Assembly (NCBI GenBank): GCA_037576195.1
Contig: CM075101.1
Location: 30,194,001-30,258,000 of the forward strand
DNA: 64,000 nucleotides
From: Phytoseiulus persimilis
Taxonomy: Eukaryota > Arthropoda > Arachnida > Mesostigmata > Phytoseiidae
Direction: 5' to 3'
Within the stretch, counting starts at the first letter, position 1. Each line of letters opens with the position of its first letter. The notes beneath the pieces were generated by a model. It made no database searches, was not told the origin of the DNA, and worked only from the letters and a program-made list of their open reading frames with translations. The translations under genes and the position numbers were made by a program. Of the stretch, positions 1 through 64,000 are shown piece by piece.

Positions 1-2880
1 GCACGAGCATCTTCAGTCAAAGGCCAAGCGCATCTGGGGCAGCTTCATCTTCATTTTCGAGACTTTCCAAACTCAGTCAATCGTCTGGTCAGGTCTGGTG
101 AGCGTTCCTTCTCATTCACTAGTGTGATATGTCGCGCTCGTCGCCCCGAGTCGAGACTTGAATCTCTCCGTCTAGTTTCGCGGGAATTGAGCGGGTGCTT
201 GGCGTGGAGCGCTGTCTGGACTACCTGAGAGTGATGAAGTTGAATCCGTGTTCCGGTGCAACGAATCATCAGATAATCCCCTGAGACGACGGCAATGCAA
301 ACAGATAGGTCTCAATAACAGGATATCGCAGTCATCGCTCGCGGCTGATTCAGAACGCGATCGTCGAGGCAGAATATTCACAGGGCGCCACGCATGGGGA
401 AGTTTTCAGTCACCGAGCTCCATAGACTGGTGGAACTGGCAGCTCCCGTGTCTCTCCGGATCTCGGATCATCTTCCCCTCTAATTCTGCATCACTCCTGT
501 CTCGGCGGACGAAAACGTGAATGTATATGAGTTTCCCGACCGCGAGGAGCTCGTCTACATAGTTGCACGGGAAGAATGGGCACCCTGCTTGGTACGAGCA
601 TTCCATTTGAATCCCACTCAACGTCCAGAGAAATAGGTTGGATACCGCACGGAGGGGCGCATCAATTCCTCAACAAATCCGTTGGTGTGTAGCTTGAGCT
701 GCGAGCTTGAAGAACATTCGATCCAGATGACCTCTGCAAAGCTCCATGAGCTCTAGCGTGACGTCTGCAGTGAAACACCAGCTAGCAAGTGCTTGATCCC
801 TCTGAGAAAAGAAGGGACGAGCGAGCGAGGCAGCCGGAAGAAACGGTGAATTCATTTGTCGCTCCGCATGCACTATCATCGCAGTGTCTTCTGCTATTTT
901 CATCGAGGACGACAATATTCTCCGAAGAGCTGATTCGAATGAAGTTCGACTGCTTTGAAATGCCCCAGGGAAGCCGAATGAAACGAGGAAAAACTGTAGT
1001 TCATATGACTCCAGATCGCTGGGGCTGCTCTCAGAAATAATATCGTCAGACTCGAAATCCAAGCTATTCGACAAGCGCCGTTTCCGGATCCGAATTCAAG
1101 TTCGAGTAACTTTGCTGCTCATACAAATCGAACTCACATAAAACTCAATTGGGTTCGGTCGCTCTCCGATGCTGGTAGAAAACACAGCTCGCTCAGGAGT
1201 CACGCTCCCAGATGAGTCCGCTTCCACTGCGATCCGGCGAGATCTAGAAAACATGTTCCCGTGCCGCGGATGTTTCACAATGATATGGATATTTCGGGAG
1301 TTCTCCATGAGAGGACATAGCCGTCATTCGAGGGCTCTCGATTCACGAAAGGAGAAATCAGCGGATCTACGATTGACTATCGGAACATCACGATGAATGT
1401 ATACATTGCAAAAAGTAGGAAGACTACCATCTAGAGATGGAGCTGCCCTCCTCCCCAGCGAACCAATTTCAGCTGCTAAAGCATGGAACGAATGCAAACA
1501 ACATCGAATATTCTGGAGAGGGCGTCGAATGAGAGTTCGTAGAAGCAGGAGGGAGTCGAAAGTTGCTTCGCGACCGAAGCCTGACTTCGGGCAAGTCGAG
1601 GCCTCGCTTTGGGGGCAGGATGATGAAACTCCAACTCGCTTTTCAGAGCTGAATTCCTATTCAAGCGCTGACAGAGCCGTGGCTTCTTAATTCCACAACT
1701 CATTCTAAATGCAGAACCCGGAAGACGACCTTGAACTCGGAGACGGAACCTGAGTCCTTCGAAATTAACTCGCCTATCGGAATGCGACTCGAAAAAATCC
1801 AAAAATCTCGCCCGGGACTGCGGGGAACGATCTTGATCGGGTTATGCTTCTGCCCGGTTTTCATGCCCGACTTCAGAGCGGCCGCCGCCGTGTGGATCAA
1901 CGCGAGTCGAAGATCCAAAGGGTTGCCAGCAACCCTTCACCGAATCGTCGCGCCCGACGTCTGGAAGCGGAACCGTACGCCGGAAGATCGGCACACAGAA
2001 CAGAGCGAAAGCGATCACGTGCTGTTCGCGCGATACTTAAAATGGCCCCGAATCCATGGTTTTGTCAGTGTTGTGCAGCATCTCCGTCGTGGCTGTCATC
2101 GTCGTTGGTGGTGGTAGTAGTGTAGTAACGTTGTAAGTGATTCACGAGAAGGACAAAAGGGGAACAACAAGTCCAAGGAGCGGCCTCGACGCCTCCTCCC
2201 GTGTGACCTCGAACCCGTGCCTCTCCGAACGCGTACTTCGGAGTATTTACGCTCTGCTGTTGGGAATTTGCAAGTCAATGCCTCTCCCGTTATTTCGATC
2301 CGGGAGACCCTGCCTAATGAAAACTCTATGAGCCTCGCAGTAGACTGAAGTGTTCTCAGAGCGTGGTGAGAAATCCCCCCGGAAGCTCGTTCTCGCTCCC
2401 AGCGTAACTGCCGGGTGCCGCTTATGAATATAGAGTTCGACCCGGCGGGGTCGGTTGTTTGACGCAGCTTTGCGAGGAGCCTTCTCCCTGCTACCGAGAA
2501 CACCGTATCCCATGCTCACTTCATCCCTTTTCTCGGCTCCCTCATGCGTCTCCTATGGAACCCCTGTTCTCCTTCTAGGAGGGTTCCGTAGAATTTGATC
2601 CCCATGTCCTGGAAACATGGCAGGGGGAGGCGTCCTTCGGACATGAGTCCCGCTCCGAGCTGAAGCGCCGATCTCGATAGATCACCATTCAAAAGCGGCT
2701 GAGGCCATCCTGTATCACAGGGGCTGTAGACCGAAACTCGTGTAGCACGCTACGTGGAATCGGATACCAGGCTCATTAGCGCACGAGCTTGGACAGATGA
2801 GAAGACCCCTCGTGGAATAACTGTCACCTCTTCTCTCTATATCAGCTTTCAAACGATTCCATTCCAGCTCACCGTTTGCA
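1..2880. other. Intergenic sequence, no supported gene
   Basis: Only short open frames on both strands, none with a convincing signal peptide, domain or consistent splice sites. The longest (minus strand, about 2096-2503) is arginine/serine-rich and looks like a chance frame. A TATA-like stretch (TATAT) at about 2838-2842 lies some 40 bp before the ATG of the histidine-rich gene and could be its core promoter. Confidence 0.5.
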
Positions 2881-4309
2881 ATGCGTCCTATTACCTTGTT
2901 GTGCGCTTCCGTTGTCCTCCTGGCCTGTAATGTGTCCGCTATCACCCATCATAAGTTGATCCGACTACTCCTGGCAAAGGTAGGCAACCGTTGCTCGTTT
3001 CAGTGAGTAGCGTCGACAACGACACTGTTACGTCTCACTGTCGCAGCGCTTGATCATGCAACGCTGTGGACATAGCTCAGCACTCTAAAGCCGACGGGTT
3101 TTTGCAGAGCATCATGAAATCTCCAATCCACATCCCCATACCTCTCCCCATCCCAATCGTGTCCCATCGGAAGAAGCACCATACCCACGTTCACGAGTGA
3201 GTACAGCAATGCGAACAGGAACCAGTGTTGGAGAGCAACCTCATTCAAAAGCTTGACATATGCTCTCCTAGGAACAGAGCTCTCGCTCTTTCGAGTCCGC
3301 TTGCGCTCGTTGAGGGGAAGCCTGAGTGGAACGTATTCTGTGTGTTACGAACGTTGCATCATCCTTGACCACACAGCGAAATCAAAGGAAGAAAATATCG
3401 AAGGGGTGCGAGAGGCACTCCAATGCTGTGCGGGACTTGTGCCGCAACAACTGCCAAGCCATCATTCCGTCACACGAGACTGGCAGCCAGAGCTAATTTC
3501 GGACCGGAGATCTCTTTTAGCGTCGAATCAGTCGAGCAATGCTCGCCGCTGTACATACCGATTTGGCTCGATATCGATTGGACGATAAGCGTACTGGATA
3601 TTGTCAATCAAGAAGCCCTTTCTCGAGTGGGGCCTTCCGATGAGACTGCGTTCGTGACACATTCCTCTCGGTTCGCTTGAGCCCCTCTCGGAACTCATCT
3701 TTTCACCCCTGGAAACTTCAGAGGCTGCGAGGCCGGGTTCTCGGTCAGGATGTTGACAGAGGCGCACGGCGCCCACCGGGAGATACGGATGACCCCGTAC
3801 TATTACAACTAACGCAGGCTCTGATCCACAGATTCCACAAGTTCCACGGGCATCATCACGGACATTATCCAGGACATCATGGCCACCACGGTCACCACCT
3901 ACATCACGATCATCATGACTTCCACGATCATCATGACTTCCACGATCATCATGACCTCCACGACCACCATGATCATCACCATCACGATTTTCCTGAGGCC
4001 GGGTTCGGACACGGGCTCAAAGGCTTCGGAGACATTGGTTTCGGAGGCCACGAACTAGAAGCGCCCATCGGGGATTTCGGGCACCACCAAGAGCCTCATC
4101 TGTTCGATAACGCCGCGCTGGGTGACTTTGACTCTACGGGCCACGGCAAACTCGACGCTTCCCTCGATTTGGACTCGCCTCTCGACGCCTCTGATTCGTT
4201 GTCGAATGTTTCCGCTGATTTCGGTCATCTCGGAGAGGGTCACGGCGACCTCCTCAATTCAGCAGCCAGTTTCCCGTCGAAAGGGCACCTGTCTGGAAAA
4301 TCGTCGTGA
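2881..4309 (+). CDS. Secreted histidine-rich protein, two exons
   Basis: Model: exons 2881-2979 and 3818-4309, 196 residues. Exon 1 is 33 codons from ATG and encodes a hydrophobic signal peptide (MRPITLLCASVVLLACNVSA). It ends at a GTAGGC donor in phase 0. Exon 2 follows ..CTAACGCAG in phase 0, so the frame is continuous. The mature protein opens with a short basic helix, then a domain of about 45 residues that is almost all His, Asp, Phe and Gly, including four tandem HDHHD(F/L/H) units. The C-terminal half is acidic and Gly/Ser/Leu-rich. A polyadenylation signal lies 170 bp past the stop. His-rich secreted proteins in arthropods can bind metals or contribute to cuticle or gland secretions; which applies here is unknown. 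I recognise no named family. Confidence 0.8.
3054..3248 (-). CDS. Small open frame inside the intron of the His-rich gene, opposite strand
   Basis: An ATG-initiated minus-strand frame of 64 codons lies wholly inside the 2980-3817 intron. Its first 30 residues are hydrophobic and signal-like or membrane-spanning (QHWFLFALLYSLVNVGMVLL). An acidic/aromatic segment with repeated Asp, Trp and His follows. It is either a nested small secreted or membrane peptide, one exon of a larger minus-strand gene, or chance. No flanking exons or promoter were identified. Confidence 0.25.
   Translation of the reverse strand: MNEVALQHWFLFALLYSLVNVGMVLLPMGHDWDGERYGDVDWRFHDALQKPVGFRVLSYVHSVA
3905..3976 (+). repeat. 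Four tandem 18-bp units encoding HDHHDx
   Basis: Four in-frame copies of an 18-bp unit (3905-3922, 3923-3940, 3941-3958, 3959-3976) encode HDHHDF, HDHHDF, HDHHDL and HDHHDH. They sit inside a longer CAT/CAC-rich tract from about 3851 to 3990 in the histidine-rich gene. The first two copies are nearly identical at DNA level, so copy number probably varies. Confidence 0.9.
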
Positions 4310-4478
4310 AATTAGGGGATTGACTCCTCGTGTGCTTCGTGTCCCTTTGAGAAAATATTAGAAATCTGTGGGCCAATCAGTGTCGGTCGCAGGACTTCTC
4401 GACGCTGGAAACTTCCCTGGGGGAGGAAATTATTTATGTGTGTGGCCGGGCATGCTCGTCTGGATATCGTTCCCATCG

Positions 4479-4484
4479 AATAAA
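4479..4484 (+). promoter_or_regulatory. Polyadenylation signal AATAAA of the His-rich gene
   Basis: Canonical AATAAA 170 bp downstream of the TGA at 4307-4309, on the same strand. It gives a 3' UTR of about 190 bp. Confidence 0.7.
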
Positions 4485-5229
4485 TGTGTTCCTTTTCCTC
4501 GAATCTCCTACTTCCGGCAGATGAGCTCTGTTTGAGCGTAAGGTAATGCTCGGACATCGTTTCCTGAGTCGGTATCATTACAACTGGGGTCAGCAAGATC
4601 GCTGAGCAGGCGATTCAGCGCTTCCACTTCGGGCAACGTCCAAGTTGAACTAGGCGCCTCCTTCGTCATCGTTCTCCGGTGATTGCTCTTCCGAAAGTGG
4701 AAAATGGGGAGGAAACGTAGACGGAAAGCACCCAGGTGGAAGACGGGAAAGCTTTCCCCCTCTCCCTCCCACCAGGCAAGAGTCATCCCCATGGACGCGA
4801 ATCTGTGTGACGTGGTCAACGGCTACTGTCAAAGGTCAGCTTGGCAAATCAGGCTCGATTCAAAGAGGAGCCGAATAAAGAAAACCTCGTCCGAAGCTCC
4901 TTTTGCTCAGTGTATTTCCCCGATGCCCTCCCCTACGAGTCTTAGGATTCGCTGGCACCGCCGTCGCAGCGAGCACCGCCGCCGCTGCGGCGGGCGCAGT
5001 CGTAGCATCGGTGTTGATCCTCTGCTAGGGCCCTATCCTTTCGCTCCTGTCCGGGCCCTGCGTGCCTCTCCTCCAAATGCCAGTTGTTCCCCTATAAGAG
5101 AGAAGCAAACCAGCCCCAGCACGGAGGAGCACCTAACGCTCGGCGTTCCGCTCAACAGATCAAGTAGTTGACGTGCCGTCTCCACGAAAAGCGTCCGCGC
5201 GAATCACTGATGAACCCGTTACTGAACAG
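4485..5229. other. Intergenic sequence
   Basis: Lies between two genes that converge. Overlapping short open frames run on both strands, rich in Arg, Ser and Pro. I see no splice pattern or domain. Confidence 0.5.
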
Positions 5230-5960
5230 TTAGATCGTCGAAGTGAGATGTCTCGGCAGCCTTTTGTCGTCACGACCCGGATCAGTGGTGCCGTTGAAGA
5301 TGTAGAAACAACTCTTCCTACCGAATGACGAATTCGTACGCCGTACTTACCGTTGTTCAGTAGCTGACAACTCGTCCCGACCAAGGAGAGGAGACGGCCG
5401 TTGGTAGTGCTCCGCCGTTTTTCTGCTTTTCGAACTCGTTGTTGCCGTTATTGTCGTTCCCGTTGAAAGCTGCTGTGCCTTCACCACCAGATACCCAAGT
5501 AAACTTGTCGAGAGGTCGAAAATTATGAAGATTACGACGATGACGATAACGATGACGCCGATGAGTGGACCCACGCCCACGAACGAAAATCTCACTATCA
5601 GCTTAGGGAGAACATCGGATGGAAACTCCGAGCTGCAACGCCAAAGTGACTGAAGGTTGTGAATTCTCTTCGGAAGAGAAGCTACGACATATCTCGAGCT
5701 CTCGAGCTCTCTGTGATAGCAGCCCTGATACAACTTCACCAACTGCAGGTACGTACGGTCGCGACGAAAATGTTGCTGGGCACGAACCGTTGGCTCCAGC
5801 TGGAAACTGAGTAGTACGATTATTACTAACCGACAACTTCTGCCAACGACCGCGAGGAACACTGTGTGCACCCCTCTCCCACTCACCCCCTGAGAACTTC
5901 CGATTCAGAATGTATTATACCGAAATTCTCCGTCGGGACCCATGCCGCAGCTCGGAAATC
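5230..5960 (-). CDS. 3' exons of a probable membrane protein
   Basis: Three minus-strand exons join in phase. They are 5921-5960 (after a strong polypyrimidine-CAG acceptor, donor GTATAA), 5351-5806 (acceptor ..TACTCAG, donor GTAAGT) and 5230-5317 (acceptor ..CGGTAG, stop TAA). The long exon encodes a mainly polar region with Cys, then one very hydrophobic span of about 30 residues (VGVGPLIGVIVIVIVVIFII), then a Ser/Thr/Lys-rich tail that the last exon completes. A Gly-Cys-Tyr before the span and a cytosolic tail after it recall the end of a tetraspanin. The other spans are not visible nearby, so this is only a possibility. The 5' part of the gene is not found. The first listed exon could instead run to a GTGAGT donor at about 5887. 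Confidence 0.45.
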
Positions 5961-8841
5961 CTGGAAAGAGGAAAAAAAAAATCCAGAAAACTTGGGGTGA
6001 TTATCATAGTGCTGATGAAAGAACGTGAAACGATGGAAAGTGGTTTCGGGAGGGAGGAGGAAATTCGGTATTTCCGTATCGGAACGGCTGGGCAAGTCAG
6101 CCCAGGCGAGAGGGTTCATCACCTGTGGCGCCAGGGAATGGTTTGAGAAACGCACAGGTGGGCGACAGAAGGTGCAGGAGGTCGAAGTCTGGCCACCACC
6201 GGATAACAACGCTTCGACACGCCAACGGAAACGGTCGACAAGCAGTTTGGCAGGGCCTTCGGTTTGGCGAGGAACACACGGCGGAACCAGCCGGCTGGGG
6301 TCATCAATCCACTTGGGAGTTCACCGTTTCCGTCTCTTATTTCTCACTGGCTTCGAATCAGTTCACTCCGCACCTCTGTGGAATTGTTCGGCCAACAAAA
6401 GACCTAGGAATGTGCGCTTCGAAATTCGTACCGCTGCCGCTTCAGAACAGAAATAGTCTTTCGGTCGTCGTCGTCCGACCAACGGTTTCGTTCGCTTGTC
6501 GATCTCAGTTTTGGACCTCTCAGTGAGATTGGAATCAAAGGCGGAATGAAATGTCGCTCGGTAGTGGAGACAAACAGAGAGGTGTCGTTGGAGGGAGCCC
6601 ACTGTTTCGTTCATCGATTTAGGAGGTTTTCATCTCAACGTCTTTTCGGTGAACGCCCACGGCCGTCCGGGAATCCTCTTTCCAAATCTCTACCAGCGAA
6701 CAACAATCCTTTCCCGCTCCTCTCAGTGCTATTGCCTATAGCGGCAGGCCTCGCAGCGTCCGATTCTCCCCGATCTACGGCAGATGACGGCCCGGAATAG
6801 AACTCCGTGGTCGCTCCGAGGTCCTTTTTCTCAACTGTGGAGGCGAGGGGAATTTTGTCCGGCCAAACCTCCCTGCGGGCCAGGTCATTCCGAATACACC
6901 AGGGCTATCGCCCGCGACGCCGTCAATCATCCTCGTTTCTCCTTTTCCATAGTCAATCTAGTTATGACAGAGCCAGCGCCTGGAGGCCTGCGGTGGGTAC
7001 GGCTGGAGGCGACGGCCCGGAGATTCATGGCAATAAAATCGACAGTCGATTGACTTTGCTCCCTGTTCACATCGTATTGATGTCACTGGATACCCGACGC
7101 TCGACAAAAGCAACAGCCACTGATCGGAGTTCTCTTTTACGAGCTTCGTTTCAAGTACAGCGGCTTCCGGCGGTTTGCTTTCCGAGTCTGCAGTTACCGA
7201 ACTTGTTTAACTACCGACAACGCCCTGCCGGGCGAATTCACGAGGCGCTTGTCCTCGACGATACGAGGAATAGGTTGAAGTAGGCTCTTGTTTCGGCGGA
7301 CTACGTTCACTCAAATTCTGTGAATCCCTCTGAGAACGGATGATTTCTTGACCGCGGCGCGTCAGCTTCTGCCACTCGTGAATTTCGTCCCTACCATGAG
7401 CGACATATCGAAAGCTCAAACGATTCGAGCAGGCAGAGCCGCCTCTAGTTCGACGAAGTAGGGTACAGAGATGCTGGGGAAGAACTGGGAAGAGGATTTG
7501 CCGGCAATATCAGGCCTGAACAAAAGCGGGTCTGCCGAAATTCGCCGAAGGCTTCAATTTGCCCCTGTTCGAAAAACTTCGCAAAGCGCAGCTCGCCCCC
7601 GCGACTTCCCCAGCGGCGAAGCTAATGCGCTCTTTCCGAGAAACAATGCTGCGCTAATTGGGCCAGTGGCGGTCAGTTCTCCGGGTCGTCGACGATGCGG
7701 ACTGCCCGGAAACGTCTATCCCGGAGAGTCAGTTTCCGGGGCTCTTGTGCTCTCGAACAAGGTCGGCAACCATTCGGCGGTACCGCGCAGGGATCGAGAA
7801 GAGATGGGGAGCTAAACTCCGAAACCTTGCATCAGGATGAACATGTTCCTTCTCGCCGGATGGCTCGGCTCGGTAATCTTCCAATCAGAACGCTTCCGAC
7901 CGAGCTTATTTTCCCCAAGAGAGCTTTAGTTTCGGAATGCTGGGACTACCTGTGCAAGAGCACCTGCATGCGGCGAGTTCATCAATCCGCCGAAGCTCAT
8001 AACACCGTGACAAGATCGTCGCTGAAGAGTGCTGGAAATAGCATATTGAGCCGCTCCGCACGCCCGCGGGCGCTGGAATCGAAACGCTCGCGATCGAGAG
8101 AGTGCATTTGGATCCATTGGAGCGGGGAGGAAGTCGGTTGCGACCATGGATCCACTCGAGCTTGCACATCATTTCTTCTTGAATCGCTCGTTTTTCTGCA
8201 AGAGCGAAACCGCTCGACGCAGAGCTCACGGAGCGTAACATCTCCGCTCGCAGGATAGTGATAGCGGGAAGAAGGCGCTCCCTCAGGACACACAAGGAAC
8301 GTGGTCTGCAGGAATCGGGGGGTGGAAGGGGAGGGGAAAGTCGTAATCGAGGGACTAGGAGGCTCTCCCGGCATGAATGTTACTCCTAATAAACTGATAA
8401 ACAATATATGCCCCATAATAGCTGTTGACAGTGAGTGGCAGTCATCGAAAGCTCTCTTCCACTTGTTTTTCCACATGGTTTAACCTTGAGTGGCATACTC
8501 GTAGCCGGCGCGATTACGCTCCACTTACAATGATGATATTGCTTCGAGATAAATATACTCGTCGGCAGAGCCGGAGGAAAACAACGACAGCCCCGGCGGC
8601 GGCGTGTCTGCGACAGAATCCGCGTGGAAGAAGGGGAACTCACGCACACGAGCCTTTGGCAGAGGGAATAATAGCCGCTGGTGGCTGACAGCTAGTTGAA
8701 TGGGACCATGTTCTGAGTCTCGGGAGTGACGCTCTGCGCGGCTTCCGGGCCGGGGAGCGAGCGCCGATACCACTGGGGCGGCTTGCGACTGGGATCGCGG
8801 TGCTTCTCAATCGAGCGGGGCCTGACGTTCCGAGGCGTAAA
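5961..8841. other. Intergenic or intronic sequence
   Basis: About 2.9 kb with no domain and no consistent exon chain. It may contain the upstream exons or promoter of the minus-strand membrane-protein gene that ends at 5230. Open frames on both strands are short and compositionally ordinary. Confidence 0.4.
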
Positions 8842-11436
8842 ATGACCGACGGAGACTCTGAGAAAAGCTTCTCCGACGACCTGGGCTCGGTGTCTTGGTT
8901 ACCGCCGAGCGTGCTGACGAGGTCTGTTCTGCTCCAGGTACATATCATCACACACGAAGTTTGGACCGACGAGGTTTCCTACACAAAACGACTCATAAAC
9001 TTAACGGAGCATTAGACGCAGAGATTCCGCGACCGCGACTCACCAAACTGCTACGACGCGTATTCTATCCTGAGGAGTCAGTGTGAAGTGAGCCGCTCCG
9101 AACCTTCATCTGGAACGCCTTCGAAGCAAGCAGGCGAGGCGCTGAAACGAGTTGAACGACAACGGATCTTCTTCAACGACTGTGTGGAATAGCAAGCGAG
9201 CTTTTTGACTGATCACCTCTCCAGAACTCACTTCTTGCGCCTCACTCGTGGACATCGGAAATAGCAGAACCCAAGCCACGGTAACGCGAAGTCCACGCAC
9301 GCCACACGATGATTTCGGCAATGCCCGCAGTGGCTCTGCGCCGCGAAAAGAAGCGGAGCAAACCCGGCCTCAACAGGGCCAGTTCCGCTGCTTCATTTGG
9401 TGGCCAGACCAAAGACACCTCAGGCAAACCCAACAGGGCTCTGTCTGTATCGACTATCGACATCCCACAACGCATTGTACGGTGAGTTGTTTCCCGATCA
9501 GCGCGTTCCAAGCGTCTAAACATCCGACAGCCTCGGTTCGAGGCTGCCTCTTTCGACGAGGGTAAGCTTTCTAATGATCGCGCTCTCTGTGCCCTTGACA
9601 CGGACTCAATTTTCGTGACGAACGAACCCACGCCCGTGTATTCAAACTCCGAATCGGGCGGAATTTTCATGTGAAAATTCATTCGCTCCGTGACGTTTGC
9701 CCCATACGGGCAGGCTGTCGGGGGTGGAGGCTTGGAACGAGTTGACGGCGCCGCGTAGCCGGAGTTTGCCGACACGAGCTTTCGTCGCGGCTGAGGTGCT
9801 CGAGGAGGCTTCAAGGTCCCTTGGCTCGCGGGTGCCGGCGACTGAGGCTGGCGAGATAACCGAATGCTTCGCGAATTTTCCAGGTTCAAGTCCAGAGAGC
9901 AGGAACAGAGAGAGAAGCTGTTCATGTACTGCGGCACCCTCTGCCTTGTAACAGGTAGGTTTTGCATATTTCGCCCGCTATCGGTCATCGCTCCCCGATG
10001 CCTCGCGTGACCCTACAAGCTGAGGCAGAAAGTTTGCCGCTTCCAACTCAAGTCCGCCCTGGACGAGGGTCCAAGCCTCCCGAGGGAAGCCAGCGAGGGC
10101 GGACGGTCATGGGAAATTCTCAAATTCGGAGTCTTGTTGCGTGCTTTGTAGAGTTCCTCCGGTGGTCACGATTCGATTAAACGTGACCCGTGATCCGTCC
10201 TGGGTGTTTGATGGAACCAGCTTGTGTACGTCGGTGTCGAGATGCGCGTTATGCAAGCGTCGTGCATACTTGATTAATTCGCTGTGGAGCACCGAATGAT
10301 TCAGAAGCCCTGCCTGTTGCGCCCAAAATTGCCCGAAACTCGTATTCAGCGAGCTGTTCCCAAATGTGTACGGGGCGAACATCACGGAATACGTTATCGT
10401 ATATAGATAACAAACTCAGCCTTCTCATTTTCCTCCGAACAGGTCTTTTTCTCCTCTTCATTGGCGTGGGAGTTCAGGTCAGTTCTACACGAATCGTCGG
10501 CCTACTCTTCATCGCGCTCGGAGCCTTTCTCTGTTTTCTGAAAGTGGTCATCACTCCCGAGGAGCCCCGCCGAGCCCCGATACGTCGTCAACGTTTGCTG
10601 GGCTCCAACGATTCGCTCTACAATCTGGCCGTCCCGGGTGAGTCTCTCCGACAAGATCGGAACCCCGTATGAAGCGCAGTCCTCCGTCGCTTCGAAGGCA
10701 TCATATACGAGCTTGAATCGGAACGATCTCGACAGTAGTCGTCCCGTTTTCTTCCGATTGTCTGGTCGCTAATGCTCTTGTGCCTCGGGAGAAGTCCCTG
10801 GAGCTTTTCGTTCCGAGCCGCAACTCGGAGCAGCGGAGAGCTGCTCACGGCAAATCTTGTTTGTTGCTCGGCTGGGAAACTGTCAGAGCTCGTTCCGCCA
10901 TGCTCGACTTCAACGGAGTCCGCCCAGCAGATATTCCGCTCTGAGCCAACAGAGGGCAAAACATATCGAGAACACCTCCCCGGGGTGCAAAGCTTTCAAG
11001 GGGGACACTTCGGTGCCCCGGTCGTAGCCGTTTTTGTGGGAGCGGCCGTAGGTGTCGAGCGTGTGAGGCTGCCAGCGAACGTCACGGCCAGATGCATTAG
11101 ACCCGTTCGGACGAGAAACAGTCGGCTTCTCACAACCGCGCATTCAATTATTCCTCTGTGACATCAGGCGCTCGCGACAGGGTTTCTCAGCCGTCTGCGG
11201 CTTCCTTCACAGGTGTCACTCAAGCAAAGGACAACGAAACTGAGATAACAGCTCCGAAGCACCAGCAAAGCAAAAGAGGACTCCGGAAGGAGCGACGCGA
11301 GGATCAAGACTCTAAAAGTGCGACTCCCAAACATCACCAAGCTCCAGTCACCCAACAGATGGGCTATATCAGCGTCGCGATTGATGAACCGGAGGAAACG
11401 AACGGATCAGCACCGATAGCCAGAATGGAAGACTGA
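8842..11436 (+). CDS. Two-span membrane protein with cytosolic tails, five exons
   Basis: Exons 8842-8937, 9531-9670, 9884-9954, 10443-10637 and 11168-11436 join in consistent phase (0, 2, 1, 1) into 771 nt, 256 residues plus stop. The ATG at 8842 starts an acidic Ser/Asp-rich N-terminus. Acceptors are strong (TTTTCCAG, CCGAACAG, GACATCAG) and two donors are GTAGGT and GTGAGT. Residues about 92-115 and 119-139 are two hydrophobic spans separated by a tight SSTR turn. A basic RRAPIRRQR stretch and a hydrophilic Lys/Gln/Glu tail follow. This predicts a hairpin in the membrane with both ends cytosolic. Possible extra exon: 9437-9481 or 9377-9481 would insert in frame between exons 1 and 2. I do not recognise the family, so function is unknown. 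No close polyadenylation signal; AATAAA motifs lie at 12882 and 13426. Confidence 0.75.
9377..9481 (+). other. Candidate optional exon, similar to 17831-17888
   Basis: This stretch is bounded by an ACAG acceptor and a GTGAGTTG donor and is open in more than one frame. Its 3' end matches the 3' end of the candidate exon at 17831-17888, including the shared block ATCGACAT-CCA and the donor context CGGTGAGTTG. One frame gives IDIPQRIVR here and IDIPHFITR there. That frame does not fit the phases of the surrounding two-span gene, while another frame does. It may be a duplicated exon or part of a separate gene. Confidence 0.3.
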
Positions 11437-11475
11437 GCTTGTTAGCCGATACTTTGCTCTAGGCCTAGCTGCTCG

Positions 11476-11496
11476 ATTGATCGATCGATCGATCGA
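11476..11496 (+). repeat. (GATC)n simple repeat
   Basis: Five uninterrupted TCGA/GATC units. The motif is self-complementary. Confidence 0.85.
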
Positions 11497-12631
11497 GGTG
11501 AAGCGAGATAAGCTGCACGGAGGAACGCCGATAAGAATCGACGGCTAGATTTAAACGTTAGGCGAGGCTCGTAGAAGCAGCATTTACTGCGCAGCCACGC
11601 GAGTGAGACCCTAGCTCGCTCACCAACTGGAGCGTAGTTTGTGATGGAATGCCCGATGTTTGATCGCGATCATCGTGCTAGAAAACCGCTCGCAGAGCTA
11701 CAGATCTAACGAAATAGTTAGCAAGCCAACTGTAAGAGCTACGCGCCGGCTTTGTCGATATGAGGGTCAAATCAACGAATAACTTTCCATACGACCCGGG
11801 AAGCTAAGCAACGTTAACAAGCAGAACTGAGAAAACCGCGGCAGCCGACAGAAGCGCTGGAACAACACAAAGAGGTGTAGTGTAAGAAGAAGATGGAGGC
11901 ACTCATCGCTGGGAGCATCAACATACATCGTGCAAATGAGAACGAGCAACATGAGCGAGGCGAGCATACGGAACACTGGCAATTTACGCCTGCCGATTGA
12001 AACCGATTCAAGAGGAAAGGCATCGGACGGCAGAATATCCTCACCTCCGCCGTTCTCTCAAAGCCAAATGAAGTTTACTCGTCGGAATCCAACTCCTCTA
12101 AGACATGACGATGTGTTCCGCTATGGTTAGTGAACTGATTTCTAGGACGACGAAAGTGCTCAGCAATGAGACGGAGTTACGCTGCTCGTCATGGCAGCGA
12201 TATGGAACCGATATGGAACCGTGAATGCACTTTTTTATCGACGGAAACTTCACTCCAGCATGGTTGAGCAGCGGAAACGCTGCGGAAGAAGGGATCGTAA
12301 GTATTCAAGTGAGAATCTCTGGGGTCACAAGTGAGTGAGAAGTGTTGAGCTGGCAGAAGACTGCGAGAAATAATCACGATAAGAGGCTTCTCTGGCTTTG
12401 AAGCAAGGAAGGAGATCAGGAGTGAAAGATGTTCAACTCGTTATTCGAGTTGACTTCGTTCTCCCGGGAGCGGTCGTGAGCCTCTGTTTCCAGAAAACGG
12501 AGTTCCGCTGCTGTCAATCGCGAATGAGTTGTGATTTTGGAAGAAAATTATTGCGATCAATAACAGAAATCTATCTAATTAAGAGTTTACATGTCTACCC
12601 ATCTACCTATCTTCAACTGAACATCTGTCTA

Positions 12632-12659
12632 TCTATATATATATACATATATATATACA
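12632..12659 (+). repeat. TA-rich simple repeat
   Basis: Imperfect (TA)n with TATC and ACAT interruptions, preceded by CTAT repeats. Confidence 0.8.
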
Positions 12660-13549
12660 AACATCGACTGCGGTCGAGCAGGACTTTAAGTTTTTCCCAT
12701 CGGAATCGTGTTCAGGGTGCCCATGGGGGGTATTACTGCTGCCGGCCGATTGGCTGGAAAGACAACTGACAGCCTTGGTACCCGAATCTCCAAACGGTCA
12801 TAAACAGTGATGAAAATGATTGTGAGTCATGGTGAGTATGGCAAACGATGAAAATAGCAAATACGGCTGAGCAACGACAACAATAAAATGGAGCAGCAAC
12901 AGGGGTAGAGTATTAAATTAGGTTGTACACCCGATCCGGGTTTCTTCACACTCTTTGACAACGGTCAGGATCGAAAGAAATGATGGTGCTCTGAGCGAGT
13001 GAAACTGAATCTACCCCGCGAGCATTAAAAATGAGAGGAGAGACTCATTCCAAGAAACACTTATAGAATGCAAAAAGATCACACAGAGCTATAAGCTGAA
13101 AGTTCAAGAGCATGATACGCGAACGAAGGTATGAAAATGAGAGAGGCAGTTTTGTTTACGAGAATCCAGGTCAGAATCATGGTTGTATTTTTCGACCGGC
13201 TCGAACCTGAGCAAAACTCGGTTCAGAGAGTAATTCAACTCAGGACTCCGGATCTTTTATGATACTCATTTCAGGACTGAGTGAGTTGTCGATGTTGCTA
13301 GCACTCGGCTTGCCTACTTTCTCCGGCTGATTTGTTGTAGGGAATATCAAGTAGAATATACCTGGCTCTTATCATGTGTAAATACCTTAACTTTGAGAAG
13401 CTGACATGGAGTTAAATACGAATCAAATAAATATATCGCATGTTGATACCAAACAAGATGAGTCGCAGTCTCAACCTCCACTTTCTATCATCATTAAGGG
13501 CTGAAGTGATTCCGCAAAAAGTGGTGAGCATATCAAGCGTGGCTCATTA

Positions 13550-14032
13550 TCACCCAGACCCTGATCCAATGTGGAACACAATGGGCAACTTTCCAGGCTG
13601 TGATTCCCGAAAAAATGTGATCTCTAATCTGATCTCTTCCACGTAGTTCATGCGAGTGTCTATTACTTCTCGCATATGGAAGCGGCGTGGACTGCACAGC
13701 GCGAGGTCATCGGCATACATGATTGTCGCCATTTGGCCGTGATCGTCTTCGGATTCGGCTGCGAGATTAGCTTTCGGAGGTCGGGTCGTTCCCTTGTTTG
13801 GACCCATAGGCTCGCGCGAGTGTTCATCAGGCTCCATCATCGAGGACAGGACAGTTTGTAAATACGCTCGGGGGCAGCGAGTATGTGAGTGACCGAACAC
13901 CGTAGATCGACCGCGAATGGAGACTGTAGACGAAGCTGGCTTCGTACGTCGCTCGGCAGAGACGACGCGTGATAAAGCCGAGCGACGGGGTTTGTGGCAT
14001 GATTCGGGACGCTTATAAGCAGCCCAAGGCAC
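13550..14032 (-). mobile_element. Possible reverse-transcriptase relic (non-LTR type)
   Basis: A 160-codon minus-strand open frame contains ATIMYADDLALCSP. This has the shape of the catalytic YADD block of reverse transcriptases (A-x-x-Y-A-D-D-x-A-L), followed at the expected spacing by an amphipathic helix-like stretch and a Glu-rich segment. The upstream part does not show the other conserved RT blocks, there is no endonuclease or RNase H, and the frame stops shortly after. If real, it is a short decayed fragment of a LINE-like element. The match is a single short motif, so chance cannot be excluded. Confidence 0.35.
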
Positions 14033-16142
14033 AGGAAACTTAGCGAAATCTGACTCGGTGAATCACCCTGCCTCGGACACTTTTCGCTCCGCTTTGGATG
14101 AAGGCTGAGGCGATGCGCCGCCGAGCGAAATCCCGAGGAAAGTTGGGAGCCCGACCAAAGAGATTCAATTCATAACTCTCTGAACCAGGAGCCATGAGAT
14201 TGCAGGTTTACTCTCTTCCGTAAATGCGTCTGGAGGCGTCCCTTGTTGCCTCCATTTGATAACGCTTGGCCGACCGGGGAGGCTGAAATCCCACGAGTCA
14301 CAGGCCCTCACCCAGCCAAGGTTCTCAGCTTTCCTCTGTATTTCACTCGAATAAACAAGAATCCGAGCCGACGGGGCTGGATAGATGTCTCATTTCATGT
14401 AGGGGGCTGCTCGGAGAAAAATGTAGAGTGAAATGAAACCGAAGATTAGTTTTTTCGGTACCAGTATGTTCAGCGGCACGACGTGTCCTCCCAGATCGTA
14501 TCGTGATTTCAAGTGCATTGAAATCTCCGTTCATTGGCGGAGCGGCCGAAGAGAACAGTGTTCAACGATGACTCGCGTCTCTCTCCGTTGTGGCATAGTA
14601 TCTCGAGGGAGGATTCCTTCCGCGGGTACTAAGCCTGTATACCTAGTTTTGAGATCAGAAGAGCTCAAGTGTCCCGTGTTCCCGGCTTGTGCCGCCCGTT
14701 TTCCTTGCGGCAGACGCTCAGTAGCAGTATTCCCCGATAGTTTCTCGCCATGACCCATATACTCCGCTCGACTTCTGCGGTGCCCAGCATCCCAATGAGA
14801 AAATTTGGAGCCTGAGCTTTCCAGATTCGAATTTCCGGTAATTATTCCGAAACTGTTGAACGTTGCTGATTCTCCGGAAGAGCTGCATAACTCGTCAACC
14901 GCATCCATGGGTAGTTCGGCGATAGTCAATCTCCATGACACCAAAACTCCACCATGACTGGGTCATTTGCCCAACTTCGGGAAACACTGCTCTCCCGTCC
15001 ACCCTTACCCTCGCGGCAATTCATCGGGCTATCCATGTCCGCTCCCCGATACTACGCTCTCGTGAATAAAGGAGAAAAGCGATTTTCCCGGAGTAAACCT
15101 TCGTTTCACCGACCAGAGCAGGGATTTGTCATGAAACCAGACCAAGTCGCCAAATTGAGATTTGCAAGCTCCTCACTGGAACCGCTCGGTTGGGATCAGC
15201 CGTATTCTCCTGATCGCCCGTCGGAAATACTAGAAGAGAGCCAGTGACAAATCGGGAGACAATAGAGGGAAGGTTTGAAACTGGCTAAACTAACTTGTCC
15301 CAAGCGTTATATCCCCGCTCGTGATACACTCATTTGAATGTGAGTCAGTATGTATGACGGGTGGCGCCGATTCACGACAGCGGTGAGCCAACCTTCTCGT
15401 TTTGAACAGTTCAGCAGTGACCTGAAGCTGCTGTTGACTGATGCGGAGCCAGCTTCCACGAATCGGCCGACGACAGCATCGGAGGCGCGAGAAGTAATTT
15501 CGCACTGATCCATGCCCTTTCTGAGGCCGACGAAGCGATCAGCACGCAGCATTTTGCTTTTCCGCGATGGCCGTCCTCGATGATTCGAGATGATTGACAT
15601 TCCTACAAAATGAGCCGAATAGAGTGCTCAACGAGCCCAATCTAAAACTCGACAGAGCCGGTGGCCAATATTCGTAGAGCACCGCGACGCCCAACGTTCT
15701 AATTGATTCGAGTCGGCGAATCTTCAATGCGGGACCCTCGCTACGAACGATGCCCGTTGTAGTCCGTGAAACAAACGAACTCCACCAAGTCGGTTCCTGC
15801 TCATTGGATCGAAGTCATCCCGTTTCGCAGACTCCCAAATTGATGAGTCAGAACACTCCGCGACAAGCGTCGGAATGGTATCGGAGAGCTCGTCCTCGAA
15901 TTCGTCGAGAGGGGGATGTCGGAAGATCAGTATCGAGTTCGTCTCGGAAGCCATGAGGTCATCGGAAGTCCTGAGAAACGTGGGTTGGTTAGCAGAGACT
16001 GACTGACAAGAGTGAGGAGGTCGTTGTCCGCCGACGCCTTGTCCTTCCTCCGAAAGCTGTGAGCACAGCCTTGATAAAGAAGCCCAACTCATCGTTTCAC
16101 TCAGAGCAGGACGTTCGGAGCAGATATCCGCCTTGCCTCACC
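14033..16142. other. Intergenic sequence, no supported gene
   Basis: Short open frames on both strands without domains, signal peptides or linked splice sites. If the RT fragment is real, part of this stretch could be more of the same decayed element, but I see no further motif. Confidence 0.45.
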
Positions 16143-19100
16143 ATGTCTCATTCGAAGGCACTCATCTTCTTTGTGATCGCACCATTCCTCACATCAGGTA
16201 TGTAGCGTGTAAGCGCACAAAGGACTTTCGAGACGGTTCGGATTTTTCCCTCCGCAGCGAAGTTGGAATCACGGGGAGCGTGGCTTACGAACGTCTCGAT
16301 CCAACCGCTTGTCGATAGTTTCCCGGACTTTCCGAGTCGATAGAACGCATCTCTCGCGGTGGACGCAGACTCTCAGACTGGACTGGCTCGAAGATGAATA
16401 TTTGACGCCTGTTCTTGTAGTCTGTCGGGCCTCCTTTGGGAGCCCATCAGTCAGATATTTTTCGAGAGACGAAGACAAACTTCCGCGTTTATAATGCAAG
16501 ACACATGGCGGTGTGTAGGAGAACGGGAGTCCTTTCGGAAGGGAAACGGAGTGGAGAATCCTATGTGGGGCGCCGCCTGCAGGTGGCGGAGCCTCTGAAG
16601 CCGTCTCTGGAACGATCGCAGCACAGAATGGAAAACCTGAAGCTCTGCTCGAGAGCTACATGGCAGAGATTCGTCGCCTTCAAAGATCCCCGTGGAAGTC
16701 TAGAAAGTGCAGTGAACGTGCCGACTCTCCTGGGACGGTCCGACTGACAGCCCGATGATCGATCCGGAATGCTGACGTGCTACGTTCCATCAGAACCCGA
16801 CTCGTGCCGCGGGCTGGTTTCATTTTGGTTGTCGCGAAAAGCTCGAAAACATCGTGGAGGCGCCTCAAACGCCGAGGGTCTTCAGAGCAGAAAGACAGCG
16901 TAATGCTTCTCAGGATGTCATGAGTTCCCTTGGTCTCGTTTAAGGGGTTCTGGCTTTTGATTCCAGGTCAGCTGAACATAAACCTACAACTCCGCGATCC
17001 GCGTAACGCTTTCGCGCCTCTTCTGCGACAACCGACGCCCCCTCTGTCATCGTTGCCACCTCCGGCATCTCTTCAAGCTCGGCAACCTCCGCCTCCGAAA
17101 CCAGTGTCGTCGCCGATCGAGCCGATGTTGCCACCTCTGTCTTCACCCGGATCGCCACCGCCGTCGGCGTCCTCTAACGAATTGCTGCCAGTTGAAGGAA
17201 CTCTCGGCCCCACGGTGTCGATCACTTCGGGGAACCGAGGAGATAATCTCGGCAGACTCGTGTTCATTGATGCCGGGCAGCTCGCGCAAAGAGTCAATTC
17301 TTTCTGGTCGTTGGTTGGAGACATCAACCAGCGACTGGACAGAAGGCCGAAACCTTTGTGCAGGAAACATGTTTGCCACGATGTTTCCCTGGACCTACAA
17401 AGGTGATTCACTGAAAATGTTAGATGGTGAATTGGGCCGGGAGTATGACTCGGGCCTGGGACCGCTGATTCCAATTCAGGATCAGGGGCACCATTCGTGG
17501 TTTCTGCGGTTTCCGCGTGAAAAAGCGGGATGAGACTGGAGGTTCGGGAACTTTGAACTTCACTTCAAGTCCGTCAACTTCGGTCCGTCGGAAATCACGA
17601 GATGCTCTCTATTTACTAGATCAATCACTAGATCCACCAAGTTGAACAATTTATCATTTCGCAACAGTCTCCCACCGGGCGCCTTCCGTATTTCCATGGA
17701 TTGATGGATGGCGGTCGAACGCTCGAGTTTCCAGGCCCTGATAGGTACCAATAGGTCGAATGTCAGAGGAGCGTCCCAACTCCTGGCGTGAAAGACGCTC
17801 TAGGACATACTTTTCTAAAATTCATTCCAGGCAATGCTGCGAGCTCGCCGGTGTTTGCTGCCATCGACATTCCACACTTCATCACGCGGTGAGTTGCCAC
17901 ATCCAGCCAAATGGAGATGAGGAGTAGAACGCAACTGACTGCGTCGAATCAGATTACTCGATGGAGCGTCGAAATCTTCTTCAACTCTTCGTCTCTGGCG
18001 TGACTTTAACTCTGCTCAGACTCATTGTTCCTTGGCCAGCCGCAGAGATCACTCAGCAGCTTCGAGTGGATAATGTCTCACCCGATGATGGCGCAAGCGC
18101 CTCCCACACTTGCGGCTCACCAGCCACGATTGTTCCATGTATAACATATCGTGCTAAAGGCCGACTAGCCTACCATTGAGCCTTCCAGCTTGGGAGAGAA
18201 ATCTTACAGCGGGCCGTACTCCTGGAGTCCGCCGCTAAGGATCGACAGATTGAAGATCATGCCACCGAGGATGAGCTCGACCCTGGATTTTCTATTCCCG
18301 ATTCAAATTATGCGTTCGTTGTTTCAGGCTGTCCACGAACCTGTAGCTCATTAGAAGACGAAGAGAACAACGGAATTCTCCTAGCTTTGGGACAGATTCT
18401 GGTCACTCCCAGAATCGAGAGCAAGGGGCATATTTATCGATTCGGAAGAACATGACACATATTCGATCTGGATCTCACTTCGAGGTGCTCCCACGAAAGC
18501 TCTCGTGAAAGTCGCCCCTCGGGTGACTTTGTTACGCTTTTTGTTACCCGAGGAGCTCCATTCGACAACTCACATCCATGAATCTTCAAGAGCTGTCCGT
18601 GACTCATATGTTCCGATGTATTCCGTAATTTCATGATTTCCTTATGAGGAGCAATAAACTTCTGAAAGCGTTGCTGTGCTTCACTCCGTTTGCGTCAGAA
18701 GTCTCCTTCTTTCGCTCTTTCTCACTTTCGCGCCGTCACGACTCCGAAATTCGGAAAGAGATTGGGCGGGCCGTCGGTAGATCGCCGTGATTTTCCCATC
18801 AACATTGGCGTTCGGCCGAAAAAGGCCAGGCGAATTCCTGGATCGCGTTGTTGTTTCTTGAAATGCTTCCAAGAATCTGTCTGCCCGAAGTCTACTCGGA
18901 ATAGGAGCCATGAACGTAAAGAACTCACGTGTTTCCGAAGTTCGTTCAACCCAATGCAGCAGTGTAAGGATGAGTCAATAGGCGAAACAACAAATTCGGA
19001 TATCGCAACAAAATCATTCGCGTTTTTAGATTAGTCGGTGAGCTTGAAAAGATGGTATGGGACTCTGATCTCGCCAGAAAGAATGTTTGCGTCAGAGACC

Positions 19101-19939
19101 GAGCGCAGAATCGATGACAAAAGGAGGAGGATGCGTTGAAACAAGTCAGAAAGATGGTGCTTCGGAATGCGTAGATCACATGGGGTCTTTCACCATAAAT
19201 TCTATTCGCAGGAGTGCGACAATCGCCGTATGGTACCACCGACGAAAGTCCGCCGAGTAAACTGGTGGCGGTTTGCCGGTCCGTTCTTCCTCAAACAGTG
19301 GTCGAGTGTTAGTTGATCGCTGTGGGGGAATCTCTGCTAGAAATCAAGTAACGTCAGACAGATTCAACGAAGTGCGCAGATAGCTGCCTCGCCAGGCGGC
19401 TATCGATGTTGGAGACTACGACGGGCTCGATGGAACTCACACACATACATCCTTCCGTCGATCCGTCCAATCCACAAGAGAGTGACGTTTATCTTTATTG
19501 CTACGCACCCGGTGATTTGCAGCGGTGTTTTGTCGTCCGATCTTCAACTGCGTAGGGACCGGCGCTCATTTGCCAGCATCCCAAACGCCAGCTCGCTCAA
19601 CCATCTGACCAACCGGCGGCGTCAAGGACAGGTCAGTCCACATTGCTTCGGAGTTTACATCCGCCGCGAGCAAGAGCTTCCTCCGATCGTCTTTCCAGAA
19701 TTCCTGCGCGCGGTTCCGATCCGTTCCCGAATAACAATTCTGCAACGCAGTTTCTGCGTATCGCGTATCAGACAGCTCTTGGAAGAGAGCTAAAGACGCC
19801 GACATGGATCGATATTCCGTCGAGTGGAAGAATAGGAGGAGATGAAAATGATGTTATTCACTCTGCTCCTGACCGCCAGAGTGCTGAGCTTTCAGTCGCT
19901 CGGTTTCTGCTTCCCAGAAGAGTGAGGCACCGTGATTGA
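16143..19939 (+). CDS. Tentative secreted proline-rich protein gene, exon chain incomplete
   Basis: The first exon (16143-16197) starts with ATG and encodes a signal peptide (MSHSKALIFFVIAPFLTSG) up to a GTATGT donor. Exon 2 (16967-17402, acceptor ATTCCAG) joins in phase and encodes a Pro/Ser-rich region, then a helical segment and a Cys-containing basic end. Its GTGATT donor leaves phase 2. The best candidate last exon is 19699-19939, after CTTTCCAG, with phase 2 entry and a stop at 19937-19939. It encodes a polar domain containing the IDIP motif. Other open candidate exons between them are 17831-17888 and 18194-18455, the latter an acidic open stretch after CTTCCAG. They cannot all be placed without transcript data. 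Family unknown. The secretion call rests on the first exon only. Confidence 0.4.
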
Positions 19940-20711
19940 GAAGCCTCGTAGGAGAGCGCCAACTAGGATCGAAGCCTCACCGAACTTTTAGCGTGCATCT
20001 GTTCTGCTTAATGCTTGTGATTGGACACTAATGTTCATCAGAATACGTGGCTCATCACGTTGATACCTCTCTAACTGCTCTCCCCCACTCCGATTCTTAA
20101 GGTGCTAAAGCTGTGCGTTAACTCAGTTCCAACCGGCTGAACCACCTCCGCGGATCGAGACTGAGTCCGAAATATTCCTGGACGGCTCAAGATCTCACTT
20201 GGAGTCGAAATTCTTAACCCTGGAGTAGACTCAGGGATCCGAGCATGGATGTGTTAGACGACTCTGTTTCTCCTCCATCGCTTTGCATACACACACATAA
20301 ATGTATACGAAGGAGGTCGCCGAGTCTCCACTGAACAGGGGGAAGCATGCCGTTTCTAAGCAAGAACTCGAGACTCATAGCTCCGACAACGTCATCATCG
20401 TTGGAGGAAGATTGCGCGAGCGTGAGACCTTCCTGCTGGTGCCGTGCGGCAAATCGTTCCCTATCGGTACTCCGCTAGAGATTGGCACGAAACCCGCGCT
20501 GACCGTGGCGGGTGGCGCTCGGTGACCCATGCGCCTTGTTCAAGAATCAATGAACATTCCACTCGGTTGCTTTTGAATTTCCCCTCGGATGCCCTCTGAA
20601 TGCAATCACTGCGGCTGCATCCTCGTCCTGAAGCTGTCATCTTGTCCTCCTGTTTCTTGGATTGAAATCCTGTCCGTCCCGTTGCGACAAGGGGAACCTG
20701 ACCTAATCCAG

Positions 20712-21179
20712 GCTGGGACGCAATCCTCGACACCGCTGATCGAACAGCCGAGCTCTCACACTCAGAGCCCAGATTCCGAAGACGACGCGTCTGCTCTGAC
20801 CAGTCATTCGAGTCAGCTGATCCCCTCTTCACGGACGAAGAACTCCCGAACCCAGTTTACTAAGTTCCTGGAATCCACGCAGAAAATCCTTCGGTTCGCC
20901 GATGACTTTTGGAACAGTGGAAAAAAAAGAAGCATACCAATCTGGAGTTTGCAGTGCTAATTGTATTCAGATCAATCCCATAATCGTCGTCGTATCATTT
21001 TACAGCGATTCGACTGTTTTTGTAGTGTCATATCGTAGAAACTACTTGCTGGCATTGGTTTGGAATTGGTTAAACTCATATCTCTTTGATTTCATTCGTT
21101 TCTAAATTCATAAATAAGGCATGTAATATATACACAAAATCAAACTTGAATTTCATTATGCTAAGCTAGATGAAATAAA
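20712..21179 (+). CDS. Possible terminal exon and 3' UTR of a plus-strand gene
   Basis: After a good acceptor (CCTAATCCAG, ending 20711) two plus-strand frames stay open. One runs to a stop at 20861-20863 (WDAILDTADRTAELSHSEPR...), the other to 20960. Both look protein-like, so the frame cannot be chosen. AT-rich sequence follows, with AATAAA at 21174-21179, as expected of a 3' UTR. Upstream, about 20350-20524 is also open and protein-like and may be the preceding exon. No function can be assigned. Confidence 0.3.
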
Positions 21180-21604
21180 TATGAAACGGATTTCAGTTTT
21201 GTTGATGTTTTCTAGTGGCCATGGTCGCCATGGCTGATGCTGCCGCTTGATTTGATGGTGGATCCATTTTTGTCCGCAAGATGAGCGACCACTGCGATCA
21301 TCATCATCGTCGTCGTCTTGATCAGCAATTTTCAGGCCTCTCCCGCGCCAAAGCCAAGCTTTCCAGCTTCATGAAAACTCGGAATTCCAGGTTCCGGATA
21401 TTTTTTTGGTTTTTATCTTTGCAGAATCTGCCCTGAAGAGGACATCGAAGCGAGCTGGAAGAGGAAGTGATACCGGGAATCGAAGATAGGGAGAATTTGG
21501 GTATCTGCGGAGCTTCACGCAGCAGTGCGTATCGGCGGCAGGAAGACAGAACAGTGACAGCTCGAAGATGTTTGGGTTTTTGAAGCAGACACCGTGAGAA
21601 GCCT

Positions 21605-23228
21605 TCAGTAGTCGTCGGAAGAAGGCGCCATCGGATACAGGAACGCGGTTTGACGATCGGAGCCGAGCTCATTCTCAGCTGAGCAGGAGTAACCTCCCAT
21701 GTCTTCCCATCGGATATTTTTGATCTCGAGATCGCCATTGTCGAGGATGCGGAAGCGATTACTGTTTTGTTCGGTAACAGATTGTTTGGTATCTTCGTTG
21801 TACCAGTTGAGTGCAACGTTTGAGCCTTGGGCGCGGCAGACCAGCACAACATCCATTCCGGAGGTGGCAAGCTTGTTGTGGGTCCACATGGTGATGCGGG
21901 CCGGGGAGACTGCAACGAACACGACTCGGTCAGAACATCGCCTCTCAACGGGAGCTGTCAGATCAGATACTCGTTTGAATTCCGAGCCACAAGCTTAAAT
22001 CAAGCACTTGTACTCACCAGCATTGTAATGCATCGATTTCTTTGTGGGATTTCTGCATCGAGGCGCCGGGATGAGGTTCGGAGCTCGAGACAGCCGAAGC
22101 TTGTAGCTGGCGGATTGGGTTTCTTCGGGAGTGGCTGCTACACAGGTGTACTCAGCTTCATCCGCAAAAGATGCGCAGTCGATGAACAATTTCGATTTCA
22201 CCTCGGTGAGAGAAAATCCTTTCTTGAGGTGGCTCTCCTGGGTGAAGACGTTCGACCCGTACACGCCATCCTGGAACCGACAAAGAGATCAATTCCCGTT
22301 AGTTATTCGAACAGGCCTCGCGAGTCGGGTCGTCCCCGATTCCGTTGTTAACATTCCTCCTCGGTAAGGATTGTCCCGTACCTGAGGGAGCTTTTCGCCG
22401 TTCTTCAGCCAATAGATGACAGCGGGCTTCGGACCGAAGGCGATGCACTCGAGGATCGCTTGATCGTCTTGAAAGACCGTTTCTCGGGGGCCGGATACAT
22501 TCGCTTGGAGTCGGTAGTACCCAGAGAGGCTTCCTGAGGAAGGAGAACACTCCGTAAGGAAACGCGACCGTATATTTCAGCTGATCACCAGCGCTACAGT
22601 ACGGTCTTCCATTGGTTAGCGTATGAGAGAGGGTTGAGGCCTCTGGAGCCAGTCAGCAGCACCACGTGTACTTCGCCCGGCGCGCTACCTTGAGCAAGTC
22701 GGAAAGGTTCGAGAACTTTCTTTCGTTCCGAGGACGTTCTGTCATCGGCCGATTGAGGAAAACGATGATTATTTGGACACTTTCAAGCAGAAAGATAGCC
22801 ATTGCGATTGATTCCCGAAACTCAAGCGAGATGGCGCGAACTAATGCACGTGGAGCCGTCGGCTCAAAAGTAACGGAAGCGATTCTCGCGAAGGGATGCG
22901 GAAGAGCCAACCGGAATCGCCGAATTCCTGCCGCTGAGGGCACAGGGCCGCCGCAGCGGCAGAAACCTCACCGTCACGCGGGAAAGTCGACCCAGAGAAA
23001 AGATCAAAAATACTCACGGCCGCTGCGTTGGAGTCCAGCTCGGCTCTGACGAGTGAACAGGAACTGTTGAGGACGGTCGGATTCGATTCTCCGCAGGTCT
23101 CGGGGCATGAGACGGGCGCGCGGAATAACGAATGCTGTGGTGGTCAGAGGTGCAACGCTGATCAGCACAGCGCCAACCGTAACGATCCAACGGAGCAAGC
23201 TGGAGTCCTGGTTCAGCCGAATGCTCAT
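21605..23228 (-). CDS. ImpL2: ImpL2-like secreted protein with two Ig domains
   Basis: Exons (minus) 23018-23228, 22382-22533, 22018-22270 and 21605-21909 join in phases 1, 0, 1 into 921 nt, 306 residues. Residues 1-33 are a signal peptide. A basic linker follows, then Ig domain 1 (Cys100, Trp112, Cys164 with DEAEYTC) and Ig domain 2 (Cys230, Trp241, Cys281 with WEDMGGYSC). The C-terminal pattern WEDMG-Y-C, then N-x-x-G, then F-x-YP and an acidic end matches Drosophila ImpL2 and its relatives. Drosophila ImpL2 is a secreted binding protein for insulin-like peptides that restrains insulin signalling and growth. By homology this protein should sequester insulin-like or relaxin-like peptides in the haemolymph. 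Donors are GTGAGT, GTACGG and GTGAGT; acceptors are CCTCAG, TTCCAG and TTGCAG. A TATA-rich block at about 23788-23796 lies upstream. I found no clear polyadenylation signal. Confidence 0.85.
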
Positions 23229-26200
23229 AACTTTGTGGCGTTGAGCTGGATAGCGAAGAACAAATCAATGGAGGGGATGTCGGTGCTCACGGTCAGCTTT
23301 CCTGGTCCTCCTCGGTGTTCGGGACGCTCGCGGAGCGAAATAATTTTCAATGGAACAGCTAAGGTGTGCGAGGATGGCTTCGGTAGATGCTCTTCGGATG
23401 AGTGATGAAGTGGTGCGACAATGCCGTAGTGAACGAGTGACGATACTTGAGCTAACTGTCAATGATGTCGAGGTACAACTACAATTGGAAAAGTTCACTA
23501 AGCAGGGCTATTGTCACAAGCTTCTGTTGAGTGACACAGTCCGCGTTAAGTCACAAGTGGCTTCGCTGTGCGCGTGTAACGTCGTCGACAACGATGGGGT
23601 AGCCGCTGATGAAGACAACGATGAGCAGAGCGCGGCGAAGTGACGTAAGTGGCAATCGAACGCAAAGGTCTGGGTGCTGTCGTCAAGTGGAATCGAGTGT
23701 GACCACAGCAGCATGTCCAAGATTCGCTAGGACTCGGACACGAGCAAGCAATGCTTCGCAATGAACAACCATGAGAGCATGCAGCCCATATATAAGTGAT
23801 GAAAGGCCTGCGCCCTCTCCCAGAGTTCCCTCCCGCACGTCGCGCCGCCGCTGTTGCGACCGGCCTGATCGCTTCGGTACCGGCTACCGGGAACAACGGC
23901 GTAGAGAGAGGGTACACTTCACCGCCAATGACCATCGCCGCCCATCTCGCAGCGGCTAGGATGGTGATCTACGAGTCCAATGTTGCGTCTTTCCACGTCC
24001 ATCATCCTAACAAGGATCAAGAAAGTGGCGTCGCCGGCATCGACGATGTGTCACTGAACACGCCGTGTTTCTCTAGCTGACCAGGTCGAGAACAACCCTG
24101 TGACGTCAATGATTCGCTACTCATAGACATCTCGAAGGCAGTCGGCTAGAGTGGAGAAAGATAATGATGGTCGTAATCCTTATCAGTTTGTCGAAAGCTC
24201 TCAGTTCTCTAGCCATGGCCTCGAGTGAAAGCCTCTGTCTTCCTCTTTCGGGTGAAGAAGATCGATCCAAAGCTCAAGGTTCGGCGGGCGTTCAGCGCGC
24301 GGAGTCTCGACAGATATAGAGAATTTCCGTTCGACCGTACCCTCCAAGACTATGTGAGCTCTGAAGTAAAAGACTTTCAAATCCATATGCCCCTGCGTTG
24401 GTGCGTTGACAGCGCGCATGGAGTGGTTCTACAGAAGTTGCCGAACATCAAACTCCGAAACGATAATCCGAAACGACGGGCTAGCCAGGGAAAAATTGAT
24501 TTTCTCGAATCGCCCGTGAATCGGAGGCCCGCCTGGCTAAGGTCGAGATATTGGTTGGTGTCGGGGGAGAGACAACTAGGAAGCAGAGAAATGAGTTGTG
24601 ATTCTTTCTCAGCGCGCGATCTCGTCGTATCGCACGTCGCAGTAGCCGCTGCCAGCATCCGATCGTGTACAGAAGACCGTGACGAAACGTTGCGTCATCC
24701 AAACCCACATGGACAGGATCGTACTCGAATGGGACGAATTGTTTCGCAGAACACAACCTTCGTGGGTTCATGCCGTTATTACCCTTGGTGTTTAGCCTTG
24801 CGATTTTTTTTGGCTCGTTTGCTCATTTGCCGTCATTGAGCGCGGGGAAGTTTCGCGGAATGCTCCGTTTTGTCAGCCGTTTGCACACGTGACATCTCTC
24901 AGGTGTCGCCCACTTGGCCAAGAGTCTCCGAATCACGTGTCGCAAGTACGCACCCTTGATCTAGACGGATACCTACCAAAGCTCTCTCCGAAAAAGTCCA
25001 ACGTACTGGAAGCGCTCGAGCGCAGTTCTCAAACATTCTTTCCTTAAGACACGAGAGAATCATGCGAGCACCCATGCACGCTCGAGGGCAAGCACAGAAC
25101 ATGCTGGGCTTGTTCGAGAGATTGCGGTCCGGTCGGCAAAAGAGATATCACCGTTTCGTTCCACTGTCGGGACGTGTTCAGGCGAGAAATTTCAAACGTA
25201 AAATTCTGACCGTTGAGGCTCACACAAGGGAGAGCTGTGTCGGGTGGAGGAGAAATTCGCCGGCAACCAAGCACCGGCCTCAGCTCTATGCACTCAATGC
25301 GGCAAGAGAGCTGAGAAAAGTGAAACTGCTTCGCCGAAAATGATCATATGGTCAATGTTCCCGGTTAGCGGATTGTAACCCTAATGACCTGTCTTCTTCG
25401 GAAATCGGTGTTCAGTCTGGGAGACTCGATTCCGAACCTCAAAGGGTTCGGGTTTAGCGAACGAGGCTACACGCCCGATCACGGTCGAATAAGCTCTTGC
25501 GTCAGATGATCGTTCAGCGATGGCACGTGTCAGTTGCCGAACTGAGTCACCGATCGAGAAGTTTTTTTTTCGACTCATTTCCAAGCTGCACTTCTCCTCC
25601 GGACAGGATGCGCATCAGATTTCGGACAAGTGCCGTAAAAGAGATTGGCTTAGCTCGTTAGACACCTATTTGGAGGCGGGGAGAGCTCACTTCGTGGCAT
25701 GTTTATTCAGACCCTTATGAAGAGAGCTCGTTCACGAGGTTTCCAGTTATTCGCGGAGTGAATCACTGGAAACATCGGAGAAATATGTAGGAGATCTTGA
25801 AACTGCTGGACAGTAGTTGCGCGCTCTGAGGAACTCGTACGAACGACAATTCTCGAGCCTCTGTCTCGCGACCCAGAGCTTTCACGCGCGCGAATATTAG
25901 CGTGCCTTTCTCCTCCCACCGCCACTCGAATTCTCATAGAGATGGATTGGGACAATTTAAGTGGCTTTTCCATCTCAAAGACAGCAACTGCTCGGATGAC
26001 TTGGTTGGCCGTCTTCTACGATACGTTCGGCTGTATTTCAGAGTAGTTTGGTTAGTAGTCTCTGTTCCGAGCGAGAAATCACAGCGTCGTCCATGAAGGA
26101 TGGCTGCAGCTATCTCGGTCCGAGCTCCAATAATCAGAAGAACGAGGCAAGGAGGTCACACGAAATGAGGAACGACCCAGCGAACCGTCCAGGGGTGCGA

Positions 26201-28197
26201 TCCAGGCGAGCCGCCGATGGACATGAGGGCGGATATCGACGAAAACACCTCAAATCGACAAGGATCTCGAGATGGCACTACATTCGATCGCCCCCCCCCC
26301 CCTCCCTTTTTTAATGTTCGGCCAAGACGTCCTTCTCTGATCGAAGGACGTTTTTTCTGCCCAGAAACTCATCAATTGTCCGATTTTGATAAATCTCTGC
26401 CCGGTTCCCCGAGGAGTAGAAACTCGATTCAGCTGAATGACACAAGGGGGTTCATGCTCCCCCCGAGAGTCAGCTGTCTCCGCGACGTTTCTGCTCGCAT
26501 TGATTGAATGCTGGTAGTTCTGTTTGACCCTCATCGTAGTGGACTCGGAGAATGAACGAGTGTATCATGGTCATGGTGACATCGACCACTTCACCCGTAT
26601 ACTCCAACGGATCTCGCAGACATTTGTCCACGAAAGAGCGCGTCTCGCTGTTGGTGCGATCTCATGATGCGCGACAATGATCCGATGATTCCGCTCAAGG
26701 GCTGCCTCGTTACGACTCAAAGTCGTCCATTCTCCCGTTCACATAATACTTCTCAAATGAAATCCTCAATTGATTGATCTTCCCGACAATCAGAAACGTC
26801 CAATATCTAAATCATCCGACCACGCAACCCCCCTTCAAGCCGTTGAGGATTCTCGACCACGACTATTCATCGGTGTCGGAAGAGCGTTGGACGAGCGGAC
26901 TCTTACGAGTGCTAATGGGTCATTAGGAAGATTCACCGCGCACACAGCCATCCTTCTGGCTGAAAACACGAGAGGCCGTGCTTTGGTCGCGGCCGGTTCG
27001 CACGTCGCTCCAGCCATTGAGCCGATGAGTAGGCTAGGACGAACTGATAAAAACGGTTGCTTGCCCACCCGACACCTCGCTCGGTTTCCGAACGAGATAG
27101 TTTAATAGATAACCCCACGACCGGATTCCGTCCGCCGCTCATTGGCTCGTACGCCTTATTACCTTAGGCTGGTCTGCTTGCGTGACCGACTCTGTGACTG
27201 ACAAATGGCTTCGTTTTCTCTCATTGACGTAAGCCAACTGGCGGCCACTAAACGCGGTGCAATTCACTAATCTGGATACGGCGGGTGCATAGCTCCATTT
27301 AATTGCACGATAGTGCCAGGGAAGAAAATCATCACACATCTCTGATGAGGCGACTGCAAGCTATTCATCGCTGACTCAGCCATCAAGGATTTCCAAAAAT
27401 TCAGATCGCTGCAACGTCTGCCGGCTGTCTGAGCGATCTACATGACCTGACTCACGTCGACCGCTGCCCTTGGGAGCTCCGATCAGAATCAGAATGGAGG
27501 AGGAAACTTCTGGGGCCGTTACAAACGGTGTGAACGATGTCACTGTACTCGCCCGAACCCGATGAGAATGATTCTTCTCCTCAGAGGGATCTCTCCTGGA
27601 TACTTTGCATGCACGATCACTCGCGGAGTGAAACTCGATCCCAGGAATATGGATGCAAGGGCCATCGATAATATCCGTGAGATTTTCCCCAGAAAGCATT
27701 CGATCAGGAGGAGACGGAGAAGGGGAATCCCGGTGGAACTGCGTCGTGCACTGCGATGCTGAGTGCGCCGCAACGTGCTTCGTCGCCGTAGAATTCCACT
27801 CACAAAATGAGTTCGTAGGTTCCGAAAATCGCGGGTGAATTCGAATCGTGGGAGGAGAATCCTGAATTACGGCTCAGTTGTTTTTGGAGTTCCACATGGC
27901 GGGCAATCGGGAGGCAGACCGACGTATCAAACAGGGGTTGGCAAAGCAGCCAGACGTTTCTCCTGGAGAGGAGGGCGAAATTTCTCAGGGAGGCGCCCGA
28001 AGCTTCCGAAATCGGTCTCCTTCTCTGCGAAACAGGCTTTCGGCAATGGTCGGCCTTAACTCAGAGACACAGATTAGCCTTCAGCTTTCTAATCCTCTGC
28101 GGCTTCAACATAATCCCTCATAAATTGAAAGCAGAACCTCAAGTTTGGAAGTAAGCATCCTGTGAATCTCCCCACGAAGAAATGACCAATTCTCTCG

Positions 28198-28210
28198 GGG
28201 GGGGGGGGGG
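28198..28210 (+). repeat. Poly-G run
   Basis: Thirteen consecutive G residues. A similar short poly-C run lies at about 26286-26299. Confidence 0.9.
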
Positions 28211-30125
28211 AAGCTTAGCTGTGCTCCATATGACTGAAGAAGAGCATTCGAGAATGACTGCACTGAATTAGAACTAGGACGCACAGCTTGGCAGACCCAG
28301 TCCGAAGACGACGAAGCATTCGTCGGCCCGGCCAGCCAGTACCAAGCGTTTCAATGTATAACTCGGCGAAGTACAACGACGCTTGTTGAATCGGGATGCT
28401 GAATTCCGGAGAGGAACACAGAACACAGTGGACAACATCCTGATACTGACGGAGCTTAGTTGACTCCTGAGACAACTACCCGAATATTGTACACTGCATT
28501 GCTTCACTATCTACTCCCTCCGGTTCGCTGCAGCAGCTTGTTCACAGGAAGCTCCGCAGTTTTCCCGACGAATCCCAGGGTAGCGCGAGAGTTTGTCCTA
28601 GTATCAGAGCTCTTCTGACTAAAGCCGAAGATTTGCGGACGCAGCTCCCAAGTTAATGAGCGACGGCGGGGCAGATTGGGGCCCAGTATCGGATACATGT
28701 CTTCGAATCGACTGAGGCATTGATCCAGCGTGAGATCTGACGGAGGAACGACTGCTGACAGACGACTACGTCGGCGACGCCGACGTATCGCTTCTTCCGC
28801 GAATGAATCATCCATGCCGCCGCTTCCATCGTCGCACCAGCGGCTGACCAGGGAAGCCCGTCCGTCGTTTCTCTCGCAACGAAGGGCACGCACGTTTGTT
28901 CTCGGAGAGAGAGAATCGGAGAACCGACAGAATGAGCGCGCCAACATGATTATGGCCAGCCTAACGGTCAGCATGCGGCTTTGGAATATCAACCGCCAAA
29001 AATTCTTCGTCGAGCGGCGCAGATTACTTCTGCATGGCAGCCGACAAGCAGCGGCCGCGCGCCGACGGTGTGAGCCTCAGGTAGCCGTCGAAGAGATCTA
29101 ACGCCGCCCGTTCACAGAAGCCATGCGGATTCGCACGTTGACATTCCTAGGAGTTCTCGTTCAGAAGGAGCACACCTTTCAATGGGGGCCGCTCACTCCG
29201 GCCGCCGTGGCCTAACTAGTCAATCGAGGGTGGTCGACGGTTGTTCGGAGCACTCGAATTTCGAGAACTAGTGACGAACATTCCGAACATTTGTAGACTG
29301 TGCGTTCTCAAAACATCGCTCATTTGCCGTGGCTCTCGAACAACGATATTAAGAACTCGATCCGGGACAGCCTGCTTCGTCCCTCGCGATATCGAGTCGG
29401 GAAACTTCCTCGGGAGCCATTCAAGACTGTGCTCGCCGGCTTGCCACTGTCCGCATGTCTTGCGGTGGTGTTTAACACAGACATCGTGATCATTGTGGCT
29501 CAGTCAAGCTCCTTCCTCAGTGTGTCGGACGGTTTAGTCACTCACTCACTCGGTAAGTCAGCGAGGGAGTGAGTGTAGGGGTCGGCACTCTGCCGGTGGA
29601 GGATACTTTTGAATGAGGCGAAAAATTCCATTGAGGAGACAGACTGACAGACGGCTCTCGAAGCCTCCCCGTGTTACTTTCCTATGCGACCCATGTGAAA
29701 GTCGTTAAGCGCCCAGAGGTAGAAACGGGCTCGCGGATAGGGTGACACGTCGGAGCAGCTGCACGTAGCGATGGGAGAATTTTTTTTTGAATGAATTCTC
29801 GGGCGCACAACGGAGAGATTCCACGATCGGTGGCGCATGATCGACGGCGACAGCCCTTCCACTGTGGCCCGCGCCTCGAACTTTTTTCCGATTGTCATCC
29901 TGGTGCTCTTCGTCGCAAACGAGGCTCAGATACCGTAGAGTGCAGATTGCCGAGCATGCTTGGAGTATTATCTCGATCTGCAAGTCCCCGATATCGCTAT
30001 CGAGAGAACACTGCAAAAAGGAACTGTGCTTCCACCTTACCCTCTCCAACATCACTGGGAATCTCCAACGAGAGCACGTTAGTCACCGACAGGCGATTCG
30101 GGCCGACAGACAACCTGACAGACCG

Positions 30126-30147
30126 ATGGACGGACGGACGGACGGAC
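30126..30147 (+). repeat. (GGAC)n simple repeat
   Basis: About five GGAC units. Confidence 0.8.
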
Positions 30148-33100
30148 ATTCACTCCGACGGACAAACACCACCGAACAGACTTACACGCCGTTGGCACTG
30201 CGTGCTCGTTCCGCGAATCTCAAGCTAGTTAGAAACTGGCGCAGGAATTCACTCGGTATGCCTCGATTCTGATTGCGTACCTCTCCGTGAGCAGCTTCGG
30301 AGAACGCAGATCTGGCAGAAAGAATCTCTGTTTGATGTCGAGCGCGCGCGTCTCAATATTTGACAACAAGGCCGCCGCAGCGGCGGCCCTGTAAACTCCA
30401 CCGACCACGATCAGCCACCATGAAGATGTGTCGGGGCAGGGAAAATCTTACTCAGAAACCGATCGTGGGATACGGTTTGAGGCCGCCGCCGCCGCGCTAC
30501 TCATTCGGCGACATTCTTCGCGCGGAGCTCGGTATTCGGCGGCGCTTCTCAGATACTGTTCTCCGATTCAGAGTTGTCCGACATTCTTCAAACTTACATT
30601 CTCAGCAGAGTATGAAGGGGCACCGACCGAGAATACGAGCTCACACACCCCGTCAGTGACAAACTCCCAGACACAATACTCTTTTACGGAGTGTCAGCCA
30701 CCATTTGGCGATGGAAGCGGACCAGTCTTAGCCGAACCAAAGTTTACAAGGCTAAACGAAAAAGCTAGGCGGCTTTCTGGCTGGCAGGTAAAACAGTTTC
30801 GAATACTGATCCGCATGCATGGTGGCCACAGGCATCCGCCCCGCTAGTTTGTCAGCAACTCCGTTGTCTCATCGAAAGTTTGGCTCTATTGTAAATATTG
30901 TGGGTGTTTTCCCATTCGGACTCTCGCGGGGTCGGCATGAGCTCCAAATCGATGTGCCGCTCCCTTAGCTGACCAAATCACGCTGGGTGAGGGCATTTTC
31001 CCGAAATATCGCATCCTCCCGCGATGGATGCGGAGTACTTACTACGAGCGGGCTGAATGAGCTCCCAGCAGCGATGTGCCGGGGCGGCTGCCGCGGTCTT
31101 CGCGATTCGACAAACCTCAGAATGCGACCCGCACCGACCTGTTCAACGTCAAAACGTCAACATCACGATCTTGTAATGTACCGAGACCCCGACCACCATG
31201 AGACTCCCGCAAAGGTGACGAAACTTCGATAATCGCTTCCCGAAGAAACGTCGAGAAGCACTCGCGGTCTAGCATAGAAGCGTAGTACTATTGTCATTGG
31301 GCTCTCTTGTGGACGACTCGCTATGCCGGGATCTCGAGTCGAACGACAGAATTCTCTGGAAATTCTCTGGAAGGCGCCCGAGGCACCTCCCTGTCGTGCG
31401 CGGCAGCCATGAGAACGTCGTTGATAATGACAATGAGCAGTTCAAACGGTCCAAGTGAGCACTCATCCTAATCGAGTGTTCGGGACTGCGAAAAGCTCTT
31501 CAGTGGACACTTGCCGGAAACTGATGCTTGAGAGCTGTTCCGTCGGTATATCGACAGTAGATTCGTGAAGTTCATAGGCGTGCTCCACAGGGGACTCGAG
31601 AACGAAGCAGCAATAGATGCTCGACGACTGGAACGGAACATTTTTTCTTTCGGGTCTCGCAGGAGACACAATGATTTCCCGACTGCTGGAGTACAGAATG
31701 CGCTGAGATGGAACTCGCACTTCATTCCGCCAACGCTAGTCGCCCTTCATGATTCCGAGCTGTCGTCGGGCGAGCTCGAAACAGAACGTTCGTTGCACCG
31801 GAAGAGCTTTGCAGCCAGTCTTCCGAGCCTGCATCGAGACTCCACTTGGGCAGTTCATATGTCATCATCGAGTCCGATATGGTATGTTTGAGATAGTTCC
31901 CGATTTAACCTGAGCTATGTCCGACCGAAACACTATACATACTGAGGCATGACATCGATCTCGCAAGGTTCGCGACCACAGTCGGTGTACTGTAGTGAAA
32001 TGAGATACGAGGAGCATTTTCGTGAAGCGACAGCGAAAGTCTGGTAGGCAATCGGAGGAACACGTGGTCCCCATCCAAAGCCGAGCCCAAAACCATTGGA
32101 AGTACGCGGGAAAGTGTAACTCTCCTGAGTTTTGCCAAAAGCAGGACATTCCATCTGTCCGCTCACATCCAGAAAGTCTAAGACGGAAAACCAGGATCCC
32201 AGAGGAAGATTGGTATCGAAACCCTCCGCCAACACTGGCACCTTACGGAATCTGACGTCTGTTTCGAGCATCAAGCGCGGCGCTTCGAAGAAAACTTGTG
32301 ACGGCGTAATATGAAGCGAGACGCGTGGGTCGAATAGTCGGCTCGCGCGTTCAACGATCTCATGCACCGACCACAGATTCGAGTGTCAATCTTCTGACAT
32401 GTAGTGAGCCGCTGAGTAGAAGCCAGACGAATCTGTCACCAGACAGACACGCCGCTGACCAAACGCGATCGCTTGAGGTTAAAGTTCTCGTCTTCTCAGG
32501 ATCCCCTAGAAGAATCATCAGAGACCGACACTCTGGGCTAGGAGCTTTGAAATGTGAAAACGTGACTTCCTCCAGTATGATAACGCTCACTCATTGTTGA
32601 GGAATCCCGACAGTTGCACCGAGAGATTCCGAGCGCTTCGTCGATACAAGGAGCCTCTCTATTCTCAGTCGGAACTTCTCGGATTGTTTGCGAACTGATG
32701 CGGAACAATCACACGAAAGGCGGTGCGTTTTCAAAGTAGTACAGAGGAGCCGTTTCGAGTTTTGAGGTCTCCGCCGGAATTGGGCAGAAACCAGAAACCG
32801 TTTGACGGCACGTATCATAATGCCTGGGCTGCTGATACCGAGAAATGACTAGGCAGGATATCATCTTCTCTGCTATCTTAGAAGTTTCGAGCAAGCCGTG
32901 CCATTTGCAGAAAGCACGGCTATGATATGCGTGTTCTTTGCAAACGCCTGGTTCCTGTCCAGGCGACACTCCTCGTTCATCGAGCGCTGAAGAGCACTGT
33001 CCAAGTTCCGCGTTTACGACGAATCGGAAGTAGCATTCCACCAGGGCTCACTGGATGTGCGATCAGATAAACGGTCACTGGCTCCAGTTTCGAGTCTTCT

Positions 33101-33197
33101 CCTGGAGCGTTCTTCTTTCAGGCCGAGTCGGCCTCCGAGACCCTGTGTGCTACCGACGAACAGTCCGTTGAAGAAGCGGAAGAGGAGGAAAATTTTC

Positions 33198-33198
<1 letters not shown>

Positions 33199-33231
<33 letters not shown>
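33199..33231 (+). repeat. (CT)n microsatellite
   Basis: About 16 CT dinucleotides with one leading CCT. Confidence 0.9.
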
Positions 33232-33232
<1 letters not shown>

Positions 33233-35668
33233 AGCTCTGGAACAGCTCTCGTAAAGGCCGCTCAATGCGGACCCCAGAATGAGAGCTCTGGTCCAGCTAT
33301 CCAGTTTGACAACCTCCTTCTGTATGCTCGAATCAACCGAAGCCGAGAGAACTCCTCTTCAATCTTTGCGCCTGTCCGCTGGGGGATCATCGAAATCTGG
33401 CATTTTCTTCTTCACGGCACTCGCTTGCACCGAAGAGGTCGCGAACGAGCAGTTGCAAGAGATCACTCGAGGTGTCAACACCCCGCTCTCATGACAAGAT
33501 GCATGAGAGCCATGATTCTCGCTGCCTCTAATCTCATCACGGTCAAGGACGTCGAATCCAAAAACGAATTCCCTCCGCTGTGATTGCTACATGCTGACAA
33601 CAGATAGGCGCGCCGCGGGCGCTGACCTCGCCAACGAAAAAAATAAACGCGTATTTCCCGCTGACGGTGTATTGGACCTCACCTCCGGTGACTCCGGACC
33701 CAGACCGGAGTTCACTTGCTCAAGCGACGCCGGAACTTTCCGAAGACACTTCAGGAACACTTTTTGTGCCATTGATGTGTGCGGCTCACTGCAGCCCGTC
33801 TTTTCCGTGGTACTCTCGACTATTCTCCACCCTGACGAGCAAATTCTTGGCGAGAACTTTTGAAGCATCCTCTGCTTTTGAGACTGGGCGGGCTCCCGTG
33901 ATCAACTGCTCTATGAATGCGTTCAACTCACTTTCTGATGTCGACATGAGGAGACAAAGTTTTCGGCTCTGGTCCAGGGGATGCGTCTTCCGAGTTTGCC
34001 TCTTGCGAAGCCTTTTTATAACTCCGGCACGGAGCCCTCGGAGAGCGTTACCCTCCCTCCCTCCCTCCCGGCATACGTATCATCTGATCTGCTCTGATCT
34101 GCTCATGGATCAGCCTTTCAGTTCTTTGTCTGTCTGATTCTCGGTATTGGAAAGTTGGGAACGTGGGCAATTCGCTGTCAATCTGACGAGCAAGTACTGA
34201 ATGCATTGGCTCGAGATTCAGTTGATCACTATTCTCTTGGTCGAAGTTCAGCATTGGACCACGTGTCGAGCCCTGAGACATTCGGAGCTCCATCACTTGT
34301 GGAAAGTGCCGTTCAGAGGCGAATAGGTTCCGCAAAAAGGCCGATTTGGAGTGCAAACTCGTTGAAACAAAATTGCATCACGACCACCATAGACCTGATT
34401 TGATAGGCTTCGGCTCGTGGCGGAAATCCGTGCATCGTGAGCGTCCGTCCGGGTCTTCAGCATGTCTCGTTGGTTCGGCTCGAGAATTCAGTAACATAGA
34501 TTGACATTTCCTCGTTCATGCCCGCATCGACAAGAGCTCATGGCGATTTCTCGGTCCCACAGGTTTTCCAGGAATGAGCGCGTACGATACGTTCGAGAAA
34601 AACCGGAATCTCCTCGATCGGGAATCGATCATGACTACTCCAGAAAGTGCCGGACCGGCGATTGCTGCACTATCTCTCGCTGAAGTCCAACATTGAGTCT
34701 TCAGATGCGCCGCAGGAACGGCTCTTCAGGGTTGAACGCTTGCATTTCTTGCATGGTTTCGATGAGTAGATATCAGTTCATCATCGAGCCTCGTTCGTGG
34801 TCTCGACTCATGTCGGACACAATATTTTCGTACAGATCATCAAACATTCACTCAGTAAGGTGGATTCGCTCGAAAGCCCCGTAGGAATTCCGCGAGCCGC
34901 TCGTGGAGTTTTCTAAACCTTTCGCATCATTTCATTGAAGAATCCAAAGGACTCCATGAGCCAGTCGAAATTGCTCAGAACTTCCATTGAGAATTCCGGT
35001 CTGCAAACTCGGCGCTTCTTTGGAAGCCGATTCTCAGCCACATCACCGAATCGAGACAGTCGTAGAACGGCCACTAGCTCGAGTTGATGTTCTAAGATCA
35101 GTGGTTCAGCTTGAAGGAAACGAATGGTCGGGCAGGTGCCAGCAAAAACGGGCAAATCCAAACCTTGTTGGTTGGGGAGATCCGGTTGAGAGGATCATTG
35201 AAGCTCGGTCTGAACCTGCCTTAGCAACTAGACGCTCATCTGATCTTGTGGTCACACGTCTAGCAACTCGTTCGGGCAACAGAGTCTCTGCGAGCTCGCA
35301 CTGGTGTCGGATCGGTGATTGAATAAAGCTGCTCAGCGCCCCTCTTCGCCGGCATGAAGGTGGAATCTTTCTGATTCGTGGGAGGTTCTTCGATGGAGTC
35401 CGGGATCGACTCGAGGGTCCATCCTTTGACCGTCTCATTTCTGATCGTATCCGTACTCGGGGATTTTGCGTTTTCAGAGGCTCATAGAAAACTTGCAGCT
35501 TGGAAGCCGGTGATTGTGAGTGGATATTATTTCTGTACGGGTTTGTTCCAAAACAACAAAAACGACGAAAACAGATGCTTCGCTGAACTCGACCGACGGG
35601 CTAGAATCGTCGTGATCCACTTCTCTCATCCACGCGCGCCCTGCGACTTTTCTCTCTAATGAATCGGT

Positions 35669-36619
35669 ATGCGCACATGGGATTCCGAAGCTGATGCCGG
35701 TAGCACTCGGAACGCTGGAGTTTGCGAAAACAGCAGTGAATCGGACGTTGAACTAGAGGCGACGAGTCTCAGCGTACACCGCAGCGAACTATCAGCCGCT
35801 CCGGATGATCTGCCAGCTGGCCCGGAATCGGCTACATCCTACGCCGGGTATGCTGTCTACGTGGTTTTTTTCGTAGCCTTACACTTCGCGTTGCGTAACA
35901 ACGATGCCGATCCTTCGCATGCTCTCCGAGACCAATGCATCACGGATCTCTGTTTCGCAAGAATTGAACACGATTGGCCCTGCGAGCATTGCCCTTATCA
36001 GAACTGCGAGCGAACCAACATAACCGCGAAAACACGATTCCTCTTCTCGGAAGTCAACCGAACCGCGTACGTCGATATACATGTTCCGAACATCATTGTC
36101 CACCCCAAGCTCATCAACGCCTCATTCCAAACAACGTTCCATTTCTTCGATGACGACCGCTGGACAGTGAACATCTTGATCTTGAGAAAGTCCGCAGGTG
36201 TTTCCGAAATGGTCTTCAACATCTTCCAAGCGGAATCGAGTCCGGATATAGTAACAGCCATCATGGACAATATCGATAAGCGTCCCTACTCACGGATAAA
36301 GTTGGGACTGGAAGAGTTCAATCTGACCGACATACCATTCGGTAATGAATTCGGGGGCGTCACTCTCGGAGTGAAGTTTCGACGTTTCGAAAACTACATG
36401 AGGCTCTATTTCTGCTCCTACAACATCTGCAAGCGTCACGGCGACAAGATGGGATTTTCGGCAAAAGCTAGCACTGACGAATATACCGTCGCGGTGATCT
36501 CGTTCGTCGATTCGCCCGATAAGTGCGCTTTCGAACTGTACGAGCCTCTCGAGGTGAGAGCCCAGTGTCGGATCGCCAAAACGTCTCAAGTTATCAACCA
36601 GTGGGTGACCATGGACTGA
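35669..36619 (+). CDS. Single-exon type II membrane glycoprotein, family unknown
   Basis: A 316-codon ATG-to-stop frame with no internal splice sites needed. Residues 1-56 are acidic and Ser-rich (cytosolic). Residues about 57-75 form one hydrophobic span (SYAGYAVYVVFFVALHFAL). The remaining 240 residues form an ectodomain with several cysteines (a C-x2-C-x4-C cluster near the membrane and a C-x4-C pair later) and possible N-glycosylation sites of the N-x-S/T type (NIT, NRT, NAS, NLT). No N-terminal signal peptide is present, so the span should act as a signal anchor with the C-terminus outside. AATAAA lies 162 bp after the stop. The next gene begins about 570 bp downstream on the same strand. 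I do not recognise a family; a lineage-specific surface protein is likely. Confidence 0.75.
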   Translation: MRTWDSEADAGSTRNAGVCENSSESDVELEATSLSVHRSELSAAPDDLPAGPESATSYAGYAVYVVFFVALHFALRNNDADPSHALRDQCITDLCFARIEHDWPCEHCPYQNCERTNITAKTRFLFSEVNRTAYVDIHVPNIIVHPKLINASFQTTFHFFDDDRWTVNILILRKSAGVSEMVFNIFQAESSPDIVTAIMDNIDKRPYSRIKLGLEEFNLTDIPFGNEFGGVTLGVKFRRFENYMRLYFCSYNICKRHGDKMGFSAKASTDEYTVAVISFVDSPDKCAFELYEPLEVRAQCRIAKTSQVINQWVTMD

Positions 36620-36780
36620 ACTTTGCCTGGAGAATTCCAAGCCTCACATCAGGCTTGTTCTAGCGATGTCTCGAACCGATTCAGTAGCGGCAAACCGCTT
36701 GATGTGACGACCACGACGGTTCATGATACGCGTTGGCACGCGTCGTGCATGGCTCACAGTTAGCTGCTTCATGAATTGTC

Positions 36781-36786
36781 AATAAA
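36781..36786 (+). promoter_or_regulatory. Polyadenylation signal AATAAA
   Basis: 162 bp downstream of the TGA of the type II membrane glycoprotein gene, same strand. Confidence 0.7.
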
Positions 36787-37190
36787 CTTAGCGTCCTTGA
36801 TCGGGAAATGACGAGTGCTTTTTCCGAGGAGCATTCGATGCGTTTCGTTTCGACTTCTTGAGGACCACGTTCTCGGAGACAGGAAGAATCACCGAACTGC
36901 TATTGCCTTGGTCCATTGTTCTCCATAGCTTCCATAGCCTTCCCCGATCAATCGGTGGTCGAAAAGTGGACTCATATCCTCCGTTTATCATTCCTCGGAT
37001 CGTCTCGCGATGCGGCCGGACTCCATTCCGCTGCATGTTCCGCGGCGAGGCACCATGCACGTTGCGGTAAACGTGCAAATGTCATCCTTCAAGCGCGACG
37101 CCGAAGCGAATCGAGACTGTCACCACAGATTGCATGCTCAGTGTGTAGCGGACGGTGGTTTCAGAGCTCGTGCATCTTGTGCCCTTGGAA

Positions 37191-39291
37191 ATGTCGCGCC
37201 GATCTCAGCAGACCAAGAAGCAGCAGAAGAAAAGTCCCCAGACATCCAGCAGCAAGGATGAAGGAGAGATGTCGAAAAGTTTGGGGACCTCCGCTGAAGA
37301 ATCTGGAATGCGATCGCTGGGCGCCGAATCTGTGACAATGGAATCACCTCCGGAGAGTGGATCGTCACAGTTTCCGAGAAAAGATTTATCGGAGTCGAAT
37401 ACGACCACCGAGGAGCAATCCGAATCTGTAGCCATGGAATCACCAGCGAAGGGAGGATCGTCACAGTTTCCGAGAAAAGATTCATCGGAGTCGAAGACAA
37501 CCACCGAAGAGCAATCCGAATCTTTGGGTGCCGGTTACAAACGTCTCGGCACGACTCGTAGTCCCATCAAGAAATCCATTCAGAAAGTCAAGGGTCTTGC
37601 CACGTCCGCTGTGCGATCCTTACACGGATTTGCTTCTTCCAGGAGAGGGAAGACTCCTCCTGCGAAGGATAAGTCAGGCCAGGGACACTCGAAGAAAGCA
37701 TACGTTCTCCTGCCGGAGCCGGCCGGTGAGTACCTTAGAGGATGCTCCGCGGTGAGCTCGAGAACACCGTCTAGAGACGAGTCCGCAACGGAGACAATAA
37801 GACACATTTTTCTATTCATCCTCAGATTTGGACCGTCACACACTGAAATCAGCCCTATCCCAGTTTTACGACCACTTCCACGCACCGGACGCGGCCGGAA
37901 CAGCTCACTACTCGAAGCGGACGTCCTCAGAACAGGACCCAGAGCGTCCGGAAGAGAGCGTGGAGGTCGTCGTCCTCGGTTGTGCCGCAGGGAAGGAAGA
38001 CGCTGAAGAGGAAGCCGCTCCAGAGGGAGTCGCCCAAGAAGCAACGGCTGAAGAGGAAGATGACGTCCTGGTGCGGAGGTATTCAAATCTCTCAGCCTCC
38101 ACAGGTAGCGGAAGCTCGAGGAAAACGGGCTCGACGAAGAGTGCCCATCGTTTCAACTTCCAGGCGAGGTCCAGCCCAGAAAGCTGGGAGAGACGGCACA
38201 GCCCTCCATCGGCAGGTCCCTCCAGTCGGGGAGCTTCATCGCATTCCGTATCTGATTTCGGAAGAGGGAAATCGAGAGCAAGGCCCAATCTCCGGCGAGC
38301 TACGGAAAAATCTCATCCGCGACCCGTGAAAGCAGCCGACCGAAAATTTTATTCCAGCACGGACTCGAGCAAATCGCTTCAGATTTTTGAACTGTGCGAA
38401 GTGAAGGATGGCAGTCTAGCGAAGCGGCGACTGTCCAGGGAGAGGGACTCAATTCTAGAAGAGCAACCAGCGTTTTTAGAGCCCTCTTGCAGGGAATCGC
38501 CTGACGGCGTAAAGCGACCAGCGGTCGGCGGTCACGGTCTGCGGCCTCCCCCGCTCCCCTCAAGATACGTCGACGACTCGGAAGTTGCGGGAACTAGCCG
38601 CTGCAGTGATCCCTTGTTTACTCTGGCGGAGACGTACGATAGTATTCAGTCACTATCTGCGCCAACAGCGGGCAGCCAGCCCGGGGAAACCCGATCCGAG
38701 GCCTGGTCCGATACCTACTCCTCGACCGCTTCGCGTTCGACTATAACTCGACTCATGAAGAGATTTTATTTGTACGTCCTCAAGAAGTTCACGAGAGCCG
38801 AACCAACCGTGAACGATTTCTTCGACAACTTGGCAAATTGTATACAAAATCAGGTTCGAAGTTCTTGCTTCATCCCCCCCGCGGCGCGCTATCTCTGTTT
38901 GATAGGTCTCAATTTTTTCCTGGTGGTGCGATTCCCTTTCACTGATTACTGGTTTTACTGTGGTGCGAGCGAGAAATCCGGCGTCAACGCATCCGGAAAC
39001 AGGGGCAGCGGGAGCGCCACGGGGGTAACCGAGACTACGAACGTCATGGACCTTCTCGACTGTAGAATGTCTTTGCTTTCCAAGCCAGAGAAGCTCTTCC
39101 CTCGCATAGATGAGCTGGGACCACATAAGGTAAAATTGATATGGTCCTTTGACGATGAAAAAGCGGGTATGAGCGCGACTGACCAGGCCGATGCAAACAG
39201 ATCTAATTTAAACGCTCCTGATCCGAGTGACGCGAACGAAAAAAGTGGAGAGGATATCCATACCGATGAAGAGCCTGAACAGACAGATTGA
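37191..39291 (+). CDS. Long Ser/Glu-rich protein with one membrane span, two exons
   Basis: Exons 37191-37725 (donor GTGAGT) and 37826-39291 (acceptor TCATCCTCAG) join in phase 1 into 2001 nt, 666 residues. The ATG at 37191 starts a basic, Gln/Lys-rich segment. In-frame GTG codons upstream are not considered starts. Residues about 47-110 are two copies of a 32-residue Ser/Glu/Thr unit. Basic, then acidic (poly-Glu) and Ser/Arg-rich low-complexity sequence follows to about residue 500. Near residues 530-555 is a hydrophobic span (YLCLIGLNFFLVV...), after which a Gly/Ser/Thr stretch with an N-x-S site and an acidic end suggest an extracellular C-terminus. The general plan (long polar N-terminus, single span, short ectodomain) resembles the gene upstream, but I see no clear sequence match. 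AATAAA lies at 39459. Function unknown. Confidence 0.7.
37329..37520 (+). repeat. Tandem 96-bp duplication inside coding sequence
   Basis: Two adjacent 96-bp copies, 37329-37424 and 37425-37520, each encoding 32 residues of the pattern SVxMESP..GSSQFPRKD.SES.TTTEEQSE. They differ at only a few positions, which indicates a recent in-frame duplication. Confidence 0.9.
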
Positions 39292-39458
39292 GTTGCTGAC
39301 CGTACGACTCGTCCATGAGTTGACGTCCACTCGCGAAAGTACTTTCGTATTGTTTATTGAATGCTGAATCAGATGACCTCCCGTGCATTTACGCGAGAAT
39401 TTCGGAAATTGACGATTGAACTATGAATTAAAAATAACATTTCCCATTGTGTTTAATG

Positions 39459-39464
39459 AATAAA
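39459..39464 (+). promoter_or_regulatory. Polyadenylation signal AATAAA
   Basis: 168 bp downstream of the TGA of the 666-residue protein gene. Confidence 0.7.
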
Positions 39465-41078
39465 ACTGGAGCGTGATTCCTCCTCACTGAAAATGGGCTC
39501 CTGAACTTCTTCCCCAATATTTCACTGTCGTTCCCCTGTTGTTCAACGACAACGTTTTGTCGTTTGAGGGTCTGGCATGGAGAGCTCCCGCTCCCTTGTG
39601 AAACTGGGGAATAGCGGAACGGCAGAACACATTCCAGAAGACGCTCCCGGATGATGCAAACTGCGCAGGATGGTTCTCCGTTGTACTCCAATACACTTTC
39701 GACTGAAAATTAACGGGCTGGAATAGGATGGAAGAAGAAAATATCTCGACACATCCCCACCGAGATTCGTTCTCTATACTTGACAATTACTTCATATTCA
39801 TTCTCCCCAACATGGTGACCGCGAGACGGACCCCTGCTCGTCCCGAGTCCTGAAAACTCCCCGAAGGGTTGAACCAATGAAAAAGCTCCCCATCGAGGAA
39901 GACCAACCCCGATAGAAGGCTCTCCGTGGGAAATTCGGAAAAAGGGAATTACACTGCATCTTCCAGAGCGTTCATGGCAAACGGGAGAGGAAAAGCTCGA
40001 AGAAATCGTGCATGTTCGAAAGTGAGAAACTGCCGAGGAACACAGCAGACATTTTCCCAGGGCCCCCTCTCCAGAGAACTGCGATTCATTCGGTTCTGTC
40101 AACAATGAGAGCCTGTTTTGCCTCTCCCGTCGTCCGTTCCCTCCGTATTCTTGCGGATCGCTGTTCAACTCAATTTCACGCTACACCAAATGTATATTAG
40201 CGATTGCGATTCCCAAGTGGTTCCGAGCCTGCCTCGTTTCATCAACGACTCACTGCGTAGGAGGACACGTCCTGCTGTCTGCGTTCAATTATGACTCGTT
40301 GGAGTATGTGACACGCCCCCCAGGGCGACTTCGCCATTTTGATCACGAGAATGACCATTTTACGCGATCGAGAGCCATTCGGCTATCCTTTGGATATAGG
40401 GATATAATGGTACACAGGGTTTTCTATGTCAACTAATTTCTAGATCTTCTTCGTGCACGCCCCAAGCAGTTCAGGGATTCTCGGCACCGGTGCAGTATGT
40501 TCTCGATGAGATCTGAAGCGGCGCTAGAGCGGCACATTCATGAAAATTCTTCGTGCCAGAGCGAGAGTTCCCCGTGACATCAAGGCATTGATAGATCGAC
40601 AGACCAGGGTTCTTTATTCGACTTCTGTAGCGTGGTTTACAATTCGAACACGTTTGAGCAGGGGTCCCGGTCAGGCCATCACGGAAATGATCCCAGCTAA
40701 CAGAACCGTGAGCTTCGCCGACACAGCTTCTCCTTCAATTACAATTGAGTGTCTCGCTAGCTGACCGAGGTGGTTGATTTTCGCACTTGGTTTTCCAGAT
40801 CGATTGACCGAAAAGAGACGTATCTTTCAGCAAGGCTCCGATCATAGTGACAAATGCATTAGGGTTCGTCTCGAAAATGCGAATATCAATCGCCTTCGTG
40901 CTCGATGGGGAAAAGTTTGGCAGTTGGGATTCTGGTTTGTCCCTCCTCAATTCCCAAGTCTGCAAGTGTCATCTCCCCGCAGAGTGGATTTGGTTAAGAT
41001 CTCAACTTAAGTATGGTCGCGGCATTCCGTCGGATGCAAAACATGAGAATGGGAACATTTCTTAGTTCATTTTTCCAG
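39465..41078. other. Mostly unassigned sequence, possible early exons of the next gene
   Basis: Candidate plus-strand exons after TTTCTAG at 40443 (open for about 130 bp) and after TTTGAGCAG near 40659 are protein-like. They could belong to the tentative gene at 41079-43380, but no phase-consistent chain to an ATG was found. Confidence 0.35.
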
Positions 41079-43380
41079 TCGATTTGACAATACCTCGTTG
41101 CACTGCCGACAATCGTGGAGTGATTGAGATTCGTTGGATCACTTCCGGTCAGGTGATTGGATAACATACGAGCAGTGTCATGGATGGATATTGGCGTGAA
41201 CTATTTGGGGGAGGACAGCTTGGCACGAAACGATAAGAGAGCTGAATCGCTGATAGGTTCTTCGAATAACTATCCCTGAAATCCTGCACTTTTTGTGGCC
41301 TCTCCGCAGAGCGACCTATTTCGGGACTAAATCCGGCCTCCTTCGGGGAACGAATCGATGTACGTATCTTCTTTCCCGAGGCCCATGACGTAGAGGAACG
41401 CAGGAGAGAAACCGTTGATACTGAGAACGATGTCGTGGAGAACAGCGAATTCATCATTCTATCCGGCGACCCAAATCATTGCCTTCTTCGTTCTGGTCGT
41501 GGATCTCGGCGACCATTCCATTGAGCTTGATACCTCCGGGAATTCCTCAAGAATGTTCATGAAGATCATCCTCTTCGCTGAGCATCACTACGAGCACGAG
41601 CACTCACGGAACAGCACTTTCCCGTAACATGACATGTTTCTCAGAAGACTCGCTGATCTCTATGATCTCTCAGATTTTCTCTACACAGACTCATACAGAT
41701 CATCATCGAATCCGGAGCGGCATCCCATCACTGACGAACTTCTAAGCTCGCGAACCGAGATGTCGCTGAGAATTTGCCCCAGTTTCCGCGCCCCACATGG
41801 CTCTGCTCTCAGTATGGATATTTTTTGGCGCGTGGCCAGGATTCGGGAGGAAAGAAGCCCGTCTGGCGAGAAGACAGCTCCCTTCTGGCATTCTCCGCAG
41901 CGCTGGGCCCTGGAAACTGCGATTCATCGATAATGGAATGTGGAGATTCTCCGTCCTTGGTTCTGACAGGGCTGGGTAGGATCGCCGAGGAGGACGGTCA
42001 GACAATCTCCCTGGGAATCTTTCAGAATTCACCGATGGGCTAACCGGACTGTGTGAACCATAGCAGAATCTTATGAGTTCCCTCAAGGTGCGGTTCAGCT
42101 GAGTGTGGTTCGAAGGTCCGATGTTCTCGACTGGTTAGCGGTCTCGCGGTGCTGCATGGTATGGGATCGACAATCGCTTATTCGCACGATACGGATCGTC
42201 CCACAAAGATGGGGCCACCGTAACGGTCGAGCGCCGGAACGAGGTACCTGGTGTTCACGCAAGCAGAGCCCCTCGCAGCGGGCTCGTGCAGAAGAGCATC
42301 AACCAATGACTCGACACCGACTCTTAAGGTTGGGATAACTATCCGAGCAGCCTCGATCATTGTTTTCCGATTCCTGCCGATCAAATGTGGTTTCTCAATT
42401 TTTTTTCTGTACCCATCTCAATATCCACTCAGGATTCGCGTGCATGCGAATCGAAACCAGCAGCTCGATTGGAGATAACCTGATCGGTGGGTATGGCGCG
42501 ATCGGCTTCGTCCTTGGGCTTGTGCAGTGTACCTTATGCGGCGCATTCTTCCAGTCGGAAGAATATATCAGTTCCGTGAACTACGACTCCAAGAAAACTG
42601 TCGAGTCACTAACAGCGCAGACCTTGGATCCGCTCCCAAGACGTTTCTCCATTGGTAAGTTGTGGCCCGGCAGCTATCTGCGGACTTTGTCCAATCGATG
42701 ATCGGGTGCGCGACAAGAGGCAGTGATGATGTACACTTTATCGTGAGCATGAGTCACGTCGCACGTGAGAGACTCGTGAGCTGCACACGTGACGCTATTG
42801 ACGTTCTGCGTAAAGTGCAGGTAGGTCGCCTCTTCACGAGCGACTCTCGAGTGGGCGCGGTGAACGGTAGCCCGAAGCCTAATGACTTGATGCTTAGCAG
42901 AGACACGATGCGAGATTGACCTCCACGAAGCTCTTTGGCGCGGTCAGAAACTAACTAAGCAGCACATCAGAGGGAGCTCGCACCACGGTGAGGATCCATC
43001 TTCGGACGGACCCAAAATCAAAACGACACCAGCATACAGGTAGCCGGTCGATCCTGGCCCTCCCCGGATTTCTGATTGATGACCGAAACAGCCTTGCTAG
43101 CCATCCTCCAGGGCCTCACATGGATTACGTGACCGGAGCAACGTACGAAAACTCTTACAGGGCCTAGTGCTGGCGCGAACCCGCTGCCTCGGCTGCTCCT
43201 TGCGAGCTGTGATTCGAACCGAGTGAATGGTGGTGGAGATTTTATAGGTAAGAATATTGCTTTATTCCAGAAAATCAGTGCCTGGACGTGTTCTCGTATT
43301 CTATGGCTCTGGAGAACGTGCTGGGACTTTCAACTCAGCAGCGGTCAACCATATTTCTCCACTCACATGACCTAGATTGA
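41079..43380 (+). CDS. Tentative multi-exon gene, 3' exons supported
   Basis: The best part is the 3' end. Exon 42433-42654 (acceptor CCACTCAG, donor GTAAGT) has an open frame with a Gly-rich hydrophobic span (GGYGAIGFVLGLVQCTLC). It joins in phase 1 to 43271-43380 (acceptor TTATTCCAG), which ends in TGA. Upstream, 41079-41147 (TTTTTCCAG acceptor) joins in phase 1 to an exon starting at 41310 (CTCCGCAG). That exon opens with a long protein-like frame (GERIDVRIFFPEAHDVEERR) running towards about 41480. The link between that exon and 42433 is unclear: frames shift and an in-frame stop near 41626 interrupts another open stretch. It may be a real gene with unresolved exons, or partly decayed. Family unknown. 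It converges on Ir25a. Confidence 0.4.
43261..43266 (-). promoter_or_regulatory. Candidate polyadenylation signal of Ir25a
   Basis: Minus-strand AATAAA, 537 bp past the Ir25a stop. It lies in the last intron of the convergent plus-strand candidate gene, just before its terminal exon, so the two transcripts would overlap tail to tail if both models hold. Confidence 0.35.
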
Positions 43381-43802
43381 TACGAAATAAGATTCGGCGA
43401 TTAAACTTTAGTAAATGCAGAGCTGGAATGCTCGAGGATCTTTATCACCCGCGTATCATTTCTTGCATTGGACACTGCTCCGCGTCGAGCAACGGCGCGC
43501 ATACATTGGGAAGAAGGCGACCCAAGGTTCTATTTTTCTATTTCAACGGGATTGCTAGTTCACTTGGTCTAAAGACGTCGGAAAATCCTTTTCTCTAGAG
43601 GTATCATATAGCCGGATCCCTCCAAACACATTTTCCCGCGAGGTGGGGAAGAGGAAACACAGAAACCGGTTACTAGACGATTGAGCGGTGACTTCTGGAG
43701 GCTCCACGTTCTCAAACTGGTGGAAAGCTCAAGGAGGAGCAATCGCGCAATGTCGATCATTGAGTCGGCCTTCACACCGTTCCTATGCAGGACTAGAAGA
43801 GT

Positions 43803-46800
43803 TTATCTCTTCTGTGGTATGTGTTCTTTCACTGAAACCACTTTGGACCTCGGCTTCTTGTTCTTATACCAGAAGTATTCGAAGACTAGGGTAATGCAGG
43901 CCATCACGACTCCAATGAAAATGACGATGAAAACACCACCTGATACGAAAGAATGCAAATGGTTACTGAACTGGTTCTACGAGCTCCTTCGTCGCTCCTT
44001 TAAAAGTCTGGGTTAGGCAGCTCTTCGGAAAAATGACTGAAATTCGAGGACGACTCCTCATAGTTATGGGATCATTCTCACCGATGTTTTTGATGGATAT
44101 GCCGTCGTTGTTCTTGCCTTCTTCATCACACTCCTTCTTTTCAGGGTTCTGGTTCCACCAGGTTTCTTTCAAGCTCTCGAGTCTCCTCTGATTGAGCAGC
44201 TTCAGGATACTGCAAACGAGCGGACAAGTGTTCCAAGCCATGGTTGTCGCTATCATCGTGAAAATCTCCACTTTGGCACAGGATGAACTTACGCGCTCGA
44301 AAGTTGGTCTCGGAGGGGAGAGTTTTGCTGGACGGCCAGCGCCAACGGTTTCCGTGAAAATTCGGAGCCAATTTGAGTGAGATCACAGTTGGTCATCGTA
44401 GCGTACTTGATCTGAGTCGCGTCAGCTTCAGAGAGAAATTACTGTTATCGCCCTACTTGCCTCGCACGTGGGAGCTCTATGCCGTCTGATTGTATCAATA
44501 GGAGTCAGTCAAAGTGGATCCTTTCTTCAGCCAATCGTTCCTTGATGCCGACGGGCGGGGCAACACTCATTTTGTTTGATTCGAAAAACGCAGTTACCGA
44601 TAAAAGCGAATCCTTCACTCGACTGGCTCTCTTTGACGCGCTTCACGCCGTCTTCGAACGAAGTCGGAAGATTCGCCTCTTGCATGGTCCACCAGATCTT
44701 CGTGAACTTATCGCTGACCGGGTAATCCCAAACGGCGAGTTCTGCCCTCTGATCGTCTGTCAGGCTGTCATCGAGAGACATGTTCTTCCAGATCCTGAAA
44801 GAGACGAAAATAGTCGACGTTGCTCGCTGGATCCTAGACTTCACAAAGTGTTTGTTCCGATGTCTACGATATTTCCGAGCTGGAAACGGCATTGACAACT
44901 CGAACTCACTCATAGAACTTCTCCTCGATGTTGGCCATCCTCTTGAAATAAGTGGATGCTGTGGTCTCGCTCTGCGGAGCGTATTTAACTTTGTACTGCT
45001 TTGACAAGTCATCCAGGGACTCGATCGGAGACTCCAGACGGGACACGGTCAAGAACGCGGCCAAGTTGGCCGTGTATGAAGCGATGATGATGAAGCCGAA
45101 CAGCCACCAAGTCGCGGCCACCAATCGACCCGACAGGTTTCGCGGCGCTTCGCCCCCTCCTTGTGGTGTCAGCGATGTCATGCAGAACCAGAGACACTCT
45201 TTCAGCGTGAACTCACGCTTCTCGTCGTCATCCTTGTACTTCTCTTTGTTGTTCCTGTGAGTTTTGAATCATGCTCCGGTAAAGAGCTAGCGTATCAGCT
45301 GAATCTCTCTCTTGCGGACAAAAACTTCACATGTGTACCACAGCGAAGATCCCGGATCGCGGAGATGATGTCTCACCTGTAACTGTACGGCGACAACCTA
45401 TCGAATATGAACATCAGGAACGATGTGAAGAAGTAGGCCGCTAGAATGCAGCCCCACACATTGGTTTCGAGTACTGTCAAGAACTTGAACAGTGATGGTT
45501 TCACTTCGGGTTTCTTCATGAGGATCGAGAGGCCGACGAGATCGTAGTACGGAACCGTGAAGTCGACGACGGTCTCTCTCTCAGCCATGACCGCTATCGG
45601 ACCGAGGGCGATGTCTGCTTTCTGCGATCAAAGAGTCGCTGATTGAATATGACACAGCACTGAACATGGTTGGGTGAAGACTCTGTCTGACTCCTTGTTT
45701 CCAAATCATTGACTCCGGCATTGACATTTGACGATTGTCTGAGAAGGAGCCTTTGCTTCGAGGCTTCCACGGCTGGAAACGGTCGGACGATGGGCGTTGC
45801 TCTCACCTTTTGAACCAAGTCACCGATCAGACCACTCCAGACACCGTCCTTGCTCTTCGATCCAAAATGACCGTCCTGTACCTCGTAGATTTCGTATTCG
45901 AACTTGAGGATCTTCTTTATTTCGTTTATGAGATCAATGCAGTACCCGCGGAATTTCGTCGTCTCATTGTTCCGGTACACGAAGGGGGGTTGCTGCGGGA
46001 AATCAACGGTCGCACTTGATACACATTGATATTTCGATAGTAAGTGGAGATTTAAGGATGACCGAACGACCAGATTCTTTTTCGCTTAATTTGATCCACT
46101 TACGATAATGGTCACAACTTTGTAGAAGGTCACAGCGCCGAATTCTTCCAGGGAATTCTGAGACTCTTTCGTCCAGATAGCAGATTTGCCGTCACCTTGG
46201 TACGTGAAGTAACCTTTTTCGTGGGTGTCGCGACTCTTACCCGATGTGAAATTCAGATGAGCGATTTTCATTTTGATTTGCTGATAGCCAACTTTTGAGT
46301 CGAATATGATATCCCCGTATGTTCCTTTGAGTTTCTCAGAGTTCAAGGCCGCCAGTAAGTTGTTGTTCGGCCTGCCCGCGTTGGATCCTGGACAAGCAGC
46401 CTGGATCGGGTCCTTCGAGTATTTCGCTGTGGCGAAGATCCTTATGATCGTGTAGTATGAGATTTCCTCGTAGAACAGGCCGTCGAGCTGGAGATTCACG
46501 AGGAGATTCGATAGAGTTAGAGACATCGGAGACTTGGCTTCAATGAAACAAACGAGGCTTTCCGTGTTCCACCGACCTTATCGGCTCCGTAAACTCCGTC
46601 CTTCCCAACCCGATTTCCGTCTTCAGCGACGGGATGTACGAAGAGAGCTTCGAGGTTGACACAGCCGTCGCACACTGGTTCACCTTCTTGCTTGGTCACG
46701 AGCACCCAGCAATGATGTCGTTGCCTAAGATCATACTTCTTCGCAACTTCGAGCGCATTGCTGAGATGACTGATGCTGCCCACCACGAAATAGTTGGATA

Positions 46801-49800
46801 CATCCGTGGATTGAATGACTTGAGTCTTGTTCCAGAAATCAGTTGCGCTCTCTCCGACCTCGCGCATGATGTGACGGGTGGGAACGTTCTCCAAGAGGCG
46901 AGCGTACTTATGGTCAATCACTGCGAAGCAATAAGAGAAGAAAAACTCATTCAATGTCAGGTCGGAGGCTTCTCCAGTGCAACGATAGCTCGAGATCCTC
47001 GGGTGGCCTTGGATTTGGAGATCCATTTAACGTAGCTGTCGCTTGCATTGTTCGGAAGACTCACAGACGGTTTTATCATAGAGAATCCCGGCCGTAGCAA
47101 GATCCATCCTGACGCTGAGTTCACGCACTGCTTGGGTATACGAATCGCCGGGAGGAGTCACGTGTATCAGGTAGTTCAACTGATCTCCTTTTTTTGAGCT
47201 CCAACCGCTCATAGAATATTCGTCACTGACTCCTGAAACAAGAACAGGATCACCAACGATCGATCTATAATCAACGGATTGTATCTCGCTCTATCGCGAC
47301 GATTCTCCATTTTCTGACGTCTTCCCTGAAATGCTCCAAACGACCAGTGTGCATATAGAGTCGGAAGGGCCTCGTGAATCTGTCTGAGGTGAACGGTTAG
47401 CTGGAGGGTACGCTCAAATTAATGGACTGTCACAGAGCGACGTTGGTGAACGACTCATCATGGGAGCAAATAAAAAGAGACCAAAAGACAAACGGTGAAG
47501 TCGAATAGAACCCACGAAGAGCCGAGCGGAGCTCCTATCTCCGTGATGAATCGCCGTTCGAATCGATCGGTGACTTCAAGTCGGGCTTTGATGCGGCTCG
47601 TCTCGTAACAGTGGAAGTCATTGTTGTCGCGCACGGATTTATTCCTCGATTTTCGCCGCTCCAAAACATGGTCCACTCACCGTACGAAAGGTCGAGGGTG
47701 GGCATGGCCAGGTTCTTTAAAACCTCTTTGATATTCATGGTCAGTTTGTTATAGTTGCTACCAGGCGTCCGGACCGTGTTTATCACGAGGTTTGGTTTCA
47801 GCTCGGTGATCATAGTGCACACTGAGGAACAGACGAGTAATATTCACCTTCTCAATCGTTTTAAAATTATCGGGGAACAACGTCATGCGAAATATGCTTA
47901 TGAGGGCGCTCTCTAGATCGATTATGTTCAGGAACTCATTTTGAGGACTCAGTCCCGCGGTTTCGATTCACGGACGAATGGCTCGGGTCGAGAATCAGAG
48001 ACAACGTCAAGCGGCCCGCATCGGCTAACGCCGTTTATGTGAAGCGAGACAACAAACGTTTTTTCTGATCCAGTTCGTGTTTCGTAAGCTCGATGAAGTT
48101 CCAGTTGAAGTTTTTGCCGTTCGTTTTCGCCTTTTTCAGCCCTCTATCGATCGCTTCCTTGGCTATAGGGAAAGCCTTTTCCGTGATCACGGCTGAAATG
48201 AGATGAATTCGTACTGTCACGAAAGTTTCATGTGATGAGAATGGGAAATGGGTATATGTCGGTTAGTTCTCCCAGCTTAGTCAGGAATGCTCATTTATGG
48301 AATCTGTAAAAGCTCCTGTAACTTGTGGCTCATCCCAACTGCAAAAATGAAGAGATCACAATGACAAGTCATAGAGCTGCCAAGCTTCAGTACACATGAC
48401 ACGTGAATAGTTGCGAGTCAAGGCCAAATCAGAATCACGCTCCAAACGGCGTCGCTTCCGCCCTGCGTCGTCCCGTGTCCAGGGCTCTCTTCGAGCTTGG
48501 GACCGCGTGCAGGTCGGGTAAGAGCTCCGAGTCAAAACAGAGCTCGATGGATCATCCGACTGTTACTTGGCATGATTCACAGGGAAGAAGGTGCTGTGTG
48601 AGAATATTTTGTCTCCCTTCGAGAGAACCGTTGCCCCGGCACGATAGAATCGACTCGGAATTTCGAATCAGATGCGTCGACACTTCTGCGGCACGCTCTC
48701 GATGTCGTATCAATGTCCCACCGAGCTGAGCTCACGACGGGATAGGTAACACAAAATTATTGCCGAGCAGAACAGTGCTCCTGAGAGTTCTACCTCGCTC
48801 GGAAAGTGCGCGTACGGAGCAGTTTTGAGTCACAGCATGTCAACTATGACAGGACCATGAGCAGTGAAAATGATATTCAAGCAGCGAAGAGACGCGGTTC
48901 CAACGAAAGCGCCTGCTCGAGAGAGATTTCGTGACAACAGCCTCTCTCGATGCGGACGACTGCGCTTCGATCGTGTGGTTCGCGTGGATCGCTTTGTACC
49001 CCCGGAAAAGAACATGGTCTAGCACACGTTCCGATGTCCTCGCAGTCATTTTCATGTAGCCGTCCCCGCAGCAGCTGAGGTAGCCGAGCTCACTCTGCCA
49101 CAACTCGGTCGTCAATCGACTCGAGGCAAGCGTGCGCCCAGCACGGCCAACAGGTCGTTCGCTCTGTTTGGCCGTCCGCCATTGAAGTCGACAATCTTTT
49201 GTTGAGCCACGCTCAGGATACCGTCAATATGTTGAAGCGCGACTTCTGCCAAGACACAATACAGCCGGCAGAGACAGAACATTGATCTGTTTCAGTATCG
49301 ACGCACACATGGCTCGCCGCTGGTTTCCCAAATGACAGAACGAAGCTCCATATAGAAGAGCTTAATCAGGTATCGATTGCACCTTCAAAGTTACTTACTG
49401 ACTTGAAATTCTCCAGCAATTAGCTCGACCCCAGCTGACGCTAAGAGAAGTAGACATACTCTGAAATCGCAACAAAATATGAGTCGAATACGAAGGTCTT
49501 GAAAGCCCCGTTCATGATCTGCGAAGGGAAGAGGATGCCTCCCGCATCTGAGGACAAAGTCTCCTCGAGACAGACGAACAGAAGCCAGAGAGGAAGAATA
49601 GCGTCTCGAAGAGTACGAGGGTGTCTCTTGGGAGAATCGAGGTTAGCGGGAATAACCTCGGTGACCGAGGCTCAGCCCATCAACTCTTGAGCTGATAGAA
49701 CGATCCGACCAACGATTGCAGAGCTATCCCCTTCTCACGATCAATGCTCATCTGTATTGTGGGAGGAGTGAGGGATTCGAACGCCATCGTGTGTCGGACA

Positions 49801-50042
49801 CTCGATTCCCATCCTAACGTGGTGGTTCCTGAGGGAGTTCTACGAAATATCGCGGTTGGAATCAGGTCTTGCCGGACATCTCAGCTAAACCGCAGTTCTG
49901 GATCGAATTCCCGAATTTTTCGAAGTACGCTTCTTCCATGTCCGCTCAGTTTCTCTCACTGAACCCGGGAGCACCCTCTTTCTGACGGTTGATCCATTTT
50001 TCAAAATTTGTCAAGTCGCACTCACCGGAAACGAGTCTCCAT
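43803..50042 (-). CDS. Ir25a: Ionotropic receptor co-receptor IR25a
   Basis: Fourteen minus-strand exons: 50026-50042, 49399-49460, 48058-48192, 47681-47821, 47065-47232, 46577-46920, 46104-46532, 45807-45992, 45377-45621, 44910-45254, 44598-44794, 44293-44425, 44082-44209 and 43803-43939. All phases agree; 2667 nt, 888 residues, the usual IR25a size. Exon 1 supplies METRFR and exon 2 completes the signal peptide. An amino-terminal domain spans about residues 25-430, retained in IR25a and lost in most IRs. Ligand-binding lobe S1 starts near 433; TM1 is about 549-568. The pore has TPQGGG at 605-610, then WWLFGFIIIASYTANLAAF at 625-643. Lobe S2 follows and TM4 is about 846-866. Near-identity to insect IR25a in the pore and the AVWDYPVSDK region makes this the clearest call here. 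IR25a is the broad co-receptor of chemo-, thermo- and hygrosensory IR channels. The intron 3 donor is weak (GTTTGT). Confidence 0.95.
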
Positions 50043-51443
50043 GACGAAACGTCAAGGTGTCTGTTGAAGGAGACCTGGTACTTAGAAGCTGGACGCGAAG
50101 ACCTTGGCGAAGACCACATCTCAGTTTGCTATTGGTTGGTGAGTCTCTCCACTCACGGACCGCCCCCGCCAATGAGGAGCTTCACGAGGAATCGATGCGC
50201 AAACTACTATGCCCAAACAGTTGGAAAGGAGCACAAAGCAACTTGACCTCAGTCTGACTCTCTGTTGCTCGGAAGAAATTGGAACAAATTGAACATTTTT
50301 GAGAAAACCCTGATTCGGAATCGATACATCGCACTCTCCACGAGTTTCTGACTCGCTGCTCAGTCTCATCGGGAATATCACTCAAATAATTTGGACGCCC
50401 CCGGCTCAAAGCCAGGGGTTTGACGGAGTGTATCCCCGCAGGCAACTCGAAACTCTGACCCAATTTCGAACTTCCATCAATAATTGGTCGACGTGCCTCG
50501 ATCATCAAGACGGACTCAATCCCAGGATTCCCATCTAAATTGTCTCAGCGAATGGTTCCGCTTGGCGCACTTCGGCAAGGGTCAAGGTAGCGACGCCCAA
50601 GAGTCCGTGTCGTTCTACTCGCCGGCAGCGGTCGAGATTTCCAGACGGTGGCGTTACCGAGGGGGAGGGGCAGAACTTCTGAGCTCATACTATCTCACTC
50701 GAGCTCTCGGAACGAATTTTGTATCCCTAGCCTCGAAACCGAGCAGCGCATGATACGATATGGTAAAGGCGACCAATAAAGACCATCGATCCTAAATTGA
50801 ATGAGGAACGGGAACCTCAACGCCTCGCTTCTGAGGTTTCGAGTCGAACTGCAGCTTTGTTGTTGTTGTTGACAAGGTCTCTGTTCTGACTGGACTCCAT
50901 GGATGGATAGAGTCCATACATTCACCATGAACGGTTAGAGAGAAGATGAAGGAGAGGTTCCTTCAGGTTGTTACAGAATGCGTGAAAGCGAGGCGGCCGG
51001 AAAAGAGCTCAATCCCCGCCCCCCCCCCCCCCCCCCCCCCCCCCCCACCCAGGAAAGTTCTGGCTGTGCCACTCTTTCCAGATCATTTGGTCAGGCCCGT
51101 TCCATCTGAGCTTTGTAAAGTAGCCGTCCCCAATCGGTTCCGCCAAAGTCGTCGTAGCTGTACGCCGAACATAATCAAGGCTAATTCAAGACTTTCGTTC
51201 GTGTTTTATCGGTTGACGGGATGCTGTTTGTTAGGAATATCAGTTCGGTGTCATTAGCATATTTCGCGATTGGGGAGAGCTCGCAATGAAAGTGAAACGC
51301 TCCCCATCGGCGCCACGAGGACACGAATGAGAGAAAAGCCCTCAAGTATATCTCCAACTACCCGAGAGCTCTCGATGACATGCTCCAATATCGCTTATGA
51401 ATCGGGGAAGGGGAATCAAGGCAGAGCGTATTAGGTCACCAGT
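50043..51443. other. Region between Ir25a and the first Ir93a-like gene
   Basis: About 1.4 kb with no supported gene. It should contain the Ir25a promoter and 5' UTR. A 28-bp poly-C run lies inside it. Confidence 0.5.
51019..51046 (+). repeat. Poly-C run of 28 bp
   Basis: Uninterrupted C homopolymer, about 1 kb upstream of the Ir25a start. Such runs are prone to length error in assembly. Confidence 0.9.
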
Positions 51444-51449
51444 TTTATT
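51444..51449 (-). promoter_or_regulatory. Polyadenylation signal of the first Ir93a-like gene
   Basis: Minus-strand AATAAA, 135 bp past the stop codon at 51584-51586. Confidence 0.65.
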
Positions 51450-51583
51450 CTTAAGATCACAGCGTCAGTGTGAGAAACAACAACGTCGAATTCTCCACAG
51501 CGAACTGCCTGAGGAGAAAATGCGTGGATCGATAGGTCGGGAAACCTTCGAAAAATAGAACAGAGCCTGTATCACATGAACAT

Positions 51584-54500
51584 CTAATAACGTCTCGCTG
51601 GATAGTTGTATGGAATGAGATCGGTTCGGTTCGGGAAGCCCGAGTATCTGAAGGGCTGATTTGATGATTCGAACGCATATCCAGTGTTCTTCGTCCCCGA
51701 CTGTCCGTAGTCTGTACTGTAATGACTGTTGTCCGAGAAGCCCGTTTTCCGGAATAGGTTCTCCTTGTTGAATTCCGAAGGACTAACTCGTTGAGTTTTT
51801 CCTAGAAAGACACGCGACACGAACAGGGTGAGCTTCGTTAAATGAACAGAGCTGAATAGGCCTACTCATTATAATTGAAACCGGGAAACAAATAGCCTCA
51901 CCTGACGTGGGATCCCGCAGCTCCCGTCGGCGGCGCAACAGCTCGATGCCGAGGAGGAAGAACGATATGAGGAAACCAACCCCCAAAACCCAGAAAGATC
52001 CTTCCATGTGGGCCATTTGAATTTCGCGGATGTCGCCCGCCTGTGGTTTTGATTCCACAGTGCATTGGTTTTCCTTGGGCCAGAACTTTTTCTTCCATCG
52101 AATCACGAGTCCCGTTTCCACCATACGGAGCAATCTGAACGATTGAAAATCGGCGATCTTAGATTTTTTTCTTGGTGAAGGTTCATCATTCGGAGGCTGT
52201 CATGAAAGCGGACCGAATACTCACATCGTATTGAATCTCGTCAGGAACGGGAAGCCTGGTCGCACGGCGAGGTTCTTGACCTCCCGAATGATCTCCTCTT
52301 TTGCGACCGCATATTGACAAACTCTTGTCTTGAGATACTGCTTGCCAATGAAGTGGAACAAGGTGACTTCGGAGCCTATGAGCGCCATCTTACCATCTGC
52401 GACATTCTTAAGAGCCCAACTTTCATGAGCCGTTTCGATTGGAATCAGTTTTTGTGATAGCTGTGTCAAGGGTCCTTGTCTCTGAAGCTAAAATGGAGAA
52501 TCGGGCTTGAGCGTTGAAGAATGACAGAGAAGACAAAATCAGTTCCCTGAAATTCACTGGAAAATATATCCATGCAGACGAATCTCTGGACGCCAGAGTT
52601 ATAATCACCCGAAGGATTTCGATGACGGCTTGGCCTCTGAAAGCCCCCCATTGCATGCCGGAATTCAGGAGTGAATCGACGGTATCGAAAGGATTCCGAA
52701 TTTTCGGGAATGTCAAGTCCGCGACAAGGTTGCCCGAATAAGTAGTCAGAGTTACGATGACGAAGAGCCACCAGAAGCCGACAAGGATCCGACCAGAAAT
52801 CGCGTCAGGGAGGTGGATTCCACCTGTTCCAAATGGTAGAAAGAAAGAGAGAGGGAAACCTTTAGACTTCAAGCGGTCGACGGATAGGATCCAGAGAATG
52901 CGAAGTGCTCCGCAGGATACGGAATCGGTTCATGACTTGCCTTGTTGTATGATCGCTCCAAAGCAGTACCATTCACAGTTTGACAGCTTGAAAAGACCCT
53001 TGCCATCTCGTAGGTCGTAGTAATCGTAATATTTCGAATTGATGTGAACGCACCAAAGTACTGGACCAATTACGAGCACAGTCGCGAGCACCGCCAGCCA
53101 TGTCTGAAAGACACTTCAAGCTGTAGACGTTGAAGCAGAGAAGTTCGGCGCAGGCTCAAAAACATTCGCAAATTTCCATTTCTCGTTCGCTCCGAGGTAT
53201 TTATCGCCGATGCCGCGGTGTCGTCCATCAGACTCACATCCCACGTGAAGGGATCCAGGAAAAGGTATTTATAGTTCGGTTGCGGCTTCGGAACCAAAAA
53301 TTTGTAGGGCGACTCGTCGAAAGCTACTGTGAAATTAACGGCCTCTTGTCTGTCAGGCGTGGGCGTGAAATCGTAGAGAGCTAGATCGATATCTTGTTTC
53401 ACGAGCAAGCCGATGAGTCCCGACCAGCTGCCGTTGGACTGCTTCAAGCCCGGTACCCGTTCCGTCGGCATGATGAACTTGTAACTGGAAAAGTCAGAAA
53501 TTAGAATACGAGAAGTTTCGATTTTCCACTCAACAGTGAGCCGAGAATTTCCGATCGCAGTCATAACTAACGTGAAGTTAAGCTGGCGGGAGAGTTCTTT
53601 CAGCAGGTCGACGAGTGTGCCGTTCACGCTAACGACCTGGCCTTCTTTTGCTATGACCTCGGTCATCGGGGGTTCCTGGGGAAGATCCGGATGGAGATGA
53701 GTTTCGTCATTCTGCTATGTTCGAGGACAGAACTGAAAACGGCCGTCAGAAAATCACTCACGTTGATGACTCCGACACGTAGCGTGATTCCCCCCATATC
53801 TCCGAGAAATCTGGGAAACAGTTGATACGAATTGCGATTCACCCCGGTGGCCATCTTGAGCCCGTCGAAGTAGTCCCAGGTTGCGACAGGATCGAATGTT
53901 TTACGTCCCGCCTTGACGGTGAGCGTTCGTATCGTGTATTTCGCGCAGAAGCCGCAAGATTTCGACTGACGCAGGTACTCCTGACCGGAACAAGGGGTTC
54001 TTTGAGCATCCCGCGTTATGGGGCATCAGAAGCAATAGGGAAAACCATCCGTTGTTCGAAATGAAACAGATCTGGATCACACAGCACCTAGCTCTGGAGC
54101 GTGCCCACTCACCCGAACTCCTTTGTTGATGTTATACTTGTGCAACAACTTGTCAGTACCCGGGTTAAACAGCGATGGATTCTTCTTCGCGGTCTCCATG
54201 TAGGCGTTCATCGGCAGGTCGATATGGCAAGTACCCGTTACCTTGATGGAAGACGAAATCGTTTCTGAGAGACGTCATTTTCCGGGATGCGTATGAAGAT
54301 TCATCCTCGGGGAGCGTTTCGTGATTCCCAGGAACATTACTCACAGGGCAGTCTTCGTCTCTGACCTCGGTCGCAGCGATAGCAATGTTGGCATCGCTCG
54401 TTATTTTGTCGAATAGGAAGTCTCGAACCTTATCGCTAAACGGCGTTGTGAGGATGACGAAGAATTCACGGAATACAGTGAACATTTGATAGTCGACTCC

Positions 54501-55879
54501 CCTCTCAAGGAATTCGAGGACCAGCTCTTCGTCCCCAATGACAATGAATTCTCGGTCGTCTTTTTTCTTGGGACTGGTTCGGTACGAATCTAGGATGCCG
54601 CGCATCGAAGCCGAGTTCGACCCACACTGACCATCCTGACGCACCGTCGGCGAGCAGTACTGCCAAAGCGATATTGAAGCGGCGCTGTTAACGCGATCGT
54701 TGTTACGAACGCCTTCGACAGCGCGCATCACCATTTCGAGGTACTCGTTGGCTGAAAGAAAACATTTCAGGTTCTAGCCTCCATACAAAATGTTCTGGAG
54801 CGTGATCGAGGCAGGGTTCGCCGTCTCCTCCTGAAGCTTGCGAGCCGAGCGCAACTGCGTATCGGCGTTCACGAGATTCCTCCAATCAACTCGAATCATT
54901 TCTGAGTGTTGTTCGATCCAGCTTTCGAGTGCATCTTCGGTGGGCGTCCAGCGGACGACCACAGATTGAACATATCGACCGCGACCGAGAGTTGTTCTCG
55001 ACGAAACGGCTATGACAGCCGTCGAGTTGCAGAGCCGCAAGAGGTCTATCTCAAACGAGCGAACGATGGCTGATGCATTGTGAGTCCGGTACAAAGTGCT
55101 GTTATTCTTAGCCCCAAGAGCAACTCACTGTAAGCTTGAGGTGTAATGATTGTTATCTCACTCCAGCGACTCAAGGGAAGCATGGCCCGAAAATCAGCAA
55201 GCACAGGCAGAACGTCTGTCGGTCCTTCAGTTACCGGAATGCTGACAGCAAACGGTTTCCTACTGTTGCTCATTTCTCTCCCGTCTGCGTCGAACCTACG
55301 CGAGGAAGAACTGTCAGTGAACCGCTGGGGACTGAATTTACACGAACCAGGCGATGACGAACGATCTCGACTTGGGATTGAGTCGGGGCTCCGAGCACCG
55401 ATCGTAGCGCTTCTTACCGCGGACAATAAGGTCTGTTCAAAGCGAGAAGCATGGCGGTCGGGTACTTCGTTTCTTGCAGTGCCATCGCGGTATACGTGTC
55501 TTCACATCCTACCGCTGTCACCAAGAGATTCAGGTTTATCTGAGTCGGTTTCTCCGGGTTCACTCTTTCAGGGAGTTCGCTCACATCGGCTATGTCGGTA
55601 GCCACGAATGTGAGGTAATTCCCTCCAGGAGCCAGGGTCTCGTTATATTCCGCATGACGAGACAGGATATATTCACGAACTTGTTGTCCATCCACGTCGG
55701 TCTGATCGTCAGGCAGAATTTCTAGGGATGGGCACCGGTAATTTCATCAGTGTGAATTCGAAGGAAATACACGGAGAACTCTTCCTCGACTTCGATCAAA
55801 GGTACTCACGAACTTTGATTTGATGTGCCTGAGCCACACACCCTCCAAGCGAAGCAGCGAGGAGCACTCGGAACCACAT
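51584..55879 (-). CDS. Ir93a: IR93a-like ionotropic receptor, copy 1
   Basis: Fourteen minus-strand exons: 55810-55879, 55418-55718, 55129-55295, 54787-55069, 54345-54684, 54113-54241, 53762-53980, 53572-53675, 53238-53484, 52941-53103, 52609-52823, 52225-52487, 51902-52134 and 51584-51801. They total 2952 nt, 983 residues. Exon 1 is a signal peptide ([18 protein letters not shown]). A full amino-terminal domain follows, then S1 from about residue 503 (LRVGVINEPP), TM1 about 622-637, pore IIQQGG with [10 protein letters not shown] at 671-687, TM3 691-708 with TTYSGNLV, S2, and TM4 about 881-898. The LP-x-A-x-SGRI block, FPK after TM3, and EGSF before TM4 point to IR93a rather than IR8a or a tuning IR. 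IR93a works with IR25a in insect humidity and temperature receptors. Intron 10 has a GC donor (AAG|GCAAGT). The 54787/54684 junction is the least certain. Confidence 0.85.
52824..52940 (-). other. GC-AG intron in IR93a-like copy 1
   Basis: Donor CAACAAG|GCAAGT and acceptor TTGGAACAG. The phase (1) and protein (QQ-G-GIHLP) match the equivalent GT-AG intron of copy 2, whose donor is CAACAAG|GTCAGT. Confidence 0.8.
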
Positions 55880-58234
55880 CGTGATCTCGTGATCGCGGCC
55901 CCTGTTCAGCGTTCAACCGATACAAGACACAAGAGCGGCCTTCAGAGCTCGTCCTGCATCGGGACTCCTCCGGAGCTCGTGTTTAAGGGGCCGCCCACTC
56001 ACGTAGGGAAGGGCCAACGTCATCAAATAGAAGTTTGCGTTAAAACGAGATCAATTACAACCGGCGATTATTCTGACGGAGGCAGAGACGGACGGATGGA
56101 TGAGGAGTATCGAGCGGCGTGGAATAATGGAGACTGGCAGAATACAACTTCGAGCGACCGTTACGACCTGTGATTGGAATAATGAATGATGGCAGTAGTC
56201 TGACAAAGAGGCATGAAGTCTTTTGTATTTCCTCCAACAAACCCAACGCTCGCTGATCGATTGAGTTGTTACGAGCTTAAGCCACACCAGGCTGGAGCGA
56301 TTTCGCCTGATGCCAAACTCTGGACCGCCACAACTAATCCTCAGACGAAGTGGAACACTTTGACGAAACGATGTTTTCGGAAGCTTCCATCGTTTTCGAA
56401 CCCTTGTTGCTCGTAACGGCCTCGACTTCAATTTTACGCTCCAGTACTGCGATCTCAGAGGAGATGGATCGAAGACGAATCAATGCCACTAGGTCGGAGT
56501 GAGCAGCTCATAATGGAGCAGGACTCATTATGTCTCTTGGTTAGCATTCTGGCCCCCTCGACGACAACACAAGGTCGCAGAGCCCAAACCACACATTGAT
56601 CCCTTGAATCGAGCTCACCTTTTCGGATCTTGAACTCAGTTTAGAGTGAACTATGGGACTCCAGAAAAATCTGAATCAACTTCGCGGCACAGATTCTGAA
56701 ATATAACCGCGACGAAGTATTCAACACCGAATCTTGAGCCTCATGATGAGACAAGATGATTGAACATCTGAGATCTATCCTGAAGTCGTGAAATACACTA
56801 ACCGCCAGTTCGTTGAACAACGGAATCAGTATAAGGTGAAAATGTCGAGGAAATGTGAGGTGGTCAGAAGCAGGTACCGAAGTCCACTAGCGGAGGGCTG
56901 TCTCGCCTCCAAGCATAGCTGGCGCATCGAGTTTCACATCGATCCTTGAACGAATAATTCATGTAGATGGAGCCGCCAGTTTGACAAATGGTGGAAATCG
57001 ATTTCCATCGGTTCAGGCTGTTATCCCCTGAGCCCAGATTTTATTCCCTCGCGGGATGAAGTCGACCGTTGAATGAAACCCTTAACGTCCCTGAGAAGCC
57101 GAATCAGATCTATTCCTCTATGTTACCAGTTACTGTCTCCAAAATGAGTCGAAAGAAATGGACAAAGAGGGTCAATGCTGATCTCGTGATGCGACAATTA
57201 ACCACTGTTCTCCTCCAAATCTTCTGCAGGCTGAATTCGTTGCTCTGTTCTACCCGTTCCGAGTCTCACGCAGCGAAGACAAACGGAAAGCTCAGGACTG
57301 TCAAGAAGATCTCGTCGCAGAACCTGACCTCTGAACAGAAAATCTAATCAAACTCATTCAAGACTGACCTCGGTTCTTTGCTACCTCGATGCGTGGATCC
57401 AACGGCGGTTCTGCTGTAGTGGAGCGAGGCGTGAGCTTGTATCGACGACGGGCGAAGCCTCGGAAGCCTTCATCGAAGTAATATCGACCGCTCGGAAACC
57501 TACTGTATTGTTCCTTGAATGCAGAGCAGAATAATGTCGGAACGTCATGCTATTCGAATTGTGGCCTGTCTGCTACAAGCTACCGAGGCGATCTACTTCG
57601 TACGTCCCCCAGCTGCCCACATCACAGTTCTATCGCATGCGTGCATGCAAGAGGCTAACTCGTCAGGAACAGTCAACTTGAAATTTATAACCATCATGGA
57701 ACGATCAGGAATGTCATTAAAAGAGCTAGGCAGTTCAGACATTCATCATTTCACACCTCCCATCCATCCATATGAGGAGATGGGTAGATGAGTCTCTGAT
57801 GGCTGAGTTTATCCGTTTTCGTGGCAATCACGTAGAATTCATCAATCTATCCATGCATAGGATCCATGGATTGATGGGTTATGATCAATGAATAAAGCCT
57901 GAACTCTGCAGCGCTAGTCATCATGATGAGTGGAAACTCACTGAATCGTCTCCGTTGCAACGAAATACTTTGAGCACCTATTCAGGTCATTAACCACGCG
58001 ATCCAAATGAAGTCTATTGAAAATCCGTACGGGTACTGCATGTAAGCGGTTCTCGAAGAAATCAATTTCGGCTCGCAATGACCGCATCCTCTTGAGATGG
58101 ACCTCTCCACGAAGAGGCTCTGACGAAACCGATATGATAGGCAATACATCTGTGTCGGACTCCTATTCAACACCATATGTGGAAATCCTTCTGCTGAGAG
58201 ACGACCGATGCTACGCCTTTCGCTCGATAGAAAC
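55880..58234. other. Region between the two Ir93a-like genes
   Basis: About 2.35 kb; short open frames only, for example a Lys/Ser-rich plus-strand frame at about 57120-57347. It should hold the promoter of copy 1 and the 3' UTR of copy 2. I saw no minus-strand AATAAA close to the copy 2 stop. Confidence 0.5.
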
Positions 58235-61200
58235 TCAGTATCGCCGGGTTGGAAAGCCGTATTGAGTCATGTCGCTCTTGTTCGGGAAACCGGGAAACCG
58301 GAAAGGCGTCGACTGTTGTTCGTACGAATATTCGTTCTGTGCTCCCGATCTGAGGCCGAACTCCGATCCGAACTGAGATTCGAACATCGATTTGTCCCCG
58401 TACTGAGTGTCGTAGATTGTTCCTGTCACACCATCAGATATATCAGCGGTCGCCGACAACTCTGCAAAGCCAATGTCCATTGTAAGATCCAGTATATCGA
58501 GTTGAACGACCTCAGCGTTTGGCACAACGCCGTTACAACCATGGAAGCTCTCACCTCTGGGTGCGTTCATGTAACGTCGTTTCCTGAGATACTCTATGAA
58601 GAGGCAGAGGAACGCTGCCGCCCAACCTATGCCTAATACCCATAGGGCTCCTTCTATCTGGGGTATTTCGACGACACGTTTGTCTCCGCCGTAAACCTTG
58701 GGCTCAACCGTGCATTCGCTGTCTCTGGCCCAGTGCTTCTGAACCCATCCAGCGTACAATCCCCGCTGAACAACTCGTCCGATTCTGTGAGAATGAGCAG
58801 GACAGGGTTGAGTGACCATGGGAAGATGATACGCAGCACCTCTATCCACTAGCGTAGCCAGCATGAGGCTTCACAAGCTAAAGCCTCTCGATCTTGAAAT
58901 TCCATGAGGCTAGCCTCATGAGATTTCGAAATTCCGATTCTGTTTGACTTCTGTTGGAAATAGACACCTACCTCTCATTGAAACGATGCATGTAGGGGAA
59001 ACCCTTACGGACAGCAATATGCGACGTGTATTCATACAGAGGCTCCTTGGATACGTGGAAATCGCAGCGTTTGTGGACTTGGAGTGAGCGGAGCGTGTAG
59101 TATCGAAGATGTATCTCGTTGTCCACCAAGGCCCGTCTCCCCCAACGCACTCTTTTGAGAACTTCCTGCTCGTTACGTTTGTCGAATTCACGGAACCGTC
59201 GGTACATTTCCCACTTCTGCAGGCCAGTCTCTTCCTGAATCGAAAGTGGAACAGTCTCGCTCTTGAAAGGATCCTGCGCGGGTCGGAGATCGCGACTTTT
59301 CGCTTATCAAACGTTCTATCGCACTCCAGGGAACACAGCACTCACTCCAAGGACTTGTTTGAAGGCGGTTCCTCTCCATGCTCCCCAGTCCATAGTGCGC
59401 CTGTAGGATACCAGCTGCGAGATGTATGACAACGTGTACCTGGTCCTTGGGAAGGTGAACTCCGCCACCATCTGGCCTGAGTACGAGGTCATTGAGATGA
59501 CAACGAAAAGCCACCAGTAGCTGACCAACATCCGTCCTGAAGAAGCTTCGGGAAGGTGAACTCCCCCTGGAAATGATCGGAGTTGCCACGGATCACTGTT
59601 GTTGATGTGGAGCCTCACTTCTCGATTGAGTAAAACTCGCGAGGACATTGAATGAAGAAGGGTCGAATAAAGCAGCATCTGACTGACCTTGTTGAATGTA
59701 GGCGCACCAAATGTACCAATAGCAGTTGAACATCTCGTTCAGGCCACCGTCTCGTTTCATCTCATTGTATTCGTAGAATTTACTCGTTTTGTGTAAGCAC
59801 CAGAGGAGGGCCGGTATGAGGATCAGAGTAGCGAACGTACAAACCCATGTCTGGAAAATTTTCATGTCTTCAACCGATACCTTCAGGAATATTCCCCGTT
59901 CTAGCAGCTTCGAAACCACTCACATCCCAGGCGAACGGGAGGAAAAATAGGTATCGGTAGTCAATGTGGGGCCAGATGACCATGTAGCGAACGTAAGTCC
60001 CTTCGATGCCAGCAGTAAAGTCCACGATCTCGGACCGCTGCTTCGTAACCAGGAAAGGATACAGCGCAATATCCACTTCGTTCCTTGCAATCTGTCCCAT
60101 AAGCCCTCGAGTAAAGTTACCGTGGTGGTCATGCATCCCCGGTTCGGGCTCTTTAGGGACCACCCATTGAATGCTGTGAACATATGGAGCATTTGCGCGA
60201 ATTCAGTATTTTTTGCTCTGATTCACAATCTGCACGCGATCCGAGATGAGAATGGCGGGAATCGCTCACGTGAAGTTCATGTGCCAGGCGAAAACTTGTA
60301 TCATGTCTCCAAACGTCCCATTCACGCTGCGTATCTTATCGGTGTCCCGGCCCTCCTTATCTTTTTCGTACTCAATCATGGTAACCGGAGGGTACTACGA
60401 GGGAAACAGCATCGTCAGAGAATGAAATCATTGGAGGAATCCCGGAACGCCTCCTCAGTGAACACTCTCGTCGGCACCGTGCGAGAGATACTCACATGGA
60501 AAAGCCCAACTCTGAGAACAGTGTTTTTGCCAAAGCCATCTTTGAACTCAGGAAGAAGATCTTGGTAGAATTCGCTCTTGTCTTTTGGGATATCCTTGAG
60601 GTATTTCACCCCGTTCGCCAGGCTCCAATCTGCTACATGGTCGAGTGAAGCTCTCGACTTGTCCATCTTGAAACGCCACATTTCGTATACACTGCACAGT
60701 CCGCAAGTTGATGCTCGGCTCAAAATTTCCTGCGTGGCCAACGCAGACATATTAGCTCTGGTCATTCTGAGTTCGTCCGAAACGCTACCGAGGTAACGTC
60801 CCTCGTGAATCGGTCGTTCAAAGTGGGGAGAGACGGATTCCGCGGGAAGAAAGATTGCATGGGGGTTTCGCGGGGGTGTTTCACGCGGAACAACGTACCG
60901 CCATCTCCTTCCGGATCCCAAGATGCTGACTGTTATCTCCGAGTTTACCCTTGAAAGTGATCCCGTCGAGTCCACGTCTGACCGCCAGAGCTCTGTACGC
61001 CTTCAGACCTTCTTCGACGTGACAGTGGCCAACAACCTGTACAGGAGGAGTAAGAGAGCGTCGAAGCTACGCTTGGTGTCGTTTGCTGCTAACATTTCTA
61101 TTCATTCGCTGATGACGCCGTGCGGCAAGATCACTCAAGCCTTGGAAAATCGAATCACTCTGCCTCGAATTCGTTCGTGAGCACTTGCCGGACAGAGCTT

Positions 61201-63005
61201 CTGAGGTTGGTTTTTGCTTGCGAGAAGAAGCATCTTGCCCTCAGGTTTCATGTGCGAGAGAAGTTTGTCTCGAAACGCTCGGTCGACGGGATCTTTGATG
61301 ACGACTACGAACTCTCGCCAGTGCTGCATGATATTGATGCTATAATCAGCTCCCAGTCGGAACAGTTCGCTGACGTATTCCTGACTCCCGATAATGACGA
61401 AACTGGTGGCTTTGAGATCGTCCTTGTACATATTCAAAAGAGTCGTCGTATTATAGATGTAGGAGTTGTTCCCACGGATGACGTGCATCCTCTCCGTCTG
61501 CGAATTTTCGGGCTTAGATAATGTATGAGGATAAATTCTGTGGCTTGCACAAGAGGCAGCACTGGCACAACGAGAAGGGCTAGACAAAAATCCGATCCTA
61601 GATCGCCATGGTCAAAGGACCATTCGATCAGTCGAACAAATTTCTTCGGTGGGGGCTCTCAAGTCCGCAGGAGCATATAACTCACTTTCTCGAACGACTC
61701 GGTTCTCTTGTCCTGACATACCCTCAGGGGTGTCACCATGTTCAAAATGGGCAGAGTTGTTTGGGAGAACTTCTTCGCGACTTGAAGGTTCGTGACCCAG
61801 CCGATGCGACTAATCGATTTTAGGATATCCGACGCAAAGTTTTCCTCCCAATCTGAAATGGTGAGTCATCCCTGAGTCATATCATCAGCCGCCGCGTTCT
61901 CATCTGAACGTTGGTCTCTGGTCGAAGAAATCTTACGCTGTTCCATTCTCTGCGGCAAACCTCTTACCGTTAGGTTCTTCGATGATCACGACTGTCTCCC
62001 TCCACCGAGTGAAGGCGATCGTGTTCGCGAGGTCGGCGAGCAGAGGAGCAACGTCGCCCGCAACATTTGTAACACGGAAGTTTATCCCGAATTTCGTTGC
62101 TAGGGCATCGATGTGGAAGCGTCGACAATAAGCCGGAACGAAGGTTATCAAGTACGTTCTGCTCTCAATCGCGGCGATCTGATGACTTTTGTCGCAATGG
62201 GTGGCCGTGATCAGCGCATCGAACGTGCCTGCTCTATAAACTTTCACTGTGGACAGAGGAAGAAGTGTTTGAAATTCTCTAAGCCTCGGAAGAAGACAGG
62301 GAACGGAAGATAGAAAATAGGTTTGTGCGCGGGAGAAGTTATTCCTATGGGCTCGCGGAACTCACTCGCTTCGTTCAAGGATTTGATGAAAGTGGTTTTG
62401 ACGCGAATCTTTGCTTCCATGAAATGTTCCAGAATTCCTCGCACTTCGGCTTCCGAAGTTAGAGCAGCGTCTTCGACGAAGATTGCTTCCGGAGATGAAT
62501 ATTTGTTAGTGATTATTCGAGGGGCAAGGTCAAAACGACCGATGACCATGAATAATTCGATGAGCCGAGGAAGGTTCGGGACGCTCATGGAATGCTCATG
62601 ATGCACTGATATTATTCGCGAGAACTAATGGCGGCCGACCTCAAGCTCGTGTGCTGCGCGAATCAATATAAACGTAGTTATTCTTCTTTGCACGTGAGCT
62701 GCGATGTGCTCAGAAGATTGTGGGATGATTTCTCATTTACCAGCGTTAATCTCGAACGAAACCGAAGGCTTTGGACTCGCTGTCGTCGTAACGGCGGCAG
62801 GAGTTTTCACTGTGGCTGATGTCGTGGCACTCGTCGCCGTCGTCGGACTCGGGTTAGGGGGTTCCGATTGAGTTATGGTCACCGCAGAGGGTTCCGAGGA
62901 TTCGGGAGCCTTGCTACTGGTCAGGTCAGCGATACACATACGGTAGAAAGAGAAACTCAAGACGAAAATTAACAAGAAATGCCGAGGCCTCACCTCGGAC
63001 GCCAT
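58235..63005 (-). CDS. IR93a-like ionotropic receptor, copy 2 (divergent)
   Basis: Fourteen minus-strand exons: 62741-63005, 62366-62605, 61968-62246, 61722-61852, 61189-61512, 60949-61036, 60496-60755, 60270-60394, 59924-60173, 59688-59850, 59346-59566, 58972-59273, 58555-58784 and 58235-58461. They total 3105 nt, 1034 residues. The 5' boundaries of exons 5 and 7 are uncertain. The N-terminus has a signal peptide, then a Thr/Ser/Pro-rich spacer to about residue 85 not seen in copy 1. Amino-terminal domain, S1 (LRVGLFHYPP), TM1, pore (IQQGGVHLPEASSGRM), TM3, S2 and TM4 follow in register with copy 1. The tail ends GFPNKSDMTQYGFPTRRY, against [18 protein letters not shown] in copy 1. The TM3 motif is SYSGQMVAEF instead of SYTANLAAF. 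Most intron positions equal those of copy 1, so the two arose by tandem duplication. Intron 5 has a probable GC donor (CCG|GCAAGT). Confidence 0.85.
58903..58920. repeat. Perfect 18-bp palindrome
   Basis: CATGAGGCTAGCCTCATG reads the same on both strands. It lies in intron 12 of IR93a-like copy 2 and is flanked by imperfectly matching GAAATTC segments. Confidence 0.9.
62756..62929 (-). other. Thr/Ser/Pro-rich spacer in IR93a-like copy 2
   Basis: Encodes residues about 26-83, after the signal peptide and before the amino-terminal domain. It is mostly Thr, Ser, Pro and Ala (for example PTTATSATTSATVKTPAAV), like a mucin-type O-glycosylated stalk. Confidence 0.7.
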
Positions 63006-64000
63006 GGTGCCGAAACTTTTTGCGGAACAGGCGCGTACCGCGATGCTGAGTTCTCCCTAGAAAGGAAGGGAAAGAGGCGTGTCTTCGGGTGCCCTTGGAG
63101 GCGGACTTCGTTCATTCCATCGCACACGTTCCTCTCGCAGAGTGGGGGGAGGGGGGGGGGTGTTATTGATCCTCGTTCCTTCCTTGTTCCTCAGAGGCAT
63201 CCGTGACTGGAACTCGTTTCGCGGAGAAAAAACTGCACCTTTCCGTTGTGGCGGGAGCCGCTCGACGCGCTTCTTCGCTTTCGCTGGATCATGTACCTTG
63301 GAAAGTACCCCCAGATAAATTTATGCGCGTCCGAGAATCAGTGCACAGTAAAACCTCAATAGGAAGTCACGAGTGAAATTGGACTACCGGAGAAATTGCC
63401 CCCTGATTACCGAGATCGCTTCTTCTAGCAATAGAGATCAACAGCATCTTAGTCGCGTAATCGGACTCCCTGAGCAACGTGCCCACGAACCATCTCTCGT
63501 CGTGTGCGGCTGTATATCTGCGTGAGGGTGCCGATCTTCCCCCCAAGCGGCGGCGGCGGCTATCCTCGCCTGCGGAACTGGAATTCGACTAAAATACAAT
63601 GTCGTTCGAGGTGCCTTCAAGGTGGAAATTCATAGCAGACATATCAGCAAATAAGATGAGTTGAAGCTGCGCTCGAAGGATGTGCTCGTAGCGGCAAGAA
63701 CAGCATTACTTCAAAGTAGAGAATAATCTGTATGGAGTCAGCTCCTGATGATGTTAGATGCTCGAGACATTCCTTCGTTGACGGAGCTGAGCTGCATAAG
63801 TTCTGGACATTCGATGCTCTAGCTTAACGGATTCATGCTGGCGCCGCAACAGCTTTCTCCCACCTGGAACACCCGAAGAAGGAAAGCATGGGCTCAAAGT
63901 CGTTGTCGACACGCTGTTGTCCTCTTCTTGGGCCGTCCGCGTCCCGATCGCCGGGGGCCGGTGGAGCTACTCCGGCATTTGTCCGAAAAAAATGGTAACC
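63006..64000. other. Upstream region of IR93a-like copy 2
   Basis: About 1 kb to the window edge with no supported gene. It probably contains the copy 2 promoter and 5' UTR. Contains G-rich runs at about 63140-63161. Confidence 0.5.

Follow-up and report, generated by a model that had tools for sequence, protein, structure and literature searches.

The locus studied here, in the mite Phytoseiulus persimilis, raises the question of whether the genes for the ionotropic-receptor (IR) co-receptors IR25a and IR93a lie side by side by ancient inheritance or by a local event, and of what the third IR gene beside them is. In Drosophila, Ir25a and Ir93a are on different chromosomes and there is one IR93a. 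The window, i.e. the whole stretch of 64,000 nucleotides that was analysed, contains three uninterrupted IR genes next to each other in head-to-tail order, all on the minus strand between 43803 and 63005. The order from low to high coordinate is gene 1 (IR25a), gene 2 (IR93a) and gene 3, and the features are as follows.

43803..48192, minus strand: gene 1, IR25a orthologue, 12 exons found, 846 aa, without the 5' exon
48193..51583, no strand: gap between genes 2 and 1, presumed site of the missing 5' exon(s) of gene 1, with no support for a further gene
51584..55879, minus strand: gene 2, IR93a orthologue, 13 exons, 930 aa, starting with MWFRVLL and ending with NYPARRY
53485..53571, minus strand: intron of gene 2, 87 bases, in frame and stop-free
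55880..58234, no strand: gap between genes 3 and 2, with no support for any gene
58235..63005, minus strand: gene 3, predicted IR93a-like tandem paralogue, 13 exons, 1072 aa

The first-pass annotation had described a 19.2-kb cluster of three minus-strand genes, which is borne out by splice models free of internal stops and by fitting coordinates, with the stop codon of gene 1 ending at 43803 and the ATG of gene 3 at 63005. Moreover, Lig_chan and Lig_chan-Glu_bd were above the Pfam cut-off in all three genes, as analysed with early models, of which that of gene 2 still contained the 87-base intron and lacked the true N-terminus. In the assembled sequence there are no runs of N in the 64-kb window and no repeats of 30 bases or longer within 43–64 kb. 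The claim of the annotation that nothing else is supported between the genes also held: Pfam found nothing credible in 16 open frames located within the gaps or at their edges (a family in none of the nine in the gap 48193..51583) or in 10 flanking open frames. In a codon scan with introns and other sequence as the background, the top gap stretches, both on the minus strand, were 48960–49112 (score 9.6) and 51012–51158 (score 9.0). Weaker stretches of known exons have scores of this order as well (26.8 to 3.4 for the best 25 listed), so small exons are possible there, for example the missing 5' exon of gene 1. The search for the start exon of gene 1 gave no clear winner, and the missing 5' exon(s) presumably lie in the gap 48193..51583.

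The identity of genes 1 and 2 was examined with 20 printed cloning primers from Tropilaelaps mercedesae, ten each for TmIR25a (Tm15231, accession number LC438511) and TmIR93a (Tm15229, accession number LC438512), whose peptides were compared with 500 shuffles. Four of the ten TmIR25a primers matched gene 1, each at 0/500 shuffles, three of them with exact peptides (IKNIGG, ACITLVF and ATMTNCD) and one nearly so (KDHMPQKK against KEHIPQKR). The other six had no match in gene 1; three target the 5' end, where gene 1 is incomplete or has diverged, two are outer primers and one is mostly vector. A partial 715-aa model of gene 1 showed the two-lobed ligand-binding domain and channel of the iGluR/IR type (Lig_chan, E 5e-38; Lig_chan-Glu_bd, E 3e-35). 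About 385 aa lie ahead of the ligand-binding domain, and the iGluR-type amino-terminal domain (ATD, PF01094) was not reported at E 0.01 for the gene 1 model without its 5' exon. Gene 1 is thus identified, by its encoded peptides, as the orthologue of Tropilaelaps IR25a. As a separate observation, primer IR93a_R2, read in another frame, has an off-target match to gene 1 at 0/500 shuffles.

In gene 2, three of the ten TmIR93a primers were found as exact peptides (PNRTDL, NYPARRY and GQAVIEI) at 0/500 shuffles, two further ones matched more weakly (22/500 and 41/500 shuffles), and the remaining five gave no convincing match, one outer primer reaching 11/500 shuffles when read backwards. The summed score of seven TmIR93a primers on gene 2 was 183, against a null maximum of 154. 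Since the TmIR93a primer peptides occur exactly, gene 2 is recognized at the sequence level as the orthologue of Tropilaelaps IR93a, and the naming of IR25a and IR93a in the annotation is thereby supported by published primer sequences. In addition, about 430 aa precede the ligand-binding domain of gene 2 and PF01094 is absent at E 0.01 in its early Pfam model, which fits the pattern described for IR93a, a long N-terminus of about 400 aa without a detectable ATD (Croset et al. 2010). The peptide of a fly IR93a antibody was tried as a discriminator and rejected, since 238, 67 and 61 of 500 shuffles scored at least as high as its best match to genes 1, 2 and 3, respectively. A PDB sequence search with early models of genes 1 and 2 gave about 360 iGluR matches each, and none of the best 60 listed for each is named IR; thus, no solved reference for IR93a appears among the matches listed.

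Gene 3 shares 32% identity with gene 2 (291 of 907 aligned residues), and nine of 12 introns are common to both genes in place and phase, the 87-base intron of gene 2 having the place and phase of one gene 3 intron. In a wider alignment eight introns were common to the two genes, while random placement gave at most four in 20,000 draws. Among the best candidates of the own-genome search, the closest non-self match to gene 2 was gene 3, followed by gene 1, and genes 2 and 3 were sisters with a support of 100/99 in a tree of 16 of 20 loci, all from this genome (L019, L020 and L022, as short or partial matches, and L023, without a match, were left out). All five TmIR93a primers with a match in gene 2 fit gene 3 less well, and the summed score on gene 3 (147) did not exceed the shuffles (null maximum 151), so that the primer test did not indicate orthology of gene 3 to TmIR93a; two tail primers fit gene 3 somewhat (17/500 and 6/500 shuffles). 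The low identity, this primer score and the fact that the sister relation is drawn from own-genome sequences could suit another reading, that gene 3 is a distinct, old IR of antennal type, such as one of the IR21a, IR40a or IR68a kind or of a mite-specific clade, in the same tandem array. We consider this unlikely in view of the nine equal introns, the alike C-terminal tails with their primer matches and the tree, and orthologues of IR21a, IR40a and IR68a are reported to be absent from Tropilaelaps in the published text on that mite. Gene 3 is, as judged from these comparisons, probably an old, full-length and diverged tandem paralogue of gene 2, and direct evidence of IR93a orthology, from the primer peptides, exists for gene 2 only. 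Of the two IR93a-type genes that had been proposed, the claim therefore stands for gene 2 with its exact primer peptides but is reduced to a diverged paralogue for gene 3, and neither the primer peptides nor the own-genome tree (100/99) places the two upstream genes outside the IR93a clade. An hhalign comparison of the N-terminal regions of genes 2 and 3 with gene 1 gave nothing (probability <1%).

Gene 3 carries a Ser/Thr/Pro-rich stretch behind a hydrophobic N-terminus. Its M3 gate motif is SYSGQMVAEFTF, whereas gene 1 has SYTANLAAFLTV at this place and gene 2 a motif of 12 residues (letters not shown), and two short broken fragments with stops, similar to gene 3 exons, were found elsewhere in the genome. 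Both the changed gate motif and these fragments would fit a decaying, functionless copy, a reading that is nevertheless highly improbable given 1072 stop-free codons over 13 exons and the retention of the pore motif QQGG, the S1 arginine, several cysteines and the C-terminal tail despite very deep divergence. Own-genome searches with the three proteins revealed no further IR25a- or IR93a-like gene among the best candidates scored. The annotation had regarded an additional copy as unusual because these co-receptors are normally single copy, which agrees with Croset et al. (2010) for IR25a and IR93a but has a counterexample in the trombidid mite Leptotrombidium, for which three genes of the IR21a/IR93a class are reported.

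The annotation had left it undecided whether the linkage is ancestral or local. In the mantis shrimp Oratosquilla oratoria, the published account gives OratIR25a as Orat_gene16135 and OratIR93a (only 491 aa long) as Orat_gene16136, and places four co-receptors on three chromosomes, 9, 21 and 30. The gene numbers there appear to follow position, since the reported cluster IR40a-2 to -6 is numbered consecutively (gene21360 to 21364), and the adjacency is taken from these numbers, not from a map. In the draft assembly of the copepod Eurytemora, IR25a and IR93a lie on different scaffolds, 269 and 35, respectively, and the 16 tandem pairs listed for the mayfly Parafronurus do not include IR25a–IR93a. 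The tally is thus adjacency in the present genome and, by gene numbers, in the mantis shrimp, separate scaffolds in the copepod and no listing in the mayfly. Because the mantis shrimp pair is numbered consecutively, the linkage seems older than the arachnids. A rearrangement in the mite lineage, with the mantis shrimp adjacency independent or an artefact of numbering, would agree with the copepod scaffolds, the mayfly list and the different chromosomes in Drosophila, but two independent moves pairing the same ancient genes are improbable, and the IR40a cluster indicates that the numbering follows position; we regard this reading as rather unlikely. The linkage is probably not a local event, and an ancestral arthropod IR25a–IR93a neighbourhood, broken in flies, is favoured from the present genome and one crustacean. 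The numbers 15229–15231 in Tropilaelaps were rejected as a sign of adjacency, as they exceed the 15,190 predicted genes and probably denote hand-annotated models; the scaffold N50 of that assembly is given as 28.8 kb. No published statement of IR25a–IR93a adjacency was found in the open-licence literature that was searched. The suggestion of shared control found no support, since no shared upstream k-mers were above chance for k = 9 to 12, in a weak test.

In view of these results, the IR25a–IR93a adjacency most likely goes back to an early arthropod and was broken up in flies. A tandem duplication of IR93a, in the mite lineage or earlier, would then have given rise to gene 3, which retains the complete receptor layout, the majority of the introns and the C-terminal tail but has drifted to about 32% identity. 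The product of gene 3 would most likely be a further subunit assembling with IR25a, IR93a or both in sensory neurons of the forelegs, where it may take the part of the stimulus-specific partners IR21a, IR40a and IR68a. This explanation as a whole, an old co-receptor neighbourhood with a tandem IR93a duplication and an additional subunit, is reasonably probable. More tentatively, and with more doubt than belief, IR25a and IR93a could be a tandem pair at the founding of the arthropod IR family, IR93a having arisen beside IR25a before the chelicerate–mandibulate split and the two remaining neighbours in a minimum of one mite and one crustacean; the third member, added to the array in the mite, would be a new subunit replacing the missing IR21a, IR40a and IR68a. 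If the two genes have been neighbours since early arthropods, this would be a genomic clue to the origin of the antennal IRs, and an adjacency kept so long would raise the question of its upkeep by shared control. Gene 3 is a candidate for the missing stimulus-specific temperature and humidity subunit in Mesostigmata.

Among known systems, Tropilaelaps is the closest in the peptides of genes 1 and 2, and the published account of it names two Acari-specific foreleg IRs (Tm15230 and Tm15243) and no second IR93a, and does not describe how the genes are arranged in the genome in the part concerned. TmIR25a and TmIR93a are both reported as foreleg-enriched and as rescuing fly mutants, TmIR93a only in part for humidity. 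The mantis shrimp resembles the present locus in having two co-receptor genes with consecutive numbers, but its report tabulates one IR93a and does not remark on the adjacency in the published part concerned. Leptotrombidium deliense resembles the present mite in having multiple genes of the IR21a/IR93a group, but its three copies are not attributed to IR93a specifically, and that account describes no linkage to IR25a. Drosophila complexes contain the same co-receptor families, IR25a and IR93a, which act jointly in cool and humidity sensing, and in the thermo- and hygrosensory neurons of flies the two are reported to work with a third, stimulus-specific subunit.

The receptor genes were obtained by splice-aware modelling, with several junctions corrected by hand, and all three lie head to tail on the same strand.

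Receptor genes of the window (splice-aware models)
43803..48192, minus strand: gene 1, IR25a orthologue, 12 exons, 846 aa, 5' exon missing from the model
51584..55879, minus strand: gene 2, IR93a orthologue, 13 exons, 930 aa
58235..63005, minus strand: gene 3, IR93a-like tandem paralogue, 13 exons, 1072 aa

In the early models, Lig_chan and Lig_chan-Glu_bd exceeded the Pfam cut-offs in every gene, and Pfam returned nothing credible on 16 frames of the intergenic gaps. The best-scoring gap stretches against an independent background, 48960-49112 and 51012-51158 (minus strand), reach scores like those of weak known exons, and one of them could represent the gene 1 start that the model lacks. No further gene is supported between the three, as the first-pass annotation had stated, with small exons possible in the gaps. 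The window is part of a contig of 54.7 Mb. Its G+C content is 51.4%, near the 52% that the accessible table gives for the phytoseiid Metaseiulus occidentalis and different from the values for Tropilaelaps (44%) and Varroa (41%); taken with the primer peptide matches, this makes a mite of phytoseiid type likely. Elsewhere in the window, an open frame of 318 codons at 35663-36616 (plus strand) has the codon use of clearly coding sequence and matches no Pfam family; it could be one large exon belonging to an adjacent gene.

Genes 1 and 2 were named through the primers printed in the accessible part of the Tropilaelaps mercedesae paper (PMC6520597), which were translated in six frames and compared ungapped with each gene, using 500 shuffles per pair; 14 of the 20 formed the main run, and the other six, outer or mostly vector, were run separately. 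Four of the ten TmIR25a primers matched gene 1 at 0/500 shuffles and six had no match; the primer peptides IKNIGG, ACITLVF and ATMTNCD are present exactly, and KDHMPQKK resembles KEHIPQKR at the extreme C-terminus. On gene 2, three of the ten TmIR93a primers were exact at 0/500 (PNRTDL, GQAVIEI, and NYPARRY at the extreme C-terminus), two were weak (22/500, 41/500) and five had no convincing match; the TmIR93a start MWPRLIF was missed by the primer score, and the gene 2 start MWFRVLL is alike by eye. Summed over the 14 primers, the IR25a set gave gene 1 a score of 201, against a null maximum of 155 in 200 shuffles. For the IR93a set the scores were 183 against 154 for gene 2, 147 against 151 for gene 3 and 136 against 151 for gene 1. 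One clear off-target among the 42 primer-gene pairs, where an IR93a primer read in a different frame matched gene 1 (0/500), counts against the naming.

The S1 arginine is aligned in all three genes, the iGluR S2 threonine column of the same alignment holds no Thr in any of them, and the acidic residue of S2 keeps its register in gene 1 but is off by one column in genes 2 and 3; in iGluRs these three positions bind glutamate. The 87-base intron of gene 2 at 53485-53571 (minus strand) is in frame and stop-free, and its retention, possibly by alternative splicing, would add 29 residues to the ligand-binding domain.

Gene 3 aligns with gene 2 over its full length (291/907 residues identical, 32%), and 9 of 12 introns agree in place and phase; in a wider 15-row alignment the two share eight introns, where random placement gave at most four in 20000 draws. 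Their C-terminal tails are alike (one of the pair is FRFPGFPNKSDMTQYGFPTRRY), and two TmIR93a tail primers on gene 3 alone reached 17/500 and 6/500 shuffles. They are sisters at 100/99 in a tree of 21 rows, with 8 of 18 inner branches open and several rows long, which agrees with the first-pass pairing within the P. persimilis genome, the source of all rows. Whole-genome searches (181 Mb, 127 contigs), which score best candidates only, gave 48, 31 and 27 matches for genes 1, 2 and 3 and no additional IR93a-like or IR25a gene among the candidates scored; outside itself, gene 2 matched gene 3 best (E 5e-24), with gene 1 second (E 2e-12) and iGluR-like genes after it. Since no DNA repeats of at least 30 bases are left in 43-64 kb of the window, the duplication is old. 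Near its N-terminus gene 3 has a 59-residue stretch, 58% Ser/Thr/Pro, without counterpart in the aligned gene 2. Two short fragments with stops, on other contigs, each resemble a single exon of gene 3 (G000:C3:9916672-9916770, 73% over 33 aa; G000:C4:4573051-4573131, 81% over 27 aa) and are possibly its dispersed remnants.

Genes 1 and 2 have three introns in common (at least three in 48/20000 random draws), and two of the three are found in iGluR-like genes as well. The remaining one is of phase 2 and precedes M4; six of the 12 other models clearly cover its column, and all six lack an intron there. At a distance of six residues, however, loci L036 (one of these six) and L028 each carry an intron of phase 2, which could be the same intron displaced. 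The shared introns are at best a weak hint of a common origin.

In Drosophila, IR25a and IR93a are on different chromosomes, and the first-pass annotation left the linkage as either ancestral or local. In the available part of the mantis shrimp report (PMC11939437), IR25a is Orat_gene16135 and IR93a is Orat_gene16136, and the four co-receptors are placed on chromosomes 9, 21 and 30. The reported cluster IR40a-2 to -6 there is numbered 21360 to 21364, which suggests that gene numbers follow position; the two co-receptors are therefore very probably neighbours in this crustacean too. Against ancestral linkage, the sources as available place IR25a on scaffold 269 and IR93a on scaffold 35 in the draft assembly of the copepod Eurytemora, and the pair is not among 16 tandem pairs listed for a mayfly. 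On balance, with two species to rest on, we favour a neighbourhood that was inherited and then broken in some lineages. No paper remarking on the adjacency was among the matches listed in the literature search.

According to the sources available in part, IR25a and IR93a function in the neurons with which flies sense temperature and humidity. Fly mutants are rescued by Tropilaelaps IR25a and, for temperature and in part for humidity, by Tropilaelaps IR93a; both genes are enriched in forelegs, and IR21a, IR40a and IR68a are said to be missing from Tropilaelaps. Gene 3, a copy of IR93a that has diverged and lies close to the co-receptors, would be a good candidate for one more subunit in IR25a/IR93a complexes. 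The shared control that linkage could allow found no backing in the upstream regions, whose common 9- to 12-mers did not exceed Markov shuffles, in a weak test with the gene 1 start not located.

Both families are already known; what is new is the head-to-tail trio, the old IR93a paralogue and the idea of IR25a and IR93a as a possible ancestral arthropod pair. Genome-wide, Lig_chan matched 33 places counted exon by exon at E 0.001, a sensitivity at which the gene number is below 33; the accessible text for M. occidentalis lists 65 IRs. Two other loci, L024 (C1:48.85 Mb) and L029 (C2:41.15 Mb), each apparently carry a tandem pair of receptor genes in which introns are few or absent, resembling the divergent IRs of insects. 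Change in co-receptor copy number, taken at first as unusual, is not unique in mites, because, in the published text available, IR25a is multiplied in T. urticae (three copies) and trombidids (five each), and the trombidid Leptotrombidium likewise has more than one gene of the IR21a/IR93a class, namely three.
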